Source of the DNA: Crambe crambe
Lineage: Eukaryota; Porifera; Demospongiae; Poecilosclerida; Crambeidae
Length of the DNA: 64,000 bases
Direction of reading: 5' to 3'
Assembly (NCBI GenBank): GCA_963924555.1
Contig: OZ004584.1
Span: 5,083,001-5,147,000 of the forward strand
The notes under the pieces are model-generated. The model made no database searches and was not told the DNA's origin. It saw nothing but the letters and a program-made list of their open reading frames with translations. The translations under genes and the position numbers were made by a program. Shown here piece after piece: positions 1-64,000 of this stretch (position 1 is the stretch's first letter; each line of letters starts with the position of its first letter).

Positions 1-1661
1 AGCTGCAGCACTATAAGCAAGGCAAGTTATACATTTCTATACCTAGCTACTTCATGCAGTATCAACCAATTCATGCAGGCAACATCACATAAAGAACAAT
101 TTCAAGAAGTGTTATTGTGAAGGAGTGGCAGGAGGGAAAAGGTTTTGAGAAAGTACTGTATCATAGTTTAAGATCCTCTGAATATCAGAAGACCTTTTTA
201 AGTTTAGCAGGCTGTGGGACTCCCAACACATTGTTCGACAGAGGACTTCCTGCTTGGCCTGATAGGGTGATGAGTACTGATTCAGTCTATCTCATGAAGA
301 ATGTAATGCCTTTAGATAATTATGTTGCAGGCATTAAAATGATCAGTAATAGCTATACCTAATACAATCTTTCATTTCCAGCTTGTTTGCATTGAGCTTG
401 TCAAGTAAATATACATATAGCTACCAGGAGTGAATGAATCTCTCAGGACTCCTTGGAGAAATTTTTCAGATGTCATCGCCACTTACCAGAGGGGTTATAC
501 CCATGAGAACTATAATGTTTGAGACACTATAAAAATACTCAGGCATTGAGAGTTATAAACACTGTGAGTTGAAATATTTCAAAAAAGAAATAGCTACATG
601 AGGGCTCTAATGATGAAGAAAATATCAATGAGTCCTTGAAAATGAGGAGAAGAAAGAAGTAAATCCCAGCATAATAGCTAGCTATACTATTATTAAACTT
701 ATAATTATAATCATTCAAGAAATTTGTGGGTACATAATGTGTGCAGTAAAAGACTGCCTAGCTTGCATTATCTAACTCTACATAAATTGCTGACCATTGT
801 AAATTTACATCCTCTAGGATTCCATGACCATCTTCACCTATAATGATCGTCATTTTCTTGTAAAGTTTCGAGCAAATGTATAGCCCAAAACAGTTTCTTG
901 ACTCACTTGCATTTTTAGACTTGGCTGCATTAGAGCATTAGTACTTGATTATGGGTGAGGTATTTTCCAATACTTGGCTCTCCTTGGAAGAAGGAGCTTT
1001 CGTGGCATTCTATCATTGCAGTTATGATTATGTATTACATTATTGTATTATGATATCCATGCAGTGTCTATTTCACAACTCAAGTTTCCTTATTATACTT
1101 GCAGTAAATGCAAGAAGTTCTAAATATTAGCACACTACAGCCTATGATGTAGTTGTTAGCGTGGAAGAAGACTGCAACACTCAAAGTGGTAAGTCAGGAA
1201 AGGGACCCAACGAATGGCACCTTGAAGACCACTATTTCAATGATTGTATCTCTTATAAGCAAACAGGCAGGTAATTTTGCACTTTATAGCACACTATAAC
1301 TTATTGGTGATATTTTGGTGTATCTTATCAGGTTTTTAATATATCCAGTGAGCCAAAAAAGGGGCCCAAGAGTAAAAAATACGGTATAATTGCCTATTAC
1401 TTCCATTATCTGGCTAATTTTTACTATAATTGTAGTTTCTTATTCACCACAAAATTAAAACATCCCTTAGGTAACAGCTTATTTGCCTCGCTAAAATTGT
1501 CGCTCTTCCATTTTGACACTACATGAATTTCCTTAGCAACCACCCAATGGCGGAAACCCGCTCCTTCGACAACACGGATGTGGTCAAAAATTGGCGCGCG
1601 CTAGTATTGAGTTTCCAATCCCCCGTAAGCTAGCTTAAGGCTAGCTATATAAGGCATCTAT
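1..1661 (-). mobile_element. Partial TIR element, inverted copy of the one at 11815-13541
   Basis: The stretch is the reverse complement of most of 11815-13415, with scattered substitutions and indels. Its outer end near 1641-1661 carries the same terminal sequence (GAGTTTCCAATC, then CCCCGTAAG). Its other end lies beyond the window start. An open frame at 117-362 is broken by indels in the other copy (for example near 150-165), so the element looks non-coding and non-autonomous. The TIR family was not identified. Confidence 0.8.
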
Positions 1662-2780
1662 GTAGCCACGTGTTAACTGCGCATGTGCGGTGACGACCTT
1701 TACCGTACCAATAATTTCTAGCTAGCTAGCCCCGCCTTCGCAACTGCTGCTCCAGCTCATCTCTTCTCCTGATTGCCCTATCCCATTCCCAAGACCACCC
1801 AAGCTATGTGGGCGCATACAACTTTAGTTAGTCTTTTTAAAAAAATGCCCTTGACCACTTAGCTTGTTCAAAGGACTTATCAAATGAGTTACTAGACAAA
1901 TGCAATGCATTGTGATGCATGTTCCCTTTAGCAAGGGTGAAACAATGAGAATGGCCTCTCTTTCTGAAAACAATCTCTGGTCTGCATTCTCTGAGACTGG
2001 TGACATCAACTGCTGACTTGCACTCTCCCTCAAGCGCTGTCTGTGATGTGCTGAATGTGATGCATGTGAGAATGGCCTCTCTTTCTGAAGACAATCTCTG
2101 GTCTGCATTCTCTGAGACTGGCCTCTCTTTTCCTCAGCTGTCTGTGACATCAACTGCTGACTTGCACTCTCCCTCAAGCGCTGTCTTTTCTCTGTAGCTG
2201 TGCTTTGAGCAGGATGTCTTGCCTTCTATCTCCTACTCTCTTAGCACATGTTTATATACGCGCACGCATGAGCGTCTACTGCACTGTGATGTAATGTTAC
2301 CAGATGATCGTCGCAGAGAAAAACCACTATTATTAGGACGTACGAGATATTATATATAATGCGAATTCTAGAGCCAACTCGCTAGTGCGGGACTCGCTCA
2401 GGCTTGCCCCAATTAGCTAGCAAGCTGCATGCAGAGTTAGTTGAAGTAGGGGATAGCTAGCTATGTAACTAACTAGCTACTACTCTATCAAGAGCTATGG
2501 GATAGTGTTGAATATCATCAAACAGCTGCTATAAGAACTAGCTATCAGTAATGCGAATGATATTCAATGGAGATCATGTGATGTTTCAAGAAGTTATCTT
2601 TGCCTGTTAAAGAAACAACGCTTGACAGTAAGTTAAATATTGAATAGACTATGCATGGTTATTAGGCTACACAAACAAGCTAAATTTGCTGTTTATTGTC
2701 ACAAGGATTTCCATTGGGAGGGAGATCAGTATTCACTGAAGTTCAATTCGAATAAATAAATCTAGCAATTAGCTAGCTAT
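1662..2780. repeat. Proximal part of duplicated upstream spacer, block A
   Basis: From about 1670 the sequence is paralogous to 46060-46330, sharing GCGCATGTGCGG, the CCCCGCCTTC box and the GTGGGCGCATAC stretch. From about 2540 it is paralogous to 48140-48370, sharing TGATGTTTCAAG and GCTGTTTATTGTCACAAGG. It is part of the segmental duplication that also carries gene A and gene B. No convincing gene is seen apart from the tandem duplication listed at 1947-2186. Confidence 0.75.
1947..2186. repeat. Two-copy tandem duplication, 121-bp period
   Basis: The segment beginning GAGAATGGCCTCTCTTTCTG at 1947 recurs at 2068. The second copy ends with the same ACTTGCACTCTCCCTCAAGC block and carries a small internal insertion. 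On the minus strand it gives a repetitive polar frame containing RLRESASQQLMS. That is reminiscent of the basic repeats at the start of some transposon proteins, but no domain is recognisable. Confidence 0.7.
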
Positions 2781-3170
2781 TTCTGAACTTTTTATGTTAT
2801 CTGATAGTAGAGTACCTAAAGGAAAAAAAAAATCATTATGTGACGGACAAAAATGCCAATTTTTGTCAGAGTATTTGTAATGTCAGGAAAATATCAGCTG
2901 CAAAAAAATCTGACTTGAAAAAAGTGACTTATTACACAAATTAAAACGCGAAATTTTTCCAGAAATGCGCGAAATTTTTTCCCATACATAAAATACTTTC
3001 ATGACACACAGAATATGTTCACACCATCCCATGACACCTAGATCAGCACACAGCACCATCCCATGACACCTAGATGGGTGTATACAATCGGTGGACTGGA
3101 CTACTGGACTGCCCTTTCACCTGGCACATGCGAAATTATAGAAGTGTAGCTGCGTACACTAGTAATTTGT
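2781..3170. other. Gene-free spacer, start of an insertion private to block A
   Basis: The region from about 2825 to 6110 has no counterpart in block B, where 48360 runs on to 48460. This first part holds AT-rich sequence and a short direct repeat (CACCATCCCATGACACCTAG near 3022 and 3053). No coding potential is seen. Confidence 0.6.
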
Positions 3171-5035
3171 CTACCACTAGAAGCGCATATCATCCTGCAT
3201 GCATACCTCTGAATGACACTTGTTATCTTGCATAAAAAATGGTAAGGCCATACAATCTACTAGATGAAGGTATATGTTTGCTGCTTGTAAGAACTAGCAT
3301 AAAATAAACTACCGTAAATCAGGAAATTTTCGCGTAAAATATCTTCGCTTTTTATTTTTTCGATGTGTTTATTATTCGCTTTTTGAATCACCCACGAATT
3401 ATTTTCAATAATGAAAATTTCACTACTATAGCAAGTGCTAGCATAGTTCCAGATGTTCGTGGCTACCATGTGTACCGTGACATGTGGGATGCCAGTCTAG
3501 GTGAAACGCTAGAGTGTGAGGGAGCCAACGAATGAAAAGAACAGGTACGCGGTGGCAGTGAAGAAATCAGGTAGGATTGTAGGACATGTGGTTGAAAGAA
3601 AATCTCGAACTAACTAACTCTGCTTCCACTTCACAATTCGCTTGAGCAATAGCTGGAAGACCATCCTTCTGCTGAAGAGAGACTGCAAGCTAGCTAACTA
3701 GCTAGCTAATAATACGCAATGTGCTTCCTACTGTATATTTTCAATGTTTTAATAATCCGTTGTAGAAAATATTTCACGTGTTTAATTTTCGATGTTTGAG
3801 CCAACCGCGAATTATTTTTAACAGCGAATTTTTCCCGATTTACAGTAATTGGAAATTTTTTGTCAAGCTCTACCCTCCCCTCCATTCCATTTCCCCCAGA
3901 TACAGATGGTGTCACTGGTGTATGGTAGCTTTGAACCCGTATGTACTTCCTAGGATAGTTTTGTATGGGGAGGGAGGGAAGCGGAATGGAGTGGAGGGTA
4001 GAGTTTGACTAAATTTGAATAGCTTTTACTAGCGGCAAACATACCTTCATCTTGTAGCCATAGATTGTATGCATTACCATTTTTTGTGCAAGACAATAAG
4101 TGTCATTCAGAGGTATGCAGGATAATATGCACTTCTAGTGGTAAACCAATTACTAGAGTAATTACTGCAATTACTAATATTACATCTTCCCTCCTCAGTT
4201 CGCATGCCTAATTGCAGTGGTTTATAATTGCACTATACTACAATCGATACTTGTTGCAAGACAACAAGTATCATTCAGAGGTATGCAGGATGTGATATGC
4301 ACTTCTATAGCTATAATGGTAAACAAATTATTAGTGTAGCTACCAGTAATTACTGCAATTATTAATATTACATTTTCCCTCATCAGTTCATTGCACTCCT
4401 ACATCTGAGCATGTGCAGACTAATAAGGATAGCTTTTACAAGCGGCAAACATACTTTCATCTAGTAGCTATAGATTGTATGGCCTTACCATTTTTTGCAC
4501 AAGACAACAAGTGTCATTTAGTCTGCACATGCTCAGATGTAGGAGTGCAATGAACTGATGAGGGAAGATGTAATATTAATAATTGCAGTAATTACTGGTA
4601 GCTACAATTTTTTTACCATTATATAGAAGTGCATATCACATCCTGCATACCTCTGAATGATACTTGTTGTCTTGCAATAAGTATCGATTGTAGTATAGCT
4701 ACAATCTATAGCTACAAGATGAAGGTATGTTTACCGCTTGTAAAAGCTATTCAAATTTAATCAAACTCTACCCTCCACTCCATTCCACTTCCCTCCCTCC
4801 CCGTACAAAATTATCCTAAGCTACCATACACCAGTGACACCACCTGTATCTGGGTGTCTGACTGCCAGGACCACTGGACTGGAGGGAGGGAAGTGGAATG
4901 GAGGGGAGGGTAGGGCTTGACTAAAAATTTCCAACTAGTAGCAAATTTATTTATTTTATGCTAGTTCTTACAAGCAGCAAACATATACCTTCATCTAGTA
5001 GATTCTATGGCCTTACCATTTTTTTGTGCAAGACA
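3171..5035. mobile_element. Long compound fold-back element
   Basis: The left arm (about 3190-3308, resuming at 3848-4160) is mirrored by the right arm (about 4600-5035). Matching landmarks include GTAAGAACTAGCATAAAATA at 3286 against TATTTTATGCTAGTTCTTAC near 4954, and the CTACCCTCC-rich box near 3872 against GGAGGGTAGGG near 4905. Inner inverted repeats lie at about 4380-4440 and 4518-4565, with the TGAGCATGTGCAGACTAA motif facing its complement. Two more partial copies of the arm sequence (AGCGGCAAACATAC) lie inside. The left arm is interrupted by a nested element at 3310-3847. Confidence 0.7.
3310..3847. mobile_element. Nested TIR element with TA target site
   Basis: The ends are TACCGTAAATCAGGAAA (left) and TTTCCCGATTTACAGTA (right), imperfect inverted repeats flanked by TA. 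The unoccupied site can be read in the right arm of the surrounding fold-back, where ATTTATTTTATGC runs on towards GGAAATTTTTAGTCAAGC without this insert. TA duplication suggests a Tc1/mariner-type non-autonomous element. No transposase frame is present. Confidence 0.65.
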
Positions 5036-5040
5036 AGTAC

Positions 5041-5745
5041 AGTTGACACGGATGTAATAGTTATCTGATCGGCAAGTTTCATGCAATTCAAGAGATCTAT
5101 CCTTCAGCATTTTGGTACTGGCAAACATTTCCGCCATTATCATATTAACACTTTGTGTAGCTATCTTGGAAGGGAAAAGTCCTGCTGTTTACCTCCATTT
5201 CATGCCTTCACTGGATGTGACAGTACATCCACTTTCTTTGGCAAAACAAAGAAATCGGCATGGCAAGCCTGGAATTCCTTTCCAGAAGTCAATGAAGCCT
5301 TTCACCACATTATCAATAACCCCTTCGATACAATTGATTTACTAGAATCTGCTCACTTCAAAATTTTTTCAAAATTTTGGAGCATTTCACTGTCATCTTA
5401 TATGAATCCTAGTCAGTGAATGAAGCACGCAAAGAAATCTTTTGCAAAAATAACAAGACATTAGAGAACCTCCCCCCAACATCAGCTCACTACAAGCTCT
5501 AGCTGCTTCTGGTATTGTCGTCCATGACTATACTCAGGGAATCATCATCCTCAGACAAACCCCAGCCATCTGGTGATGGGATATTTTGAATAGATAGTCT
5601 ACAAGTTGTCCAAGTGCCAGTTTGTAGTACTGCAATAATGCAGAATCTGGATGTAGAAGTGCAAATGTAAATCTCCCAGAGGTTGCAACAGATCCGAATG
5701 TCGGTCTCAAATGTACTGATTTATGTAGTTGTAACTGTGAAATCT
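5041..5745 (+). pseudogene. Relic of a multicopy invertebrate transposon-like ORF
   Basis: Conceptual translation gives, in order, DTDVIVI, FGTGKHFRHY, LPPFHAFTGCDSTS, GKTKKSAWQAW and, after a frameshift near 5405-5415, NEARKEIF and TLENLPPTSAHY. Near 5700 another frame gives LKCTDLCSC. I recognise this motif order from a repetitive uncharacterised ORF family common in invertebrate genomes and probably transposon-derived. Family name and activity are not claimed. The N-terminus is missing where the sequence abuts the fold-back at 5035, and at least one stop and two frameshifts break it. Confidence 0.6.
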
Positions 5746-6110
5746 AACATAATGATATTATTGTTCGAAATTTAGTAATTAATTTTGGTGGACTAGTGGT
5801 GTGGTTTCATACCTACAAGTAAATTATGGTTGCGTCCAATATTTTTCCTTCTGATACCTAAAGGGACCACTGTACAAATTTTATGCCATTAATTAACAAT
5901 GCATTTTGAATATGGGTGTGGTTTAAGGCCTCTAGATCACACCCACAAGTGAATTGTGGTTGCAGCCAGTGTTTTATCATTTCTAATACCTAAAGGGACC
6001 ACCATATAAAATTTTACTCTTTTGTCCGCCGCGTAACAATTTCACAATTTTTTACCCTTAAGGTACTCCATTATGAAATAGCTAGCTACAAAATTGGAGA
6101 CATTGAAATC
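5746..6110. repeat. Two diverged direct repeats, about 120 bp each
   Basis: GGTGTGGTTT, AATT(A/G)TGGTTGC and ATACCTAAAGGGACCAC recur in the same order in about 5810-5925 and 5930-6003. There is no coding frame. The insertion private to block A ends near 6110, where homology with 48460 resumes. Confidence 0.55.
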
Positions 6111-6969
6111 ATATTAAGTTTGATTGGCCTTAGGTTGTATTAGCTATTGTGGGAAGCTGAATGGCTAATGTTTGCTGGCCACAGTTATGGCAATTATAGC
6201 TAAGATGACTTCCCTCATTATTTTATTGTTAATCATATGGTTAATATTTACTAGTACATTTACCCTCATTAGTGCGAGCGAAATTAATCCCTAATTTCAC
6301 TCGTAGTTCACAACCCACTGCACACATGCAGACTAACCTATATGATATTTCTTTACAGCATTTTTTCAGGGTGAATTGCAGGCGCTAGGCTTAGGCCAAG
6401 CAAACTTGATTATTAGTTTCTTGTCACCGCCCGCATCCTTTTCCTGAACTTCCTAATTACTTCATTATTCATTTTATGTCACGTGAGCGCTATGGCGGTG
6501 CAGTGTGCACACACAGCATGCAGCAGAGCCTCTCTCTCTGTCTCAGTCTCTGTGGATTGCTCAGCTGTGTGTAAGCCAGAGCTAGTGATAGTGTTAGCTA
6601 CCTGTAGAATTTAGCTATGGGATCGTGTTGTGGATGAGAAGCTGATCTTGGAGGTTGGTATCTGGACTTGTGGATGGCCTCAACATGCTTTTGTTAATAT
6701 TCACTGCTATTTTTTTCCTTACTGCCATTGTTGTAATAATTTTTTCAAGACAGGAAGTATAATGATGTAATGAATAATAACCACCCACCCACATCCTGTT
6801 TAACAAGAAATGAGTTGAAAACTAATAATAAAGTTTGCTTAGCCTTATCTAAGTGGATTGTTGGCCTAGTAGGCCACCACTAGGTGTTTTGTGGCAAGCA
6901 TTACACGTTCACATAAACAGCTTCCTACATGCAGCTCCCCGGCTGATACAAGTAATCTACCATATGATT
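6111..6969. other. Block A spacer with a private insertion
   Basis: 6115-6220 is paralogous to 48465-48560 (shared GGGAAGCTGAATGGCTAATG). The remainder to about 6960 is private to block A. It contains no supported gene. The short frames at 6615-6806 and 6853-7065 lack domain content or splice context. Confidence 0.5.
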
Positions 6970-7128
6970 TATAGGAAATCACATGCTTTTTCAGTGCAAT
7001 TTGGGTATAATTGCATTCGAAACTGTCAAAAATTGCACTCGGCTTCGTCTTGTGCAATTACCTAGCCAGTTTCTCATGCAATTATACCCAAATTACACTC
7101 AAAAGCATGTGATTACCTATACTAATAC
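6970..7128. mobile_element. Small palindromic element (fold-back MITE)
   Basis: The arms GGAAATCACATGCTTTT and TGCAATTTGGGTATAATTGC (left) face GCAATTATACCCAAATT and AAAAGCATGTGATTACC (right) around a GCTTCGTC loop. It is absent at the paralogous position near 48590. It is non-coding. Confidence 0.7.
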
Positions 7129-9539
7129 TGTATGTATGGAAAGTGGCTACGATATAATTCTAATGCTAAACTGTTCTTTAATATCAATGTGATATATAAG
7201 CTACTGTTAGCTAGCTGTCAATGTAAATCATACTTATTCATTTAAAAAGCTACAGAAGTAAGTATAGCTATAAATAGCTAGCTTAGCTACAAAAATAGCT
7301 TCTGCCTTCCAAGTTTTCTTCCATTGTACTACAAAAGGTTGAGCTCAGTGAGCTGTTTAAATTTGTTCTATTAGCTAGCGTTATTCATCAATTCTTGACC
7401 ATTGCCTATTATCGGCTATCTATTGTTGGGAAGCATACTGATTCATTCTAGATTAGCTGATCAGTTTGTTTCAGGATTCTTTCTGTAGTATTTTCTAGTC
7501 CATTTGTAACTTGCAATGAAATAAAAAATTCGAGGCATTGAAGATCCTAACCTGTGGGACCAAGTGAAAAGATTATCCAACAAATCTATGAAAAACACTG
7601 TGGAGAAGGCTACGTAGGTGCTTGAAGATGTGTTTAATGATAATTATTGAGCACAATTTAGGCTGAAGAAGCTAGCTAAACTTTCACACTTTCATCTGTT
7701 GAAGCATGCATATCTAGCTCTATAATCTTTAAAACGTTGACAGAATTTCATATACTTCATGCTGATATCTTTCATTTATATTTCTAGTATTAAAAATTAG
7801 CCACTAATATGAGGAATGGTCGACATTAGATGCATAACAGTTGCTGAGAATAGGTCGAGGTCACAGACATTAGATCGTCAAGATCCTCCCACTAACAGTG
7901 ATGTAACTCGGAAGTTAACTCGCCTAGCTAATTTATAATAATTATGCTATCAATGCCCGAACTCTACACATTCAACCTGAAAATATAATCAGTGACCTCC
8001 TCCTGAAAGCACTAGCGAGTACTCTAGCATTATATGTAGCTACTAGCGTCATTCAACCACCTAATATGTTTGCTGCAATAATTCGTGAACCGCTCATCAT
8101 TCTTCTCTGGGACAAAGTTCATATTATAGGAAATTCATTTCCCCTTATTTTTCACTTTCATTAATGTGCTTGTCTATAATAGTCTATATAATTGCTGCTG
8201 TACTGTAGCTAAAGCTACAAGATTGACATATGATGTCATCCTCTGTAAAAATTGGCATATGTGACTAGTAACATGCAAATCTAAATAAGACAACAATTTT
8301 GAAGAAGCATAACTAAATTTTTATTGGTGGGTGCAAATTATTTATTCTGAATTCATCAAATAGATTTTGTATAGCTATTGCTACTATTATACGTAGTTAG
8401 CCACCACTAGTGATGATGACCTTTCACCCTCATATGCATTATGCATATGTCATACATATGTCCATTCTATCATTTGGAGTTTCTTTGCCATGTCTACATG
8501 TGTAATGAATAAGCTTAGTTTATTCTTCGTAAGTTCATATCACAATGCTAGCTGTCATGTTTAAAGTTACCATCATACTCTGGCCAATTGGACCAGTGTG
8601 AGTGTTGTAGCTAGATCAGAAGCTACATGGAGGAATTATAGCCTTGTTTAAATAAACTAGTCACCTATCAAATGTACTACTTAGATATGTGCAATTTCAA
8701 AAATAACTAGCACTTCCGTTGGGTGTGGTCTAATAATTCTCAGTTAAGAAGTAGTTAAATTTCTATACCAATGAAAAATTTGGCCAATACTATATCCTAT
8801 GCATAAAATGTCCTTACAGATCTAAGCAATTGTCTGATTCTGAAGGTGAAGCTTCATCTCAGTCACCACCACTTTTATGAATCTAGACTATAGCTAAAAT
8901 ACTGATGCCTCCAAGAGTCTGATAAACTCATAAAATTCTGGTCACTGAAATACAGGGACAGGGGGACAAGGGGACAGGGATATTTTATATTCTACAAGCT
9001 ATGATCATTTCTACTCGTCAATCCTCTAAAGAGTAACTGTTGAAAAAAAAAAGGAGACACTATGGAGCACAGTACTCGACTAATTTGATATTGGAAGCCA
9101 TTTTTAGATAATACGCATGCACATGTTTTGAATCATCCAATTATTTGAAATCATAAAATACTCAGCTAGCTCTAGATAGAGTACAGTTGAATTGCCAACG
9201 TCAATTATTAATTTAACAACCGGAAGTGATGTAATTGGCTATTCCTTAACTCACACTAAAAGCTATCATACTTTATGGTAATTTATGCTGCGTTTGCAGT
9301 AATTTTCCGGATACTGTTTGTATTCTCGTGAAATTAACATTGTATTACGGCAATGGACTTCTGGTGCATTAGCGATTTGACTGGATAGATATGTGCATCC
9401 TAGATCATAGACTACTCTATAAACTCAGGAATTTTAGATTCACCGATCCATCTACCGGTATAGACTCTATTTCATCCTCGACTTCCAAGTATAGCTCAAC
9501 ACTTCAAGCCTTGACTCCCTGATAAATAGTCATTGGACT
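7129..9539. repeat. Block A spacer paralogous to block B
   Basis: About 7129-8165 matches about 48590-49445, and about 8925-9375 matches about 51523-51987, then 53255 onward. Shared landmarks include AAAAGGTTGAGCTCAGTGAG, GGACAGGGGGACAAGG and GGAGACACTATGGAGCACAG. It holds no supported gene. It serves as the empty-site reference for the insertions at 49447-51518 and 51988-53250. Confidence 0.7.
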
Positions 9540-9800
9540 ACATAATATACATATTCATGAAACTTCCTTCATCTGTCCCTGCATACACATAGAAGAATGA
9601 ACTCTTGCATTTATGCGTACATACATAAAACCATAAGAAGAGAAAAAAAACCAGGAACAAGTGAGGGAAAAACATTTCCATGAAATGAAAAAATGTAGGG
9701 ATGACCATTGCTCAAAAAAGTAAGGAAAAAGGGTAGGGATAAAGGATGGAAATGAGATCAATCCTTGTTCTGTATATCCAGCTAACAATCCCTACAGACT
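9540..9800. repeat. Solo arm of a fold-back family element
   Basis: It carries the family terminal signature at about 9655-9705: ACAAGTGAGGGAAAAAC, a mini-hairpin CATTTCCATGAAATG, then GTAGGGATG. It also has the inner sequence GTTCTGTATATCCAGC seen in the 28-35 kb palindromes. The opposite arm is missing. A paralogous solo arm lies at about 53430-53660 in block B. Confidence 0.65.
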
Positions 9801-10000
9801 AGTGAGACAATGACATATACAAGCAAGGTGCTGGGCACAATGTGCTGCTCAGAACAAGCAGAATTAATACAGAATGAGAGCGAGAGACTCTAGGAAGCCA
9901 GAGTATTGACTGCAAAAACCATCAGCACTCAGTGTAAAATTGATGTTTTAATAAGGATGTAGCTATGATACCGATAAAGCTCACGAGTGGTTATTATTAG

Positions 10001-10265
10001 TTATGTGCTTGTAGCACAGAAGGGCGAGTGAAGCAATACAGCTTGCTTTTTTGATGTTACATTATGATATTTTGGAGATGTGTGCCCTCTTCTCATAGAG
10101 TCTATAAGCCTTATCCCTTTCATTTCTTTTATCAAACCTTGACTGTCTTCGTTCCGCTGATTCAGAGCTTCTTCTGGCTCTATCCTTCGCATTCCTTCGG
10201 TCTAACCTTGCTCTTTTTTGCTGCTCAGTTATGGAGCAGTGTTCATTCGCTTCACTTTCCATCAT
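10001..10265 (-). pseudogene. Small basic ORF fragment, unrecognised
   Basis: From an ATG at 10265 the frame gives about 67 residues of repetitive basic sequence (RARLDRRNAKDRARRSSESAE, then similar RQSRFDKRNERD units). Such RR.A-type heptad-like repeats occur at the N-termini of some invertebrate transposon proteins, but no catalytic domain follows. The paralogous stretch at about 53870-54015 is deleted and frame-broken, so conservation does not support a functional gene. Confidence 0.3.
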
Positions 10266-10336
10266 TAGCTAATTAGTTAGCTATTTTGCGCATGCATAGT
10301 ATTTTACTCTCAGGGCTTGACGTACCAATATATATA

Positions 10337-10632
10337 ATTATGAAAGGAAAAAAGTTTGTGCTAACTAAAAAGGCCATATAGGGTTAGTCTGTACTTTAAC
10401 AGTTTCTGTCAACAAAAATCAAAATTATGCTGCCTTCAATAATAATCCCTACATCACTGCCTAAACCAAGCAGAACACTTTTATACTGACATGAACAATT
10501 AACGCAGCTTGGTGGAAGGCAGTGATGTAGGGATTATTATTGAAGGCAGCATAATTTTGATTATTGTTGACAGAAACTGTTAAAGTACAGACTACCTTTT
10601 TATTTAGCATAAAATTTTTTCCTTTCACTTGT
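10337..10632. mobile_element. Fold-back palindrome inserted in block A
   Basis: Arm 10337-10461 is mirrored by 10516-10632 (for example TTATGCTGCCTTCAATAATA against TATTATTGAAGGCAGCATAA). The spacer has an inner stem ACCAAGC/GCTTGGT. Its right outer end, TTTCCTTTCACTTGT, matches the terminal signature of the other fold-backs here. The insertion is absent from block B, where CGTACCAATATAT continues straight into CACCACTATCC at about 54070. Confidence 0.75.
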
Positions 10633-11125
10633 TTGCTTACTTTTTGTACGAAGATTGTTTTCAAGTAATAGTTGGTTGGCACGCGCGTACGTGCACGTGA
10701 TAGTGACAGACGTGCGCATGACAAATGATGTCATTTTAAAGTGGCTGACGACATAGTTATAATGAAAAGTCGTTCGATACAGAGTGATTATTTTGAAGGG
10801 AAACTGTGGATATAACGATGGTAAAAGTACATTGTGTGGTTATAACTGCACAAGTTGATATGAATTTCATTGTTGTATCATGAACGAATCATAAAAATTT
10901 TAGATTTAGGCGGGGGCTGGTGCCAATTGTTGACGCTGTTCTGGAGGAGTTTGAGCGGTCATATCATCATTTTCTGCATTGTTCTCCAGATGTAAAAAGT
11001 TTAGTTGAGCCTGTAGCAAGAATAGAAGAGATACTGTTAAGAGAGTCTAATTTGTATTGTTCTAATGAGAGAAGCCACGCCCATTCCGTACTAACCCTAC
11101 ATAGAGAGTGCTACCGCACTCTCTG
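10633..11125 (+). mobile_element. Hairpin-ended insertion segment
   Basis: The segment ends at 11125 with CCCTACAT followed by a perfect stem AGAGAGTGC, loop TACC, stem GCACTCTCT, then GA. This is the same terminus as the short elements at 28-35 kb and 41.7-42.1 kb. It is absent from block B. An open frame (10920-11126, GTG start) carries no recognised domain and runs into the hairpin, so it is not called as a gene. Confidence 0.6.
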
Positions 11126-11814
11126 ATATAGGGCTCACTTTGCTCACGATCATCACTCTGAATACTTAGGGCATGTTCATGTAACATATTTAATCGGCGA
11201 GCGAAGCAGTTGGTGAAGTCATTTGTACTTTGACTTATTAGGGTAAGATATTGCAGTGGTTGTGGCAGCTGAATACACAGGAGGCTGTATAATGCTTACC
11301 ACAAGCACTTAGAAGCCAATCCACTTAGCGCCTCTAAGACTAATTGCTGTAGCTATGGCTGTTCTAAGTGGTATGGGCAATGAAGGTATGCACATGCGTA
11401 TTATTAACTATTGGAGCACGCATGCCCGCTAGCTGTTGTACCAAATATATACGCAAATCTCAATTTGCATCACATTCACCTTGAGCATTATAGCATCATT
11501 CTCGTGCAGGTGCATTAAAACACTTAGAGCTAGAAAAGAGTGAACTAAATATTACGTAGTCCTCCAAATTTTCAAATTTGAGCCACTAGCTAATTACCTA
11601 GCAATGTGCAGTTGAGTGCTTCAATACTATCATATGGCCAGAAATATTGGTAGAGAATTTTTATAAATCTGAAAGTATCATGAGGTCGATCAACAGCTGT
11701 ATTGTCTTTAAGTCGGTGTCCAGATACTTTTGTAGTTTTAACAGAGAGTTCAGACGCTATTGATCGATTGAGACCAGTTGCTCATGCTTACATGCATGTG
11801 CATGCTTGATGTAG
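11126..11814. other. Block A spacer upstream of the promoter insertion
   Basis: It is paralogous to about 54115-54560 and to 35780-35896 plus 37455-37785 (GGGCTCGCTTCGCTC-like stretch, CAATGTGCAGTTGAGTGCTT, ATGGCCAGAAATATTGG). An inserted half-palindrome near 11450-11540 (GCATTATAGCATCATTCTCG) is related to 20710-20845. No gene is seen. Confidence 0.55.
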
Positions 11815-13541
11815 CCATAGATACATATTAGCCTTACGGGGATTGGAAACTCAATACTAGCACGCGCCAATTTTTGACGACATCCGTGTTATCGAAGGAG
11901 CGGGTTTCCGCCATTGGGTGGTTGTTAAGGAAAATTCATATAGTGTCAAAATGGAAGAGCGACAATTTTAGCGAGGCAAATAAGCTGTTACCTAAGGGAT
12001 ATTTTAATTTTGTGGTGAATGAGAAACTACAATTATAGTAAAAATTAGCCAGATAATGGAAGTAATAGGCAATTATACCGTATTTTTTACTCTTGGGCCC
12101 CTTTTTTGGCTCACTGGGTATATTAAAAACCTGATACGATACACCAAAATATCACCAATAAGTTATAGTGTGCTATAAAGTGCAAAATTACCTGCCTGTT
12201 TGCTTATAAGAGATACAATCACTGAAATAGTGGTCTTCAAGGTGCATTCGTTGGGCCCCTTTCCTGATTTACCACTTTGAGTGTTGCAGTCTTCTTCCAC
12301 GCTAACAACTACATCATAGGCTGTAGTGTGCTAATGTTTAGAACTTCTTGCATTTACTGCAAGTATAATAAAGAAACTTGAGTTGTGAAATAGACACTGC
12401 ATGGATATCATAATACAATAATGTAATACGTAATCATAACTGCAACGATAGAATGCCACGAAAGCTCTTCAAGGAGAGCCAAGTATTGGAAAATACCTCA
12501 CCCATAATCAAGTACTAATGCTCTAATGCAGCCAAGTCTAAAAATGCAAGTGAGTCTTTTGGGCTATACAATTGCTAGAAAATGACAATCATTATAGATG
12601 AAGATTGTCATGGAATCCTAGAGGATGTAAATTTACAATGGTCAGCAAATTTGTGCAGAGTTAGATGATGCAAGCTAGGCAGTACCCACAAATTTCTTGA
12701 ATAAGTTAATAGTATAGCTAGCTATTATAGATTTTATGCTGGGATTTACTTCTTTCTTCTCCTCATTTTCAAGGACTCATTGATATTTTCTTCATCATTA
12801 GAGCCCTTGTGTAGCTATTTCTTTTTTGAAATATTTCAACTCACAGTGTTTATAACTCTCAATGCCTGAGTATTTTTATAGTGTCTCAAACATTAGGGTT
12901 CTCATGGGTATAACCCCTCTGGCAAGTGGCGATGACATCTGAAAAATTTCTCCAAGGAGTCCTGAGAGATTTATTCACTCTAGCTATATTTACTTGACAA
13001 GCTCAATGCAAACAAGCTGGAAATGAAAGATTGTATTAGGTATAGCTATTACTGATCATTTTAATGCCTGCAACATAATTACCTAAAGGCATTAGCAACA
13101 TTCTTCATGAGATAGACTGAATCAGTACTCATCACCCTATCAGGCCAAGCAAGAAGTCCTCTGTCGAACATTGGTTGAAAATGTGTTGGGAGTCCCACAG
13201 CCTGCTAAACTTAAAAAGGTCTTCTGATATTCAGAGGATCTTAAACTATGATACTTTCTCAAAATCTTTTCCCTCCTACCACTCCTTCACAATAACACTT
13301 CTTGAAATTGTTCTTTATGTGATGTTGCCTGCATCAATTGGTTGATACCTGCATGAAGTAGCTAGGTATAGAAATGTATAACTTGCCTTGCTTACCTTCT
13401 GCCATAGTGCTGCAGCTCGCCTATGTATTATATATATAATTGTAGACCCACGCGCGCCATAGCCCACTACACCGACAACACGGATGTTGTCATTTCTAAA
13501 GTACGGAGTTTCCAATCCCCGTAAGGCTATATGTATCTATT
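11815..13541. mobile_element. TIR element inserted 447 bp upstream of gene A, TSD ATGTAG
   Basis: The terminal inverted repeats are AATAGATACATATAGCC-like, continuing AGCCTTACGGGGATTGGAAA at the left (from 11830) and the complement at the right (to 13528). ATGTAG flanks both sides (11809-11814 and 13542-13547). The empty site is readable in both paralogues, where GATGTAGCATGCTGCAC is uninterrupted (about 37779 and 54560). No long ORF survives, so it looks non-autonomous. A second, inverted copy occupies 1-1661. Confidence 0.85.
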
Positions 13542-13547
13542 ATGTAG

Positions 13548-13988
13548 CATGCACATGCATAAGCAAGCTCGCACATGCGCCAATGAGCATGCACATTCTG
13601 CCAATATTAAATGCGCGAAGCTTTAAATGAGAGCAATCTGCCAAAATTTAATTTTCGCCAATATTTCCAGCCATACGGTATGATCAGTTTGATTTCAATT
13701 ATAAAGTTAATGAATCCTTCATCCATAGCTACATATTTGCACAAGGTATAAAATCTCAATATAATTACAACTTGTGTTTGTCATTATGTAGATTTGGTGG
13801 ACACAAATTTTCTTCACTATAATAATACATTCTAACAAACCTAGTAATATCACTGTATTGATCATTCATCATTTCACAGAGCTAAGTAGCTACGTAAACA
13901 ACATAATAATTGCCACGATTCGACAATTGACATCCTTTCTTGTGTACGTACAGTTCAAAATAAGCTGGCTACATAGCTTGAGTTCAAC
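13548..13988 (+). promoter_or_regulatory. Conserved 5' flank of the ankyrin-ZU5-death genes
   Basis: About 440 bp directly before the ATG is conserved with 37786-38279 and 54565-55045. Shared blocks include TATTTCCAGCCATACG, CTAGTAATATCACTGTATTG, TTGCCACGATTCGACAATTG and ACATCCTTTCTTGT, then GCTACATAGCTTGAGTTCAAC next to the start codon. Conservation in three loci suggests promoter plus 5' UTR. No TATA box or transcription start can be assigned. Confidence 0.55.
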
Positions 13989-16900
13989 ATGACATCCATC
14001 GACCAAGTAAATTGTCGTGCAATTGAAATGGCTTTGAAATCAGGTGACTTCACAACAGCCATGCCTCTGATCAAAGATGTGAAGGATGAGACCAAGGATG
14101 AAACACTTACACTCCAGTTATTGAATAAATGCACTCCTCTTCACTATGCCTGCCAGCATGGAAGAGTAGATATTGTTGAAGAGCTCATCACTAAATACAA
14201 CTTCAGTATAGAGAGCAAGGATGATACTGGGTATACACCCATTCACATAGCAGCTCAGTATGGACACTTGAAAGTGTTCAAATGCATAGTCCACTTGCTA
14301 GCAAACGTGCAGTCTAAGTTAGATGACTATGTTGATAATGAGGGTAATACCCCATCACATATAGCGAGTAGACATGGTTGCCTTGATATCATCACATATC
14401 TCTTCTCCAAGGAAATTGGTTGTGGCTCAAACAAGACTAACGAAGAAGGTCTGTCCTGTCTCCACTTGGCTGCACAGCATGGCCACTTCCCTGTGGTGAG
14501 GTTTCTGTTGGAGGAAGTAGGTTGTGATATTACTCTTGTGGATGAGCATGGGAGGTCTCCTGCTTACCTTGCTGCTGGAGGAGGACATCTAGATATCCTC
14601 AAATACATGATAGAGGAGAAGCAAGCAGATGCACAATTCAAAACAACAAAGAAATGGAAGAGTGATAAATTCACCTTTGCAGCAGGCAGGTCATTAGTGC
14701 ATACGGCCAGTCGTGAAGGACACCTCAGTGTGCTCAAATACTTAGTGGACCATCAGAATTGTAATCCATCTTGTCAGGATGATGTGGGGACCACTCCATT
14801 GCTCCTTGCCTGTCAGCAGGGCCACATGGACATTGTGGTGTACCTGATTACTGACATCCACTGTGACCCTCACTGCAACAATGAGAGGTCTTGTCTCCAT
14901 TCTGCTAGTATTGGTGGTAGCCTGAATGTCATACAGTATCTTATTGATATTCACAACTGCGACTCATTGTCCAAGAACAAGTACAACAATACACCTCTTC
15001 ACTTTGCAGCTCTTAATGGGAGGTTGGCTGTTGTCAAGTACTTCATTGAAGACTTAAAGTGTGATCCTAATAGTAAGGGTCAATGGGGTAGAATACCTCT
15101 TCATCATGCCAGTCAAAATGGTCACCTTCATGTCGTACAGTATCTGATGGCTACTCATCAATGTGACCCTTCATGCATGGATGACAATAATCACACTCCG
15201 TTACATCTAGCCAGTCTAAATGGTCACTTAGCCATAGTGAAGTGCCTCACTGTGGAACACAAATGTGACCCACTGTCCAAGAACAAGGACAACAATACAC
15301 CTCTTCACTTAGCTGCTCTTAATGGGAAATTGGCTGTCGTCAAGTACTTCATTGAAAACTTAAAGTGTGATCCTGATAGTAAGGGTCAATTGGGTAAAAT
15401 ACCTCTTCATCATGCCAGTCAAAATGGTCACCTTGATGTCATACAGTATCTAATAGATACTCATCACTGTGATCCTTCATGCACAAATGATAATAATAGC
15501 ACTCCGTTACATCTTGCCAGTCAAGATGGTCACTTGGCCACAGTGAAGTGCCTCACTGTGGAACATAAATGTGACCCACTGTCCAAGAACAAGTACAATA
15601 ACACACCTCTTCACTTAGCTGCTCTTAATGGGAAATTGGCTGTCATCAAGTACTTCATTGAAGACTTAAAATGTGATCCTAATAGTAAGGGTCGATGGGG
15701 TAGAATACCTCTTCATTATGCCAGTGAAAATGGTCACCTTGATATCATACAGTATCTGATAGATACTCACCACTGTGACCCTTCATGCACAGATAAAGAT
15801 AATCACTCTCTGTTTCATCTAGCCAGTCTAAATGGTCACTTAACCACAGTGAAGTACCTCATTGTGGAACACAAATGTGACCCATTGTCCAAGAACAAGT
15901 ACAACGATACACCTCTTCACTTAGCTGCTCTTCAAGGGAGATTGGCTGTCATCATGTACTTCATTGAAGACTTGAAGTGTGATCCCAACAGTAAGGGTCA
16001 ATGGGGTAGAATACCTCTTCATCATGCCAGTCAAAATGGTCACCTTGATATCATACAGTATCTGATAGAAACTCATCATTGTGACCCTTCACGCACAGAT
16101 GAAAATAATTACACTCCCTTACACCTTGCCAGTCTAAATGGTCACTTGGCCACAGTGAAGTACCTCACTGTGGAACACAAATGTGACCCACTTTCCAAGA
16201 ACAAGTATAACAATACACCTCTTCACTTAACTGCTCTTAATGGGAGATTGGCTGTCATCAAGTACTTCATCGAAGAATTAAAGTGTGATTTCAAGAGTAA
16301 AGCTCAATGGGGTAGAATACCTCTTCATTATGCCAGTAAAAATGGTCACCTTGATGTCATTCAGTATCTGATAGATACTTGTCATTGTGACCCTTCATGC
16401 ACAGATAAAAATAATACCACTCCCTTACATCTTGCAAGTCAAGGTGGTCACTTAACCACAGTGAAGTACCTCACTGTGGAACACAAATGTGACCCACTGT
16501 CCAAGAATAAGGATAACAATACACCTCTTCACTTTGCTTCAATTAACGGGAGATTGACTGTCATCAAATACTTCATTGAAGACTTGAAGTATTCCAATCT
16601 TTTGCTGCTTAATTCTAAGAAGCTTTCTCCTCTTCATCTAGCTGCTAGTAAAATGCATATAGATGTATTTGATTATTCATTCGATAAGGTGAAAACTGAC
16701 CCTCTACTTAAAGAAGTACATTTTACTTTCCGTGATCAAAGCACACCTCTTCACTTAGCATGCCAGCATGGAAGCTTGAACAGTATTCAACATCTCATGA
16801 GCCTTAATTACAGCATTGAGGCTAAAGATTGCAATGGATACACTCCTTTTCATTCTGCTGCTCAGCATGGCCAATTGAAAACATTGAAGTATTTGCTACA

Positions 16901-19900
16901 ACACATATTTGATACAGATTACTTACAAGCTTATCATTATCAGACACTCTCTCTCTCTCTGAAAAAGGTGTATGATGAAGTAATTGTTTCTAATTATGTA
17001 GATAAAAATGGCAATACTCCATTGCATACTGCATGTATTTATGGTAAAAAGAACATCATATGCTTCCTGATGTTTGAGATAGGCTTAAATCCAAATTCTC
17101 TTGATAAAGATCATCACAATTGTCTTCATTTAGCTTGCATGCATGGACATCTCGACATTGTTGACTTATTGGTTACTGATGCAAAATGTGATGTTAATTG
17201 TATTGATTTGTATGGGAGATCCCCTGCTTATTTTGCTTGTGAAAATGGATACCTAGATATCCTCAAATATCTGATCACAAGAAAAGATGCCAATCCATTT
17301 ATTAAGACAATTCAGTCATGGACGGAAAAAAATGTTTCATATTTCCCGGGTCTTACATTGGTTCATATCGCATGCCTCAATGGACATGAAGAAATGATGC
17401 GATATCTGATAGAAAATTGTGGCATCAACCCCAAGAGTAAGGATGAACAAGGTGTTACTCCTCTCCACCTTGCTTGCCTAAGTGGTCATGCTGATATAGC
17501 CAAATATCTGATCACAGAACAGGATTGTGATCCTGATTCTTGTCTTAATGATGGAAGAACTTGCCTTCACACTGCAAGTGCAAGTGGTAACCTTAGTATG
17601 ATAAGATATTTGATCATGAAGAGCAAATGCAATGCATCGTCTCAAGATTATCACAGTCATGTTCCCTCCTACTATGCCTTAAGAGAAGGTCATTTGGAAG
17701 TTGCAAAGTATCTAGGGACTCTTCCAAATGAGAATGATAAAAAGGAGATATTTAAGTTATCTATTCTCGGGGGTAAGTGGGATATCGTCAAGTATCTTTT
17801 CGATGAGGGGAAATGCACAGTACAGGACTTGAATTCATGGGAGAAATTCCTATTTGACTCAAAATTCTCACACTTGGTAATTGATCCAGAGCCAGTTCAA
17901 AGTTTTAGTAACCTTTTTTCACAGCCAAGATTCACCAAAGCAAATGTACAAAAAGAAATCACTTCATCTCACTCTTCCAGAGAGTATCCAAAATCCAAAA
18001 TCCAAAATGAAGTAACTTTCTTGTCACAAGACAATCGAGAGCACAAAGAAGATTCAGATGCTGAGTGTTACACTTCTCAAAGTGATGACAGTGGACTGGA
18101 CACACAAACATCTTCATGTACTGATGTCTCAGAGGCTTTTAGTGATATCATTTCATCAGGGAGTGCTGATGAGGAAGAAGCACTAAACCACCATTGTAAT
18201 ATCAATTCCACCAAAGACGTGCATACTTCAAATACTTCTACTGCATCAAGTATTTCTGCAAGTGAAAAAACCCAAACAGCATTTCTAACTGAAAGAAGTA
18301 GAAATAAGTGTTTTGATTCAAAGGGTGGTTTGTATCATGATACTACACATGACATTGTAATCAGGGTACCAGAAGGGGCTATTCCTGAAAATAAAGTAAT
18401 AGAACTTGAAGTTGAAGCTACTTTGACCAGCACATTGAAGTTACCAGAAGGCTACAGATCTGTATCTCCAATCACTTGTGTGTGTGTTAAAAATGATCCA
18501 CATTTTAAATTTATCAAGCAAATTGAAGTTATGCTTCCCCATTTTCTGGATATTCAAAGCCAAACTTCAGTAGGTGATAACAAAATCTCTTTCATGAAGG
18601 CATATCATGGGGCAGATCACTTTGAATGCATTGGAGAGCAAGCAGAGTACTTTGATTATTATGGAGTTCTAGAAACAGAACACTTATGCTATTTATGTAT
18701 AGCTGCTGGCTTAAAGCATTTACCAGATGAGAAACTCAGTTTAATTCGTGTCATGCCTGAGATACAAAGTACTGAATGGTCATTGTACTTTTATGTCACT
18801 TACAGTCTACCAACATGTACCCAGGTATAATACTGTTGCTGTACATCTGAGTGTAACTATTACATAATTATACTTTTACAGATGATCAAAGAGTTATTCC
18901 AAGAGAGAGGCCACTTTGAATTAACATGGATTAGCGATTTCAAATTTAGTTCCATGGAAGATCCAATGGAAATTTTATATAAAAATGATGTCACAAGTTG
19001 GAAACTTTGCTGTAGTAATAATAATGAGGTAGGTTTAATAACTATTGGTGACTATAGATTTTAGAAATAACCAGTTTTGAGAGATTGGTACCAAACCAAT
19101 GGCTGCAGTTAGAGTTTCTCTGAAACAGTAGCATTAGAATGTCTCTTTTGCAATACTAGTCAGTTTGAATTCGTACATATAATTTTTAACTATAGTTCAG
19201 TGAATTCATGAATTATTTTGAAGACAATTTAATGTATACAATGTACTGTAAATTTAATCATGTTTTGATACTCTATAGATATTCCAAGACCAAGTGATGT
19301 ATGATACTGACATGACAGAAAGAGCTCTAAGAGATTGGTGTAACATGGATAGGTATCCACCTCGATTTGATATTCATGTGTCTGGAGAAGAAGGTAGTCC
19401 TAAAGATCGTGCCACATTTAAGTTTACAGGATGCACTAGGAAGATACAATCACAAATCATACTGAAATCCTGCACAGGTAATATAGCTACTGTATAATAA
19501 TTATAATATTATGGAGGATAGTCTGTAGTTACAGCTCTTCACCACCTGACACGTAATAAATTTCTTGTTGTTTTTTTTCAAAGATCATATAACTCAGGAT
19601 CAGCCACCTACCCCTTCTCTCAGGAATGGTTCTGAATTAGAATTAAGTGACTTGATGGATGAAGTTGCTGCACAGATACCAACTAAATGGCATCCCTTTG
19701 GAATAAAGATAGGAATACGGAAGGGAAGTCTAGATGTTATAGAACATAATCATCCCAAAGATCCTCAACGTTGTTTCACCGAAGTGTTTGCTCTATGGGA
19801 AAACCAAGTAACTAAAATGAAATATAGCTGGTCATCTGTGCTAAAAATATTGAGGGCACCTAGTATTAATGAGTGCAAAATTGCAGACCAGTTAGAACTG

Positions 19901-19921
19901 AAACTGAAAAACACAATATGA
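13989..19921 (+). CDS. Gene A: ankyrin-repeat, ZU5 and death-domain protein, four exons
   Basis: Exons are inferred from GT-AG sites with matching phase: 13989-18824, 18882-19028, 19279-19477 and 19584-19921 (phases 0, 0, 1), giving 1839 aa. Residues about 45-1280 hold about 35 ankyrin repeats (TPLHxAxxxGHL...YL). A Ser/Asp-rich linker with SDDSGLDT follows. ZU5 is at about 1446-1530 (GGLYHDTTHDIVIRVPEGA). The next region, across exons 2 and 3, is beta-rich and may be a UPA module. The death domain occupies about 1745-1839 (WHPFGIKIGI, FALWENQV, WSSVLKIL). No signal peptide or membrane segment is seen, so a cytoplasmic adaptor or scaffold is likely. ZU5-UPA-death modules occur in PIDD, UNC5 and ankyrins; the ligand or partner is unknown. 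The start is shared by all three paralogues. Splicing has not been verified by RNA. Confidence 0.85.
14970..16499 (+). repeat. Five tandem 306-bp units, each encoding three ankyrin repeats
   Basis: The codons for SKNK recur at 14970, 15276, 15582 and onward with an exact 306-bp period. Each unit encodes three 34-residue ankyrin types: SKNK..TPLHLAALNG, SKGQWGRIPLHHASQNG and CTDENN.TPLHLASLNG. A sixth unit is only one-third present. Gene B carries eight units. Confidence 0.9.
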
Positions 19922-20300
19922 ATTTATTCTTTAACAAGGTATACATATTCTATTTATTATTATATTAGAGACATTAGATATAATACCACATTATTATTTA
20001 TATTATGTGAACCTTCATAATATTATTATCCTGCATTCCTTGATTCTTACTTTAATCTACACATAAGCACCACTTTTTATTCATTGTATGATCTCAACAT
20101 CACTGTTTTTGTGTTGTGTGATTTCTATCTGTACTAGCTAGGTCATTCCTTTCTCATACGCAGATCTATTACTCTGGTTCTCTTTCAGAAGTCTACACTT
20201 CATTAGCTAGTTTATCATTAACTGAATTTCGCTCTCTCAAATCGCCTACCAATCCAGATAGACAAAATCCTGCAAGAAGAGGAGATGTTATGCAAGCCTT
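19922..20300. other. 3' flank of gene A
   Basis: AT-rich sequence follows the stop codon. No second gene, clear polyadenylation hexamer or structured repeat could be supported. Confidence 0.4.
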
Positions 20301-20671
20301 AGTGCTGGTCATGTGACTTGTGACCAATCAGATCCTCTGAAAAGTGTGCTTTAAAATCATACTTTTATGTGCATTAAAATTAATGTTTAGTGCAGACTTG
20401 AGGAACTGTGCTAAAGCCTAGTGGAAGATCCACTAGGACTATGACCTTCCAGCCTCAATCCCAGTGCTATAGACTTTATTGGTCTAGGCAAGCAGACCTT
20501 TCGACCTTTGAGGAGTGGTCAAAAGGTCTGCTCGCTCAGACTATTCACTAGTTACATTGGGTTTGAATATCATTAAATAACTGCTGAACCCAATGTGTGT
20601 CAGGCTTGCTAGGTACTAGGCTAGCCTAGGGTTCTGTAAGGACCAACCATCCAAGTCATGTGATCAGCACT
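20301..20671. mobile_element. MITE-like TIR element, 371 bp
   Basis: The ends AGTGCTGGTCATGTGACTTG and CAAGTCATGTGATCAGCACT are imperfect inverted repeats flanked by TA. It contains two inner hairpins: GCAGACCTTTCGACC facing GGTCAAAAGGTCTGC near 20490-20530, and ACATTGGGTTTG facing the CCCAATGT near 20590. There is no ORF. It is a non-autonomous DNA transposon by structure. Confidence 0.7.
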
Positions 20672-20880
20672 AAATTGTTAGATCACTCTGATCTAGTTTC
20701 ATGCGTATTAATGCAGGTGTACTTGAATGATGCTATAATGCTTTTGGTGATGTACGTAGCTAGTTCATGCACTCGCCTTTCATTCACCTCGAGTATTATA
20801 GCATCATTCTTGTGCATGACCATTAAAACATTTAGAGCTAGATAAGAGTTAACTTAATCACCCATATCACCAATCGACTC
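20672..20880. repeat. Palindromic repeat related to 11450-11540
   Basis: GAATGATGCTATAATGC near 20725 faces TATTATAGCATCATTC near 20795. The right half, continuing ATTAAAACATTTAGAGCTAG, is nearly the same as 11490-11540 in block A. It is non-coding. Confidence 0.55.
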
Positions 20881-20889
20881 AGGCAACTT

Positions 20890-21510
20890 GAAAGGATCTC
20901 TCGACCTTACTCAATGAATGCTGCAAAAATTGGATCCAATTGAGGCTGAGTTCAAGACTCACCATTATGCTCTGGTTGACCTCATTGATGGTGACAATGA
21001 GCTCCAGGAAAAACAAGAGCGGTTAGATCCTCCCGATGATGAAATGTCCACTCTTGTTGTGCAGATACAGCAGCCCATCATTATTTGCAATTCATTATCC
21101 CACTCTGCAGCTCACAAGATAGCTTCTCAGAAGTTTATACTATTACAGTCTGAGGAAACTACCTTCTTCAGCAATATCAAGAACAGGTTAGTGAGAGAGA
21201 ATTTGGAGACCTCCGCAACCGTGCCTTTTCTTGACCCAGAAGATCAAGTGAGCTGCAAGCTTTGCTACAAACCTTCATTCGTCCAACCAAGCCCATGACC
21301 ACAGCGATGTTGCACCACCAATTAGCAAGGGTGTGAAGCTTCCCAAGATAGATGTACCAATGTTCAATGGGAACATTCTAAACTTGAGAACCAATTCTCT
21401 GTGTCTACCAATCCAATCTCACTGATGCAGAAGAACCAGTATATCTTAGACACTCATTGAAGGGTGGATCTGCTAAATATGTCATAAAAGTATAGGTATG
21501 ATAGATCTCT
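20890..21510 (+). pseudogene. BEL/Pao retrotransposon gag fragment
   Basis: The frame at 20918-21298 reads EAEFKTHHYALVDLIDGD and DDEMSTLVVQIQQPI, matching the helical gag start of BEL/Pao elements. After a frameshift, 21330-21495 reads VKLPKIDVPMFNGNIL and NLTDAEEPVYLRHSLKGG, the conserved DUF1759-type gag segment. No protease, reverse transcriptase, integrase or LTR is nearby, so it is an isolated, degenerate 5' fragment. Confidence 0.65.
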
Positions 21511-21714
21511 TCATGCATACTCAACATTTTTTAGGTCAATAAGCAGCTTGCCTTTGAAGTAGATACTTGAGAAATCACACAATGCTAGAATATTTCCACT
21601 GCCTACGTATATGACTCGCATCAGTTTTTAAATGAGATTCAACAACCCAGTTCATCTAATTATGATTATGGTACATGTATCTAGAAATTTCTCTGAACAG
21701 ATAGCTATAAATTC

Positions 21715-21815
21715 AGAGAGACAGTATGCTACTCAAAAGTGCAACTCACAGAGAGACAGTGAGCAACTCAAAGAGACAGTGAGCAACTCAGAGAGACAGT
21801 GAGCAGCTTAATCGA
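21715..21815. repeat. Short tandem repeat, about 21-bp period
   Basis: Three to four copies of GAGACAGTGAGCAACTCA-type units lie just before the death-domain exon. They are too diverged and too short to assign a function. Confidence 0.6.
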
Positions 21816-21868
21816 GGAGACAGCAAGATCCCAGAATCCGTTATAATGGCTACTGATATTCATGCATT

Positions 21869-22351
21869 GTGAGTCTCACTCTTGCAGGAGTAATCAGCCA
21901 TCTACCTGTGTATGATGATATTCATTTAAGTATCCCCGCCTGGGCGGATCTCATATGTTTAGCCAAGTTACTAGTTAGCATCATGGCTTGTAAAGTATTA
22001 AAACTAGATGATGAATTGAAAGAACATGGTCTAACCAGAGGCCAGCTAAACATTCCTTGTTCTCTTGAAGTCAGTAGAGCCCTAGCCATGAAGATAGATG
22101 ATTGGAAACTACTAGCCCCCTTCATTGGGTTGAGTGAACAAGATACTGCTGCCATTCAAGAAGACAATAGAAGTCATAAAGTTCAATCTTTAGCTTCTCT
22201 GACTACATGGTGGAGGAAATTTGGAAGCAAAGCTACCTACCTGATGTTGGCTGAGGGTCTGGAGAAGATTGAACGTTTAGACTTGGTGAGAGAGCTGTGT
22301 GTGCTCTTTGAAGACAGTATTACCTCAAAATCTAAAGGTATAGCTGACTGA
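21869..22351 (+). CDS. Orphan death-domain exon
   Basis: An open frame ends with TGA at 22349-22351. From about residue 65 it encodes a death domain: SRALAMKIDDWKLLAPFIGL, SEQDTAAIQED, WWRKFGSKATYLML and IERLDLVRELCVLFE, the expected six-helix pattern with the conserved WxxLAxxxGL. A possible acceptor (CTCTTGCAG) precedes it at 21887, and no upstream partner exon could be joined. It differs from the gene A and gene B death domains, so it is a separate family member. It may be the last exon of a broken or unrecognised gene. Confidence 0.6.
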   Translation: MSLTLAGVISHLPVYDDIHLSIPAWADLICLAKLLVSIMACKVLKLDDELKEHGLTRGQLNIPCSLEVSRALAMKIDDWKLLAPFIGLSEQDTAAIQEDNRSHKVQSLASLTTWWRKFGSKATYLMLAEGLEKIERLDLVRELCVLFEDSITSKSKGIAD

Positions 22352-22701
22352 ATTATGTACACACTGATAGAGTTGATACTTATTACAGTCCATGGAATCT
22401 CCAATAAAAGACACTCTGAACAGGGACAGACCTTTTAACAAAGGACAGTCTTAGCCAAAACAGAACAACCTATTTGTCTCCATTATTTGGAGATGCCATT
22501 GCATGTATCAGGAAAAAATTCTATAGCTATAGCTACTTTATGTAGCTATGCCATCATGTGTGTAGCTATAATACTTCACTATACCTGTTATCATGGAGGA
22601 TGGTGGGATCAGCCATGTTACATCAAAAGTAAGCTAGAAGCTGAGTTAGCTATTCATTATTATTAGCCTGCTCCTTAGTTTACTTTGCATTGTTTTTTCA
22701 A
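22352..22701. other. Spacer before the split locus D exon
   Basis: AT-rich sequence, no gene. Its end (GCATTGTTTTTTCAAAG) resembles the intron 3 acceptor of genes A and B. Confidence 0.45.
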
Positions 22702-22769
22702 AGATGGTGCAACTAAAGATCAGCCACCTACCCCTTCTCTCAGGAATGATTCAGAATTAGAATTAAGTG

Positions 22770-25068
22770 TTCAATAGAATTAGTTCTCATAAAATTAGCT
22801 AATGAAACAAACCACCAACGTTTCGACCAGAATACTCTAGCCTTCATCAGGGTGATACAAAAAATGCACACAGAAACGTCCTTATATAGCTACGCTCGTT
22901 ATCTAGACAACGCACATGCAAACGCCTATGGATATTATATTATAGCATGCCAATACCTGAAGTCATAAACACTATTTCCCTAAGGCTTTAAGCGTAGAAA
23001 CCCAGCAACCTTGAAGTTCTAGACCTACATCCCTATTAAAACGCTGCTCTTCTGAAGTTAAACCAATATGAAGCGCTTCTTTTAGAAACAGCTCCTTCCT
23101 AGTCCTAGCTTGATCTACAACTGAAGCTTCCTTCCATAATATAGGATGATGATTACTCCAGGCATGATCAGCAACAGCAGATTTTTCTTGTTCTCCTCGT
23201 AGGCAAGCTTCCTTATGCTCCTTCAGCCTAGTTTCCAGCCTTCTCACCGTTCCACCAATGTAAAATTTTCCACAACTACAAGGTACCCTATAAACAACAT
23301 TAGAATTTTGGTCAGATGGTAACTTATCCTTAATCTTAGAAAGTTTGGATCTCAAACTAACCCCTGATCTAAAAAACAACCCTAATATCAAACTTTCTAC
23401 AAACCCTCCTAATGTCTTCACTAAGGCCTTTAACATATGGAATTACTATTTGTTTCTGTCTTTCTTCACTATTACTACTATTTTCCCTAGGTTTCGGTGC
23501 TATGGGATTTAAAGTTGCAGACAGAAAGGCTCTGGATAATCATTATTCACAAAAACTTTTTAAAGATGCATATGCTCCTTAACCAAGTCCTCTTCATGCG
23601 TAGTAACCCTTGTGGCTCTGTCATACAAGCTTTTAATAGCTCCTCTTTTTACATGTATTGGATGGTGTGATCTATAATTTAAATACCTATCCGTGTGTGT
23701 CTGTTTCCTATATACTGTGGATAAAATTTTACCATCATTGCCCACCTCTAATAAACAATCTAAGAAGGGAAGTTTACCATCTTTCTCTAACTCTACCGTA
23801 AATTTAATTGAAGGTCTAACTTTATTCAAATGTTCAAGGAACACCATTTAAGAACCTTTCTTCATAATACAAAATGTATCATCCACATATCTCTTCCAAA
23901 CTCTAGGCTTCACTGGTGATGTTTTCAGGGCCAGTTCCTCAAAAAACTCCATATACAGATTAGCTACCACAGCAGAAACAGGAGAACCCATGGCAGCACC
24001 TCTCACCTGTTTGTAAATAACATTCTTATAACTAAAATAAGTAGAGTTAAGGCATGTTTCTAAAAGCTCTGCTATTCTATCAGGTAATAACGTAGTCCTC
24101 TCATCCAGTGTCTCATCTTTCACCAGCATATCATGTATAACTTCCACAGCCTCATCTACCGGAACATTGGTAAAGAGAGAAGAAACATCAAAGCTAACAA
24201 GTGTTTCATCTGGACCTAAGTTTAAATCTTTAATCATGCTAATGAAATGCTCAGAATTTTTAACATAGGAATCAGATTTTCCCGCTAAAGGGGAAATTAA
24301 CTTTGTTACATATTTAGAGAGATTATAACATGGAGAATTTATACATGCAACAATAGGTCTTAAAGGAACATTTGCCTTATGTATTTTTGGCAGACCATAT
24401 AACCTAGGAGGTTTACTCCCTACAGGCCTAATCTTATTATATAGTTCATTTGGAACCTCTCCTGTCCTCTCTAATCTTTTTAATTCCCTAGTTAACTTAG
24501 CCTCCTGGGTTTTCGTTGGATCCTTATTTAGGATACTGTAGGTGTCAGAGCCCAACATCCCCATAAGCTTGGAGTCATAATCATCCTTCATCATCAGGAC
24601 CGTGGCGTTCCCTTTGTCCGCCGGCAAGATAACCACATCATCAAGCCTCTCCAGATCTTTCAAAGCCTTCCTCTGGTCCTTGCTCAAATTGTCCTTGGGT
24701 AGTTTCGCCCTTCTGATGAGTCCACATACTCTCCCTCTCAGGTCATTGGCCTCTTCCTCCTTCAGCCTCCTAGCCCCTCCTTCTACTGCTGCCACTGTAT
24801 TAATTAAAGGGAGTTTTTTAGGTGCCGGAACAAAATTCAAGCCTAATTTTAAAACTTCTTCCTCTGATGGGGCGAGTACCTTATTGGATAGATTTACTAT
24901 CCACTTATCCAAACCTTTGGGTCTTAACGATACTCCAGCCCTCTCTTCTTTCTTGTCCAGCATAGTTCGAAGTTTTTCCACATGTCTCCTCTTGGTGTTG
25001 CTAAAGGTCCTCTCTGCTACCTTAGAACAGAGTTCCTTGATTCTTCCAAAGTCTTCCTCCTCCATTGT
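22770..25068 (-). mobile_element. Penelope-like retroelement, copy L, inactivated
   Basis: Read on the minus strand, three blocks encode one element. 25065-23848 is the reverse transcriptase: DVVILPADKGNATVL, GLPKIHKANVPLRP, LVSFDVSSLFTNVP, GAAMGSPVSA and the catalytic WKRYVDDTFCIM. 23847-23560 is the thumb region. 23436-22972 is a GIY-YIG endonuclease: VVYRVPCSCGKFYIGGT and RLKEHKEACL. This order is diagnostic of GIY-YIG-bearing Penelope-like elements. A stop follows KKGS, and frameshifts separate thumb and nuclease. The 5' end is truncated. It forms one arm of a palindrome with 25084-27274. Confidence 0.92.
22814..22860 (-). ncRNA. Hammerhead-ribozyme-like motif, copy L
   Basis: On the minus strand CTGATGA (22850-22844) is followed by a wobble-rich stem II and CGAAAC. 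The arrangement is the mirror of 27188-27236. Penelope-like elements are known to carry small hammerhead motifs. Stem I and the cleavage site are weak here, so activity is unproven. Confidence 0.45.
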
Positions 25069-25083
25069 TGACTCCAGTCTTGA

Positions 25084-27274
25084 CTGGACAAGAAAGAAGA
25101 GAGGGCTGGAGTATCGTTAAGACCCAAAGGTTTGGATAAGTGGATAGTAAATCTATCCAATAAGGTACTCGCCCCATCAGAGGAAGAAGTTTTAAAATTA
25201 GGCTTGAATTTTGTTCCGGCACCTAAAAAACTCCCTTTAATTAATACAGTGGCAGCAGTAGAAGGAGGGGCTAGGAGGCTGAAGGAGGAAGAGGCCAATG
25301 ACCTGAGAGGGAGAGTATGTGGACTCATCAGAAGGGCGAAACTACCCAAGGACAATTTGAGCAAGGACCAGAGGAAGGCTTTGAAAGATCTGGAGAGGCT
25401 TGATGATGTGGTTATCTTGCCGGCGGACAAAGGGAACGCCACGGTCCTGATGATGAAGGATGATTATGACTCCAAGCTTATGGGGATGTTGGGCTCTGAC
25501 ACCTACAGTATCCTAAATAAGGATCCAACGAAAACCCAGGAGGCTAAGTTAACTAGGGAATTAAAAAGATTAGAGAGGACAGGAGAGGTTCCAAATGAAC
25601 TATATAATAAGATTAGGCCTGTAGGGAGTAAACCTCCTAGGTTATATGGTCTGCCAAAAATACATAAGGCAAATGTTCCTTTAAGACCTATTGTTGCATG
25701 TATAAATTCTCCATGTTATAATCTCTCTAAATATGTAACAAAGTTAATTTCCCCTTTAGCGGGAAAATCTGATTCCTATGTTAAAAATTCTGAGCATTTC
25801 ATTAGCATGATTAAAGATTTAAACTTAGGTCCAGATGAAACACTTGTTAGCTTTGATGTTTCTTCTCTCTTTACCAATGTTCCGGTAGATGAGGCTGTGG
25901 AAGTTATACATGATATGCTGGTGAAAGATGAGACACTGGATGAGAGGACTACGTTATTACCTGATAGAATAGCAGAGCTTTTAGAAACATGCCTTAACTC
26001 TACTTATTTTAGTTATAAGAATGTTATTTACAAACAGGTGAGAGGTGCTGCCATGGGTTCTCCTGTTTCTGCTGTGGTAGCTAATCTGTATATGGAGTTT
26101 TTTGAGGAACTGGCCCTGAAAACATCACCAGTGAAGCCTAGAGTTTGGAAGAGATATGTGGATGATACATTTTGTATTATGAAGAAAGGTTCTTAAATGG
26201 TGTTCCTTGAACATTTGAATAAAGTTAGACCTTCAATTAAATTTACGGTAGAGTTAGAGAAAGATGGTAAACTTCCCTTCTTAGATTGTTTATTAGAGGT
26301 GGGCAATGATGGTAAAATTTTATCCACAGTATATAGGAAACAGACACACACGGATAGGTATTTAAATTATAGATCACACCATCCAATACATGTAAAAAGA
26401 GGAGCTATTAAAAGCTTGTATGACAGAGCCACAAGGGTTACTACGCATGAAGAGGACTTGGTTAAGGAGCATATGCATCTTTAAAAAGTTTTTGTGAATA
26501 ATGATTATCCAGAGCCTTTCTGTCTGCAACTTTAAATCCCATAGCACCGAAACCTAGGGAAAATAGTAGTAATAGTGAAGAAAGACAGAAACAAATAGTA
26601 ATTCCATATGTTAAAGGCCTTAGTGAAGACATTAGGAGGGTTTGTAGAAAGTTTGATATTAGGGTTGTTTTTTAGATCAGGGGTTAGTTTGAGATCCAAA
26701 CTTTCTAAGATTAAGGATAAGTTACCATCTGACCAAAATTCTAATGTTGTTTATAGGGTACCTTGTAGTTGTGGAAAATTTTACATTGGTGGAACGGTGA
26801 GAAGGCTGGAAACTAGGCTGAAGGAGCATAAGGAAGCTTGCCTACGAGGAGAACAAGAAAAATCTGCTGTTGCTGATCATGCCTGGAGTAATCATCATCC
26901 TATATTATGGAAGGAAGCTTCAGTTGTAGATCAAGCTAGGACTAGGAAGGAGCTGTTTCTAAAAGAAGCGCTTCATATTGGTTTAACTTCAGAAGAGCAG
27001 CGTTTTAATAGGGATGTAGGTCTAGAACTTCAAGGTTGCTGGGTTTCTACGCTTAAAGCCTTAGGGAAATAGTGTTTATGACTTCAGGTATTGGCATGCT
27101 ATAATATAATATCCATAGGCGTTTGCATGTGCGTTGTCTAGATAACGAGCGTAGCTATATAAGGACGTTTCTGTGTGCATTTTTTGTATCACCCTGATGA
27201 AGGCTAGAGTATTCTGGTCGAAACGTTGGTGGTTTGTTTCATAAGCTAATTTTATGAGAACTAATTCTATTGAA
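25084..27274 (+). mobile_element. Penelope-like retroelement, copy R, inactivated
   Basis: This is the head-to-head partner of copy L. Coordinates of matching bases sum to 50044 at both ends (22770 with 27274; 24960 with 25084), so the 2191-bp arms have no net indel. Protein blocks at 25132-26196 (reverse transcriptase with YVDD), 26197-26484 and 26608-27072 (GIY-YIG) read the same as copy L. They share the same stop after KKGS and the same frameshifts. It is 5'-truncated by about 120 bp relative to L. The spacer 24961-25083 holds the remaining 5' sequence of L. Confidence 0.92.
27188..27236 (+). ncRNA. Hammerhead-ribozyme-like motif, copy R
   Basis: CTGATGA at 27194-27200 is followed by GGCTAGAG, a short loop and TTCTGGTC, which can pair with several G-U wobbles, then CGAAAC at 27219-27224. 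This fits the hammerhead core CUGAUGA, stem II, GAAA. The apparent stem III is minimal, as in known Penelope-associated motifs. It lies downstream of the GIY-YIG frame. Confidence 0.5.
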
Positions 27275-27308
27275 TTTTTATCATGTTAGCTGAGAGTAAT
27301 AAGCAGAG
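27275..27308. other. Extra bases between the Penelope arm and the target duplication
   Basis: Thirty-four bases with no partner in the left arm lie between the end of the palindrome and the right copy of TTAGAATTAAGTG. They may be a 3' tail added at integration or residual unique element sequence. Confidence 0.5.
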
Positions 27309-27530
27309 TTAGAATTAAGTGACTTGATGGATGAAGAATGCAGTATAGTTGGTCATCTGTGCTAGCTAGGGCACTAGTATTAACAAGTGCAAAATTGCAG
27401 ACCAGTTAGAACAGAAATTGAAATTATAGCTAAAAACTATAATTATGAATCGATTTTATGGTCACTTTAATTTTTACTTTTTTCCATCTTTTGCAGCCAG
27501 CATTATAGTTATTAGCTATAGCTACTAAAG

Positions 27531-27620
27531 CGTTATTCAGAGGAGTTATAAAACAGTGTAGTGTGTTCTAGCTAATAAGCAGTTATTCAGAGGAGTTATA
27601 AAACAGTGTAGTGTGTTTTT
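27531..27620. repeat. Tandem duplication, 54-bp period
   Basis: GTTATTCAGAGGAGTTATAA and the following AACAGTGTAGTGTGTT occur at 27531 and again at 27585. The second copy overlaps the 3' end of the receptor tail frame on the minus strand. Confidence 0.75.
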
Positions 27621-27917
27621 TGGAGGGCTCACCATAGCTATTAATTTGAGATTGTTGACTGTACTGGGATGGGACTCCATAAGCAGAACATGCTGTGAGC
27701 TGATAGGCTTCATGTGTTGTGGGAATGCCTAAATTCCCATAGAGTTTCACTTCCTCATAGTCATGCTTGACCACTTCAGTTGTAGTCTCATAAGCTGGAC
27801 ATTGAGTGCAATTGAAGACACTGGGAGGATCTGCTATTTCTTCTCTTGATGAGGAACTGGTGTTATTCACAACAGTTTGATCTGATTGAAACTGTGCATT
27901 CTGGCTTTTCTTCTCTG
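27583..27917 (-). pseudogene. Tyrosine-rich receptor tail exon, locus D copy
   Basis: The minus-strand frame is homologous to the last exon of the receptor at 61582-63882 (SREEIADPPSVFNCTQC, AYETTTEV, YEEVKLYGNL, EAYQLTACSAYGV). It continues about 20 residues further than the block B copy, with SYGEP and a different C-terminus. Tyrosines in YxxV/YxxL contexts suggest phosphorylation docking sites. The upstream membrane and ectodomain exons are absent: 40 bp beyond the exon the sequence becomes the fold-back at 27958. It is therefore an isolated remnant. It lies convergent to the locus D death-domain exon, as at block B. Confidence 0.75.
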
Positions 27918-27957
27918 AACAGCATTTATAATACAAGAGGAATAAGAAGAATAATAA

Positions 27958-28258
27958 TAAGTAAGGGAAAAATCATTTCTTGAAATGAAAAAAAGATGTA
28001 GGGATGACCACTGCTCAAAAAACTAAGGAAACAAGAAGGATGGAAATGGGATTAATCTTTGTTCTGTATATCCAGCCAACAATCCCTACATATACGTTGG
28101 GTAGCTTCAGATTATAGTGCAGTAATGTACGTATATGTAGGAATTGTTGGCTGGATATACAGAATAACCCATTTCCATCCTTCTTGTTTCCTTACTTTTT
28201 TGAGCAGTGGTCATCCCTAATCTTTTTTCATTTCATGAAATGCTTTTTCCCTTACTTG
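27958..28258. mobile_element. Fold-back palindrome 1 of the 28-35 kb family
   Basis: Both arms carry AAGTAAGGGAAAAA, a mini-hairpin, GTAGGGATGACCACTGCTC and TGTATATCCAGCCAACAAT in mirrored order around a central non-palindromic core. The right arm runs on to ACTTGTTCCTGG, an undisturbed outer end. It adjoins the truncated receptor exon at 27917. Confidence 0.8.
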
Positions 28259-28792
28259 TTCCTGGTCTCTTTTATGGCTTTAGCTATGTATAAAGTTCAT
28301 TCTTGCAGGGACAGATGAAATAAGAATAGTTCTCCGATAGCATAGCAGCCCTATCAACGAGTCAAGGTGTTGTTATAGGTGTAGGAAAGGGGGGCAGGGC
28401 ATTGCCCCCTCACATTCCACAATTTTATTTTGGTTCTTTTTAAGGCATAATAATAATTACGACAAGTGTTTCAAAAGTGAGCATGGCAAATATGTACCTA
28501 GTTTTGCAAGGTGCATGAACACTTGTTACAGTCTCACAGTATTACACTTACCCCACCCAATTCAATTCCAAACTCCTTCCTACACCTATGGTTGTGTTAT
28601 TGTTGAGCTATACTTGGAGATCGAAGATGCTGAAATAGAGTCTACCGGTAGATGGATTGGTGAATCTAAAATCTCCGAGTCGATAGTGTAGTCCATTATC
28701 TAGAGCTATAGCTAGCTAGCAAGAGCTGGAGATAGCTGAGTATTATTATAATTTCGAATAATTGAATATCAAATATATGCGCATGCGTATTA
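28259..28792. repeat. Inverted block C spacer with nested TIR element
   Basis: 28600-28792 is the reverse complement of the unit spacer seen at about 29510-29690 (GAAATAGAGTCTACC, ATGCGCATGCGTATTA), so the array is flanked by inverted sequence. A 217-bp insert at about 28375-28591 has ends TAGGTGTAGGAA and TTCCTACACCTA and a GGGGGCAGGGCATTGCCCCC hairpin. It interrupts GGTGTTGT...GTTGAGC, which is intact in other units. Confidence 0.6.
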
Positions 28793-29273
28793 TCAGAGAG
28801 TGCGGTAGCACTCTCTATGTAGGGATGACTCGGACGGCCGCGCGCGCCGCCTATAGACTAATACAAAAGTGAAATTCTAGTTCCCCCACTTAGACCTAAC
28901 AAAAGCTACTGTAAATGATTATCCAGCCTACTAGAGCCTACTACAATGTGCAGACCAAGTTTCAGGACCAGGGAGCTTACCGTTTCAGAAATACGGCAAG
29001 CAGGTAAATCGCTGGATTCTTCTTCTTCTCTATTATCAGAGAGTGCGGTAGCACTCTCTATGTAGGGATGACTCGGACGGCCGCGCGCGCCGCCTATAGA
29101 CTAATACTAAAGTGAAATTCTAGTTCTCCCACTTAGACCTAACAAAAGCTACTGTGAATGATTATCCAGCCTACTAGAGCCTACTACAATGTGCAGACCA
29201 AGTTTCAGGACCAGGGAGCTTACCGTTTCAGAAATACGGCAAGCAGGTAAATCGCTATATTCTTCTTCTTCTC

Positions 29274-29274
<1 letters not shown>
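28793..29274 (-). mobile_element. Tandem pair of hairpin-ended elements
   Basis: Two nearly identical copies (28793-29032 and 29036-29274) lie head to tail. Each begins on this strand with TCAGAGAGTGCGGTAGCAC (9-bp stem, 4-nt loop) and GTAGGGATG, passes through a GGCCGCGCGCGCC box, and ends in TTCTTCTTCTTCTCTA followed by TTA repeats. No Pol III A/B box pair was seen. Confidence 0.8.

Positions 29275-29331
<57 letters not shown>
29275..29331. repeat. (TTA)n microsatellite
   Basis: About 18 TTA units directly abut a hairpin-ended element. Equivalent shorter tracts occur at about 30367, 31695, 32830, 33667 and 34500, some mixed with TTC. Poly-Leu and poly-Asn frames here are artefacts. Confidence 0.95.
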
Positions 29332-29332
<1 letters not shown>

Positions 29333-29826
29333 TTAGACAACCATATCTCTCGAACCACTCAAGCTACAGCCATGATTTCTGGACAAATCCACTCCAAATT
29401 CTACCAACTACGATCTTTTCTACTCGTTGATCCTCGAAAGAGTCGATGAAAAAGGAGACACTATGGAGCACAGCACTCGACTAATTCAATTAGGAAGCCA
29501 TCTTTTCTATAATACGCATGCGCATGTATTTGAATATCCAATTATTCGAAATCATAATATTACTCAGCTGTCTCTAGCTAGCTAGCTAGCTCTAGCTGAT
29601 GATAGACTACTGTATCGATTCGGGGATTTAGATTCACCACGGTAGACTCTATTTCAGCATCTTCGACCTCCAAGTATGGCTCAACAACACAACACCTTGA
29701 CTCGATAAATGATTGGGCTGGTATGCTATTGGAGAACTTCTTTCATCTGTCCCTGCATACACATAGAAGAATGAACTCTAATCATAGCTAAAACCATAAA
29801 AGAGAGGAAAAAAGACCAGGAACAAG

Positions 29827-30126
29827 TAAGGGAAAAAGCATTTTGTGAAATGAAAAAAGATGTAGGGATGACCACTGCTCAAAAAAGTAAGGAAACAAGA
29901 AGGATGGAAATGGGATCAATCTTTGTTCTGTATATCCAGCCAACAATCCCTACATATACGTCAGGTAACTTCAGATTATAGTGTAGTAATGTGTGTATAT
30001 GTAGGGATTGTTGGCTGGATATACAGAACAAAGATTGATCCCATTTCCATCCTTCTTGTTTCCTTACTTTTTTGAGCAGTGGTCATCCCTACATCTTTTT
30101 TCATTTCACAAAATGCTTTTTCCCTT
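29827..30126. mobile_element. Fold-back palindrome 2
   Basis: This is the same family as 27958-28258. The right arm stops at CCCTTA, where the hairpin-ended element at 30128 begins, so its outer ACTTGTTCC end is missing. Confidence 0.8.
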
Positions 30127-30127
30127 A

Positions 30128-30366
30128 TCAGAGAGTGCGGTAGCACTCTCTATGTAGGGATGACTCGGACGGCCGCGCGCGCCGCCTATAGACTAATACT
30201 AAAGTGAAATTCTAGTTCTCCCACTTAGACCTAACAAAAGCTACTGTGAATGATTATCCAGCCTACTAGAGCCTACTACAATGTGCAGACCAAGTTTCAG
30301 GACCAGGGAGCTTACCGTTTCAGAAATACGGCAAGCAGGTAAATCGCTATATTCTTCTTCTTCTCT
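30128..30366 (-). mobile_element. Hairpin-ended element joined to palindrome 2
   Basis: The hairpin terminus TCAGAGAGTGC abuts the truncated fold-back arm. The body matches 29036-29274. The far end carries (TTA)n followed by TTC repeats. Confidence 0.8.
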
Positions 30367-30912
30367 ATTATTATTATTATTATTATTATTATTCTTCTTC
30401 TTCTTCTTAGACAACCATATCTCTCGAACCACTCAAGCTACAGCCATGATTTCTGGACAAATCCACTCCAAATTCTACGAACTACGATCTTTTCTACTCG
30501 TTGATCCTCGAAAGAGTCGATGAAAAAGGAGACACTATGGAGCACAGCACTCGACTAATTCAATTAGGAAGCCATCTTTTCTATAATACGCATGCGCATG
30601 TATTTGAATATCCAATTATTCGAAATCATAATATTACTCAGCTGTCTCTAGCTAGCTAGCTAGCTCTAGCTCTAGATAATGATGATGATAGACTACTGTA
30701 TCGATTCGGGGATTTAGATTCACCACGGTAGACTCTATTTCAGCATCTTCGACCTCCAAGTATGGCTCAACAACACAACACCTTGACTCGATAAATGATT
30801 GGGCTGGTATGCTATTGGAGAACTTCTTTCATCTGTCCCTGCATACACATAGAAGAATGAACTCTAATCATAGCTAAAACCATAAAAGAGAGGAAAAAAG
30901 ACCAGGAACAAG

Positions 30913-31215
30913 TAAGGGAAAAAGCATTTCGTGAAATGAAAAAAAGATGTAGGGATGACCACTGTTCAAAAAAGTAAGGAAACAAGAAGGATGGAAATGG
31001 GATCAATCTTTGTTCTGTATATCCAGCCAACAATCCCTACATATACGTCAGGTAACTTCAGATTATAGTGTAGTAATGTGTGTATATGTAGGGATTGTTG
31101 GGTGGATATACAGAACAAAGATTGATCCCATTTCCATCCTTCTTGTTTCCTTACTTTTTTGAGCAGTGGTCATCCCTACATCTTTTTTTCATTTCACGAA
31201 ATGCTTTTTCCCTTA
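30913..31215. mobile_element. Fold-back palindrome 3
   Basis: The mirrored arms carry CATTTCGTGAAATG mini-hairpins at both outer ends. The right end is truncated at CCCTTA by the element at 31216, as in palindrome 2. Confidence 0.8.
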
Positions 31216-31693
31216 TCAGAGAGTGCGGTAGCACTCTCTATGTAGGGATGACTCGGACGGCCGCGCGCGCCGCCTATAGACTAATACTAAAGTGAAATTC
31301 TAGTTCTCCCACTTAGACCTAACAAAAGCTACTGTGAATGATTATCCAGCCTACTAGAGCCTACTACAATGTGCAGACCAAGTTTCAGGACCAGGGAGCT
31401 TACCGTTTCAGAAATACGGCAAGCAGGTAAATCGCTATATTCTTCTTCTTCTCTATCAGAGAGTGCGGTAGCACTCTCTATGTAGGGATGACTCGGACGG
31501 CCGCGCGCGCCGCCTATAGACTAATACTAAAGTGAAATTCTAGTTCCCCCACTTAGACCTAACAAAAGCTACTGTGAATGATTATCCAGCCTACTAGAGC
31601 CTACTACAATGTGCAGACCAAGTTTCAGGACCAGGGAGCTTACCGTTTCAGAAATACGGCAAGCAGGTAAATCGCTATATTCTTCTTCTTCTC

Positions 31694-31695
<2 letters not shown>
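31216..31695 (-). mobile_element. Tandem pair of hairpin-ended elements
   Basis: Copies 31216-31455 and 31456-31695 are directly joined (TTCTCTA then TCAGAGAG), without the TTA tract between them. A TTA tract follows only the second copy. Confidence 0.8.
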
Positions 31696-31731
<36 letters not shown>

Positions 31732-32048
31732 TTAGACAACCATATCTCTCGAACCACTCAAGCTACAGCTATGATTTCTGGACAAATCCACTCCAAATTC
31801 TACCAACTACGATCTTTTCTACTCGTTGATCCTCGAAAGAGTCGATGAAAAAGGAGACACTATGGAGCACAGCACTCGACTAATTCAATTAGGAAGCCAT
31901 CTTTTCTATAATACGCATGCGCATGTATTTGAATATCCAATTATTCGAAATCATAATATTACTCAGCTGTCTCTAGCTAGCTAGCTAGCTCTAGCTGATG
32001 ATAGACTACTGTATCGATTCGGGGATTTAGATTCACCATGGTAGACTC

Positions 32049-32351
32049 TAAGGGAAAAAGCATTTCGTGAAATGAAAAAAAGATGTAGGGATGACCACTG
32101 CTCAAAAAAGTAAGGAAACAAGAAGGATGGAAATGGGATCAATCTTTGTTCTGTATATCCAGCCAACAATCCCTACATATACGTCAGGTAACTTCAGATT
32201 ATAGTGTAGTAATGTGTGTATATGTAGGGATTGTTGGGTGGATATACAGAACAAAGATTGATCCCATTTCCATCCTTCTTGTTTCCTTACTTTTTTGAGC
32301 AGTGGTCATCCCTACATCTTTTTTTCATTTCACGAAATGCTTTTTCCCTTA
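32049..32351. mobile_element. Fold-back palindrome 4
   Basis: The left arm begins directly after GGTAGACTCTA, so the usual TTTCAGCATCTTC to AGGAACAAG stretch of the unit is deleted. The right arm ends at CCCTTA. Confidence 0.8.
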
Positions 32352-32829
32352 TCAGAGAGTGCGGTAGCACTCTCTATGTAGGGATGACTCGGACGGCCGC
32401 GCGCGCCGCCTATAGACTAATACAAAAGTGAAATTCCAGTTCCCCCACTTAGACCTAACAAAAGCTACTGTGAATGATTATCCAGCCTACTAGAGCCTAC
32501 TACAATGTGCAGACCAAGTTTCAGGACCAGGGAGCTTACCGTTTCAGAAATACGGCAAGCAGGTAAATCGCTATATTCTTCTTCTTCTCTATCAGAGAGT
32601 GCGGTAGCACTCTCTATGTAGGGATGACTCGGACGGCCGCGCGCGCCGCCTATAGACTAATACTAAAGTGAAATTCTAGTTCCCCCACTTAGACCTAACA
32701 AAAGCTACTGTGAATGATTATCCAGCCTACTAGAGCCTACTACAATGTGCAGACCAAGTTTCAGGACCAGGGAGCTTACCGTTTCAGAAATACGGCAAGC
32801 AGGTAAATCGCTATATTCTTCTTCTTCTC

Positions 32830-32830
<1 letters not shown>
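32352..32830 (-). mobile_element. Tandem pair of hairpin-ended elements
   Basis: Copies 32352-32591 and 32592-32830 are joined as at 31216-31695, followed by a TTA tract of about 14 units. Junction sharing indicates that the palindrome-plus-pair was duplicated as a block. Confidence 0.8.
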
Positions 32831-32870
<40 letters not shown>

Positions 32871-33364
32871 TTAGACAACCATATCTCTCGAACCACTCAA
32901 GCTACAGCTATGATTTCTGGACAAATCCACTCCAAATTCTACCAACTACGATCTTTTCTACTCGTTGATCCTCGAAAGAGTCGATGAAAAAGGAGACACT
33001 ATGGAGCACAGCACTCGACTAATTCAATTAGGAAGCCATCTTTTCTATAATACGCATGCGCATGTATTTGAATATCCAATTATTCGAAATCATAATATTA
33101 CTCAGCTGTCTCTAGCTAGCTAGCTAGCTCTAGCTGATGATAGACTACTGTATCGATTCGGGGATTTAGATTCACCATGGTAGACTCTATTTCAGCATCT
33201 TCGACCTCCAAGTATGGCTCAACAACACAACACCTTGACTCGATAAATGATTAGGCTGGTATGCTATTGGAGAACTTCTTTCATCTGTCCCTGCATACAC
33301 ATAGAAGAATGAACTCTAATCATAGCTAAAACCATAAAAGAGAGGAAAAAAGACCAGGAACAAG

Positions 33365-33667
33365 TAAGGGAAAAAGCATTTCGTGAAATGAAAAAAAGAT
33401 GTAGGGATGACCACTGCTCAAAAAAGTAAGGAAACAAGAAGGATGGAAATGGGATCAATCTTTGTTCTGTATATCCAGCCAACAATCCCTACATATACGT
33501 CAGGTAACTTCAGATTATAGTGTAGTAATGTGTGTATATGTAGGGATTGTTGGCTGGATATACAGAACAAAGATTGATCCCATTTCCATCCTTCTTGTTT
33601 CCTTACTTTTTTGAGCAGTGGTCATCCCTACATCTTTTTTTCATTTCACGAAATGCTTTTTCCCTTA
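33365..33667. mobile_element. Fold-back palindrome 5
   Basis: The arms are as in palindromes 3 and 4, but the right end CCCTTA runs directly into TTA repeats with no hairpin-ended element. This resembles loss of that element between two TTA borders. Confidence 0.8.
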
Positions 33668-34221
33668 TTATTATTATTATTATTATTATTATTCTTCTTA
33701 TTATTATTCTTCTTAGACAACCATATCTCTCGAACCACTCAAGCTACAGCTATGATTTCTGGACAAATCCACTCCAAATTCTACGAACTACGATCTTTTC
33801 TACTCGTTGATCCTCGAAAGAGTCGATGAAAAAGGAGACACTAAGGAGCACAGCACTCGACTAATTCAATTAGGAAGCCATCTTTTCTATAATACGCATG
33901 CGCACGTATTTGATATCCAATTATTCGAAATTATAATATTACTCAGCTGCCTCTAGCTAGCTAGCTAGGTCCTAGGTATAGGTATATGTAGCTAGAATAA
34001 TGATGATAATGATAGACTACTGTATCGACTCGGGGATTTAGATTCAACAAGGTAGACTCTATTTCAGCATCTTCTACCTCCACCTTGACTCGTTGATAAT
34101 GATTGGGCTGGTATGCTATTGGAGAACTATTCTTCTTTCATCTGTCCCTGCATACACATAGAAGAATGAACTCTATACATAGCTAAAACCATAAAAGAGA
34201 GGAAAAAAGACCAGGAACAAG

Positions 34222-34502
34222 TAAGGGAAAAAGCATTTCGTGAAATGAAAAAAGATGTAGGGATGACCACTGCTCAAAAAAGTAAGGAAACAAGAAGGAT
34301 GGAATCTTTGTTCTGTATATCCAGCCAACAATCCCTACATATACGTACATTACTACACTATAATCTGAAGCTACCCGACGTATATGTAGGGATTGTTGGC
34401 TGGATATACAGAACAAAGATTCCATCCTTCTTGTTTCCTTACTTTTTTGAGCAGTGGTCATCCCTACATCTTTTTTCATTTCACGAAATGCTTTTTCCCT
34501 TA
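34222..34502. mobile_element. Fold-back palindrome 6
   Basis: This is a shorter version lacking the GATCCCATTTCC segment in both arms. Its loop reads TACGTACATTACTACAC, in the opposite orientation to palindromes 2-5. It is followed by TTA/TTC repeats. Confidence 0.8.
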
Positions 34503-35024
34503 TTATTATTATTATTCTTCTTCTTCTTATTATTATTCTTCTTAGACAACCATATCTCTCGAACCACTCAAGCTACAGCTATGATTTCTGGATAAATCCA
34601 CTCCAAATTCTACGAACTACGATCTTTTCTACTCGTTGATCCTCGAAAGAGTCGATGAAAAAGGAGACACTACGGAGCACAGCACTCGACTAATTCAATT
34701 AGGAAGCCATCTTTTCTATAATACGCATGCGCATGTATTTGATATCCAATTATTCGAAATTATAATATTACTCAGCTGTCTCTAGTTAAGTTAGCTAGCT
34801 AGTTCTAGCTAGATAGACTACTGTATCGACTCGGGGATTTAGATTCACGACGGTAGACTCTATTTCAGCATCTTCCTTCGACCTCCAAGTATAGCTCAAC
34901 AATAACACAACACCTTGACTCGTTGATAATGATGCTGGAGAACTATTGGAGAACCCTGCATACACATAGAAGAATGAACTCTATACATAGCTAAAACCAC
35001 AAAAGAGAGGAAAAAAGACCAGGA

Positions 35025-35337
35025 ACAAGTAAGGGAAAAATCATTTCTTGAAATGAAAAAAAGATGTAGGGATGACCACTGCTCAAAAAAGTAAGGAAAC
35101 AAGGAGGATGGAAATGGGATCAATCTTTGTTCTGTATATCCAGCCAACAATCCCTACATATACATACATTACTACACTATAATCTGAAGCTACCCGACGT
35201 ATATGTAGGGATTGTTGGCTGGATATACAGAACAAAGATTGATCCCATTTCCATCCTCCTTGTTTCCTTACTTTTTTGAGCAGTGGTCATCCCTACATCT
35301 TTTTTTCATTTCAAGAAATGATTTTTCCCTTACTTGT
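35025..35337. mobile_element. Fold-back palindrome 7, near-complete ends
   Basis: The palindrome runs from ACAAGTAAGGGAAAAA to TTTTTCCCTTACTTGT, showing the full outer signature in both arms. Loop orientation is as in palindrome 6. It sits at the switch point between direct and inverted array sequence. Confidence 0.85.
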
Positions 35338-35537
35338 AGAAAATATGGCTTCCAATGATTGAATTAGTCGAGTGCTGTGCTCCGTAGTGTCTCCTTTTTC
35401 ATCGACTCTTTCGAGGATCAACGAGTAGAAAAGATCGTAGTTGGTAGAATTTGGAGTGGATTTATCCAGAAATCATAGCTGTAGCTTGAGTGGTTCGAGA
35501 GATATGGTTGTCTAAGAAGAAGAAGAATAACAACATT

Positions 35538-35776
35538 GGAGAAGAAGAAGAATCCAGCTATTTACCTGCTTGCCGTATTTCTGAAACGGTAAGCTCCCTG
35601 GTCCTGCAACTCAGTCTGTACATTGTAGTAGGCTCTAGTAGGCTGGATAATCATTCACAGTAGCTTTTGTTAGGTCTAAGTGGGGGAACTAGAATTTTAC
35701 TTTTGTATTAGTCTATAGGTGGCGCGTGCGGCCGTCCGAGTCATCCCTACATAGAGAGTGCTACCGCACTCTCTGA
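35538..35776 (+). mobile_element. Hairpin-ended element, inverted relative to the array
   Basis: This is the reverse complement of the 28.8-32.8 kb copies, ending at CACTCTCTGA. It is followed directly by block C spacer (CGCCACTATCCAGTTTGTAC) that is paralogous to 54075, giving a clean right boundary for the array. Confidence 0.8.
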
Positions 35777-35896
35777 TAATTATATCGCCACTATCCAGTT
35801 TGTACACCATAGAGAGGGGCTTGCTTCGCTTGTGATCGTCACTCCAAATATTATAGAGTGATCTAGTCCTCCATACGAGCCATTAGCTAATTAGAG
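35777..35896. repeat. Block C spacer
   Basis: It is paralogous to about 54070-54215 in block B and 11125-11180 in block A (TTTGTACACCATAGAGAGGG, GATCGTCACTCC). No gene is seen. Confidence 0.65.
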
Positions 35897-37456
35897 TAAG
35901 TGATCAATTATCAGACGGATCAATTACCGGACACTTTTTCTGGCATCTGGTTTATACCAGTACCTATGATTTAGGTATCAAAAGATAGCCCATTGAAAAC
36001 TGATTCAGAATCCTGATTTTCAGTCATGATTGTTAATTATATAGATTTTGTACATCATTAAAGCAGGTGTCCGAAAAAATCAATAATCAAAAAAAATTAT
36101 CATATTTCAGACAGCTACCAATTTATGGCAGAGTTTTCTAGGTATGATTGTCAAAATTGGAAGACAGGAAGTTCTATCCTTCCCCTATCTGTGTCTCCAT
36201 CAATAGAAGTCAAGCTTCAAATACCACTGCATTACAAACCTGAACTTAAAGGCACTTTTTCAGACAGCAAAAATGAGTTAATTAGTAATTTGACCCTTCA
36301 CACTGAATATAAGCCAGACTCAACATAACCAGTGGAATCAGCACCTTCTGAATGTGATATACCCAAAGTTTCAAGTCCCAAAAATAAATGGTACTATTGT
36401 TACTGTCATTATTGCTTGTTTTTTGTGATCTGTAGGTGCAGCTCTCAATAGCCATATAAAAATTGAGAAAATGTAATTATTCATAATTATCATAACTGTT
36501 CATAGTTTAGTTACAAAAATTGTCACAATTGGCAAAAGGAGATGCTGATTCCACTGGTTGTGTTGAATCTGGCTTATATTCAGTGTGAAGGGTCAACAAC
36601 CCATTTTTTGCTGTCTGAATATGGATTACCTAAAAGTGCCTTTAAGTTCAGGTTTGTAATGCAGTGGTATTTGAAGCTTGACTTCTATAAATGGAGACAC
36701 AGATAGGGGAAGGATAGAACTTCCTGTCTTCCAATTTTGACAATCATACCTAGAAAACTCTGCCATAAATTGGTAGCTGTCTGAAATATGATAATTTTTT
36801 TGATTATTGATTTTTTCGGACACCTGCTTTAATGATGTACAAAATCTATATGAATTAACAACCATGACTGAAAGTCAGGATTCTGAATCAGTTTTCAATG
36901 GGCTATCTTTTGATACCTAAATCATAGGTAGCTACTGGTACATAGTTCCCAACTTTGAGAAACTAACTTCAGGGACACTAAATTCTACCACAAGTCACAC
37001 CTACTTTTGAAGTCACGCCCCTGTACCACGCCCATATTCTGGCTACTGACTGAAGACAGGACTCAAGAACTGTGGAGAAGAACAGAACAGAACTGACACT
37101 GAGTTATTTGACCTTGTGCACTGTTGATTGATACATGCAGCTGTCTTAGCTCACTGCATTGTCTGCAGTGTGGTGCATTCATTAGTGACTGGTTATGCTG
37201 TTAAGTAAACAAACTACTGTAGTCTGTAGCGCTAAAAAGAAGCTTCCGGGACAAACAATAGGCAGTTTACACTTCCGTGGCGGGACGGGACAGAGCTGAT
37301 AAATCCGGGACTGTCCCGGACGTTTCGGGACAGTTGGGAACTATGCTGGTATAAACCAGATGCCAGAAAAAGTGTCCGGTAATTGATCTGTCTGATGATT
37401 GATCACTTACTCTAGCTAGTGATCCGTCTGATGATTGATCACTTACTCTAGCTAGC
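35897..37456. mobile_element. Large fold-back element in block C
   Basis: Arms 35897-36340 and about 36540-36940 (continuing at 37346-37456) are inverted copies. Landmarks are AGTAAGTGATCAAT, GGCATCTGGTTTATACCAG, AAAATTGGAAGACAGGAAGT and their complements. The right terminus is tandemly duplicated (36-bp period, 37385-37456). The site is unoccupied in blocks A and B (GCTAATT...TAGCAATGTGCAG). Mirror-image frames of about 65-80 residues in both arms are not convincing genes. The middle (36341-36539) is AT-rich and non-coding. Confidence 0.8.
36941..37345. mobile_element. TIR element nested in the fold-back, TSD CTGGTA
   Basis: The ends CATAGTTCCCAACT and AGTTGGGAACTATG are perfect 14-bp inverted repeats. 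CTGGTA is repeated at 36935-36940 and 37346-37351, and the other arm shows the uninterrupted site. It is 405 bp with GTCCCGGA-rich inner sequence at the right end, non-coding and non-autonomous. Confidence 0.8.
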
Positions 37457-38279
37457 AATGTGCAGTTGAGTGCTTCAATACTATAGTATGGCCAGAAATA
37501 TTGGCAGAGGATTTAATTTGGTGGTTTGGCAGTTGAAGATTGCAATTGCCAACACAATTGTGAAGTCTTTTTTACATAGGTATGATAAAGGTTGTCAACA
37601 TTACAAATCTGAAAATATCACGAGGTACAAGGTCGATCGATAACTGAAGCTATTGTCCTTAAGTTGGTGTCCAGATAATTTTGTAGGATACGCTGTCCCC
37701 TAACACAGCTTCCAACAGAGAATTCAGACACCATTGATCAATTGAGAGCAGCTGCTCATGCTTACATGCATGTGCATGCTCAATGTAGCATGCTGCACAT
37801 ATAAGCAAGCTTGCACATGTGCCAATGAGCATGCACATTCCACCAAATTAAACGAGAGCAATCCGCCAAATTTAACTTCCGCCAATATTTCCAGCCATAC
37901 GGTATGTTCAGTTTGATTTCAAAATTGGCCAATTATAAAGTTAATGGATCCTTCATCAAGTAGCTACATATTTGCAAGGGTATAAAATCTGATTGCTCCT
38001 CAATAATTATAATTTTTGTTTGTCATTATGTAGATTCGGTGGACATAATTTATTTCATGCGAATATTCTTCATTATAATAATAATTGCAATAAAAACAAA
38101 AATACATTGTTGCTGGCTATAACAAACCTAGTAATATCACTGTATTGATCATTCATCACTTCACATAGCTACGTAGCTACGTAAACAATGTAATAATTGC
38201 CACGATTCGACAATTGACATCCTTTCTTGTGTAAGTACAATTCAAATTAATAAGCTGTCTACATAGCTTGAGTTCAACA
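37457..38279 (+). promoter_or_regulatory. Block C copy of the ankyrin-gene 5' flank
   Basis: About 820 bp is collinear with 54235-55045 and, around the insertion there, with block A. It includes TATTTCCAGCCATACGG, TTGCCACGATTCGACAATTG and the start-proximal ACATAGCTTGAGTTCAAC. It keeps the uninterrupted ATGTAG site that the 11815 element used. If active it would transcribe into the truncated gene and the palindromes beyond. Confidence 0.5.
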
Positions 38280-38371
38280 TGACATCCATCGACCAAGTAA
38301 AATGTCGTGCGATTGAAATGGCTTTGAAATCAGGTGACTTCATAACAGCCATGCCTCTGATCAAAGAATAA
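38280..38371 (+). pseudogene. Locus C: 5' stub of the ankyrin-ZU5-death gene
   Basis: ATG plus about 29 codons (MTSIDQVKCRAIEMALKSGD, then ITAMPLIKE) match genes A and B, after which a TAA occurs at the junction with fold-back sequence. All ankyrin, ZU5 and death exons are missing at this locus. Confidence 0.9.
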
Positions 38372-38713
38372 TGACAATATGAGCTTCATCATTATTTGTC
38401 CTTCCATTTCAGCTCATACAATATAATGAAACCTCTGATAAACTACATAGCTACAATACATGTTTGGGATGAATTTTTGATTAACTTGGGTAGGAGGATC
38501 ACACTAGCGAGCACCCAGTTGCCTATAAAATAATAGTTACGAAGTAATAAGTATCTCTGACTCTATAATTATTCTAGATACATGCACCATTATTATTTCA
38601 ACATTACATCAAAAAAGGTGATGAACAAGTAAAAGAAAAAAAATTTATTCTGAATAAAAGAGGATGGCTGTGTGTAAAGTTCATGAACAAGAGAGCTACC
38701 CCTCCTAATTTCA
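38372..38713. repeat. Left arm of an older fold-back element
   Basis: It is related to the left arm at 50085-50290 (GCTCATACAAT, CAGTTGCCTAT, AAAAAGGTGATGAA, GGATGGCTGTGTG). Its inverted partner lies at about 42256-42345 (CTCTCTTGTTCATGAAC, CACAGCCATCCCT). The two arms are separated by the tandem and hairpin-ended insertions at 38714-42134. Confidence 0.65.
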
Positions 38714-39155
38714 ACAAGTGAATGCAAAAAATTTCTTCGAAATAAAAATGTGAAGTAGGGATGCTATTATAACTGCAGCTTCATTATGAAAACCAAGTAC
38801 TGCAGCATCGAAGCAGTATGGCCCAAAAATCTAGCTGGAATATGTATTATAACTGCATGCAAGAGAGTGAACTTAGTGAAGTGACCCTTACCCATCATCA
38901 AGTACGAGATACTATTCCTACTTCACTCCCTTGATCATGGGAGTGAAGTAGGAATAGTATCTTGTACTTGATGATGGGTAAGGGTCACTTCACTAAGTTC
39001 ACTCTCTTGCATGCAGTTATAATACATATTCCAGCTAGATTTTTGGGCCATACTGCTTCGATGCTGCAGTACTTGGTTTTCATAATGAAGCTGCAGTTAT
39101 AATAGCATCCCTACTTCACATTTTTATTTCGAAGAAATTTTTTGCGTTCACTTGT
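38714..39155. mobile_element. Perfect-looking 440-bp palindrome, unit 1
   Basis: The arms meet at TCCCTTGATCATGGGAG and end in ACAAGTGAATGCAAAAAA and its complement. Inside are a mini-hairpin ATTTCTTCGAAAT and GAAGTAGGGATG, the fold-back family signature. Few mismatches separate the arms, suggesting recent formation or arm-to-arm conversion. Confidence 0.85.
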
Positions 39156-40187
39156 TTGCATTCTTTTTCTTTGTGATTATGAAAATTGATAGACACTAAA
39201 GGCTTCCTTGATTGAACTAAATTTATTTAATGATCAGTATTTCATTCTGTTCAGGGAGGAGAGTTTGAAGGATGATCATCTGCAGTGTAATGGAGTACTG
39301 AAAGGAGTGAACATTTTAAAAAGTGAACAGCATTAGCTAATTGTTACATATGTGATCACTGAAATAATTATTGAGATGGTACGTATGTCTTGCTTGAGGG
39401 AGGAGTATGGGGAGTTTATGCATTTGGTGTAGTGATCATAATAGTGGATGCCATCAAATGGCCACATCCTGTGCAGGTGTTATATGAGGAGAACTGCTAT
39501 TAATTGCCCCACCCCTTTTATGAGGTAATATCGCGAAGATTTTTTTCATACGAGGCTGCAGCACATTATAGATAATAGCCCAGCTAGATTTTAGGCTATC
39601 CCTACTTAACCTTTTTATTTTTTACGCTCACTTGTTTCTATCCTTTTTCTTAGTGCTTGAAGTTGAATGAGGGAGGCTACAGTACAGTACTATACAAAGC
39701 CAGCTCTACATAAACCTCTTTTGTAGGTACATACAGTGTCTCTGGTTGAAGAATTTGTTTAGCTATTTAAGTTTTGTTGATATAAAACTTTACAGCAACA
39801 GCAATGTAAATGACATGTACACGGCATGGTAAAGTGAGCTGACTACACTACAGCCAAGTACTGGCTATAATGCTACTATAGGATGAGCATCTGTACTGTA
39901 ATTCAGCAAGGAGTGACTGGAACATCATCAGATAATGAATGAAGACCTTGGCTATAGCTAAACTTAAGCTTACGTGGCTCCGCCCATAAGCCCCGCCCCC
40001 TTCAAAATGGCGTAGAAAGATTAGCAGCTGTGTTCCGAGTGCTATCGAATAGTGAAGTAGAGCCTTAGTCAAAACTAATAGCAAAAGATCAGCCTCTAGG
40101 TGCCGCTCTAACAGATGGCCAAAGCAGAATTTTGATGACTATAGCCAGTAAGTCGGTACGTCGATCTTATACATTATTATTATTATT

Positions 40188-40636
40188 ACAAGTGAATGCA
40201 AAAAATTTCTTCGAAATAAAAATGTGAAGTAGGGATGCTATTATAACTGCAGCTTCATTATGAAAACCAAGTACTGCAGCATCGAAGCAGTATGGCCCAA
40301 AAATCGAGCTGGAATATATATCATTACTGCATGCAAGAGAGTGAACTTAGTGAAGTGACCCTTACCCATCATCAAGTACGAGATACTATTCCTACTTCAC
40401 TCCCTTGGCCCTTGATCATGGGAGTGAAGTAGGAATAGTATCTTGTACTTGATGATGGGTAAGGGTCACTTCACTAAGTTCACTCTCTTGCATGCAGTTA
40501 TGATACATATTCCAGCTCGATTTTTGGGCCATACTGCTTCGATGCTGCAGTACTTGGTTTTCATAATGAAGCTGCAGTTATAATAGCATCCCTACTTCAC
40601 ATTTTTATTTCGAAGAAATTTTTTGCATTCACTTGT
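40188..40636. mobile_element. 440-bp palindrome, unit 2
   Basis: This is a copy of 38714-39155 with a slightly longer loop (CCCTTGGCCCTTGATCATGG). A paired change in both arms (TCGAGCTGG and CCAGCTCGA instead of TCTAGCTGG and CCAGCTAGA) implies arm homogenisation. Confidence 0.85.
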
Positions 40637-41666
40637 TTGCATTCTTTTTCTTTGTGATTATGAAAATTGATAGACACTAAAGGCTTCCTTGATTGAACTA
40701 AATTTATTTAATGATCAGTATTTCATTCTGTTCAGGGAGGAGAGTTTGAAGGATGATCATCTGCAGTGTAATGGAGTACTGAAAGGAGTGAACATTTTAA
40801 AAAGTGAACAGCATTAGCTAATTGTTACATATGTGATCACTGAAATAATTATTGAGATGGTACGTATGTCTTGCTTGAGGGAGGAGTATGGGGAGTTTAT
40901 GCATTTGGTGTAGTGATCATAATAGTGGATGCCATCAAATGGCCACATCCTGTGCAGGTGTTATATGAGGAGAACTGCTATTAATTGCCCCACCCCTTTT
41001 ATGAGGTAATATCGCGAAGATTTTTTTCATACGAGGCTGCAGCACATTATAGATAGCCCAGCTAGATTTTAGGCTATCCCTACTTAACCTTTTTATTTGA
41101 AGAAATTTTTTACGCTCACTTGTTTCTATCCTTTTTCTTAGTGCTTGAAGTTGAATGAGGGAGGCTACAGTACAGTACTATACGAAGCCAGCTCTACATA
41201 AACCTCTTTTGTAGGTACATACAGTGTCTCTGGTTGAAGAATTTGTTTAGCTATTTAAGTTTTGTTGATATAAAACTTTACAGCAACAGCAATGTAAATG
41301 ACATGTACACGGCATGGTGAAGTGAGCTGACTACACTACAGCCAAGTACTGGCTATAATGCTACTATAGGATGAGCATCTGTACTGTAATTCAGCAAGGA
41401 GTGACTGGAACATCATCAGATAATGAATGAAGACCTTGGCTATAGCTAAACTTAAGCTTACGTGGCTCCGCCCATAAGCCCCGCCCCCTTCAAAATGGCG
41501 TAGAAAGATTAGCAGCTGTGTTCCGAGTGCTATCGAATAGTGAAGTAGAGCCTTAGTCAAAACTAATAGCAAAAGATCAGCCTCTAGGTGCCGCTCTAAC
41601 AGATGGCCAAAGCAGAATTTTGATGACTATAGCCAGTAAGTCGGTACGTCGATCTTATTATTATTA

Positions 41667-42134
41667 TTATAAAGAAAAAGAACGAAAAGTCAATTTTAGA
41701 ACTCGTTTTTTTCTTATGTTGGCGAATGAATTTTTGGCTTTTGAACATTCTCCTCTCTTCTTTGTAGATATAATAATTCACTGTAGCCTTCTGAGAACCT
41801 GTAGAGTAAGGGTAGAAGAGAAAGAAGAGTTTTTAGTTTATACTGTCCTATGGACTTTGACCTGCCATCCCTACTTAGAGAGTGCTACCGCACTCTCTGA
41901 TTATAAAGAAAAAGAACGAAAAGTCAATTTTAGAACTCGTTTTTTTCTTATGTTGGCGAATGAATTTTTGGCTTTTGAACATTCTCCTCTCTTCTTTGTA
42001 GATATAATAATTCACTGTAGCCTTCTGAGAACCTGTAGAGTAAGGGTAGAAGAGAAAGAAGAGTTTTTAGTTTATACTGTCCTATGGACTTTGACCTGCC
42101 ATCCCTACTTAGAGAGTGCTACCGCACTCTCTGA
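41667..42134 (+). mobile_element. Tandem pair of hairpin-ended elements, second subfamily
   Basis: Two 234-bp copies (41667-41900 and 41901-42134) start TTATAAAGAAAAAGAACG and end CATCCCTACTTAGAGAGTGC, TACC, GCACTCTCTGA. The body is unrelated to the 28-35 kb subfamily, but the last 36 bases are nearly the same. A TTA tract precedes the first copy. The 207-residue frame through both copies is only a product of the duplication. Confidence 0.85.
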
Positions 42135-42461
42135 TAACCACACCACACCCAATATTCCCAACTACTCTATCCCTTCTTCACTCCCCATGAGTGCTCTCAT
42201 GGGGAGTGAAGAGTATGTAGCTAGTCCAGTGATTCGGGAATAATATTATTATGGGTGTGGTTATTGAAATTAGGAGGGGTAGACTCTCTTGTTCATGAAC
42301 TTTTTTGAACTTTACGCACAGCCATCCCTAAACAGAGCACTTTAAGAAACACCTTCCCTGCATCATATATACCAGGTAGCTAAGCATGATTTAAAAATAA
42401 TTATCAAGATTAATAAAATTTCTAAGGACACCAAACTTCATTATTATTCTAAATCCTGCAG
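42135..42461. other. Right arm of the older fold-back and spacer
   Basis: A short palindrome (CTCCCCATGAGTGC... facing CTCATGGGGAG) lies at 42180-42212. 42256-42345 is the inverted partner of 38640-38712. The rest is AT-rich, without a gene until the exon at 42462. Confidence 0.55.
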
Positions 42462-42843
42462 CTAATCCTAGAATTATTCAAAGATGTGATTATGGTAAGA
42501 ACAGGGGTTGGAAAAATGGCCTCCTATATTTTTTCTCAAACACTATTATATCTTTGTTTTGTTTTTCAGGGATAATATTATTAGTGATGAGCATATGCAT
42601 AGTGGCTATAGCTATCGGCTGTGGATTTGCTTTCAAAGGTTAGTCGGTTAGTCCTTATAGAATTTCAAACAATACCTTCTGAAAGATATTTAAGGAGGGA
42701 CATCACTATTAATTTTTACAGAATGGAATGGGATCAGTTTTGGGGTCCTGTTTCATGAAAAGATTATAATTGCACATGTGGAAAATTGTAGAAACCTCTT
42801 AACAACAACCACCCTTGGGGACATACCCTTTAGCCTTTGTTGA
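42462..42843 (+). CDS. Putative membrane-receptor 3' exons
   Basis: Three exons with good splice sites and matching phase 1 are visible. 42462-42494 follows CCTGCAG and ends before GTAAGA. 42570-42638 follows TTTGTTTTTCAG and ends before GTTAGT. 42722-42843 follows TTTTTACAG and ends in TGA. Joined, they read NPRIIQRCDYG, then a hydrophobic helix IILLVMSICIVAIAIGCGF, then a short tail with EWNGISFGVLFHEK. The phase pattern matches the receptor at 61582-63882. Ectodomain exons are missing upstream, where mobile DNA begins. An alternative tail exon at 45128 is also phase-compatible. No family is assigned. Confidence 0.45.
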
Positions 42844-45017
42844 GAGGTTAGTCTCTCTTTGGAGATTTTTATTTTATCACTGTAACTGCAGCATAAAGTA
42901 TTATTGATAATAATGATGAGATACTGGCAATGGACTAAAATTCCTATACTGGCCTTCCAGTGTACATCAAAAGAATGAAGGACTCACTTGTTGATGCAGG
43001 ACACCTCTTAACTAGCTGGCATTATTATTATGATGATTATAGGTGTGGTTTCCTGGCTGGTCGCTTTGGGACGTTATTTTTTTATAAGAATTTGCATTTG
43101 GGGATGTTTGTTTGGAGTATGGGAGTGCCCACTCTAGGAGATCAAAAGATAAAGGTGAGTATGGGAAGAGTAATCTGTTCCATCTAGTTTAGCTGTTGTA
43201 GAAGATGGCTGCACTTTGGGAGCTCATTGTTTGGAGGTTTTACTGTAGAAAGAACTGTAGAACAAGTTTGCTATTGATACTTTGTCTTATGGGAAGAAAT
43301 GTGTTCACTACTGTACTTCTGACCAACAACTTCACAGTCTATCCACCAGCGTCAATTTCCTATTCTACAACTGGAAGTGATGTTTTGGGCACAATTTTAT
43401 TTCCTTAAAGAAGCATGTATGTTGGTGTGTTGGTTACTGGTTATCTGGACTTCTAATTTATATGAAATTTCAACAACTTCTTGATAAATAATACTGTATA
43501 GCTGGAAATATTGACAGGAATTATATTATACGATTTTCTCATAAAAATCCCAATGACGCGACGGTGCGTGTGCATTGCACATGCGTGCTGTGTACATATA
43601 GCTAGCTAGCTACTATATCATCGATACTTTTGAGTTCTCCAGTTGTGTGAGGGGCCATTATGTCTACAAAAGCGTATGGACTTGGGAGCATAGAAGAGAG
43701 ACTGACAACAGTAGCGATCCTTATGTTGTTACTGTTCTTAAGACGGTGCAATCATTGGACGCATCCCTCAGCTGCTTGTTCTCTCTTTCTTTACAATGAT
43801 GGCCCTCTTCAACACTATCCCAGGTTAAAGGTGCTACTCCTCTGATTTACCCCAGGGAGGCCTATCAGTTTCCAAACATTCATTGACTTCTCTCCAGCAA
43901 GCTTTAAATCTTCACGGGATAAAGAGCTACACGCATCTTTATCAACCAGGACTGGATTCAGGACTGGATTCTCCTTTGGTAGAATATACTTCAGCAGAGA
44001 CATAGTATGGCAGCTGGTGTGCAATAAATGGCATGCTTAAACAGCCAAAGCGTCAAATTTCCGGCAATATACAGAGACCTTTTCCAAAAAATTCTCAGTG
44101 CATAAAAACATGGCTGATAAAAATACTAATTGCATTGCATTCAAAAACCAGTTCCCAGGTTCGGTGCAAGACTTGTTAGATATTTATAGCCTCCATTATC
44201 ATAATATCAAAAATCAAAGTTGTTTCAATAAAGTGTGTACATGCATGACCATCACAAAGTTTCTGTCTTCTTTGCTGCCATAGTGTGTGTGTTAGTATAG
44301 CTACGTCATCAGCTGTTGCTAAATAGTTGAATCTGCAGAAATATATATCACATGATCACATGAATTATTGTAGTACTCTTTCCATGGGGGGGGGGGGGGG
44401 GGGGGGGGGGGGATATTGTCTTGGGGTCTTGCAATGATATGACAGTATTTTTGTGAAATGCATTCACATAAAGTACACAAGAAAATCCTCAGAACAAAAC
44501 AAAATTTGCAGGCAGGAATGATACATCTTAGCACAAAAAATCAAATTCCCACTGAAATTTGAACACTGTCTACACTCAGAAAGTCTAATGATACTATAAC
44601 TTCATAACCATGCATCATTACCTTCTTGAATAAACCTTCCCTATCTTTGAATATCTTCCAATGCACGTTTAGCTACTGTCCTTTGTAGAATAAAGCTACA
44701 AACTCACACTAAATAGCTGCTACTCATTTTATGTTGAGTTTGCAATAATCTTCCGGACACTGTTTGTATTCTCATGAAATAGACTTTGTATTACAGTCTG
44801 ACTGGGTCACTGTTCAGGTTATGAAGTGCAGAGAAAACTTCAATGCTAGCCAGAAAAAATATATATATAATTATGTGCAATGGAATGATTCATTCCATGA
44901 AATAGGGTGATTCCCTTCTGTAAAATTTATAGTGATGACAATTCTTCCCAAGTTGTGTGTATATCTCATGTTGATATCTATCAATTTTATTCACTATTCA
45001 TGAATTTAGATTCTCAG
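42844..45017. other. Gene-poor spacer
   Basis: It holds scattered short frames, of which 43660-43845 (plus, MSTKAYGLGSIEERL) and 43815-44024 (minus, containing SREDLKLAGEKSMNVW) are unrecognised and overlap each other. 43380-43410 and 44725-44800 resemble block A/B spacer (TTTGTATTCTC.TGAAAT). A run of 27 G lies at 44386-44412. Confidence 0.45.
44386..44412. repeat. Homopolymer run of 27 G
   Basis: An uninterrupted G tract follows TCCATG. Such a tract can form G-quadruplexes and is error-prone in sequencing, so its exact length is uncertain. Confidence 0.95.
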
Positions 45018-45429
45018 GAGTGGGAGAGGAATGTCCCCATGCCCCCTACTACCAAATTTGGTAAGTAGCTAACTTACTACCATAGAAGTTCTAATGATTG
45101 TTTGTGTGTGTATGTGTGTGTGTGCAGAGTGTCATGATATAAAGGAACAAGATCCAGGAGTGTCACTTGAAGAAACTATAAATAGAATTGATGAGAAGAG
45201 GGAAATAATATGTAACTATCTCAATATATTTCCATACATATGCAACAGTTTGAAGCATAGTAGTGATGGTCTCACAGCCTTCAACCTTGCAAAGTCATAC
45301 ATGAAACAGAACCCTGTTGCCTGCTGGGAGGAGATAGTGACAATATTGTGCAGCAAACTCAAAGATTTGAGGCTAGCTAGAAAAGTAGCTGCTGCACATA
45401 GTGTAAACTTTGACAGACATTGTACATAG
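45018..45429 (+). CDS. Putative 3' exons of an unrecognised death-fold-like protein
   Basis: Exon 45018-45060 follows TTAGATTCTCAG and ends before GTAAGTAG. Exon 45128-45429 follows a GT-repeat and GTGCAG and ends in TAG. Joined they read EWERNVPMPPTTKF, then ECHDIKEQDPGVSLEE. A helical stretch follows with NPVACWEEIVTILCSKLKD and LARKVAAAH. The WEEIV..L and spaced LA..VA pattern resembles the last helices of death domains, but the first helices are not convincing. It could be the cytoplasmic tail of the gene whose membrane exon is at 42570, or a separate gene. Confidence 0.45.
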
Positions 45430-46059
45430 CTAAATTAATTCAGCCACAAATATTATTTATTCACCTTGAAATTAACTTCATTTTTTCTATATATCAATGA
45501 CTCCTTCCCCTGCTAATTTTAGAACTATGTAGCTGTGTGAGTAAGCTGTCCAAAGGTCTTTTGTTATCATGGTGAATATAATGAATTTTGATAGGGAAAG
45601 ATCCACAGTTGGAATTCAATTGAAATAAAAATGTCTAGTTAATTTCAAAATTTAAATAATTAGCTATCTCCAGTCTGTGAGTGAAGTTCCAACCTAATCA
45701 ATCTGGTTTCATAGTTATAGTCTAAACTTGGTAAGCCTGTCTCTTTAGTTCTTACGGTCTCTAATCAATTTTCCTTTACTTGTCCAATTATGATCAGACA
45801 TAGTTTTTCTACTTAATAGAGAAGGTGTGTTATTTACTCTTTCCAATAATGGCAGCCATCTTGAGAAGCAAGTGCCTGTAGACATGGCTGCTGTCGCTAT
45901 AGCAATTGCCATGGTGAAGTAAATAACACATACTCTCTATTATACTCACGCAGCTGTTCTACTTTAGGAAAAACCTATGTTCTTAGTTGTGAAGAGAGTC
46001 GCTTGCTTTTGGAGGTCAATCAAACTTAGTAAAATAGCCGAGAGTGCAAGATACCGGTG
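45430..46059. other. Spacer with a small TIR element
   Basis: GTGTGTTATTTACTCTTTCC near 45824 faces AAGTAAATAACACATACTCTC near 45917, bounding about 130 bp containing CAATAATGGCAGCCATCTTG. It is MITE-like. No gene is seen in the rest. Confidence 0.5.
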
Positions 46060-46400
46060 CAGCCACATGTTAATTGCGCATGTGCGGAGCTAGCCCCGCC
46101 TTCACAACTGCTGCTCCAGCTCATCTCTTCTCATGATTACCCTCTCCCGTTCCCAAAACCGCCCAAGCCTATGTGGGCGCATGTTAGTCTTTAAAAAAAT
46201 GTCCTTACGCTTTGTAACCTTGCTAGCTATATATTATAAAGACTAGACCACTTACAGCTAGCTAGATCAAAAGGCTTATCAAATCTGAGTTATTAGCTAG
46301 CAAGTTGTATGCTGAGTTAATTGAAGTAAGGGATATGATAGCTATGTAACTAACTACACATGCTATCATCAAGAGCTGAATATCATCGAACGGCTGCTAT
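46060..46400. repeat. Block B spacer, distal end of the segmental duplication
   Basis: It is paralogous to about 1670-1830 and 2410-2530 (GCGCATGTGCGG, CTGCTCCAGCTCATCTCTTC, AGCTATGTAACTAACTA). Homology with block A begins abruptly near 46060. Confidence 0.7.
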
Positions 46401-48139
46401 ATATCCCACCTAATACATTTACTCCCATAGAGAAAAGTGCTCTTACTGTCATTAGAACACAGCTCTGTACATTCACAATACAAAATCAGATCTTCTAAAC
46501 CTCATAATGCATCACAGGGATACTAAGTGCCTAACAGTAGGTTTACTAAGTGCCCCGGGCACTTAGTAAACCTGTGGTGGGCAGCAATTAGAAATATTGT
46601 TATGAATCCATAGTAACCAACCAACCCCGCCTGGTGGGTGTGTGTTAGAAGACTTGTCAAAAAATGGTAAAAGCTAGTTTCTCGCCTCCTGACACTAGTG
46701 AGTACCAACTAAAGCCTAGAAAAGAGTAACAAGGTACCGAAGGTAGCGTAGAAAGCTTAGTTAGTTCATATTTTTAAGCGTATAAGCTAGAAAGCCTACC
46801 TTAGTTCTGGTGATTTTCAGCTGCTGGATTTTCCGTGCACGAAGCTTTCATGGCTGACTAGCTAACTTTAGCGATTCATTTGAAGCCTTTCTAAGTTCCA
46901 AAACTATGTTGCTATGTTGCTATGTTCTAAATAAGTTAGGCAACTTGACCAACGGGATCTAAGTTATTTAGAGACCCTCGGGCCCTTGGTAGCCCCCTCG
47001 CTGCGCTCGGGTCGCTACAGCCCAGGGCCCTCGGGTCTCTAAATAACTTAGATCCCTAGGTCTCGTTGTCTAACTATTATCTAAATTCCCTCCCTTAGGG
47101 TAAAGTGCGTTTATGACTCATAAACGCACTGTTCCCCAGGCTATGAATAACAACAGTTTTAGATTTTCTGAAGCTGACTTTTGGAAGATGATAATAATGA
47201 AGATAACCTGAGATAATGATCAGATAACATTGTCATTAACTAGTTATTACTAAAGAGTCTATTTCTGTCTCTGTATTATGTTGGTAGTTTATAGCTGACT
47301 ATTGAAAGATGACTGTTGGAAGAAGATGATTATGAAAATAATGATATTATTGTCATTAACTATTACTAAAGAATCTATTTCTGTCTCTGGGTGATTGTTG
47401 GAAAATGAAGAAGTCATCTGGTATTGGGTCACAAGGAAACTTCATAGCTATTTCTTGCAATTTTCCACTGGAAGAAATTATTATCTAAGCCACATTTGGT
47501 ATTTGTTCAGTATTTTTTGGCGTCATACCTTCTGCTAGCTTAGCTAGTTCACTGTCGCTAGCAAAACAAAACGTGGGTGGAGGAACTCGTTAATAGCTGG
47601 GTGTGGTGGGCATGGGAGGAGTTTGAGTTGAGCTTCGTAGTCGTCGTAGTCTTCGCAAACGGGCTCGAGAGCACGAGGTTCTATAGAGTTGGCGTCTGAA
47701 TAACCGCACATGAATAACCGCACATCCCAGGACAGGGAGGAGCCATGGCAGGAGTTTTCGTTTTGTTTCGTAACTAAGGGGTAGCTAGCTAACTAAAACT
47801 ACAGACCGACCAATGAAATCGTGCGCCCTGGGGATATATAACAATTAGAACACGGTAGTCCTGGTGATTATGGCCAAATAAACAACCTTATCCTCGGGCT
47901 GCGCCCTCGGATTCGGTTGTTTATTGGCCATAATCACCAGACTACCGTGTTCTAACTATTACATAAAACAAATGTGTAAAAACAACCCATTTTTAGGTTA
48001 TCTGAGTTCCAAATTGGAACTCAGATAACCTAAAATAGGTTGTTTTACACATTTGTTTTACAAATTTGGAACTCAGATGACCTAAAAATGGGTCGTTTTT
48101 ACAGTGTAGGAGCTAGATGATTGTGTGTGGGCATCAGTA
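46401..48139. repeat. Insertion with a cluster of large hairpins
   Basis: It is absent from block A (which passes from about 2530 to 2545). Perfect or near-perfect hairpins lie at 46540-46572 (GGTTTACTAAGTGCCC stem), 46935-47073 (GGATCTAAGTTATTTAGAGA stem), 47846-47954 (TAGAACACGGTAGTC and GGTGATTATGGCCAA stem) and 47965-48057 (GGTTATCTGAGTTCCAAATT stem). The second and third carry CTCGCTGCGCTCG-like or CTCGGGCTGCGCCC loops. No protein gene is supported in between. Confidence 0.75.
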
Positions 48140-49446
48140 ATGTGAATTGGAAATTATGTGATGTTTCAAGCTTTGCCTGTGAAAGAAACGTTTGACAGTA
48201 AGTTATTAAAAAAATTAAATAGACTATGCATGGTTATTAGCTACGCAAACTAAATTTGCTGTTTATTGTCACAAGGTTTTCAGATTTCCATGATGGAGGG
48301 ATATCAGTATTCAATATTTTACTTCACTTTGAATAACTAAATCTAGCTATTAGCTATTTCCAAATCTAGCAGCAAATTGCTGAAGTTTTTATGATAATCT
48401 GAAATAGCTAGCCATACACCTTACAAAACTGACAAAATTAGATGAAGAAGGTGACAATAAACTATTAAGTTTGCTTGGCCTTAGCTTGGATTAGCTATTG
48501 TGGGAAGCTGAATGGCTAATGTTTGCTGGCTACAGCTATGGCAACTATAGCTAAGCCTCATTATGTTAATATTGCATGTATGGATATTAGCTACATAATT
48601 ACATATAATGGATGTATATGCTAAACAGCTCTTTAATAATTAACTAATGTCAATGTGTTATAATTAAACTACTGTTAGTTAGCTAGCTATCAATGTAAAT
48701 CATACCTATTCATTTAAAAAGCTACAGAGGTAAGTATATAGCTATAAATAGCTAGCTTAGCTACTGCTGCCTTCCAAGTTTTCTTCTATTATACTACAAA
48801 AGGTTGAGCTCAGTGAGCTGTTTTAATTTGTTCTATTAGCGTCATTCATCATTTCTTGACCATTACCTATCGTCGGCTATCTATTGTAGGCCAGTATTAC
48901 TGTAAAATATATGGGGTATTGCAGTGGGTGGAGTCCACCAAGTTGCCGGGAAAGCATGCTGCTTCATTCTAGGGTTTATTTCAGGATTCTGAGTCTGTTA
49001 GCTCTCTAGTATTTTCTAGTCCATTCGAGGCATTGAAGACTTTAACCCGTGGACTTCCATGTATACTTCATGCTGATATCTTTCATTTATATTTCCAATT
49101 AAAATATGAGGAATGGTTGACAATAGATGCATTATGGTACAACCAGTCACCGAAAGAATAGGTCTAGGTCGCTGACATTAGATCGTCGAGGTCCTCCCAC
49201 GTGATGTAAATTAGAAGTTAACTTGCCTATGGAAGTGAAAAATTGAAATTTTAAGGGGAAACAAACTTCCTATAATATGAACTTTGTCTAAGAGAAAAAC
49301 GATGAGTGGTTCGCGAGTTATTGTGGCAAACAAATAGTGCTAGAGTACACGCTAGCGCTTTCAGAACGAGGTCACTGATTATAATTATTTCTCAGGTTGA
49401 GTTCAGGCATTGATATCATGCTATAAATGTAATATGTGCTTGTCTA
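48140..49446. repeat. Block B spacer
   Basis: It is collinear with about 2540-2780, 6111-6230 and 7129-8175 of block A, lacking the insertions found there. No gene is seen. Confidence 0.7.
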
Positions 49447-49700
49447 TCAGAGAATACAATAGTACTCTCTAAGTAGGGATGGCACGGATGCTCCATCAGA
49501 GTAGTACTTAATATTTTCTTCCATAACTCCAGAATACTTACCTCCTGCAGTCAGCAACTCCTAACTTGGAGACAGAACACCTTCAATATGCTAGGACTCA
49601 AGTATGAAGAGCAGAGAACAAAGCAGTATCATTTTACAGTGACTTCGAAAATAGCCGTTTTCATCTGGTCGTTCATCATCATCATCATCATCATCATCAA
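49447..49700 (-). mobile_element. Hairpin-ended element, third subfamily
   Basis: On this strand it begins TCAGAGAATACAATAGTACT (9-bp stem with one mismatch) followed by AAGTAGGGATGG and ends in a CAT/ATC repeat at 49673-49698. The body is unrelated to the other two subfamilies. Block A lacks it: GTGCTTGTCTAT continues directly at about 8165. Confidence 0.7.
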
Positions 49701-50009
49701 ACAACTTATTTCATTCAAATTATACCAATCTACTCAGAAATGACTGTGCTATAATCCTTTACCTTTAACTCGACATGTTCAAAAATAGCACGTCATTTTC
49801 CATCTTGTTAGCTTTCAACCTACAACGAGGCAGACATTTTTATGCCCCGCCCTGTACGCGTGATTCTTGGACCTTGACTTCGCAACTGACTAGAGAACCT
49901 GTCATTAGCTTTCTCTCTTTCTCTTGATGTTGGTCTCTTGATGCTCAGAGTGTAAACCCTAGGCACTAGTATGGTTATGAATCAAGCCTTGATGCAACAG
50001 TATATCAGG
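49701..50009. other. Spacer within the block B insertion cluster
   Basis: There is no block A counterpart, no gene and no clear repeat. Direct repeats of CTCTTGATG lie near 49920-49945. Confidence 0.45.
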
Positions 50010-50740
50010 TACATATCAGTAAAGGCCTTAAAAATTATATACAAAATTAGGTCAATGGCAATCTTATAAACTGTATAGATCTTCCAAATCAGATTCATTT
50101 CGGCTCATACAATGAAATCTCCAATGAACTACATGCTACAATACGTGAAATTTAACTTTTGATAGCATCCAGTTGCCTATGATCAAATAAAAGAGCATTA
50201 CATCAAAAAAGGTGATGAATAAGTAAAGTAAAAATACGTATTTATTCTAAATAAAAAAGAGAAGTAGGGATGGCTGTGTGCAGTTCAAAAAAGCTCAGCA
50301 ACAAGAGAGTAAACTTCCGTCAAGTAACCCCTTACCCATCACCAACTACGAGGTAACTATTCCTACTTCACTCCCTTTATATCTCATCATGGGAGTGAAG
50401 TAGGAATAGTTTGCTCGTAGTTGGTGATGGGTAAGGGGTTACTTGACTGAAGTTTGCTCTCTTGTTGCTGAACTTTTTTGAACTGCACACAGCCATCCCT
50501 ACTTCTCTTTTTTATTTAGAATAAATATTTTTTCCTTTACTTGTTCATCATCTTTTTTGATGTAATGCTATCAAAAATTAAAGTTCACATATTGTAGCTA
50601 TGTAAATCATTGGAGATTTCATCATAATAATTATTGTATGAGCCAAAATGAATCTGATCTGGAAGGTCTATACAGTTTATAATAAGATTACCATTGATCT
50701 AATTTTGTATATAATTTTTTAAGGCCTTTACTGATATGTA
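50010..50740. mobile_element. 731-bp fold-back palindrome
   Basis: The arms run from TACATATCAGTAAAGGCCTT to its complement. Landmarks are CAAAATTAGGTCAATGG, CATTTCGGCTCATACAAT, ATCAAAAAAGGTGATGAATA and GAAGTAGGGATGGCTGTG with their mirrors. The centre is CTTTATATCTCATCATGG. It is related to the split fold-back arms at 38390-38713 and 42256-42345, and is inserted relative to block A. Confidence 0.85.
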
Positions 50741-51518
50741 GCGTAAGTTGTCGATTATCGACCAGCACCTATTATCGACCATCGCAGCACCAATTGTCGA
50801 CTACTTAGTATACGGAAAGTCTACGGTAGTAAACAAACATAAACGGAGCTCTAGAGAGAAAACAGGACTTCAACAGCACGTATTTATCAACTGCAGTATG
50901 AAAGTAAGTTACTAGCTGATGTTACCCATCGCCATGGCTCTGGATGATCGCGTAAAAGGTACGAAAGCTATCAACTTAAGTCAAAGTTGGTGCTTGTTTA
51001 GTGAGGACTGTATGGATAGATTATGACCGGATTCTGTAGGAATATGAAACACAGACCAATGAAGACTGTGTCCAAAAATTATCATCTGAATCCAATGAAA
51101 AGGAGAACTTCTGCAGCAGTTCCATTCCACTGTTAAATTATGAAGCAGTTTATGGTAGAAATGCTTCGTTCATTTTTTATGATGTATTTTATAGCATAAA
51201 ATAGTATAAAAGTATCTTTTAGGCCCCTAACATGTAGTGGAGCAAAGGTGAAAAAAAAGAATGGAACAGACGATGATTGATATTATGATTTTCATTGGGT
51301 GGTCAAAAATAGATGTCGGTGGTCGATCAATGATTTTTAGTTGACATAGTAGATTCAGCATACCAAAATTTCTATCCAATTGTGAGGAAAATAATTTATA
51401 TGATGTTATAGAGGATGAATTGATCTTTCCTATGGTTGTTGTTTGAGACTTTGACGACCATCGGTGAGGGAAATATGGTGCGAGGGGCAAAGTATGGTCA
51501 ATAATCGAGGTTTTACGC
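50741..51518. mobile_element. 778-bp TIR element
   Basis: The left end GCGTAAGTTGTCGATTATCG and the right end, whose complement is GCGTAAAACCTCGATTATTG, match at most positions over 24 bp. It directly abuts the fold-back to the left and the block B spacer (AAGAGTCTGATAAACTC) to the right. The minus frame at 51227-51538 crosses the right terminus and shows no transposase motif. Confidence 0.6.
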
Positions 51519-51987
51519 AAAGAGTCTGATAAACTCATAAAAAAGCTGAATTCTGGTCACTGGAAAACAGGGACAGGGGGACAAGGTGACAGGGAGTATT
51601 TTACATTACATTACATACAAGCTACGTTCTTTTCTACTCATCAATACTCTAAAGAGTCGAAGAAAAAGGAGACACTATGGAGCACAGTACTCGACTAACT
51701 TAATATTGGAAGCCATTTTTTTGATAATACACATGTGCATGTTTTTGAATCATCCAATTGTTCAAAATTATAATAATACTCAGCTAGCTCTAGATAGAGT
51801 ACAGTTGAATCACCTACGTCAATTATTAATTTAACAACCAAAAGTGATATGGGCACAATTTTTATTCCTTAACTCACACTAAAACAGCTCTCATTCCTTA
51901 TGGTAATTTATGCTGAGTTTGCAGTAATTTTCCGGATACTGTTTGTATTCTCGTGAAATTAACATTGTATTATGGCAATGGACTTCT
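51519..51987. repeat. Block B spacer
   Basis: It is paralogous to about 8925-9362 (GGACAGGGGGACAAGG, GGAGACACTATGGAGCACAG, TTTGTATTCTCGTGAAATTA). No gene is seen. Confidence 0.75.
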
Positions 51988-53250
51988 ACGGTGGCCCATA
52001 AGGGCCATGTCAAAGTAAGATTTTTCAATTTCCAAACTGAATATTTCTATTTTCTGAAATGAGTATTTCTAAAATGCACATTTCCAAAATGCGTATTTCC
52101 AAAATGCAAAATGTCTAGCTACAATTCCACTACACGGTGGAACCATACTTTGCCACTTACCTAGGCTAGCTATACATGAATAATTTTAGCCAGATAAATG
52201 GCTACTAAGCTAAAGCTACCAGTGCATATTAGTTGGAGGGTGTGGTCTCATTCAGTGTAGTTTTTTTAGAGTGATCCTGAAGAGTATGAAGGCTAGGTTT
52301 GCTGGAAAAGTGTTACACGATTCTATGTAGCTATATAGGTTGGAATTTGAAAAAGCTTGTATGCATGCTGCCTAGCTAGCTGCATGTAAGTTCATGTTTG
52401 GATCACTCTGTTTCTAATTATGTTGCTCACTCCTCTGCATTAAATATAATTTTATAAGGATACAGTTTAAGTGTGCCATCTACCCACTCCTCTGCATAGA
52501 CAGCAAGCTATATAGCTAGCTATAGTCTTTGCTATTTCCAATCTTGCCATTTCCAATCTTACCATGAAGAGCAAAATAGCAAGATTGAAAATGAAATGGT
52601 AGCTAGCTAGCTAAGATTGAAAATAACAAGATTGGAAATGGTAAGATTGGAAATGGCAAGATTAGAGATAGCAAGAATGGAAAAGTTCACTTTGCAAACT
52701 AGCATAATAGCTAATATTATGTGGAGAAGTAAGCAACATTTAGAAAGAGAGTGATTGAACTTAGGCACACAAGCTTTTCAAAACACTCCAACCTACATAA
52801 AATCATCAACTGAATGTGACCACACCCTCCAACTAGCCTATTAATTTGAGCCTGAGTTGGGTAGATTGCCATTGATGTATAGCCATGTAGCCTAGGTAGA
52901 TTTAGCTATTTATGATCTCAAAGGAACAACAGAAACAAAACTTAGGTTGATAACACTTTACCTATCTGAAATCTTTCAGTTGATGCATTATAGATAAACA
53001 TTTTTAGTCATGTTAATTAGTAGTTATATGCATAAACCTAGTATCCAGGGGAGGCTGCATTGCCTATAGTCTCTATAAATTGGTATACCCAACAAGACTA
53101 CCTATCAACTACTATCTATGTGCATGCATGTTTTCAGAATCTTATCGATTTTGGAAATATACATTTTAGAAATACTCATTTCAGAAAATAGAAATGTTCA
53201 GTTTGGAAATTGAAAATTCTTACTTTGACATGGCCCTTATGGGCCACCGT
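51988..53250. mobile_element. 1263-bp TIR element with long termini and 8-bp TSD
   Basis: The ends are ACGGTGGCCCATAAGGGCCA and its complement, with inverted homology continuing for about 90 bp (CAAAGTAAGA, TTCAATTTCC, CTGAAATGAGTATTTCTAAA). The flanks GGACTTCT (51980-51987) and AGACTTCT (53251-53258) are an 8-bp target duplication with one change. Block A shows the empty site (GCAATGGACTTCTGGTGCAT at about 9350). The interior has repeated TTTCCAATCTT/AAGATTGGAAA units near 52538-52680. There is no transposase ORF. An 8-bp duplication is compatible with hAT-type integration. Confidence 0.85.
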
Positions 53251-54564
53251 AGACTTCTGGTGCATTGGCAATTCAACAAGATAGATATGTGCGTGCTAGA
53301 TCATAGACTACTCAGGGATTTTTGATTCACTGATCCATCTACTGGTAGACTCTATTTCATATCCTCGACCAAGTATAGCTCAACACTTCAAGCCTTGACT
53401 CCTGATAAATAATCATAATATACATACTCAAGAAACTTCTTCCATCTGTCCCTGCATACACATTGAAGAATGAACTCTTGCATTTATTTGTACATACATG
53501 AAACCATAAGGAGAGAAAAAAAGACCAGGAACAAGTGAGGGAAAAATATTTCCGTTATGTAGGGATGACCATTGCTCAAAAAAGTAAGGAAAAAGGGTAG
53601 GGATAAAGGATGGAAAGAGATCAATCCTTGTTCTGTAGCTATATCCAGCTAACAATCCCTATACATATACGTCAAATAGCTTCAGATTATAGTGCAGATG
53701 TGTGGAGATTGTTGGTTGAATATACACACTCAGTGTAAAATTGATATTTTCATGAGGATCTAGCTATGATAGCAATAAAGCTCATGAGTGGTCATTATAT
53801 GCTCGTAGCACAGAAGGGCAAGTGAAGCAACACAGCCTGCTTTTTTGAAAACTTTACATGTTGCATGCCCTCTTCTCATAAAGTCTATAACCCCTATCCC
53901 TTTCTCAAGCCTTGAGCTTCTTCTGGCTCTATCCTTCACATTCCTTTAGTCAAACCTTGCTCTTTTTTTGCTGCTTAGTTTTAGAGCAGTGTTCATTCAC
54001 TTCACTTTCCATCATTAGCTAAAAGTTAGCTATTTTTGCTCATATGTAGTATTTTACCTTCAGGGCTTGACGTACCAATATATCACCACTATCCAGTTTG
54101 TACACCATAGAGAGGGGCTCGCTTCGCTCGCGATCATCACTCCAAATATTATAGCAAGGAATTGAGTGATCTACGTATATAGTAGTCCTCCAAATTTTCA
54201 AATTCGAGCCACTGGATAATTAGCTAGCAATGTGCAGTTGAGTGCTTCAATACCACCGTATGGCCAGAAATATTGGCAGAGAATTTAATTTGGTGGTTTG
54301 GCAGTTGAAGACTGCAATCACCAAAATTATAATTCAACAATTGTAAAGTATTTTTTACATAGTTATAGTAAAGGTTGTCAACATTACGAGTCTGAAAATA
54401 TGACAAGGTCGATCAACAGCTGTAGCTATTGTCCTTAAGTCAGTGTCCAGATACTTTTATAGGATATGATGTCCCCTAACACAGCTTTCAACAGAGAATT
54501 CAGACACCATTGATCAATTGAGAGCAACTACTCGTGCTTACATGCATGTGCATGCTCGATGTAG
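53251..54564. repeat. Block B spacer to the promoter
   Basis: It is paralogous to about 9375-10330 and 11126-11808, without the two block A insertions. It includes the solo fold-back arm at 53430-53660 and a deleted version of the basic frame at 53870-54015. No gene is supported. Confidence 0.7.
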
Positions 54565-55045
54565 CATGCTGCACACATACGTACACGTAAGCAAGCTCGC
54601 ACATGTGCCAATGAGCATACACATTCCACCAATATTAAATGCACCAAGTTTTAAGTGAGAGCAATCTACCAAATTGCCAATATTTCCAGCCATACGATAT
54701 ATTCAGTTTGATTTCAAAATTGGCCAATTATAAATCCTTCATCCAGTAGCTACATATCTGCACAAGGTGATTGCTCCCAATAATTACAACTTGTATTTGT
54801 CATTATGTAGATTTGGTGGACATACGGATTTCATGCGAATATTCTTCATTATAATAATAATTGCAATTAAAACAAAAATACATTGCTTCTGGCTATAACA
54901 AACCTAGTAATATCACTGTATTGATCATTCACAGCTACGTAGCTGCGTAAACAATATAATAATTGCCACGATTCGACAATTGACATCCTTTCTTGTATAC
55001 ATACATACAATTCAAAATAAGCTGGCTACATAGCTTGAGTTCAAC
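54565..55045 (+). promoter_or_regulatory. Conserved 5' flank of gene B
   Basis: It is collinear with 37786-38279 and 13548-13988. It keeps TAGTAATATCACTGTATTGA, TTGCCACGATTCGACAATTG and the ACATAGCTTGAGTTCAAC stretch adjoining the ATG. It is uninterrupted by the transposon present in block A. Confidence 0.55.
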
Positions 55046-58000
55046 ATGACATCCATCGACCAAGTAAAATGTCATGCAATTGAAATGGCTTTGAAATCAG
55101 GTGACTTCACAACAGCCATGCCTCTGATCAAAGATGTGAAGGATGAGACCAAAGATGAAACACTTACACTCCAGTTATTGAATAAATACACTCCTCTTCA
55201 CTATGCCTGCCAGCATGGAAGAGTAGATATTGTTGAAGAGCTCATCACTAAATACAACTTCAGTATAGAGAGCAAGGATGATACTGGGTATACACCCCTT
55301 CACATAGCAGCTAAGTATGGACACTTGAATGTGTTCAAATGCATAGTCCACTTGCTAGCAAACTTGCAGTCTGAGTTAGATGACTATGTTGATAATGAGG
55401 GTAATACCCCATCACACCTAAATGTCGTACAGTATTTGATAGATACTCATCATTGTGACCCTTCATGCACAGGTGAAAATAATATCACTCCCTTACACCT
55501 TGCCAGTCTAAATGGTCACTTGGCCACAGTGAAGTATCTCACTATGGAACACAAATGTGACCCACTGTCCAAGAACAAGTATAACGATACACCTCTTCAC
55601 TCTGCTTCTCTTAATGGAAGATTGGCTGTTGTCAAGTATTTTATCGAAGACTTAAAGTGTGATCCAAACAGTAAGGGTCAATGTGGTAGAATACCTCTTC
55701 ATCATGCCAGTCAAAATGGTCACCTTGATGTTATACAGTATCTGATAGATACTCATCATTGTGACCCTTCATGCACAGATGAAGATAATTACATTCCCTT
55801 ACACCTTACCAGTCAAAATGGTCACTTAACCACAGTGAAGTACCTCACTGTGGAACACAAATGTGACCCACTGTCCAAGAACAAGTACAACAATACACCT
55901 CTTCACTTAGCTGCTCTTAATGGGAGATCGGCTGTCGTCAAGTACTTCATTGAAGACTTAAAGTGTGATCCCAACGGTAAGGGTCAATGGGGTAGAATAC
56001 CTCTTCATTATGCCAGTCAAAATGGTCACCTTGATATCATACAGTATCTGATAGATACTCATCATTGTGACCCTTCATGCACAGATGAAGATAATAACAC
56101 TCCCTTATACATTGCCAATCTAAATGGTCACTTGGCCACAATGAAATACCTCACTGTGGAGCACAAATGTGACCAACTATCCAAGAATATGGATGGCAAT
56201 GCGCCTCTTCACTTAGCTGCTCTTTATGGGAGATTGGTTGTCGTCAAATACTTCATTGAAGACTTAAAGTGTGATCCTAATAGTAAGGGTCAATGGGGTA
56301 GAATACCTCTTCATTATGCCAGTCAAAATGGTCACCTTGATGTCATACAATATCTGATAGATACTCATCACTGTGACCCTTCATGCACAGATGAAAATAA
56401 TTACACTCCCTTACATCTTGCCAGTTTAAATGGTCACTTGGCCACAGTGAAGTACCTCACTATGGAGCACAAATATGACCCACTGTCCAAGAACAACTAT
56501 AACGATACACCTCTTCACTTTGCTTCTCTTAATGGGAGATTGGCTGTTGTCAAGTATTTTATTGAAGACTTAAAGTATGATCCAAACACTAAGGGTCAAT
56601 GGGGTAGAATGCCTCTTCATTATGCCAGTCAAAATGGTCACTTTGATGTCATACAGTATCTTATAGATACTCACCACTGTGACCCTTCAGGCACAGATGA
56701 AAATAATTACACTCCCTTACACTTTGCCAGTCTAAATTGTCACTTGGCCACAGTAAAGTACCTCACTGTGGAGCACAAATGTGACCCACTGTCCAAAAAT
56801 AAGTATAAAGATACACCTCTTCACTCTGCTTCTCTTAATGGGAAATTGGCTGTTGTCAAGTATTTCATTGAAGATTTAAAATGTGATCCAAACAGTAAGG
56901 GTCAATGGGGTAGAATACCTCTTCATCATGCCAGTCAAGATGGTCACCTTGATGTCATACAGTATCTGATAAATACTTATCACTGTGACCCTTCATGCAC
57001 AGATGAAAATAATTACACTCCCTTACACCTTGCCAGTCGAGATGGTCACTTAACCACAGTGAAGTACCTCACTGTGGAACACAAATGTGACCCACTGTCC
57101 AAGAACAAGTATAACGATACACCTCTTCACTTTGCTGCTCTTAATGGGAAATTGGCTGTTGTCAAGTATTTCATTGAAGACTTAAAGTGCGATCCCAACA
57201 GTAAGGATCAATGGGGTAGAATACCTCTTCATTATGCCAGTCAAAGTGGTCACTTTGATGTCATGCAATATCTGATAGATACTCATCATTGTGACCCTTC
57301 ATGCACAGATGAAAATAATTACACTCCCTTACATTTTGCCATTCTAAATTGTCACTTGGCCACGATAAAGTACCTCACTGTGGAGCACAAATGTGACCCA
57401 CTGTCCAAGAATAAGTATAAAGATACACCTCTTCACTCTGCTTCTCTTAATGGGAGATTGGCTGTTGTCAAGTACTTCATTGAAGAATTAAAGTGTGATC
57501 CAAATAGTAAGGGTCAATGGGGTAGAATACCTCTTCATTATGCCAGTCAAAATGGTTACCTTGATATTGTACAGTATCTGATAGATACTCATCACTGTGA
57601 CCCTTCATGCACAGATGAAAATAATTACACTCCCTTACATCTTGCCAGTCAAAATGGTCACTTAACCACAGTGAAGTACTTCACTGTGGAACACAAATGT
57701 GACCCACTGTCCAAGAACAAGTATAACGATACACCTCTTCACTCTGCTTCTCTTAATGGGAGATTGGCTGTCGTCAAGTACTTCATTGAAGACTTAAAGT
57801 GTAATCCCAACAGTAAGGGTCAATGGGGTAGAATACCTCTTCATCATGCCAGTCAAACTGGTCACCTTGATGTCATACAGTATCTGATAGATACTCATCA
57901 TTGTGACCCTTCATGCACTGATGAAAATAATACCTCTCCCTTACACCTTGCCAGTCGATTTGGGCACTTGGCCACAGTGAAGTACCTCACTGTGGAACCT

Positions 58001-61000
58001 CTCCACTTAGCCTGCCAGCGTGGAAACTTGAGCAATATTCAACATCTCATGAGCCTTAATTACAGCATTGAGGCTAAAGATTGCAATGGATGCACTCCTC
58101 TTCATTATGCTGCTCAGCATGGCCAATTGAAAACATTAAAGTATTTGCTGCAACACATATTTGATACAGTCGAAGAAGATTACTTACAAGCATATTGTTA
58201 TCAGTCACTCTCTTTGTCGATTAAAGAGACTTATAGTGAAATAATTGCTTCAAATTATGTTGATAAAAATGATAACACTCCATTGCACACTGCATGTATT
58301 CATGGTAAAAAGAACATCATATGCTTCCTGATGTTTGAGATAGGTTTAAATCCCAATTTTTTCAATAAAGATCATCTCAATTGTCTTCATTTAGCTTGCA
58401 TGCATGGACATATTGACATTGTTAAATTATTGGTTACTGAGGGAAAATGTGATATTAATTGTATCGATTTGTATGGGAGATCCCCTGCTTATTTTGCTTC
58501 TGAAAAAGGATACCTTGATATTCTCAAATATCTGATCACAGGAAAAGGTGCCAATCCATTCATCACAACAATTCTATCATGGACCAAAGGGAATACTTCA
58601 TATTTTCCTGGTCTTACATTAGTTCATATCGCATGCCTTGAAGGACATGAAGAAGTGATAAAATATCAGATTGAAGATTGTGGTATTGACCCCATGAGTA
58701 AAGATGAACATTGTGTCACTCCTCTTCATCTTGCTTGCCAGGGTGGATACACTGAAATAGTAAAATATCTGATCATTAAACACCATTGTGATCCTCATTC
58801 TTGTCTTAATGATGGACGAAATTGCCTTCATGCTGCAAGTGGAAGTGGTAATCTAGATACGATAAAATATCTGATCACCAAGTGCAACTGCCATGCATGG
58901 ACTCAAGATGATCATAGTCATGTTCCCTCCTACTATGCCTTAAGAAAAGGTTATTTGGAAGCTGCAAAGTATCTAGGGTGTCTTCCAAATGAGAATGATA
59001 AAAAGGAGATATTTAAGCTATCTATCCTTAAGGGAAAGTGGGATATTGTCAAGTACCTTCTTGATGAAGGGAAATGCACAGTACATGACTTAAATTCATG
59101 GGAGAAAATCTTATTTAACTCAAAATTCCCACACTTGCCTGAAATAACTTCACCACTAGATTATCTCTACAAAAGAGAGCATGAAGAAGAATACTATGAT
59201 TCAGATGGTGAGTCTTACATTTCTCAGAGTGATGACAGTGGACTGGATACACTAACATCTTCATGTACTGATGTCTCAGAGGCTCTAAATGATATCACTT
59301 CATCAGAGAGTGCTGATGAGGAAGAAGCACTAAACCACCATTGTAATATCAATTCCACCAAAGACGTGCATACTTCAAATACTTCTACTGCATCAAGTAT
59401 TTCTGCAAGTGAAAAAACCCAAACAGCATTTCTAACTGAAAGAAGTAGAAATAAGTGTTTTGATTCAAAGGGTGGTTTGTATCATGATACTACACATGAC
59501 ATTGTAATCAGGGTACCAGAAGGGGCTATTCCTGAAAATAAAGTAATAGAACTTGAAGTTGAAGCTACTTTGACCAGCACATTGAAGTTACCAGAAGGCT
59601 ACAGATCTGTATCTCCAATCACTTGTGTGTGTGTTAAAAATGATCCACATTTTAAATTTATCAAGCAAATTGAAGTTATGCTTCCCCATTTTCTGGATAT
59701 TCAAAGCCAAACTTCAGTAGGTGATAACAAAATCTCTTTCATGAAGGCATATCATGGGGCAGATCACTTTGAATGCATTGGAGAGCAAGCAGAGTACTTT
59801 GATTATTATGGAGTTCTAGAAACAGAACACTTATGCTATTTATGTATAGCTGCTGGCTTAGAGCATTTACCAGATGAGAAACTCAGTTTAATTCGTGTCA
59901 TGCCTGAGATACAAAGTACTGAATGGTCATTGTACTTTTATGTCACTTACAGTCTACCAACATGTACCAAGGTAATACTGATGCTGTATATCTGAGTGTA
60001 GCTATTATCTTACATACATATAATTATACTTTAACAGATGATCAAAGAGTTATTCCAAGAGAGAGGCCGTTTCAAAGTAACATTGGTAGGCTACTTCAAA
60101 TTTCGTTCCATGAAAGATCCGATAGAAATTTTGTGGGAGAATGATGTCACAAGTTGGAGACTTTGCTGTAATAATAATAATAAGGTACTGTAGGTATACG
60201 TAGCTATTATTGTACTGAATTTTGTGGGGGGATAGCTCTGAAAAATTTTTTTTCCACACCTGTTAGTTCCGTTTTTTTGTTCATACATAGATATTCCAAG
60301 AGGAAGTGATGTATGATTCTGACATGACCGAAGAAGAACTAAGAGATTTGTGTAATTTGGATATGTATCCACCTCATTTTGATATTCAGGTGTCAGGAGA
60401 AAGAGATAGTCCTAAAGATTGTGCCACATTTAAGTTTACAGGATCGACTAAGGAGTTACAATCACAAGTCGTACTGAAATGCTACACAGGTAAATTTAAT
60501 ATTAACAGTGTAAAGTAATAACTGTTCATCCCTTAATTTCACAATTAAGTGCCTGAATATGGCAGCCAAGATATGGCTTGGCATTCCTGTGAAAAGCAAG
60601 CTTCTGCTGCATGCTCTTCAACTATTGACAGAGCTACAATGAGCTAGCTACTGTGAATTTTTTCTTTGTATTATTTCTTAAAGATGGTGGAACTCAAGAT
60701 CAGCCACCTACCCCTTCTCTCAGGAATGGTTGTGAATTAGAATTAAGTGACTTGATGGATGAAGTTGCTGCACAGATACCAACCAAGTGGCATCCCTTTG
60801 GAATAAAGATAGGAATACGAAAGGGAATGCTAGATGTTATAGAACAAAATCATCCCAAAGATCAACTTCGTTGTTTTGCTGAAGTGTTTGCTGTATGGGA
60901 AAACCAAGTAACTAAAATGGAATATAGCTGGTCATCTGTGCTAGAAATATTGAGGGCACCTAGTATTAATGAGTGCAGAATTGCAGACCAGTTAGAACAG

Positions 61001-61009
61001 AAGCTATGA
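55046..61009 (+). CDS. Gene B: ankyrin-repeat, ZU5 and death-domain protein, four exons
   Basis: Exons are 55046-59971, 60038-60184, 60291-60489 and 60684-61009, with exon 2 and 3 lengths (147 and 199 bp) and phases the same as in gene A; total 1865 aa. About 38 ankyrin repeats span residues about 45-1345. An in-frame deletion near 55420 fuses NTPSH to LNVVQYLIDTHH, removing about five N-terminal repeats present in A, and a second join near 57995 (KYLTVEPLHLACQRG) removes three more. ZU5 is at about 1476-1560, a beta-rich UPA-like part follows, and the death domain is at about 1775-1865. It has no membrane segment and is probably cytoplasmic. It is convergent with the receptor at 61582-63882. 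Partners are unknown and the exon model is inferred from splice consensus. Confidence 0.85.
55568..57997 (+). repeat. Eight tandem 306-bp three-ankyrin units
   Basis: The period is the same 306 bp as in gene A (14970-16499), with eight units, the last slightly short. Units differ at a few codons, for example NDTPLHSASLNG against NNTPLHLAALNG, and alternate in blocks, suggesting duplication of multi-unit segments. Confidence 0.9.
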
Positions 61010-61581
61010 ATTGATTTAATCTTTTTGTCAATCCTTTGCAGCTATTATAATTATTAGCTATATATACTAAAGTAACATTTAGCTCAAGAATTACACATTC
61101 ACTAAAGGTTACAGGGTTTTTTTTTTTGCTTTGTTGTTGTTATTGTTTTAAAGCCAGCTAGCTATTTTTAAAATTTTTGTTTAGGTGACTGTTCAGTTTT
61201 TAAATCTCTACATTTGCTAGCTATAACAGTGGGACATTTGTGACATAGCTAATTGGATCTAATATAGCTGCAGTCATAGAAGCATCAAAAATGAGCTATC
61301 ATAGCTATAATATGCATCCCTATTCCAGCAGCTTTACACTACGTACATGAGCTGCACATTCTGCACATGTAAGATTAATAACTGACCAGGTACTCTTGAT
61401 CTCTAGCTGTAGCTTCCTTAGTTATATAGGGTTGGTATACAAACCCTAACTAAGGAAGATTAATTTTAGTGCCAATTATAGCTAATTTTTTAATCTTCTG
61501 TACATATATACTAATGAGAAGTTAACTATTCAGTGTTATAAAAAAAAATGTAGTGTGTTTTTGGGGGGCTCGCCATAGCTG
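61010..61581. other. Intergenic gap between convergent gene B and the receptor
   Basis: 572 bp of AT-rich sequence. Its start resembles 27430-27520 at locus D (CTTTTGCAGC...ATTATAATTATTAGCTATA). A hairpin CTTCCTTAGTTATATAGGGTT facing AACCCTAACTAAGGAAG lies at 61408-61461. No gene is seen. Confidence 0.55.
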
Positions 61582-63882
61582 TTAATTTGAGGTTGAATGC
61601 ACTGGGACTCCATAAGCAGAACATGGTGTGAGCTGATAGGCTTCTTGTGTTGTGGGAATGTCTAAATTGCCATAGAGTTTAACATCCTCATATTCATGCT
61701 TGTCCACTTCAGTTGTAGTCTCATAAGCTGGACATTGAGTGCAATTGAAGGCACTGGGAGGATCTGCTATATCTTCATACATGACTCTTGATGAAGAACT
61801 GATAACAGTCGGATCTAATTGAAACTCTACATTCTGGCTTTTCTTCTCTGAGCTGTTAGAGCATTAAAAATGTTTTGTAATACAAATAGCGAGCTAGCTA
61901 CATAATATTCACATACTTACCTAGGATTTCTGTTTGATTTACATTTCTTATGAAATAGTAAAGTGGTAGTTCCACATAACACTATTCCAATTACCACGAG
62001 AACAGTAACTCCAATACCTACACCTACAGCTAATACAATTAAAAATTAATTTTGTTGATGGAATGGCCAGTTATGAGAACTATAGGTATTTACCACATAG
62101 CTACAGGCATCATAAATACAATTATGATGGCTACATATAACATAATTATAGCCAGAACAATAATTTTATATGCCCCGTAATTTCATGATCTCAAATAAGC
62201 ATCAGGCTATTATGCTAATTTTTTTGGCCTTTTATACTTTTGAGCAATTCCCCAAAAAGTTACCCATTTTGCTCCTCTTTGACCCCATTATGCTCTAGAT
62301 TGTGCCCATAACCTTACTGAAAAATTGAGGTTTTCTTCTTTACACACACTTACTCAGCCTAAAGATTGTTCAGCCATGTTATAATGCACTGATAAGATGT
62401 CATCATTGCATGCATTCCAATGATACATATGCATGATTTAAAAATAATTATGGTTCATGAGATAACTTGCTTCCTGTTTGGAAGCATAGTATGCCTGAAA
62501 ATTCACCTATTACATATGCTAGCATTATGCCTGATGCTCAGGAGTACCTATCATGCCTAAAATTATTCCGGCATAATAGGCTGGTCCCTACTCTCAAAGT
62601 AAACATTTTGAAACTTAGCTATAAGTATTGCTGTGCAAAATAATGGAGGAAAAAATGCTAGCTAGATAACTAGCTATATTGCCTTATGGCAATAGCTAGC
62701 TCTGAAAAACTTAGTCTCATAATTAAAATGGTTAGATCTGCTCATTGAGTTAATTGAAATCCTGCTGGGTATGCATGAAGAAACTAACAACTTTAGCTCA
62801 CCTATTAAAGAGTCATTTGGCATAGTGTTATTTCCTGTAATTGGTGAAAAAGTCTCTGTTCCATCTATATTAAATATTTGAAAAATTTAAAGCAAATATT
62901 ATGGATTTAGAGTATATCAATACTGACCTTGGATATTCACCAGACACTCCTTTGAATATGATGGAAACTCATCCAATATTGTCATGTTTAGTATTGCAAA
63001 TATCGTGGCATAATAGGTCCCACTCCTGCTCACATTGATGGAGACTGAAGTGTTACGATCAAGGGTCTGATCCACCATCAATCTACGAACACTCTCAACA
63101 TTTGTTGGGTCATTGAACTGAAGAATGATCTGAAAACCACTTGCCATCAAAGTACTTGGGAATTCACACGATGCTAGAATATTTCCATTGCTATGACTCA
63201 CATCACAGTTTTCAAGATGAGGAGATCTAGGGACAGGAACTGACCCTGTACATTTATGATATAATCAAGGAAAGGATAAAAAGAAATTCTCTTAACAATA
63301 ATTATTGATACCTGTTTGGGTGACATTGATCTTCTGAATATAGGCTGGATAACCAACACCAGATAGTAATCTTCCATTACTTTCCACGTCATAAAACAGA
63401 ACATTATATTTTCCAGGTCTCAAGTAAAGTGGCATTGTATGTTCTTCATTTCTTTGAATGAAGATAAATACAGATGAGTAAAAATCGACACATCCATCAT
63501 GAACAGAGATCAAGATACAGAGTGCTCCTTTGGCTTTGGTGTTCTCAACACAAGATATGTTGACTGTGGAGTTTTCTATATCAGTGCATTGAACATCATG
63601 CGTACCTGCAATACCAAACGTTTAGCTACGTATAAACAAAAAGACAGCAAACTAACATCATAACCTACTCAGCATCAGATTTAGTGTGTTTGCTCCAGCA
63701 CTATTGCTGACATTAAATGTTACATTGTAGTGACGATTCAATATCAAGTAGAAACTTGTAATTTGAATGATTGTGCGATCACTAGCATTGATAGTGGCAA
63801 TCATATTTCGCACACTGATTTCTTCATCATCATAGTTCCAAATAGAAATGCCAACAACATTAACTCTACAAACCATGACAGA
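61582..63882 (-). CDS. Single-pass receptor with a tyrosine-rich tail, 3' part of gene
   Basis: Six phase-consistent exons: 63882-63669, 63605-63312, 63245-62928, 62864-62802, 62029-61921 and 61852-61582, giving 422 residues. The ectodomain shows fibronectin-III-like text (LNRHYNVTFNVSNSAG) and two further Cys-containing beta-rich modules (LRPGKYNVLFYDVES; NVSRSGTYYATIF). A TM helix follows (VGVGIGVTVLVVIGIVLCG), then KCK. The tail holds YEDI, YETT, YEDVKLYGNL and YQLT. The first five introns are phase 1, except the last (phase 2). The 5' exons and signal peptide lie outside the window. A Tyr-phosphorylation signalling role is inference. The C-terminus is shorter than at locus D because of small indels. 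Confidence 0.75.
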
Positions 63883-64000
63883 CTACATACATAGATGACA
63901 GCAAAAAATAGTACATAATAAGTCGGAAAATAAATTAATCAATGATGCTATATAATGCAACAAACAGTGCTCCACTAGCTAACTCTATTTGTATGGTATA
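63883..64000. other. Upstream intron of the receptor gene, cut by window end
   Basis: AT-rich sequence before the acceptor at 63883-63884 on the minus strand. No exon could be recognised in the last 118 bases. Confidence 0.4.

Follow-up and report, generated by a model that had tools for sequence, protein, structure and literature searches.

When two unrelated genes face each other at several places in a short stretch of DNA, their association may reflect a shared function or simply the way in which the stretch was copied. We asked which holds for a locus of the sponge Crambe crambe where a gene encoding ankyrin (ANK) repeats, a ZU5 domain, and a death domain converges on a gene for a receptor with a multi-tyrosine tail. 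The window analyzed here is a stretch of 64,000 nucleotides, C6:5083001-5147000 (contig OZ004584.1), in a genome of 143 Mb and 119 contigs, which was searched with its exons. An earlier note on the window had taken duplication of the pair as a unit to suggest linked function or co-regulation. We consider it likely, with a probability of about 0.72, that ordinary local segmental duplication gave rise to the repeated convergent pair: the array shows a convergent pair multiplied as one block, and duplicated neighbors alone are no proof of joint function.

The pair near the right-hand end of the window, unit B, comprises the following features (window coordinates unless C6 is given):

55046..59971, plus strand, ANK exon 1: ankyrin repeats, linker, and ZU5 (ZU5 query stretch 59438-59962), from the open frame, Pfam, and the gene model
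60038..60184, plus strand, ANK exon 2, in a UPA-like position, from the GT-AG model, without a Pfam match
60291..60489, plus strand, ANK exon 3, from the GT-AG model, without a Pfam match
60684..61009, plus strand, ANK exon 4: death domain and stop, Pfam Death below cut-off
61010..61581, no strand, gap of 572 bases between the convergent stops at 61009 and 61582
61582..61852, minus strand, receptor tail exon with six tyrosines (gene model, as for all receptor exons)
61921..62029, minus strand, receptor transmembrane exon
62802..62864, minus strand, receptor juxtamembrane exon
62928..63245, minus strand, receptor ectodomain exon d5, unnamed domain
63297..63605, minus strand, receptor ectodomain exon d4, unnamed domain
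63669..63863, minus strand, receptor ectodomain exon d3, unnamed domain
C6:5147134-5148733, minus strand, beyond the window, receptor FN3, Ig, and signal-peptide exons

The separation of 573 bp given in the earlier note is thus exact as a stop-to-stop distance. Its start for the receptor, at 63882, needs correction, as the exons for FN3, Ig, and the signal peptide fall outside the window.

The ANK-ZU5-Death gene of unit B has four exons, GT-AG introns, and an intact frame of 1865 aa plus stop. Its first exon encodes a long repeat array (Pfam Ank_2 E=0; Ank, Ank_2, Ank_3, Ank_4, and Ank_5 with 23-32 stretches each) followed by ZU5 (E=1.5e-6, 28.8 bits, cut-off 21); Pfam found this one ZU5 stretch only, and neither a UPA nor a second ZU5 in the gene. 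The death domain lies below the Pfam cut-off of 22.6 bits in both unit B (E=0.0029, 18.1 bits) and the related unit A (22.5 bits), and the unit B Death exon has at least 86 matches in the genome, itself included (E<=1e-5; 150 of 451 candidates scored). A PDB sequence search with the ZU5-to-Death stretch returned the ZU5 of ZO-1 as best match (E 0.00087), with CRADD, UNC5B, and FADD at E 0.31-0.57 and weaker unrelated matches among them. AlphaFold2 modeling of the ZU5 exon alone, with no relatives, was useless (mean pLDDT 34), and megablast of the 3' part of the gene against plasmids gave no match, as expected.

The receptor splice model encodes 648 aa plus stop, with signal peptide, Ig, FN3, d3-d5, juxtamembrane, transmembrane, and tail segments and seven of eight introns in phase 1; it is one of 768 open-frame models, picked for shared intron phase, so that the exact limits of its exons are uncertain. 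Both Ig (E 0.0028) and FN3 (E 0.0033) fall below their Pfam cut-offs, d3-d5 have no Pfam family above cut-off, and a PDB sequence search with the ectodomain found nothing (best E 0.34). The family is large: the tail has at least 60 genome matches (E<=0.001) and d5 at least 37, each count including the query itself. Receptor matches on contig C66 score the same as copies at C6:7750184-7751381, and C66 is perhaps an unplaced haplotype.

The six tail tyrosines of unit B lie in VMYEDI, PAYETT, HEYEDV, KLYGNL, EAYQLT, and SAYGVP. KLYGNL and EAYQLT each occur in 11 of the 13 tails read, and of the other two tails the C18 stretch was read in part only. The pattern [SIVL]xYxx[IVL], which we take to be the ITIM consensus, is found in nine of the 13 and is absent from locus D, C14, C6:6.468, and C6:7.853. 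In its modeled signal peptide, Ig, FN3, transmembrane segment, and multi-tyrosine tail, the receptor is like the ITIM/ITAM Ig receptors, from which it differs in having three ectodomain exons without a Pfam family above cut-off and in tail motifs (YEDV, YGNL) that seem closer to other SH2 sites, YED[IV] presumably to those of Src-family proteins and YxN (YGNL) to those of Grb2. FIGQY, the tail motif of L1CAM-type ankyrin-binding receptors, occurs in none of the 13 tails read, some of which are partial matches only, and Pfam recognized no death fold in the receptor tail.

Elsewhere in the window, relatives of one or both genes occur together with unrelated elements:

13977..19921, plus strand, unit A ANK-ZU5-Death gene (ORFs 13977-18830 and 19550-19921), receptor not adjoining; plus-strand matches to ZU5 (18291-18815), exon 2 (18882-19028), exon 3 (19279-19476), and Death (19592-19906)
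21857..22351, plus strand, orphan Death exon of an unrelated family, outside the pair (Pfam Death E=3e-12)
22679..22769, plus strand, locus D Death exon, 5' remnant, 89% identical to 60660-60749
22770..27274, no strand, Penelope-like element, a 4.5-kb inverted dimer with RT and GIY-YIG ORFs that splits the locus D Death exon
27337..27423 (approximate), plus strand, locus D Death exon, 3' remnant, 83-84% identical to units A and B
27583..27972, minus strand, locus D receptor tail remnant (homology 27670-27918), 74-76% aa identity to the unit B tail
38279..38368, plus strand, ANK first-exon fragment, N-terminal 30 aa, 90% aa identity

At locus D, remnants of both genes are indeed convergent, at a distance that with our boundaries is about 160 bases (27423 to the stop at 27583), against the 154 reported before. 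The Penelope-like dimer within it has two 2191-base arms, 100% complementary, with 123 bases between them; its ORFs match RVT_1 (E=3.4e-8) and, below cut-off, GIY-YIG (E=0.0013). No receptor exon was found at E<=1e-3 between unit A and locus D. The two additional receptor-like fragments described earlier were not recovered, the only matches at E<=1 being unit B, the locus D tail, and a weak d5 match at 21508-21603 (E 0.47). The orphan death-domain exon counted into the same cluster is real and belongs to another family: its nearest relatives (54-78% related) form an array on C16:1.25-1.47 Mb, which rules it out as a member of the pair. We also observed a dense repeat block at 27959-35780, with six to seven copies of about 300 bases in both orientations, and, at 45073-45429, a 118-aa open frame without a credible Pfam family and with three other genome matches (two on C18, one on C21).

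The window sits inside an array spanning C6:4.987-5.150 Mb, in which exon searches over 234 kb revealed three convergent pairs (u1, u2, and B) and two decayed pairs, all on one 9.08-Mb contig. The order is u0, u1, uX, u2, a Death remnant, A, D, an N-terminal fragment, and B. Besides B and D, these are, in C6 coordinates:

C6:4987039-4991192 (approximate), u0, a decayed pair: ANK without ZU5 (4987039-4991097) meets receptor d4 fragments (4991092-4991192)
C6:5000098-5011697, u1: ANK gene (5000098-5007720, ORF of 2196 aa) and receptor (5008305-5011697)
C6:5032465-5034231, uX: ZU5-Death with a sacsin front, receptor absent
C6:5049393-5058088, u2: ANK gene (5049393-5054102), frameshifted and with a stop in ZU5, and receptor (5054695-5058088)
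C6:5079185, Death remnant between u2 and A
C6:5096989-5102906, unit A: ANK gene, receptor absent
C6:5121279, N-terminal ANK fragment between D and B

The pair therefore recurs beyond the window. Stop-to-stop distances are 576 (u1), 584 (u2), and 573 (B) bases. All seven receptor exons searched align end to end in u2, where the adjoining ANK gene is frameshifted.

That the pair was duplicated as a unit is borne out by homologous segments at C6:4999229-5013510 (u1), 5048592-5060104 (u2), and 5137152-5150139 (B), which share their block edges. The repeated segment, 11.5-14 kb long, holds little beyond the two genes: homology starts somewhat before the ANK start, runs through introns and intergenic DNA, and stops somewhat beyond the first receptor exon, where the alignment ends. 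Over about 7 kb, units u2 and B share 98-100% identity, and their differences are similarly frequent outside exons (35/4162) and inside them (15/2619; Fisher p 0.24), a pattern that fits recent copying. When u1 is compared with B, the rate of differences is lower in coding DNA (40/2616) than in non-coding DNA (138/3716, a count that includes an indel-rich stretch; p 1e-7), and thus some exons are probably under constraint.

Identity within the array is patchy. Unit u1 matches A at 100% (rounded) in five 200-base ANK windows in which it matches B at 81-93%; from the ANK windows to the Ig exon u1 and B are otherwise 94-100% identical, except for one 86% window over an intron, and beyond the Ig exon they are 89-100% identical around an indel-rich gap. 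Across a 661-base tract over ZU5, units A and B differ at one position, and the neighboring 200-base windows are 66-94% identical. Near-identical ZU5 sequences (0-1 differences in 525 bases) are carried by ANK ORFs of 2196, 1617, and 1653 aa. Judged from these alignments, the patchy identity and the u2/B rates are what recent copying combined with gene conversion leaves behind. In a tree of 13 tails, u1, u2, and B group together (support 99/99), and the four array tails need one change (support 49/57). The locus D tail is, on this tree, not clearly in the u1/u2/B clade. We infer a single origin of the pair, a point on which the tail tree is not decisive; the pairing may predate the recent copies, may have been retained over a period, or may have had two origins.

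We then considered whether the pairing is more than local. Among the 60 tails listed, three have a related Death or ZU5 match within 5 kb and four within 20 kb, all in the array, and no such match lies within 100 kb of the remaining 56; conversely, three of the 85 Death matches listed lie within 5 kb of a tail. For these counts one overlapping Death row of the 86 (C6:5079185) was set aside, leaving 85, and 22 ZU5 rows were taken from lists of 90 and 30, the rest lying on tail-less contigs or being repeats. In four receptor loci elsewhere (5-7 kb each), searches at E<=0.01 detected neither ANK nor ZU5 nor Death. Outside the array, the nearest ANK relative among the matches listed is at C6:4.03 Mb (57-60% identity), and no listed tail lies within 900 kb of it. 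A generic Death search gave 965 first-look candidates, of which 150 were scored and all 150 matched. It added one Death exon near tails, at C9:7004969. The nearest tail start is 10.7 kb away from this exon, and each of the five C9 tails is less than 100 kb from it; the exon lies on the same strand as the tail and is ruled out as a convergent pair. The genome survey proposed in the earlier note thus does find further paired copies, among the matches listed only in this one array, and a genome-wide pairing of receptor and adaptor is ruled out by the three of 60 tails listed.

By chance, a Death candidate would be expected within 600 bases of 0.49 of the 60 tails if all 965 candidates are real, and of 0.08 if only the 150 scored are counted. 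The pair could therefore have arisen once by chance, with a probability that these figures do not fix well. Under the duplication reading, a member of the Ig-FN3 receptor family and a member of the ANK-ZU5-Death family would have become convergent neighbors, the 11.5-14 kb segment with both genes would have been copied several times inside C6:4.987-5.150 Mb, and the copies would have recombined by unequal exchange and gene conversion. Segmental duplication suffices to account for the pairing. Several observations count against it: the near-constant spacing and the two-gene block are also expected of a selected pair; some exons are probably under constraint, given the u1/B difference rates; the locus D tail does not clearly group with the other three; and the lower chance figure, 0.08 neighbors for the 150 scored Death exons, speaks against a chance origin.

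The inference from duplication to linked function is not supported by the same counts. If selection had kept the two genes as a receptor-adaptor unit, the ANK-ZU5-Death protein would bind the receptor or act downstream of it, and linkage would keep matched versions together at an immune or allorecognition locus. Persistence of the block in three units and its nearly constant spacing fit this proposal, as does the joining, in both members, of a more variable part to a more constant one (Ig and tail; ANK repeats and ZU5). We nevertheless regard such a unit as unlikely. Only three of the 60 tails listed are paired, all in a single array; the two genes decay or occur independently, with ANK-family units that have no receptor (A and uX) and a receptor beside a frameshifted ANK gene (u2); and the tail has no recognized death fold, so that contact through death domains is not suggested. 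Substitution rates speak both for and against it: by the Nei-Gojobori method, dN/dS among diverged copies is higher in the Ig exon (0.48-0.78) than in the tail (0.19-0.41), in line with a variable and a constant part, but d3 (0.39-0.67) and d4 (0.39-0.71) overlap the Ig range, and every diverged pair is below 1. Values for close array copies, from 0 to >1 on a handful of changes, were given no weight, and the set excluded the broken u2 ZU5 and ANK exons, the C18 tail, and a number of exons from single paralogues. The receptor and the ANK-ZU5-Death protein are probably not obligate partners.

Co-regulation without physical partnership, in which convergent transcription with overlapping 3' ends would let one gene dampen the other, draws on the short, nearly constant gap. 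A description of the Amphimedon genome stresses its high compactness and minimal intergenic regions (PMC5429095). Such compactness fits the proposal, but it also makes short convergent gaps ordinary, so that a gap of about 0.57 kb is unremarkable; since related Death or ZU5 matches are absent from the 100 kb around the other 56 tails listed, we find co-regulation very unlikely. Finally, uncollapsed haplotypes could have been counted as tandem copies, for which the 98-100% identity of u2 and B over about 7 kb might be cited. Such an assembly artefact is highly improbable, given that all units lie on a single contig, that the alignment ends at about 5150 kb, that u1 and B are just 81-93% identical in the ANK windows noted above, and that the u2 ANK gene is frameshifted.

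The array is a natural set of variable sensing ends on a near-identical ZU5, beside a large receptor family with a constrained tail. The earlier view of the window as part of an immune-type cluster is consistent with this array of receptor and death-fold genes, on circumstantial evidence: the large receptor family, an Ig exon more diverged than the tail, ANK arrays of variable length on a near-constant ZU5 end, and a fusion of sacsin, HEPN, and ZU5, followed by a Death exon. In sponges exposed to microbial molecules, genes containing Ig, ankyrin, and DEATH domains are reported to have changed expression (PMC6208332), a shift compatible with an immune role in general. Sea urchin Sp185/333 genes are likewise described as clustered, similar genes with large segmental duplications (PMC5103432); the sponge array is also tandem and segmentally duplicated, but here two unrelated families were copied together. 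We noticed no paper on this receptor family or on the pair in open PubMed Central, a scope that does not prove absence.

The fusion lies in uX, where one 4537-aa open frame (C6:5019406-5033016) runs into the array's ZU5. In a Pfam scan its last 3332 aa contain SACS, HATPase, and HEPN above cut-off and DnaJ below, then ZU5; a Death exon lies downstream of the frame. Its sacsin part has a 96% copy with one in-frame stop at C6:5182275-5195148. Going by the alignment, the ZU5-Death end is joined to a different front in uX, at a point within the ANK-ZU5 linker. Sacsin-like proteins fused to DEATH domains are described in Amphimedon queenslandica (PMC3710099); uX resembles them in its sacsin front and death end, a likeness drawn from description only, and differs in that its death end is the array's own ZU5-Death cassette.

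Among better known proteins, the unit B gene has the order of canonical ankyrins (ANK repeats, ZU5, death domain) but, where these have ZU5-ZU5-UPA, it has one ZU5 and no Pfam-recognized UPA or second ZU5. In a survey of nine sponge species, genes with ANK repeats plus ZU5-ZU5-UPA were not identified (PMC5135030). PIDD, NLRP1, and CARD8 offer another parallel, with ZU5 before a death-fold domain and a repeat region in front, although the PIDD/FIIND proteins carry LRRs or NACHT in front, in place of ANK repeats. Self-cleavage where ZU5 ends is reported for CARD8 and NLRP1 (at SF/S) and for PIDD (at HF/S; PMC3210808). Where HF/S or SF/S would fall, a position that we equated by eye, the sponge proteins have H-[LF]-C, with Cys for the cleaving Ser and Leu or Phe before it. 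H-[LF]-C-[YFS], late in the ZU5 exon, is invariant in all seven aligned ZU5 exons from five contigs (unit B, uX, and five from elsewhere in the genome); in unit B (window 59438-59971) it may be the self-cleavage motif of PIDD and NLRP1 in a Cys-based form, and its Cys could be the nucleophile for a putative self-cleavage.

If these likenesses extend to function, the receptor would be a type I membrane protein whose tail tyrosines dock SH2 proteins. It would sense outside, and the ANK-ZU5-Death protein, as a cytosolic sensor or adaptor, inside; the latter might work like PIDD or NLRP1, with variable repeats that sense, a death domain that signals, and a ZU5 (and probably UPA) region that regulates, perhaps by self-cleavage at the conserved H-[LF]-C. 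Such cleavage, if true, would amount to a PIDD- or NLRP1-like switch in sponges. A bolder and quite unlikely proposal is that the array is a sensor-swapping locus, in which a near-constant ZU5-UPA-Death and receptor cassette is homogenized as its upstream recognition end is exchanged (ANK lengths; sacsin-HEPN in uX), the matched set being inherited for immune or self/non-self recognition and the ZU5 arming itself at the Cys-based H-[LF]-C. Numerous ZU5 matches also form array-like clusters elsewhere in the genome, at C3:7.49-7.83 Mb and C1:8.3-9.25 Mb.
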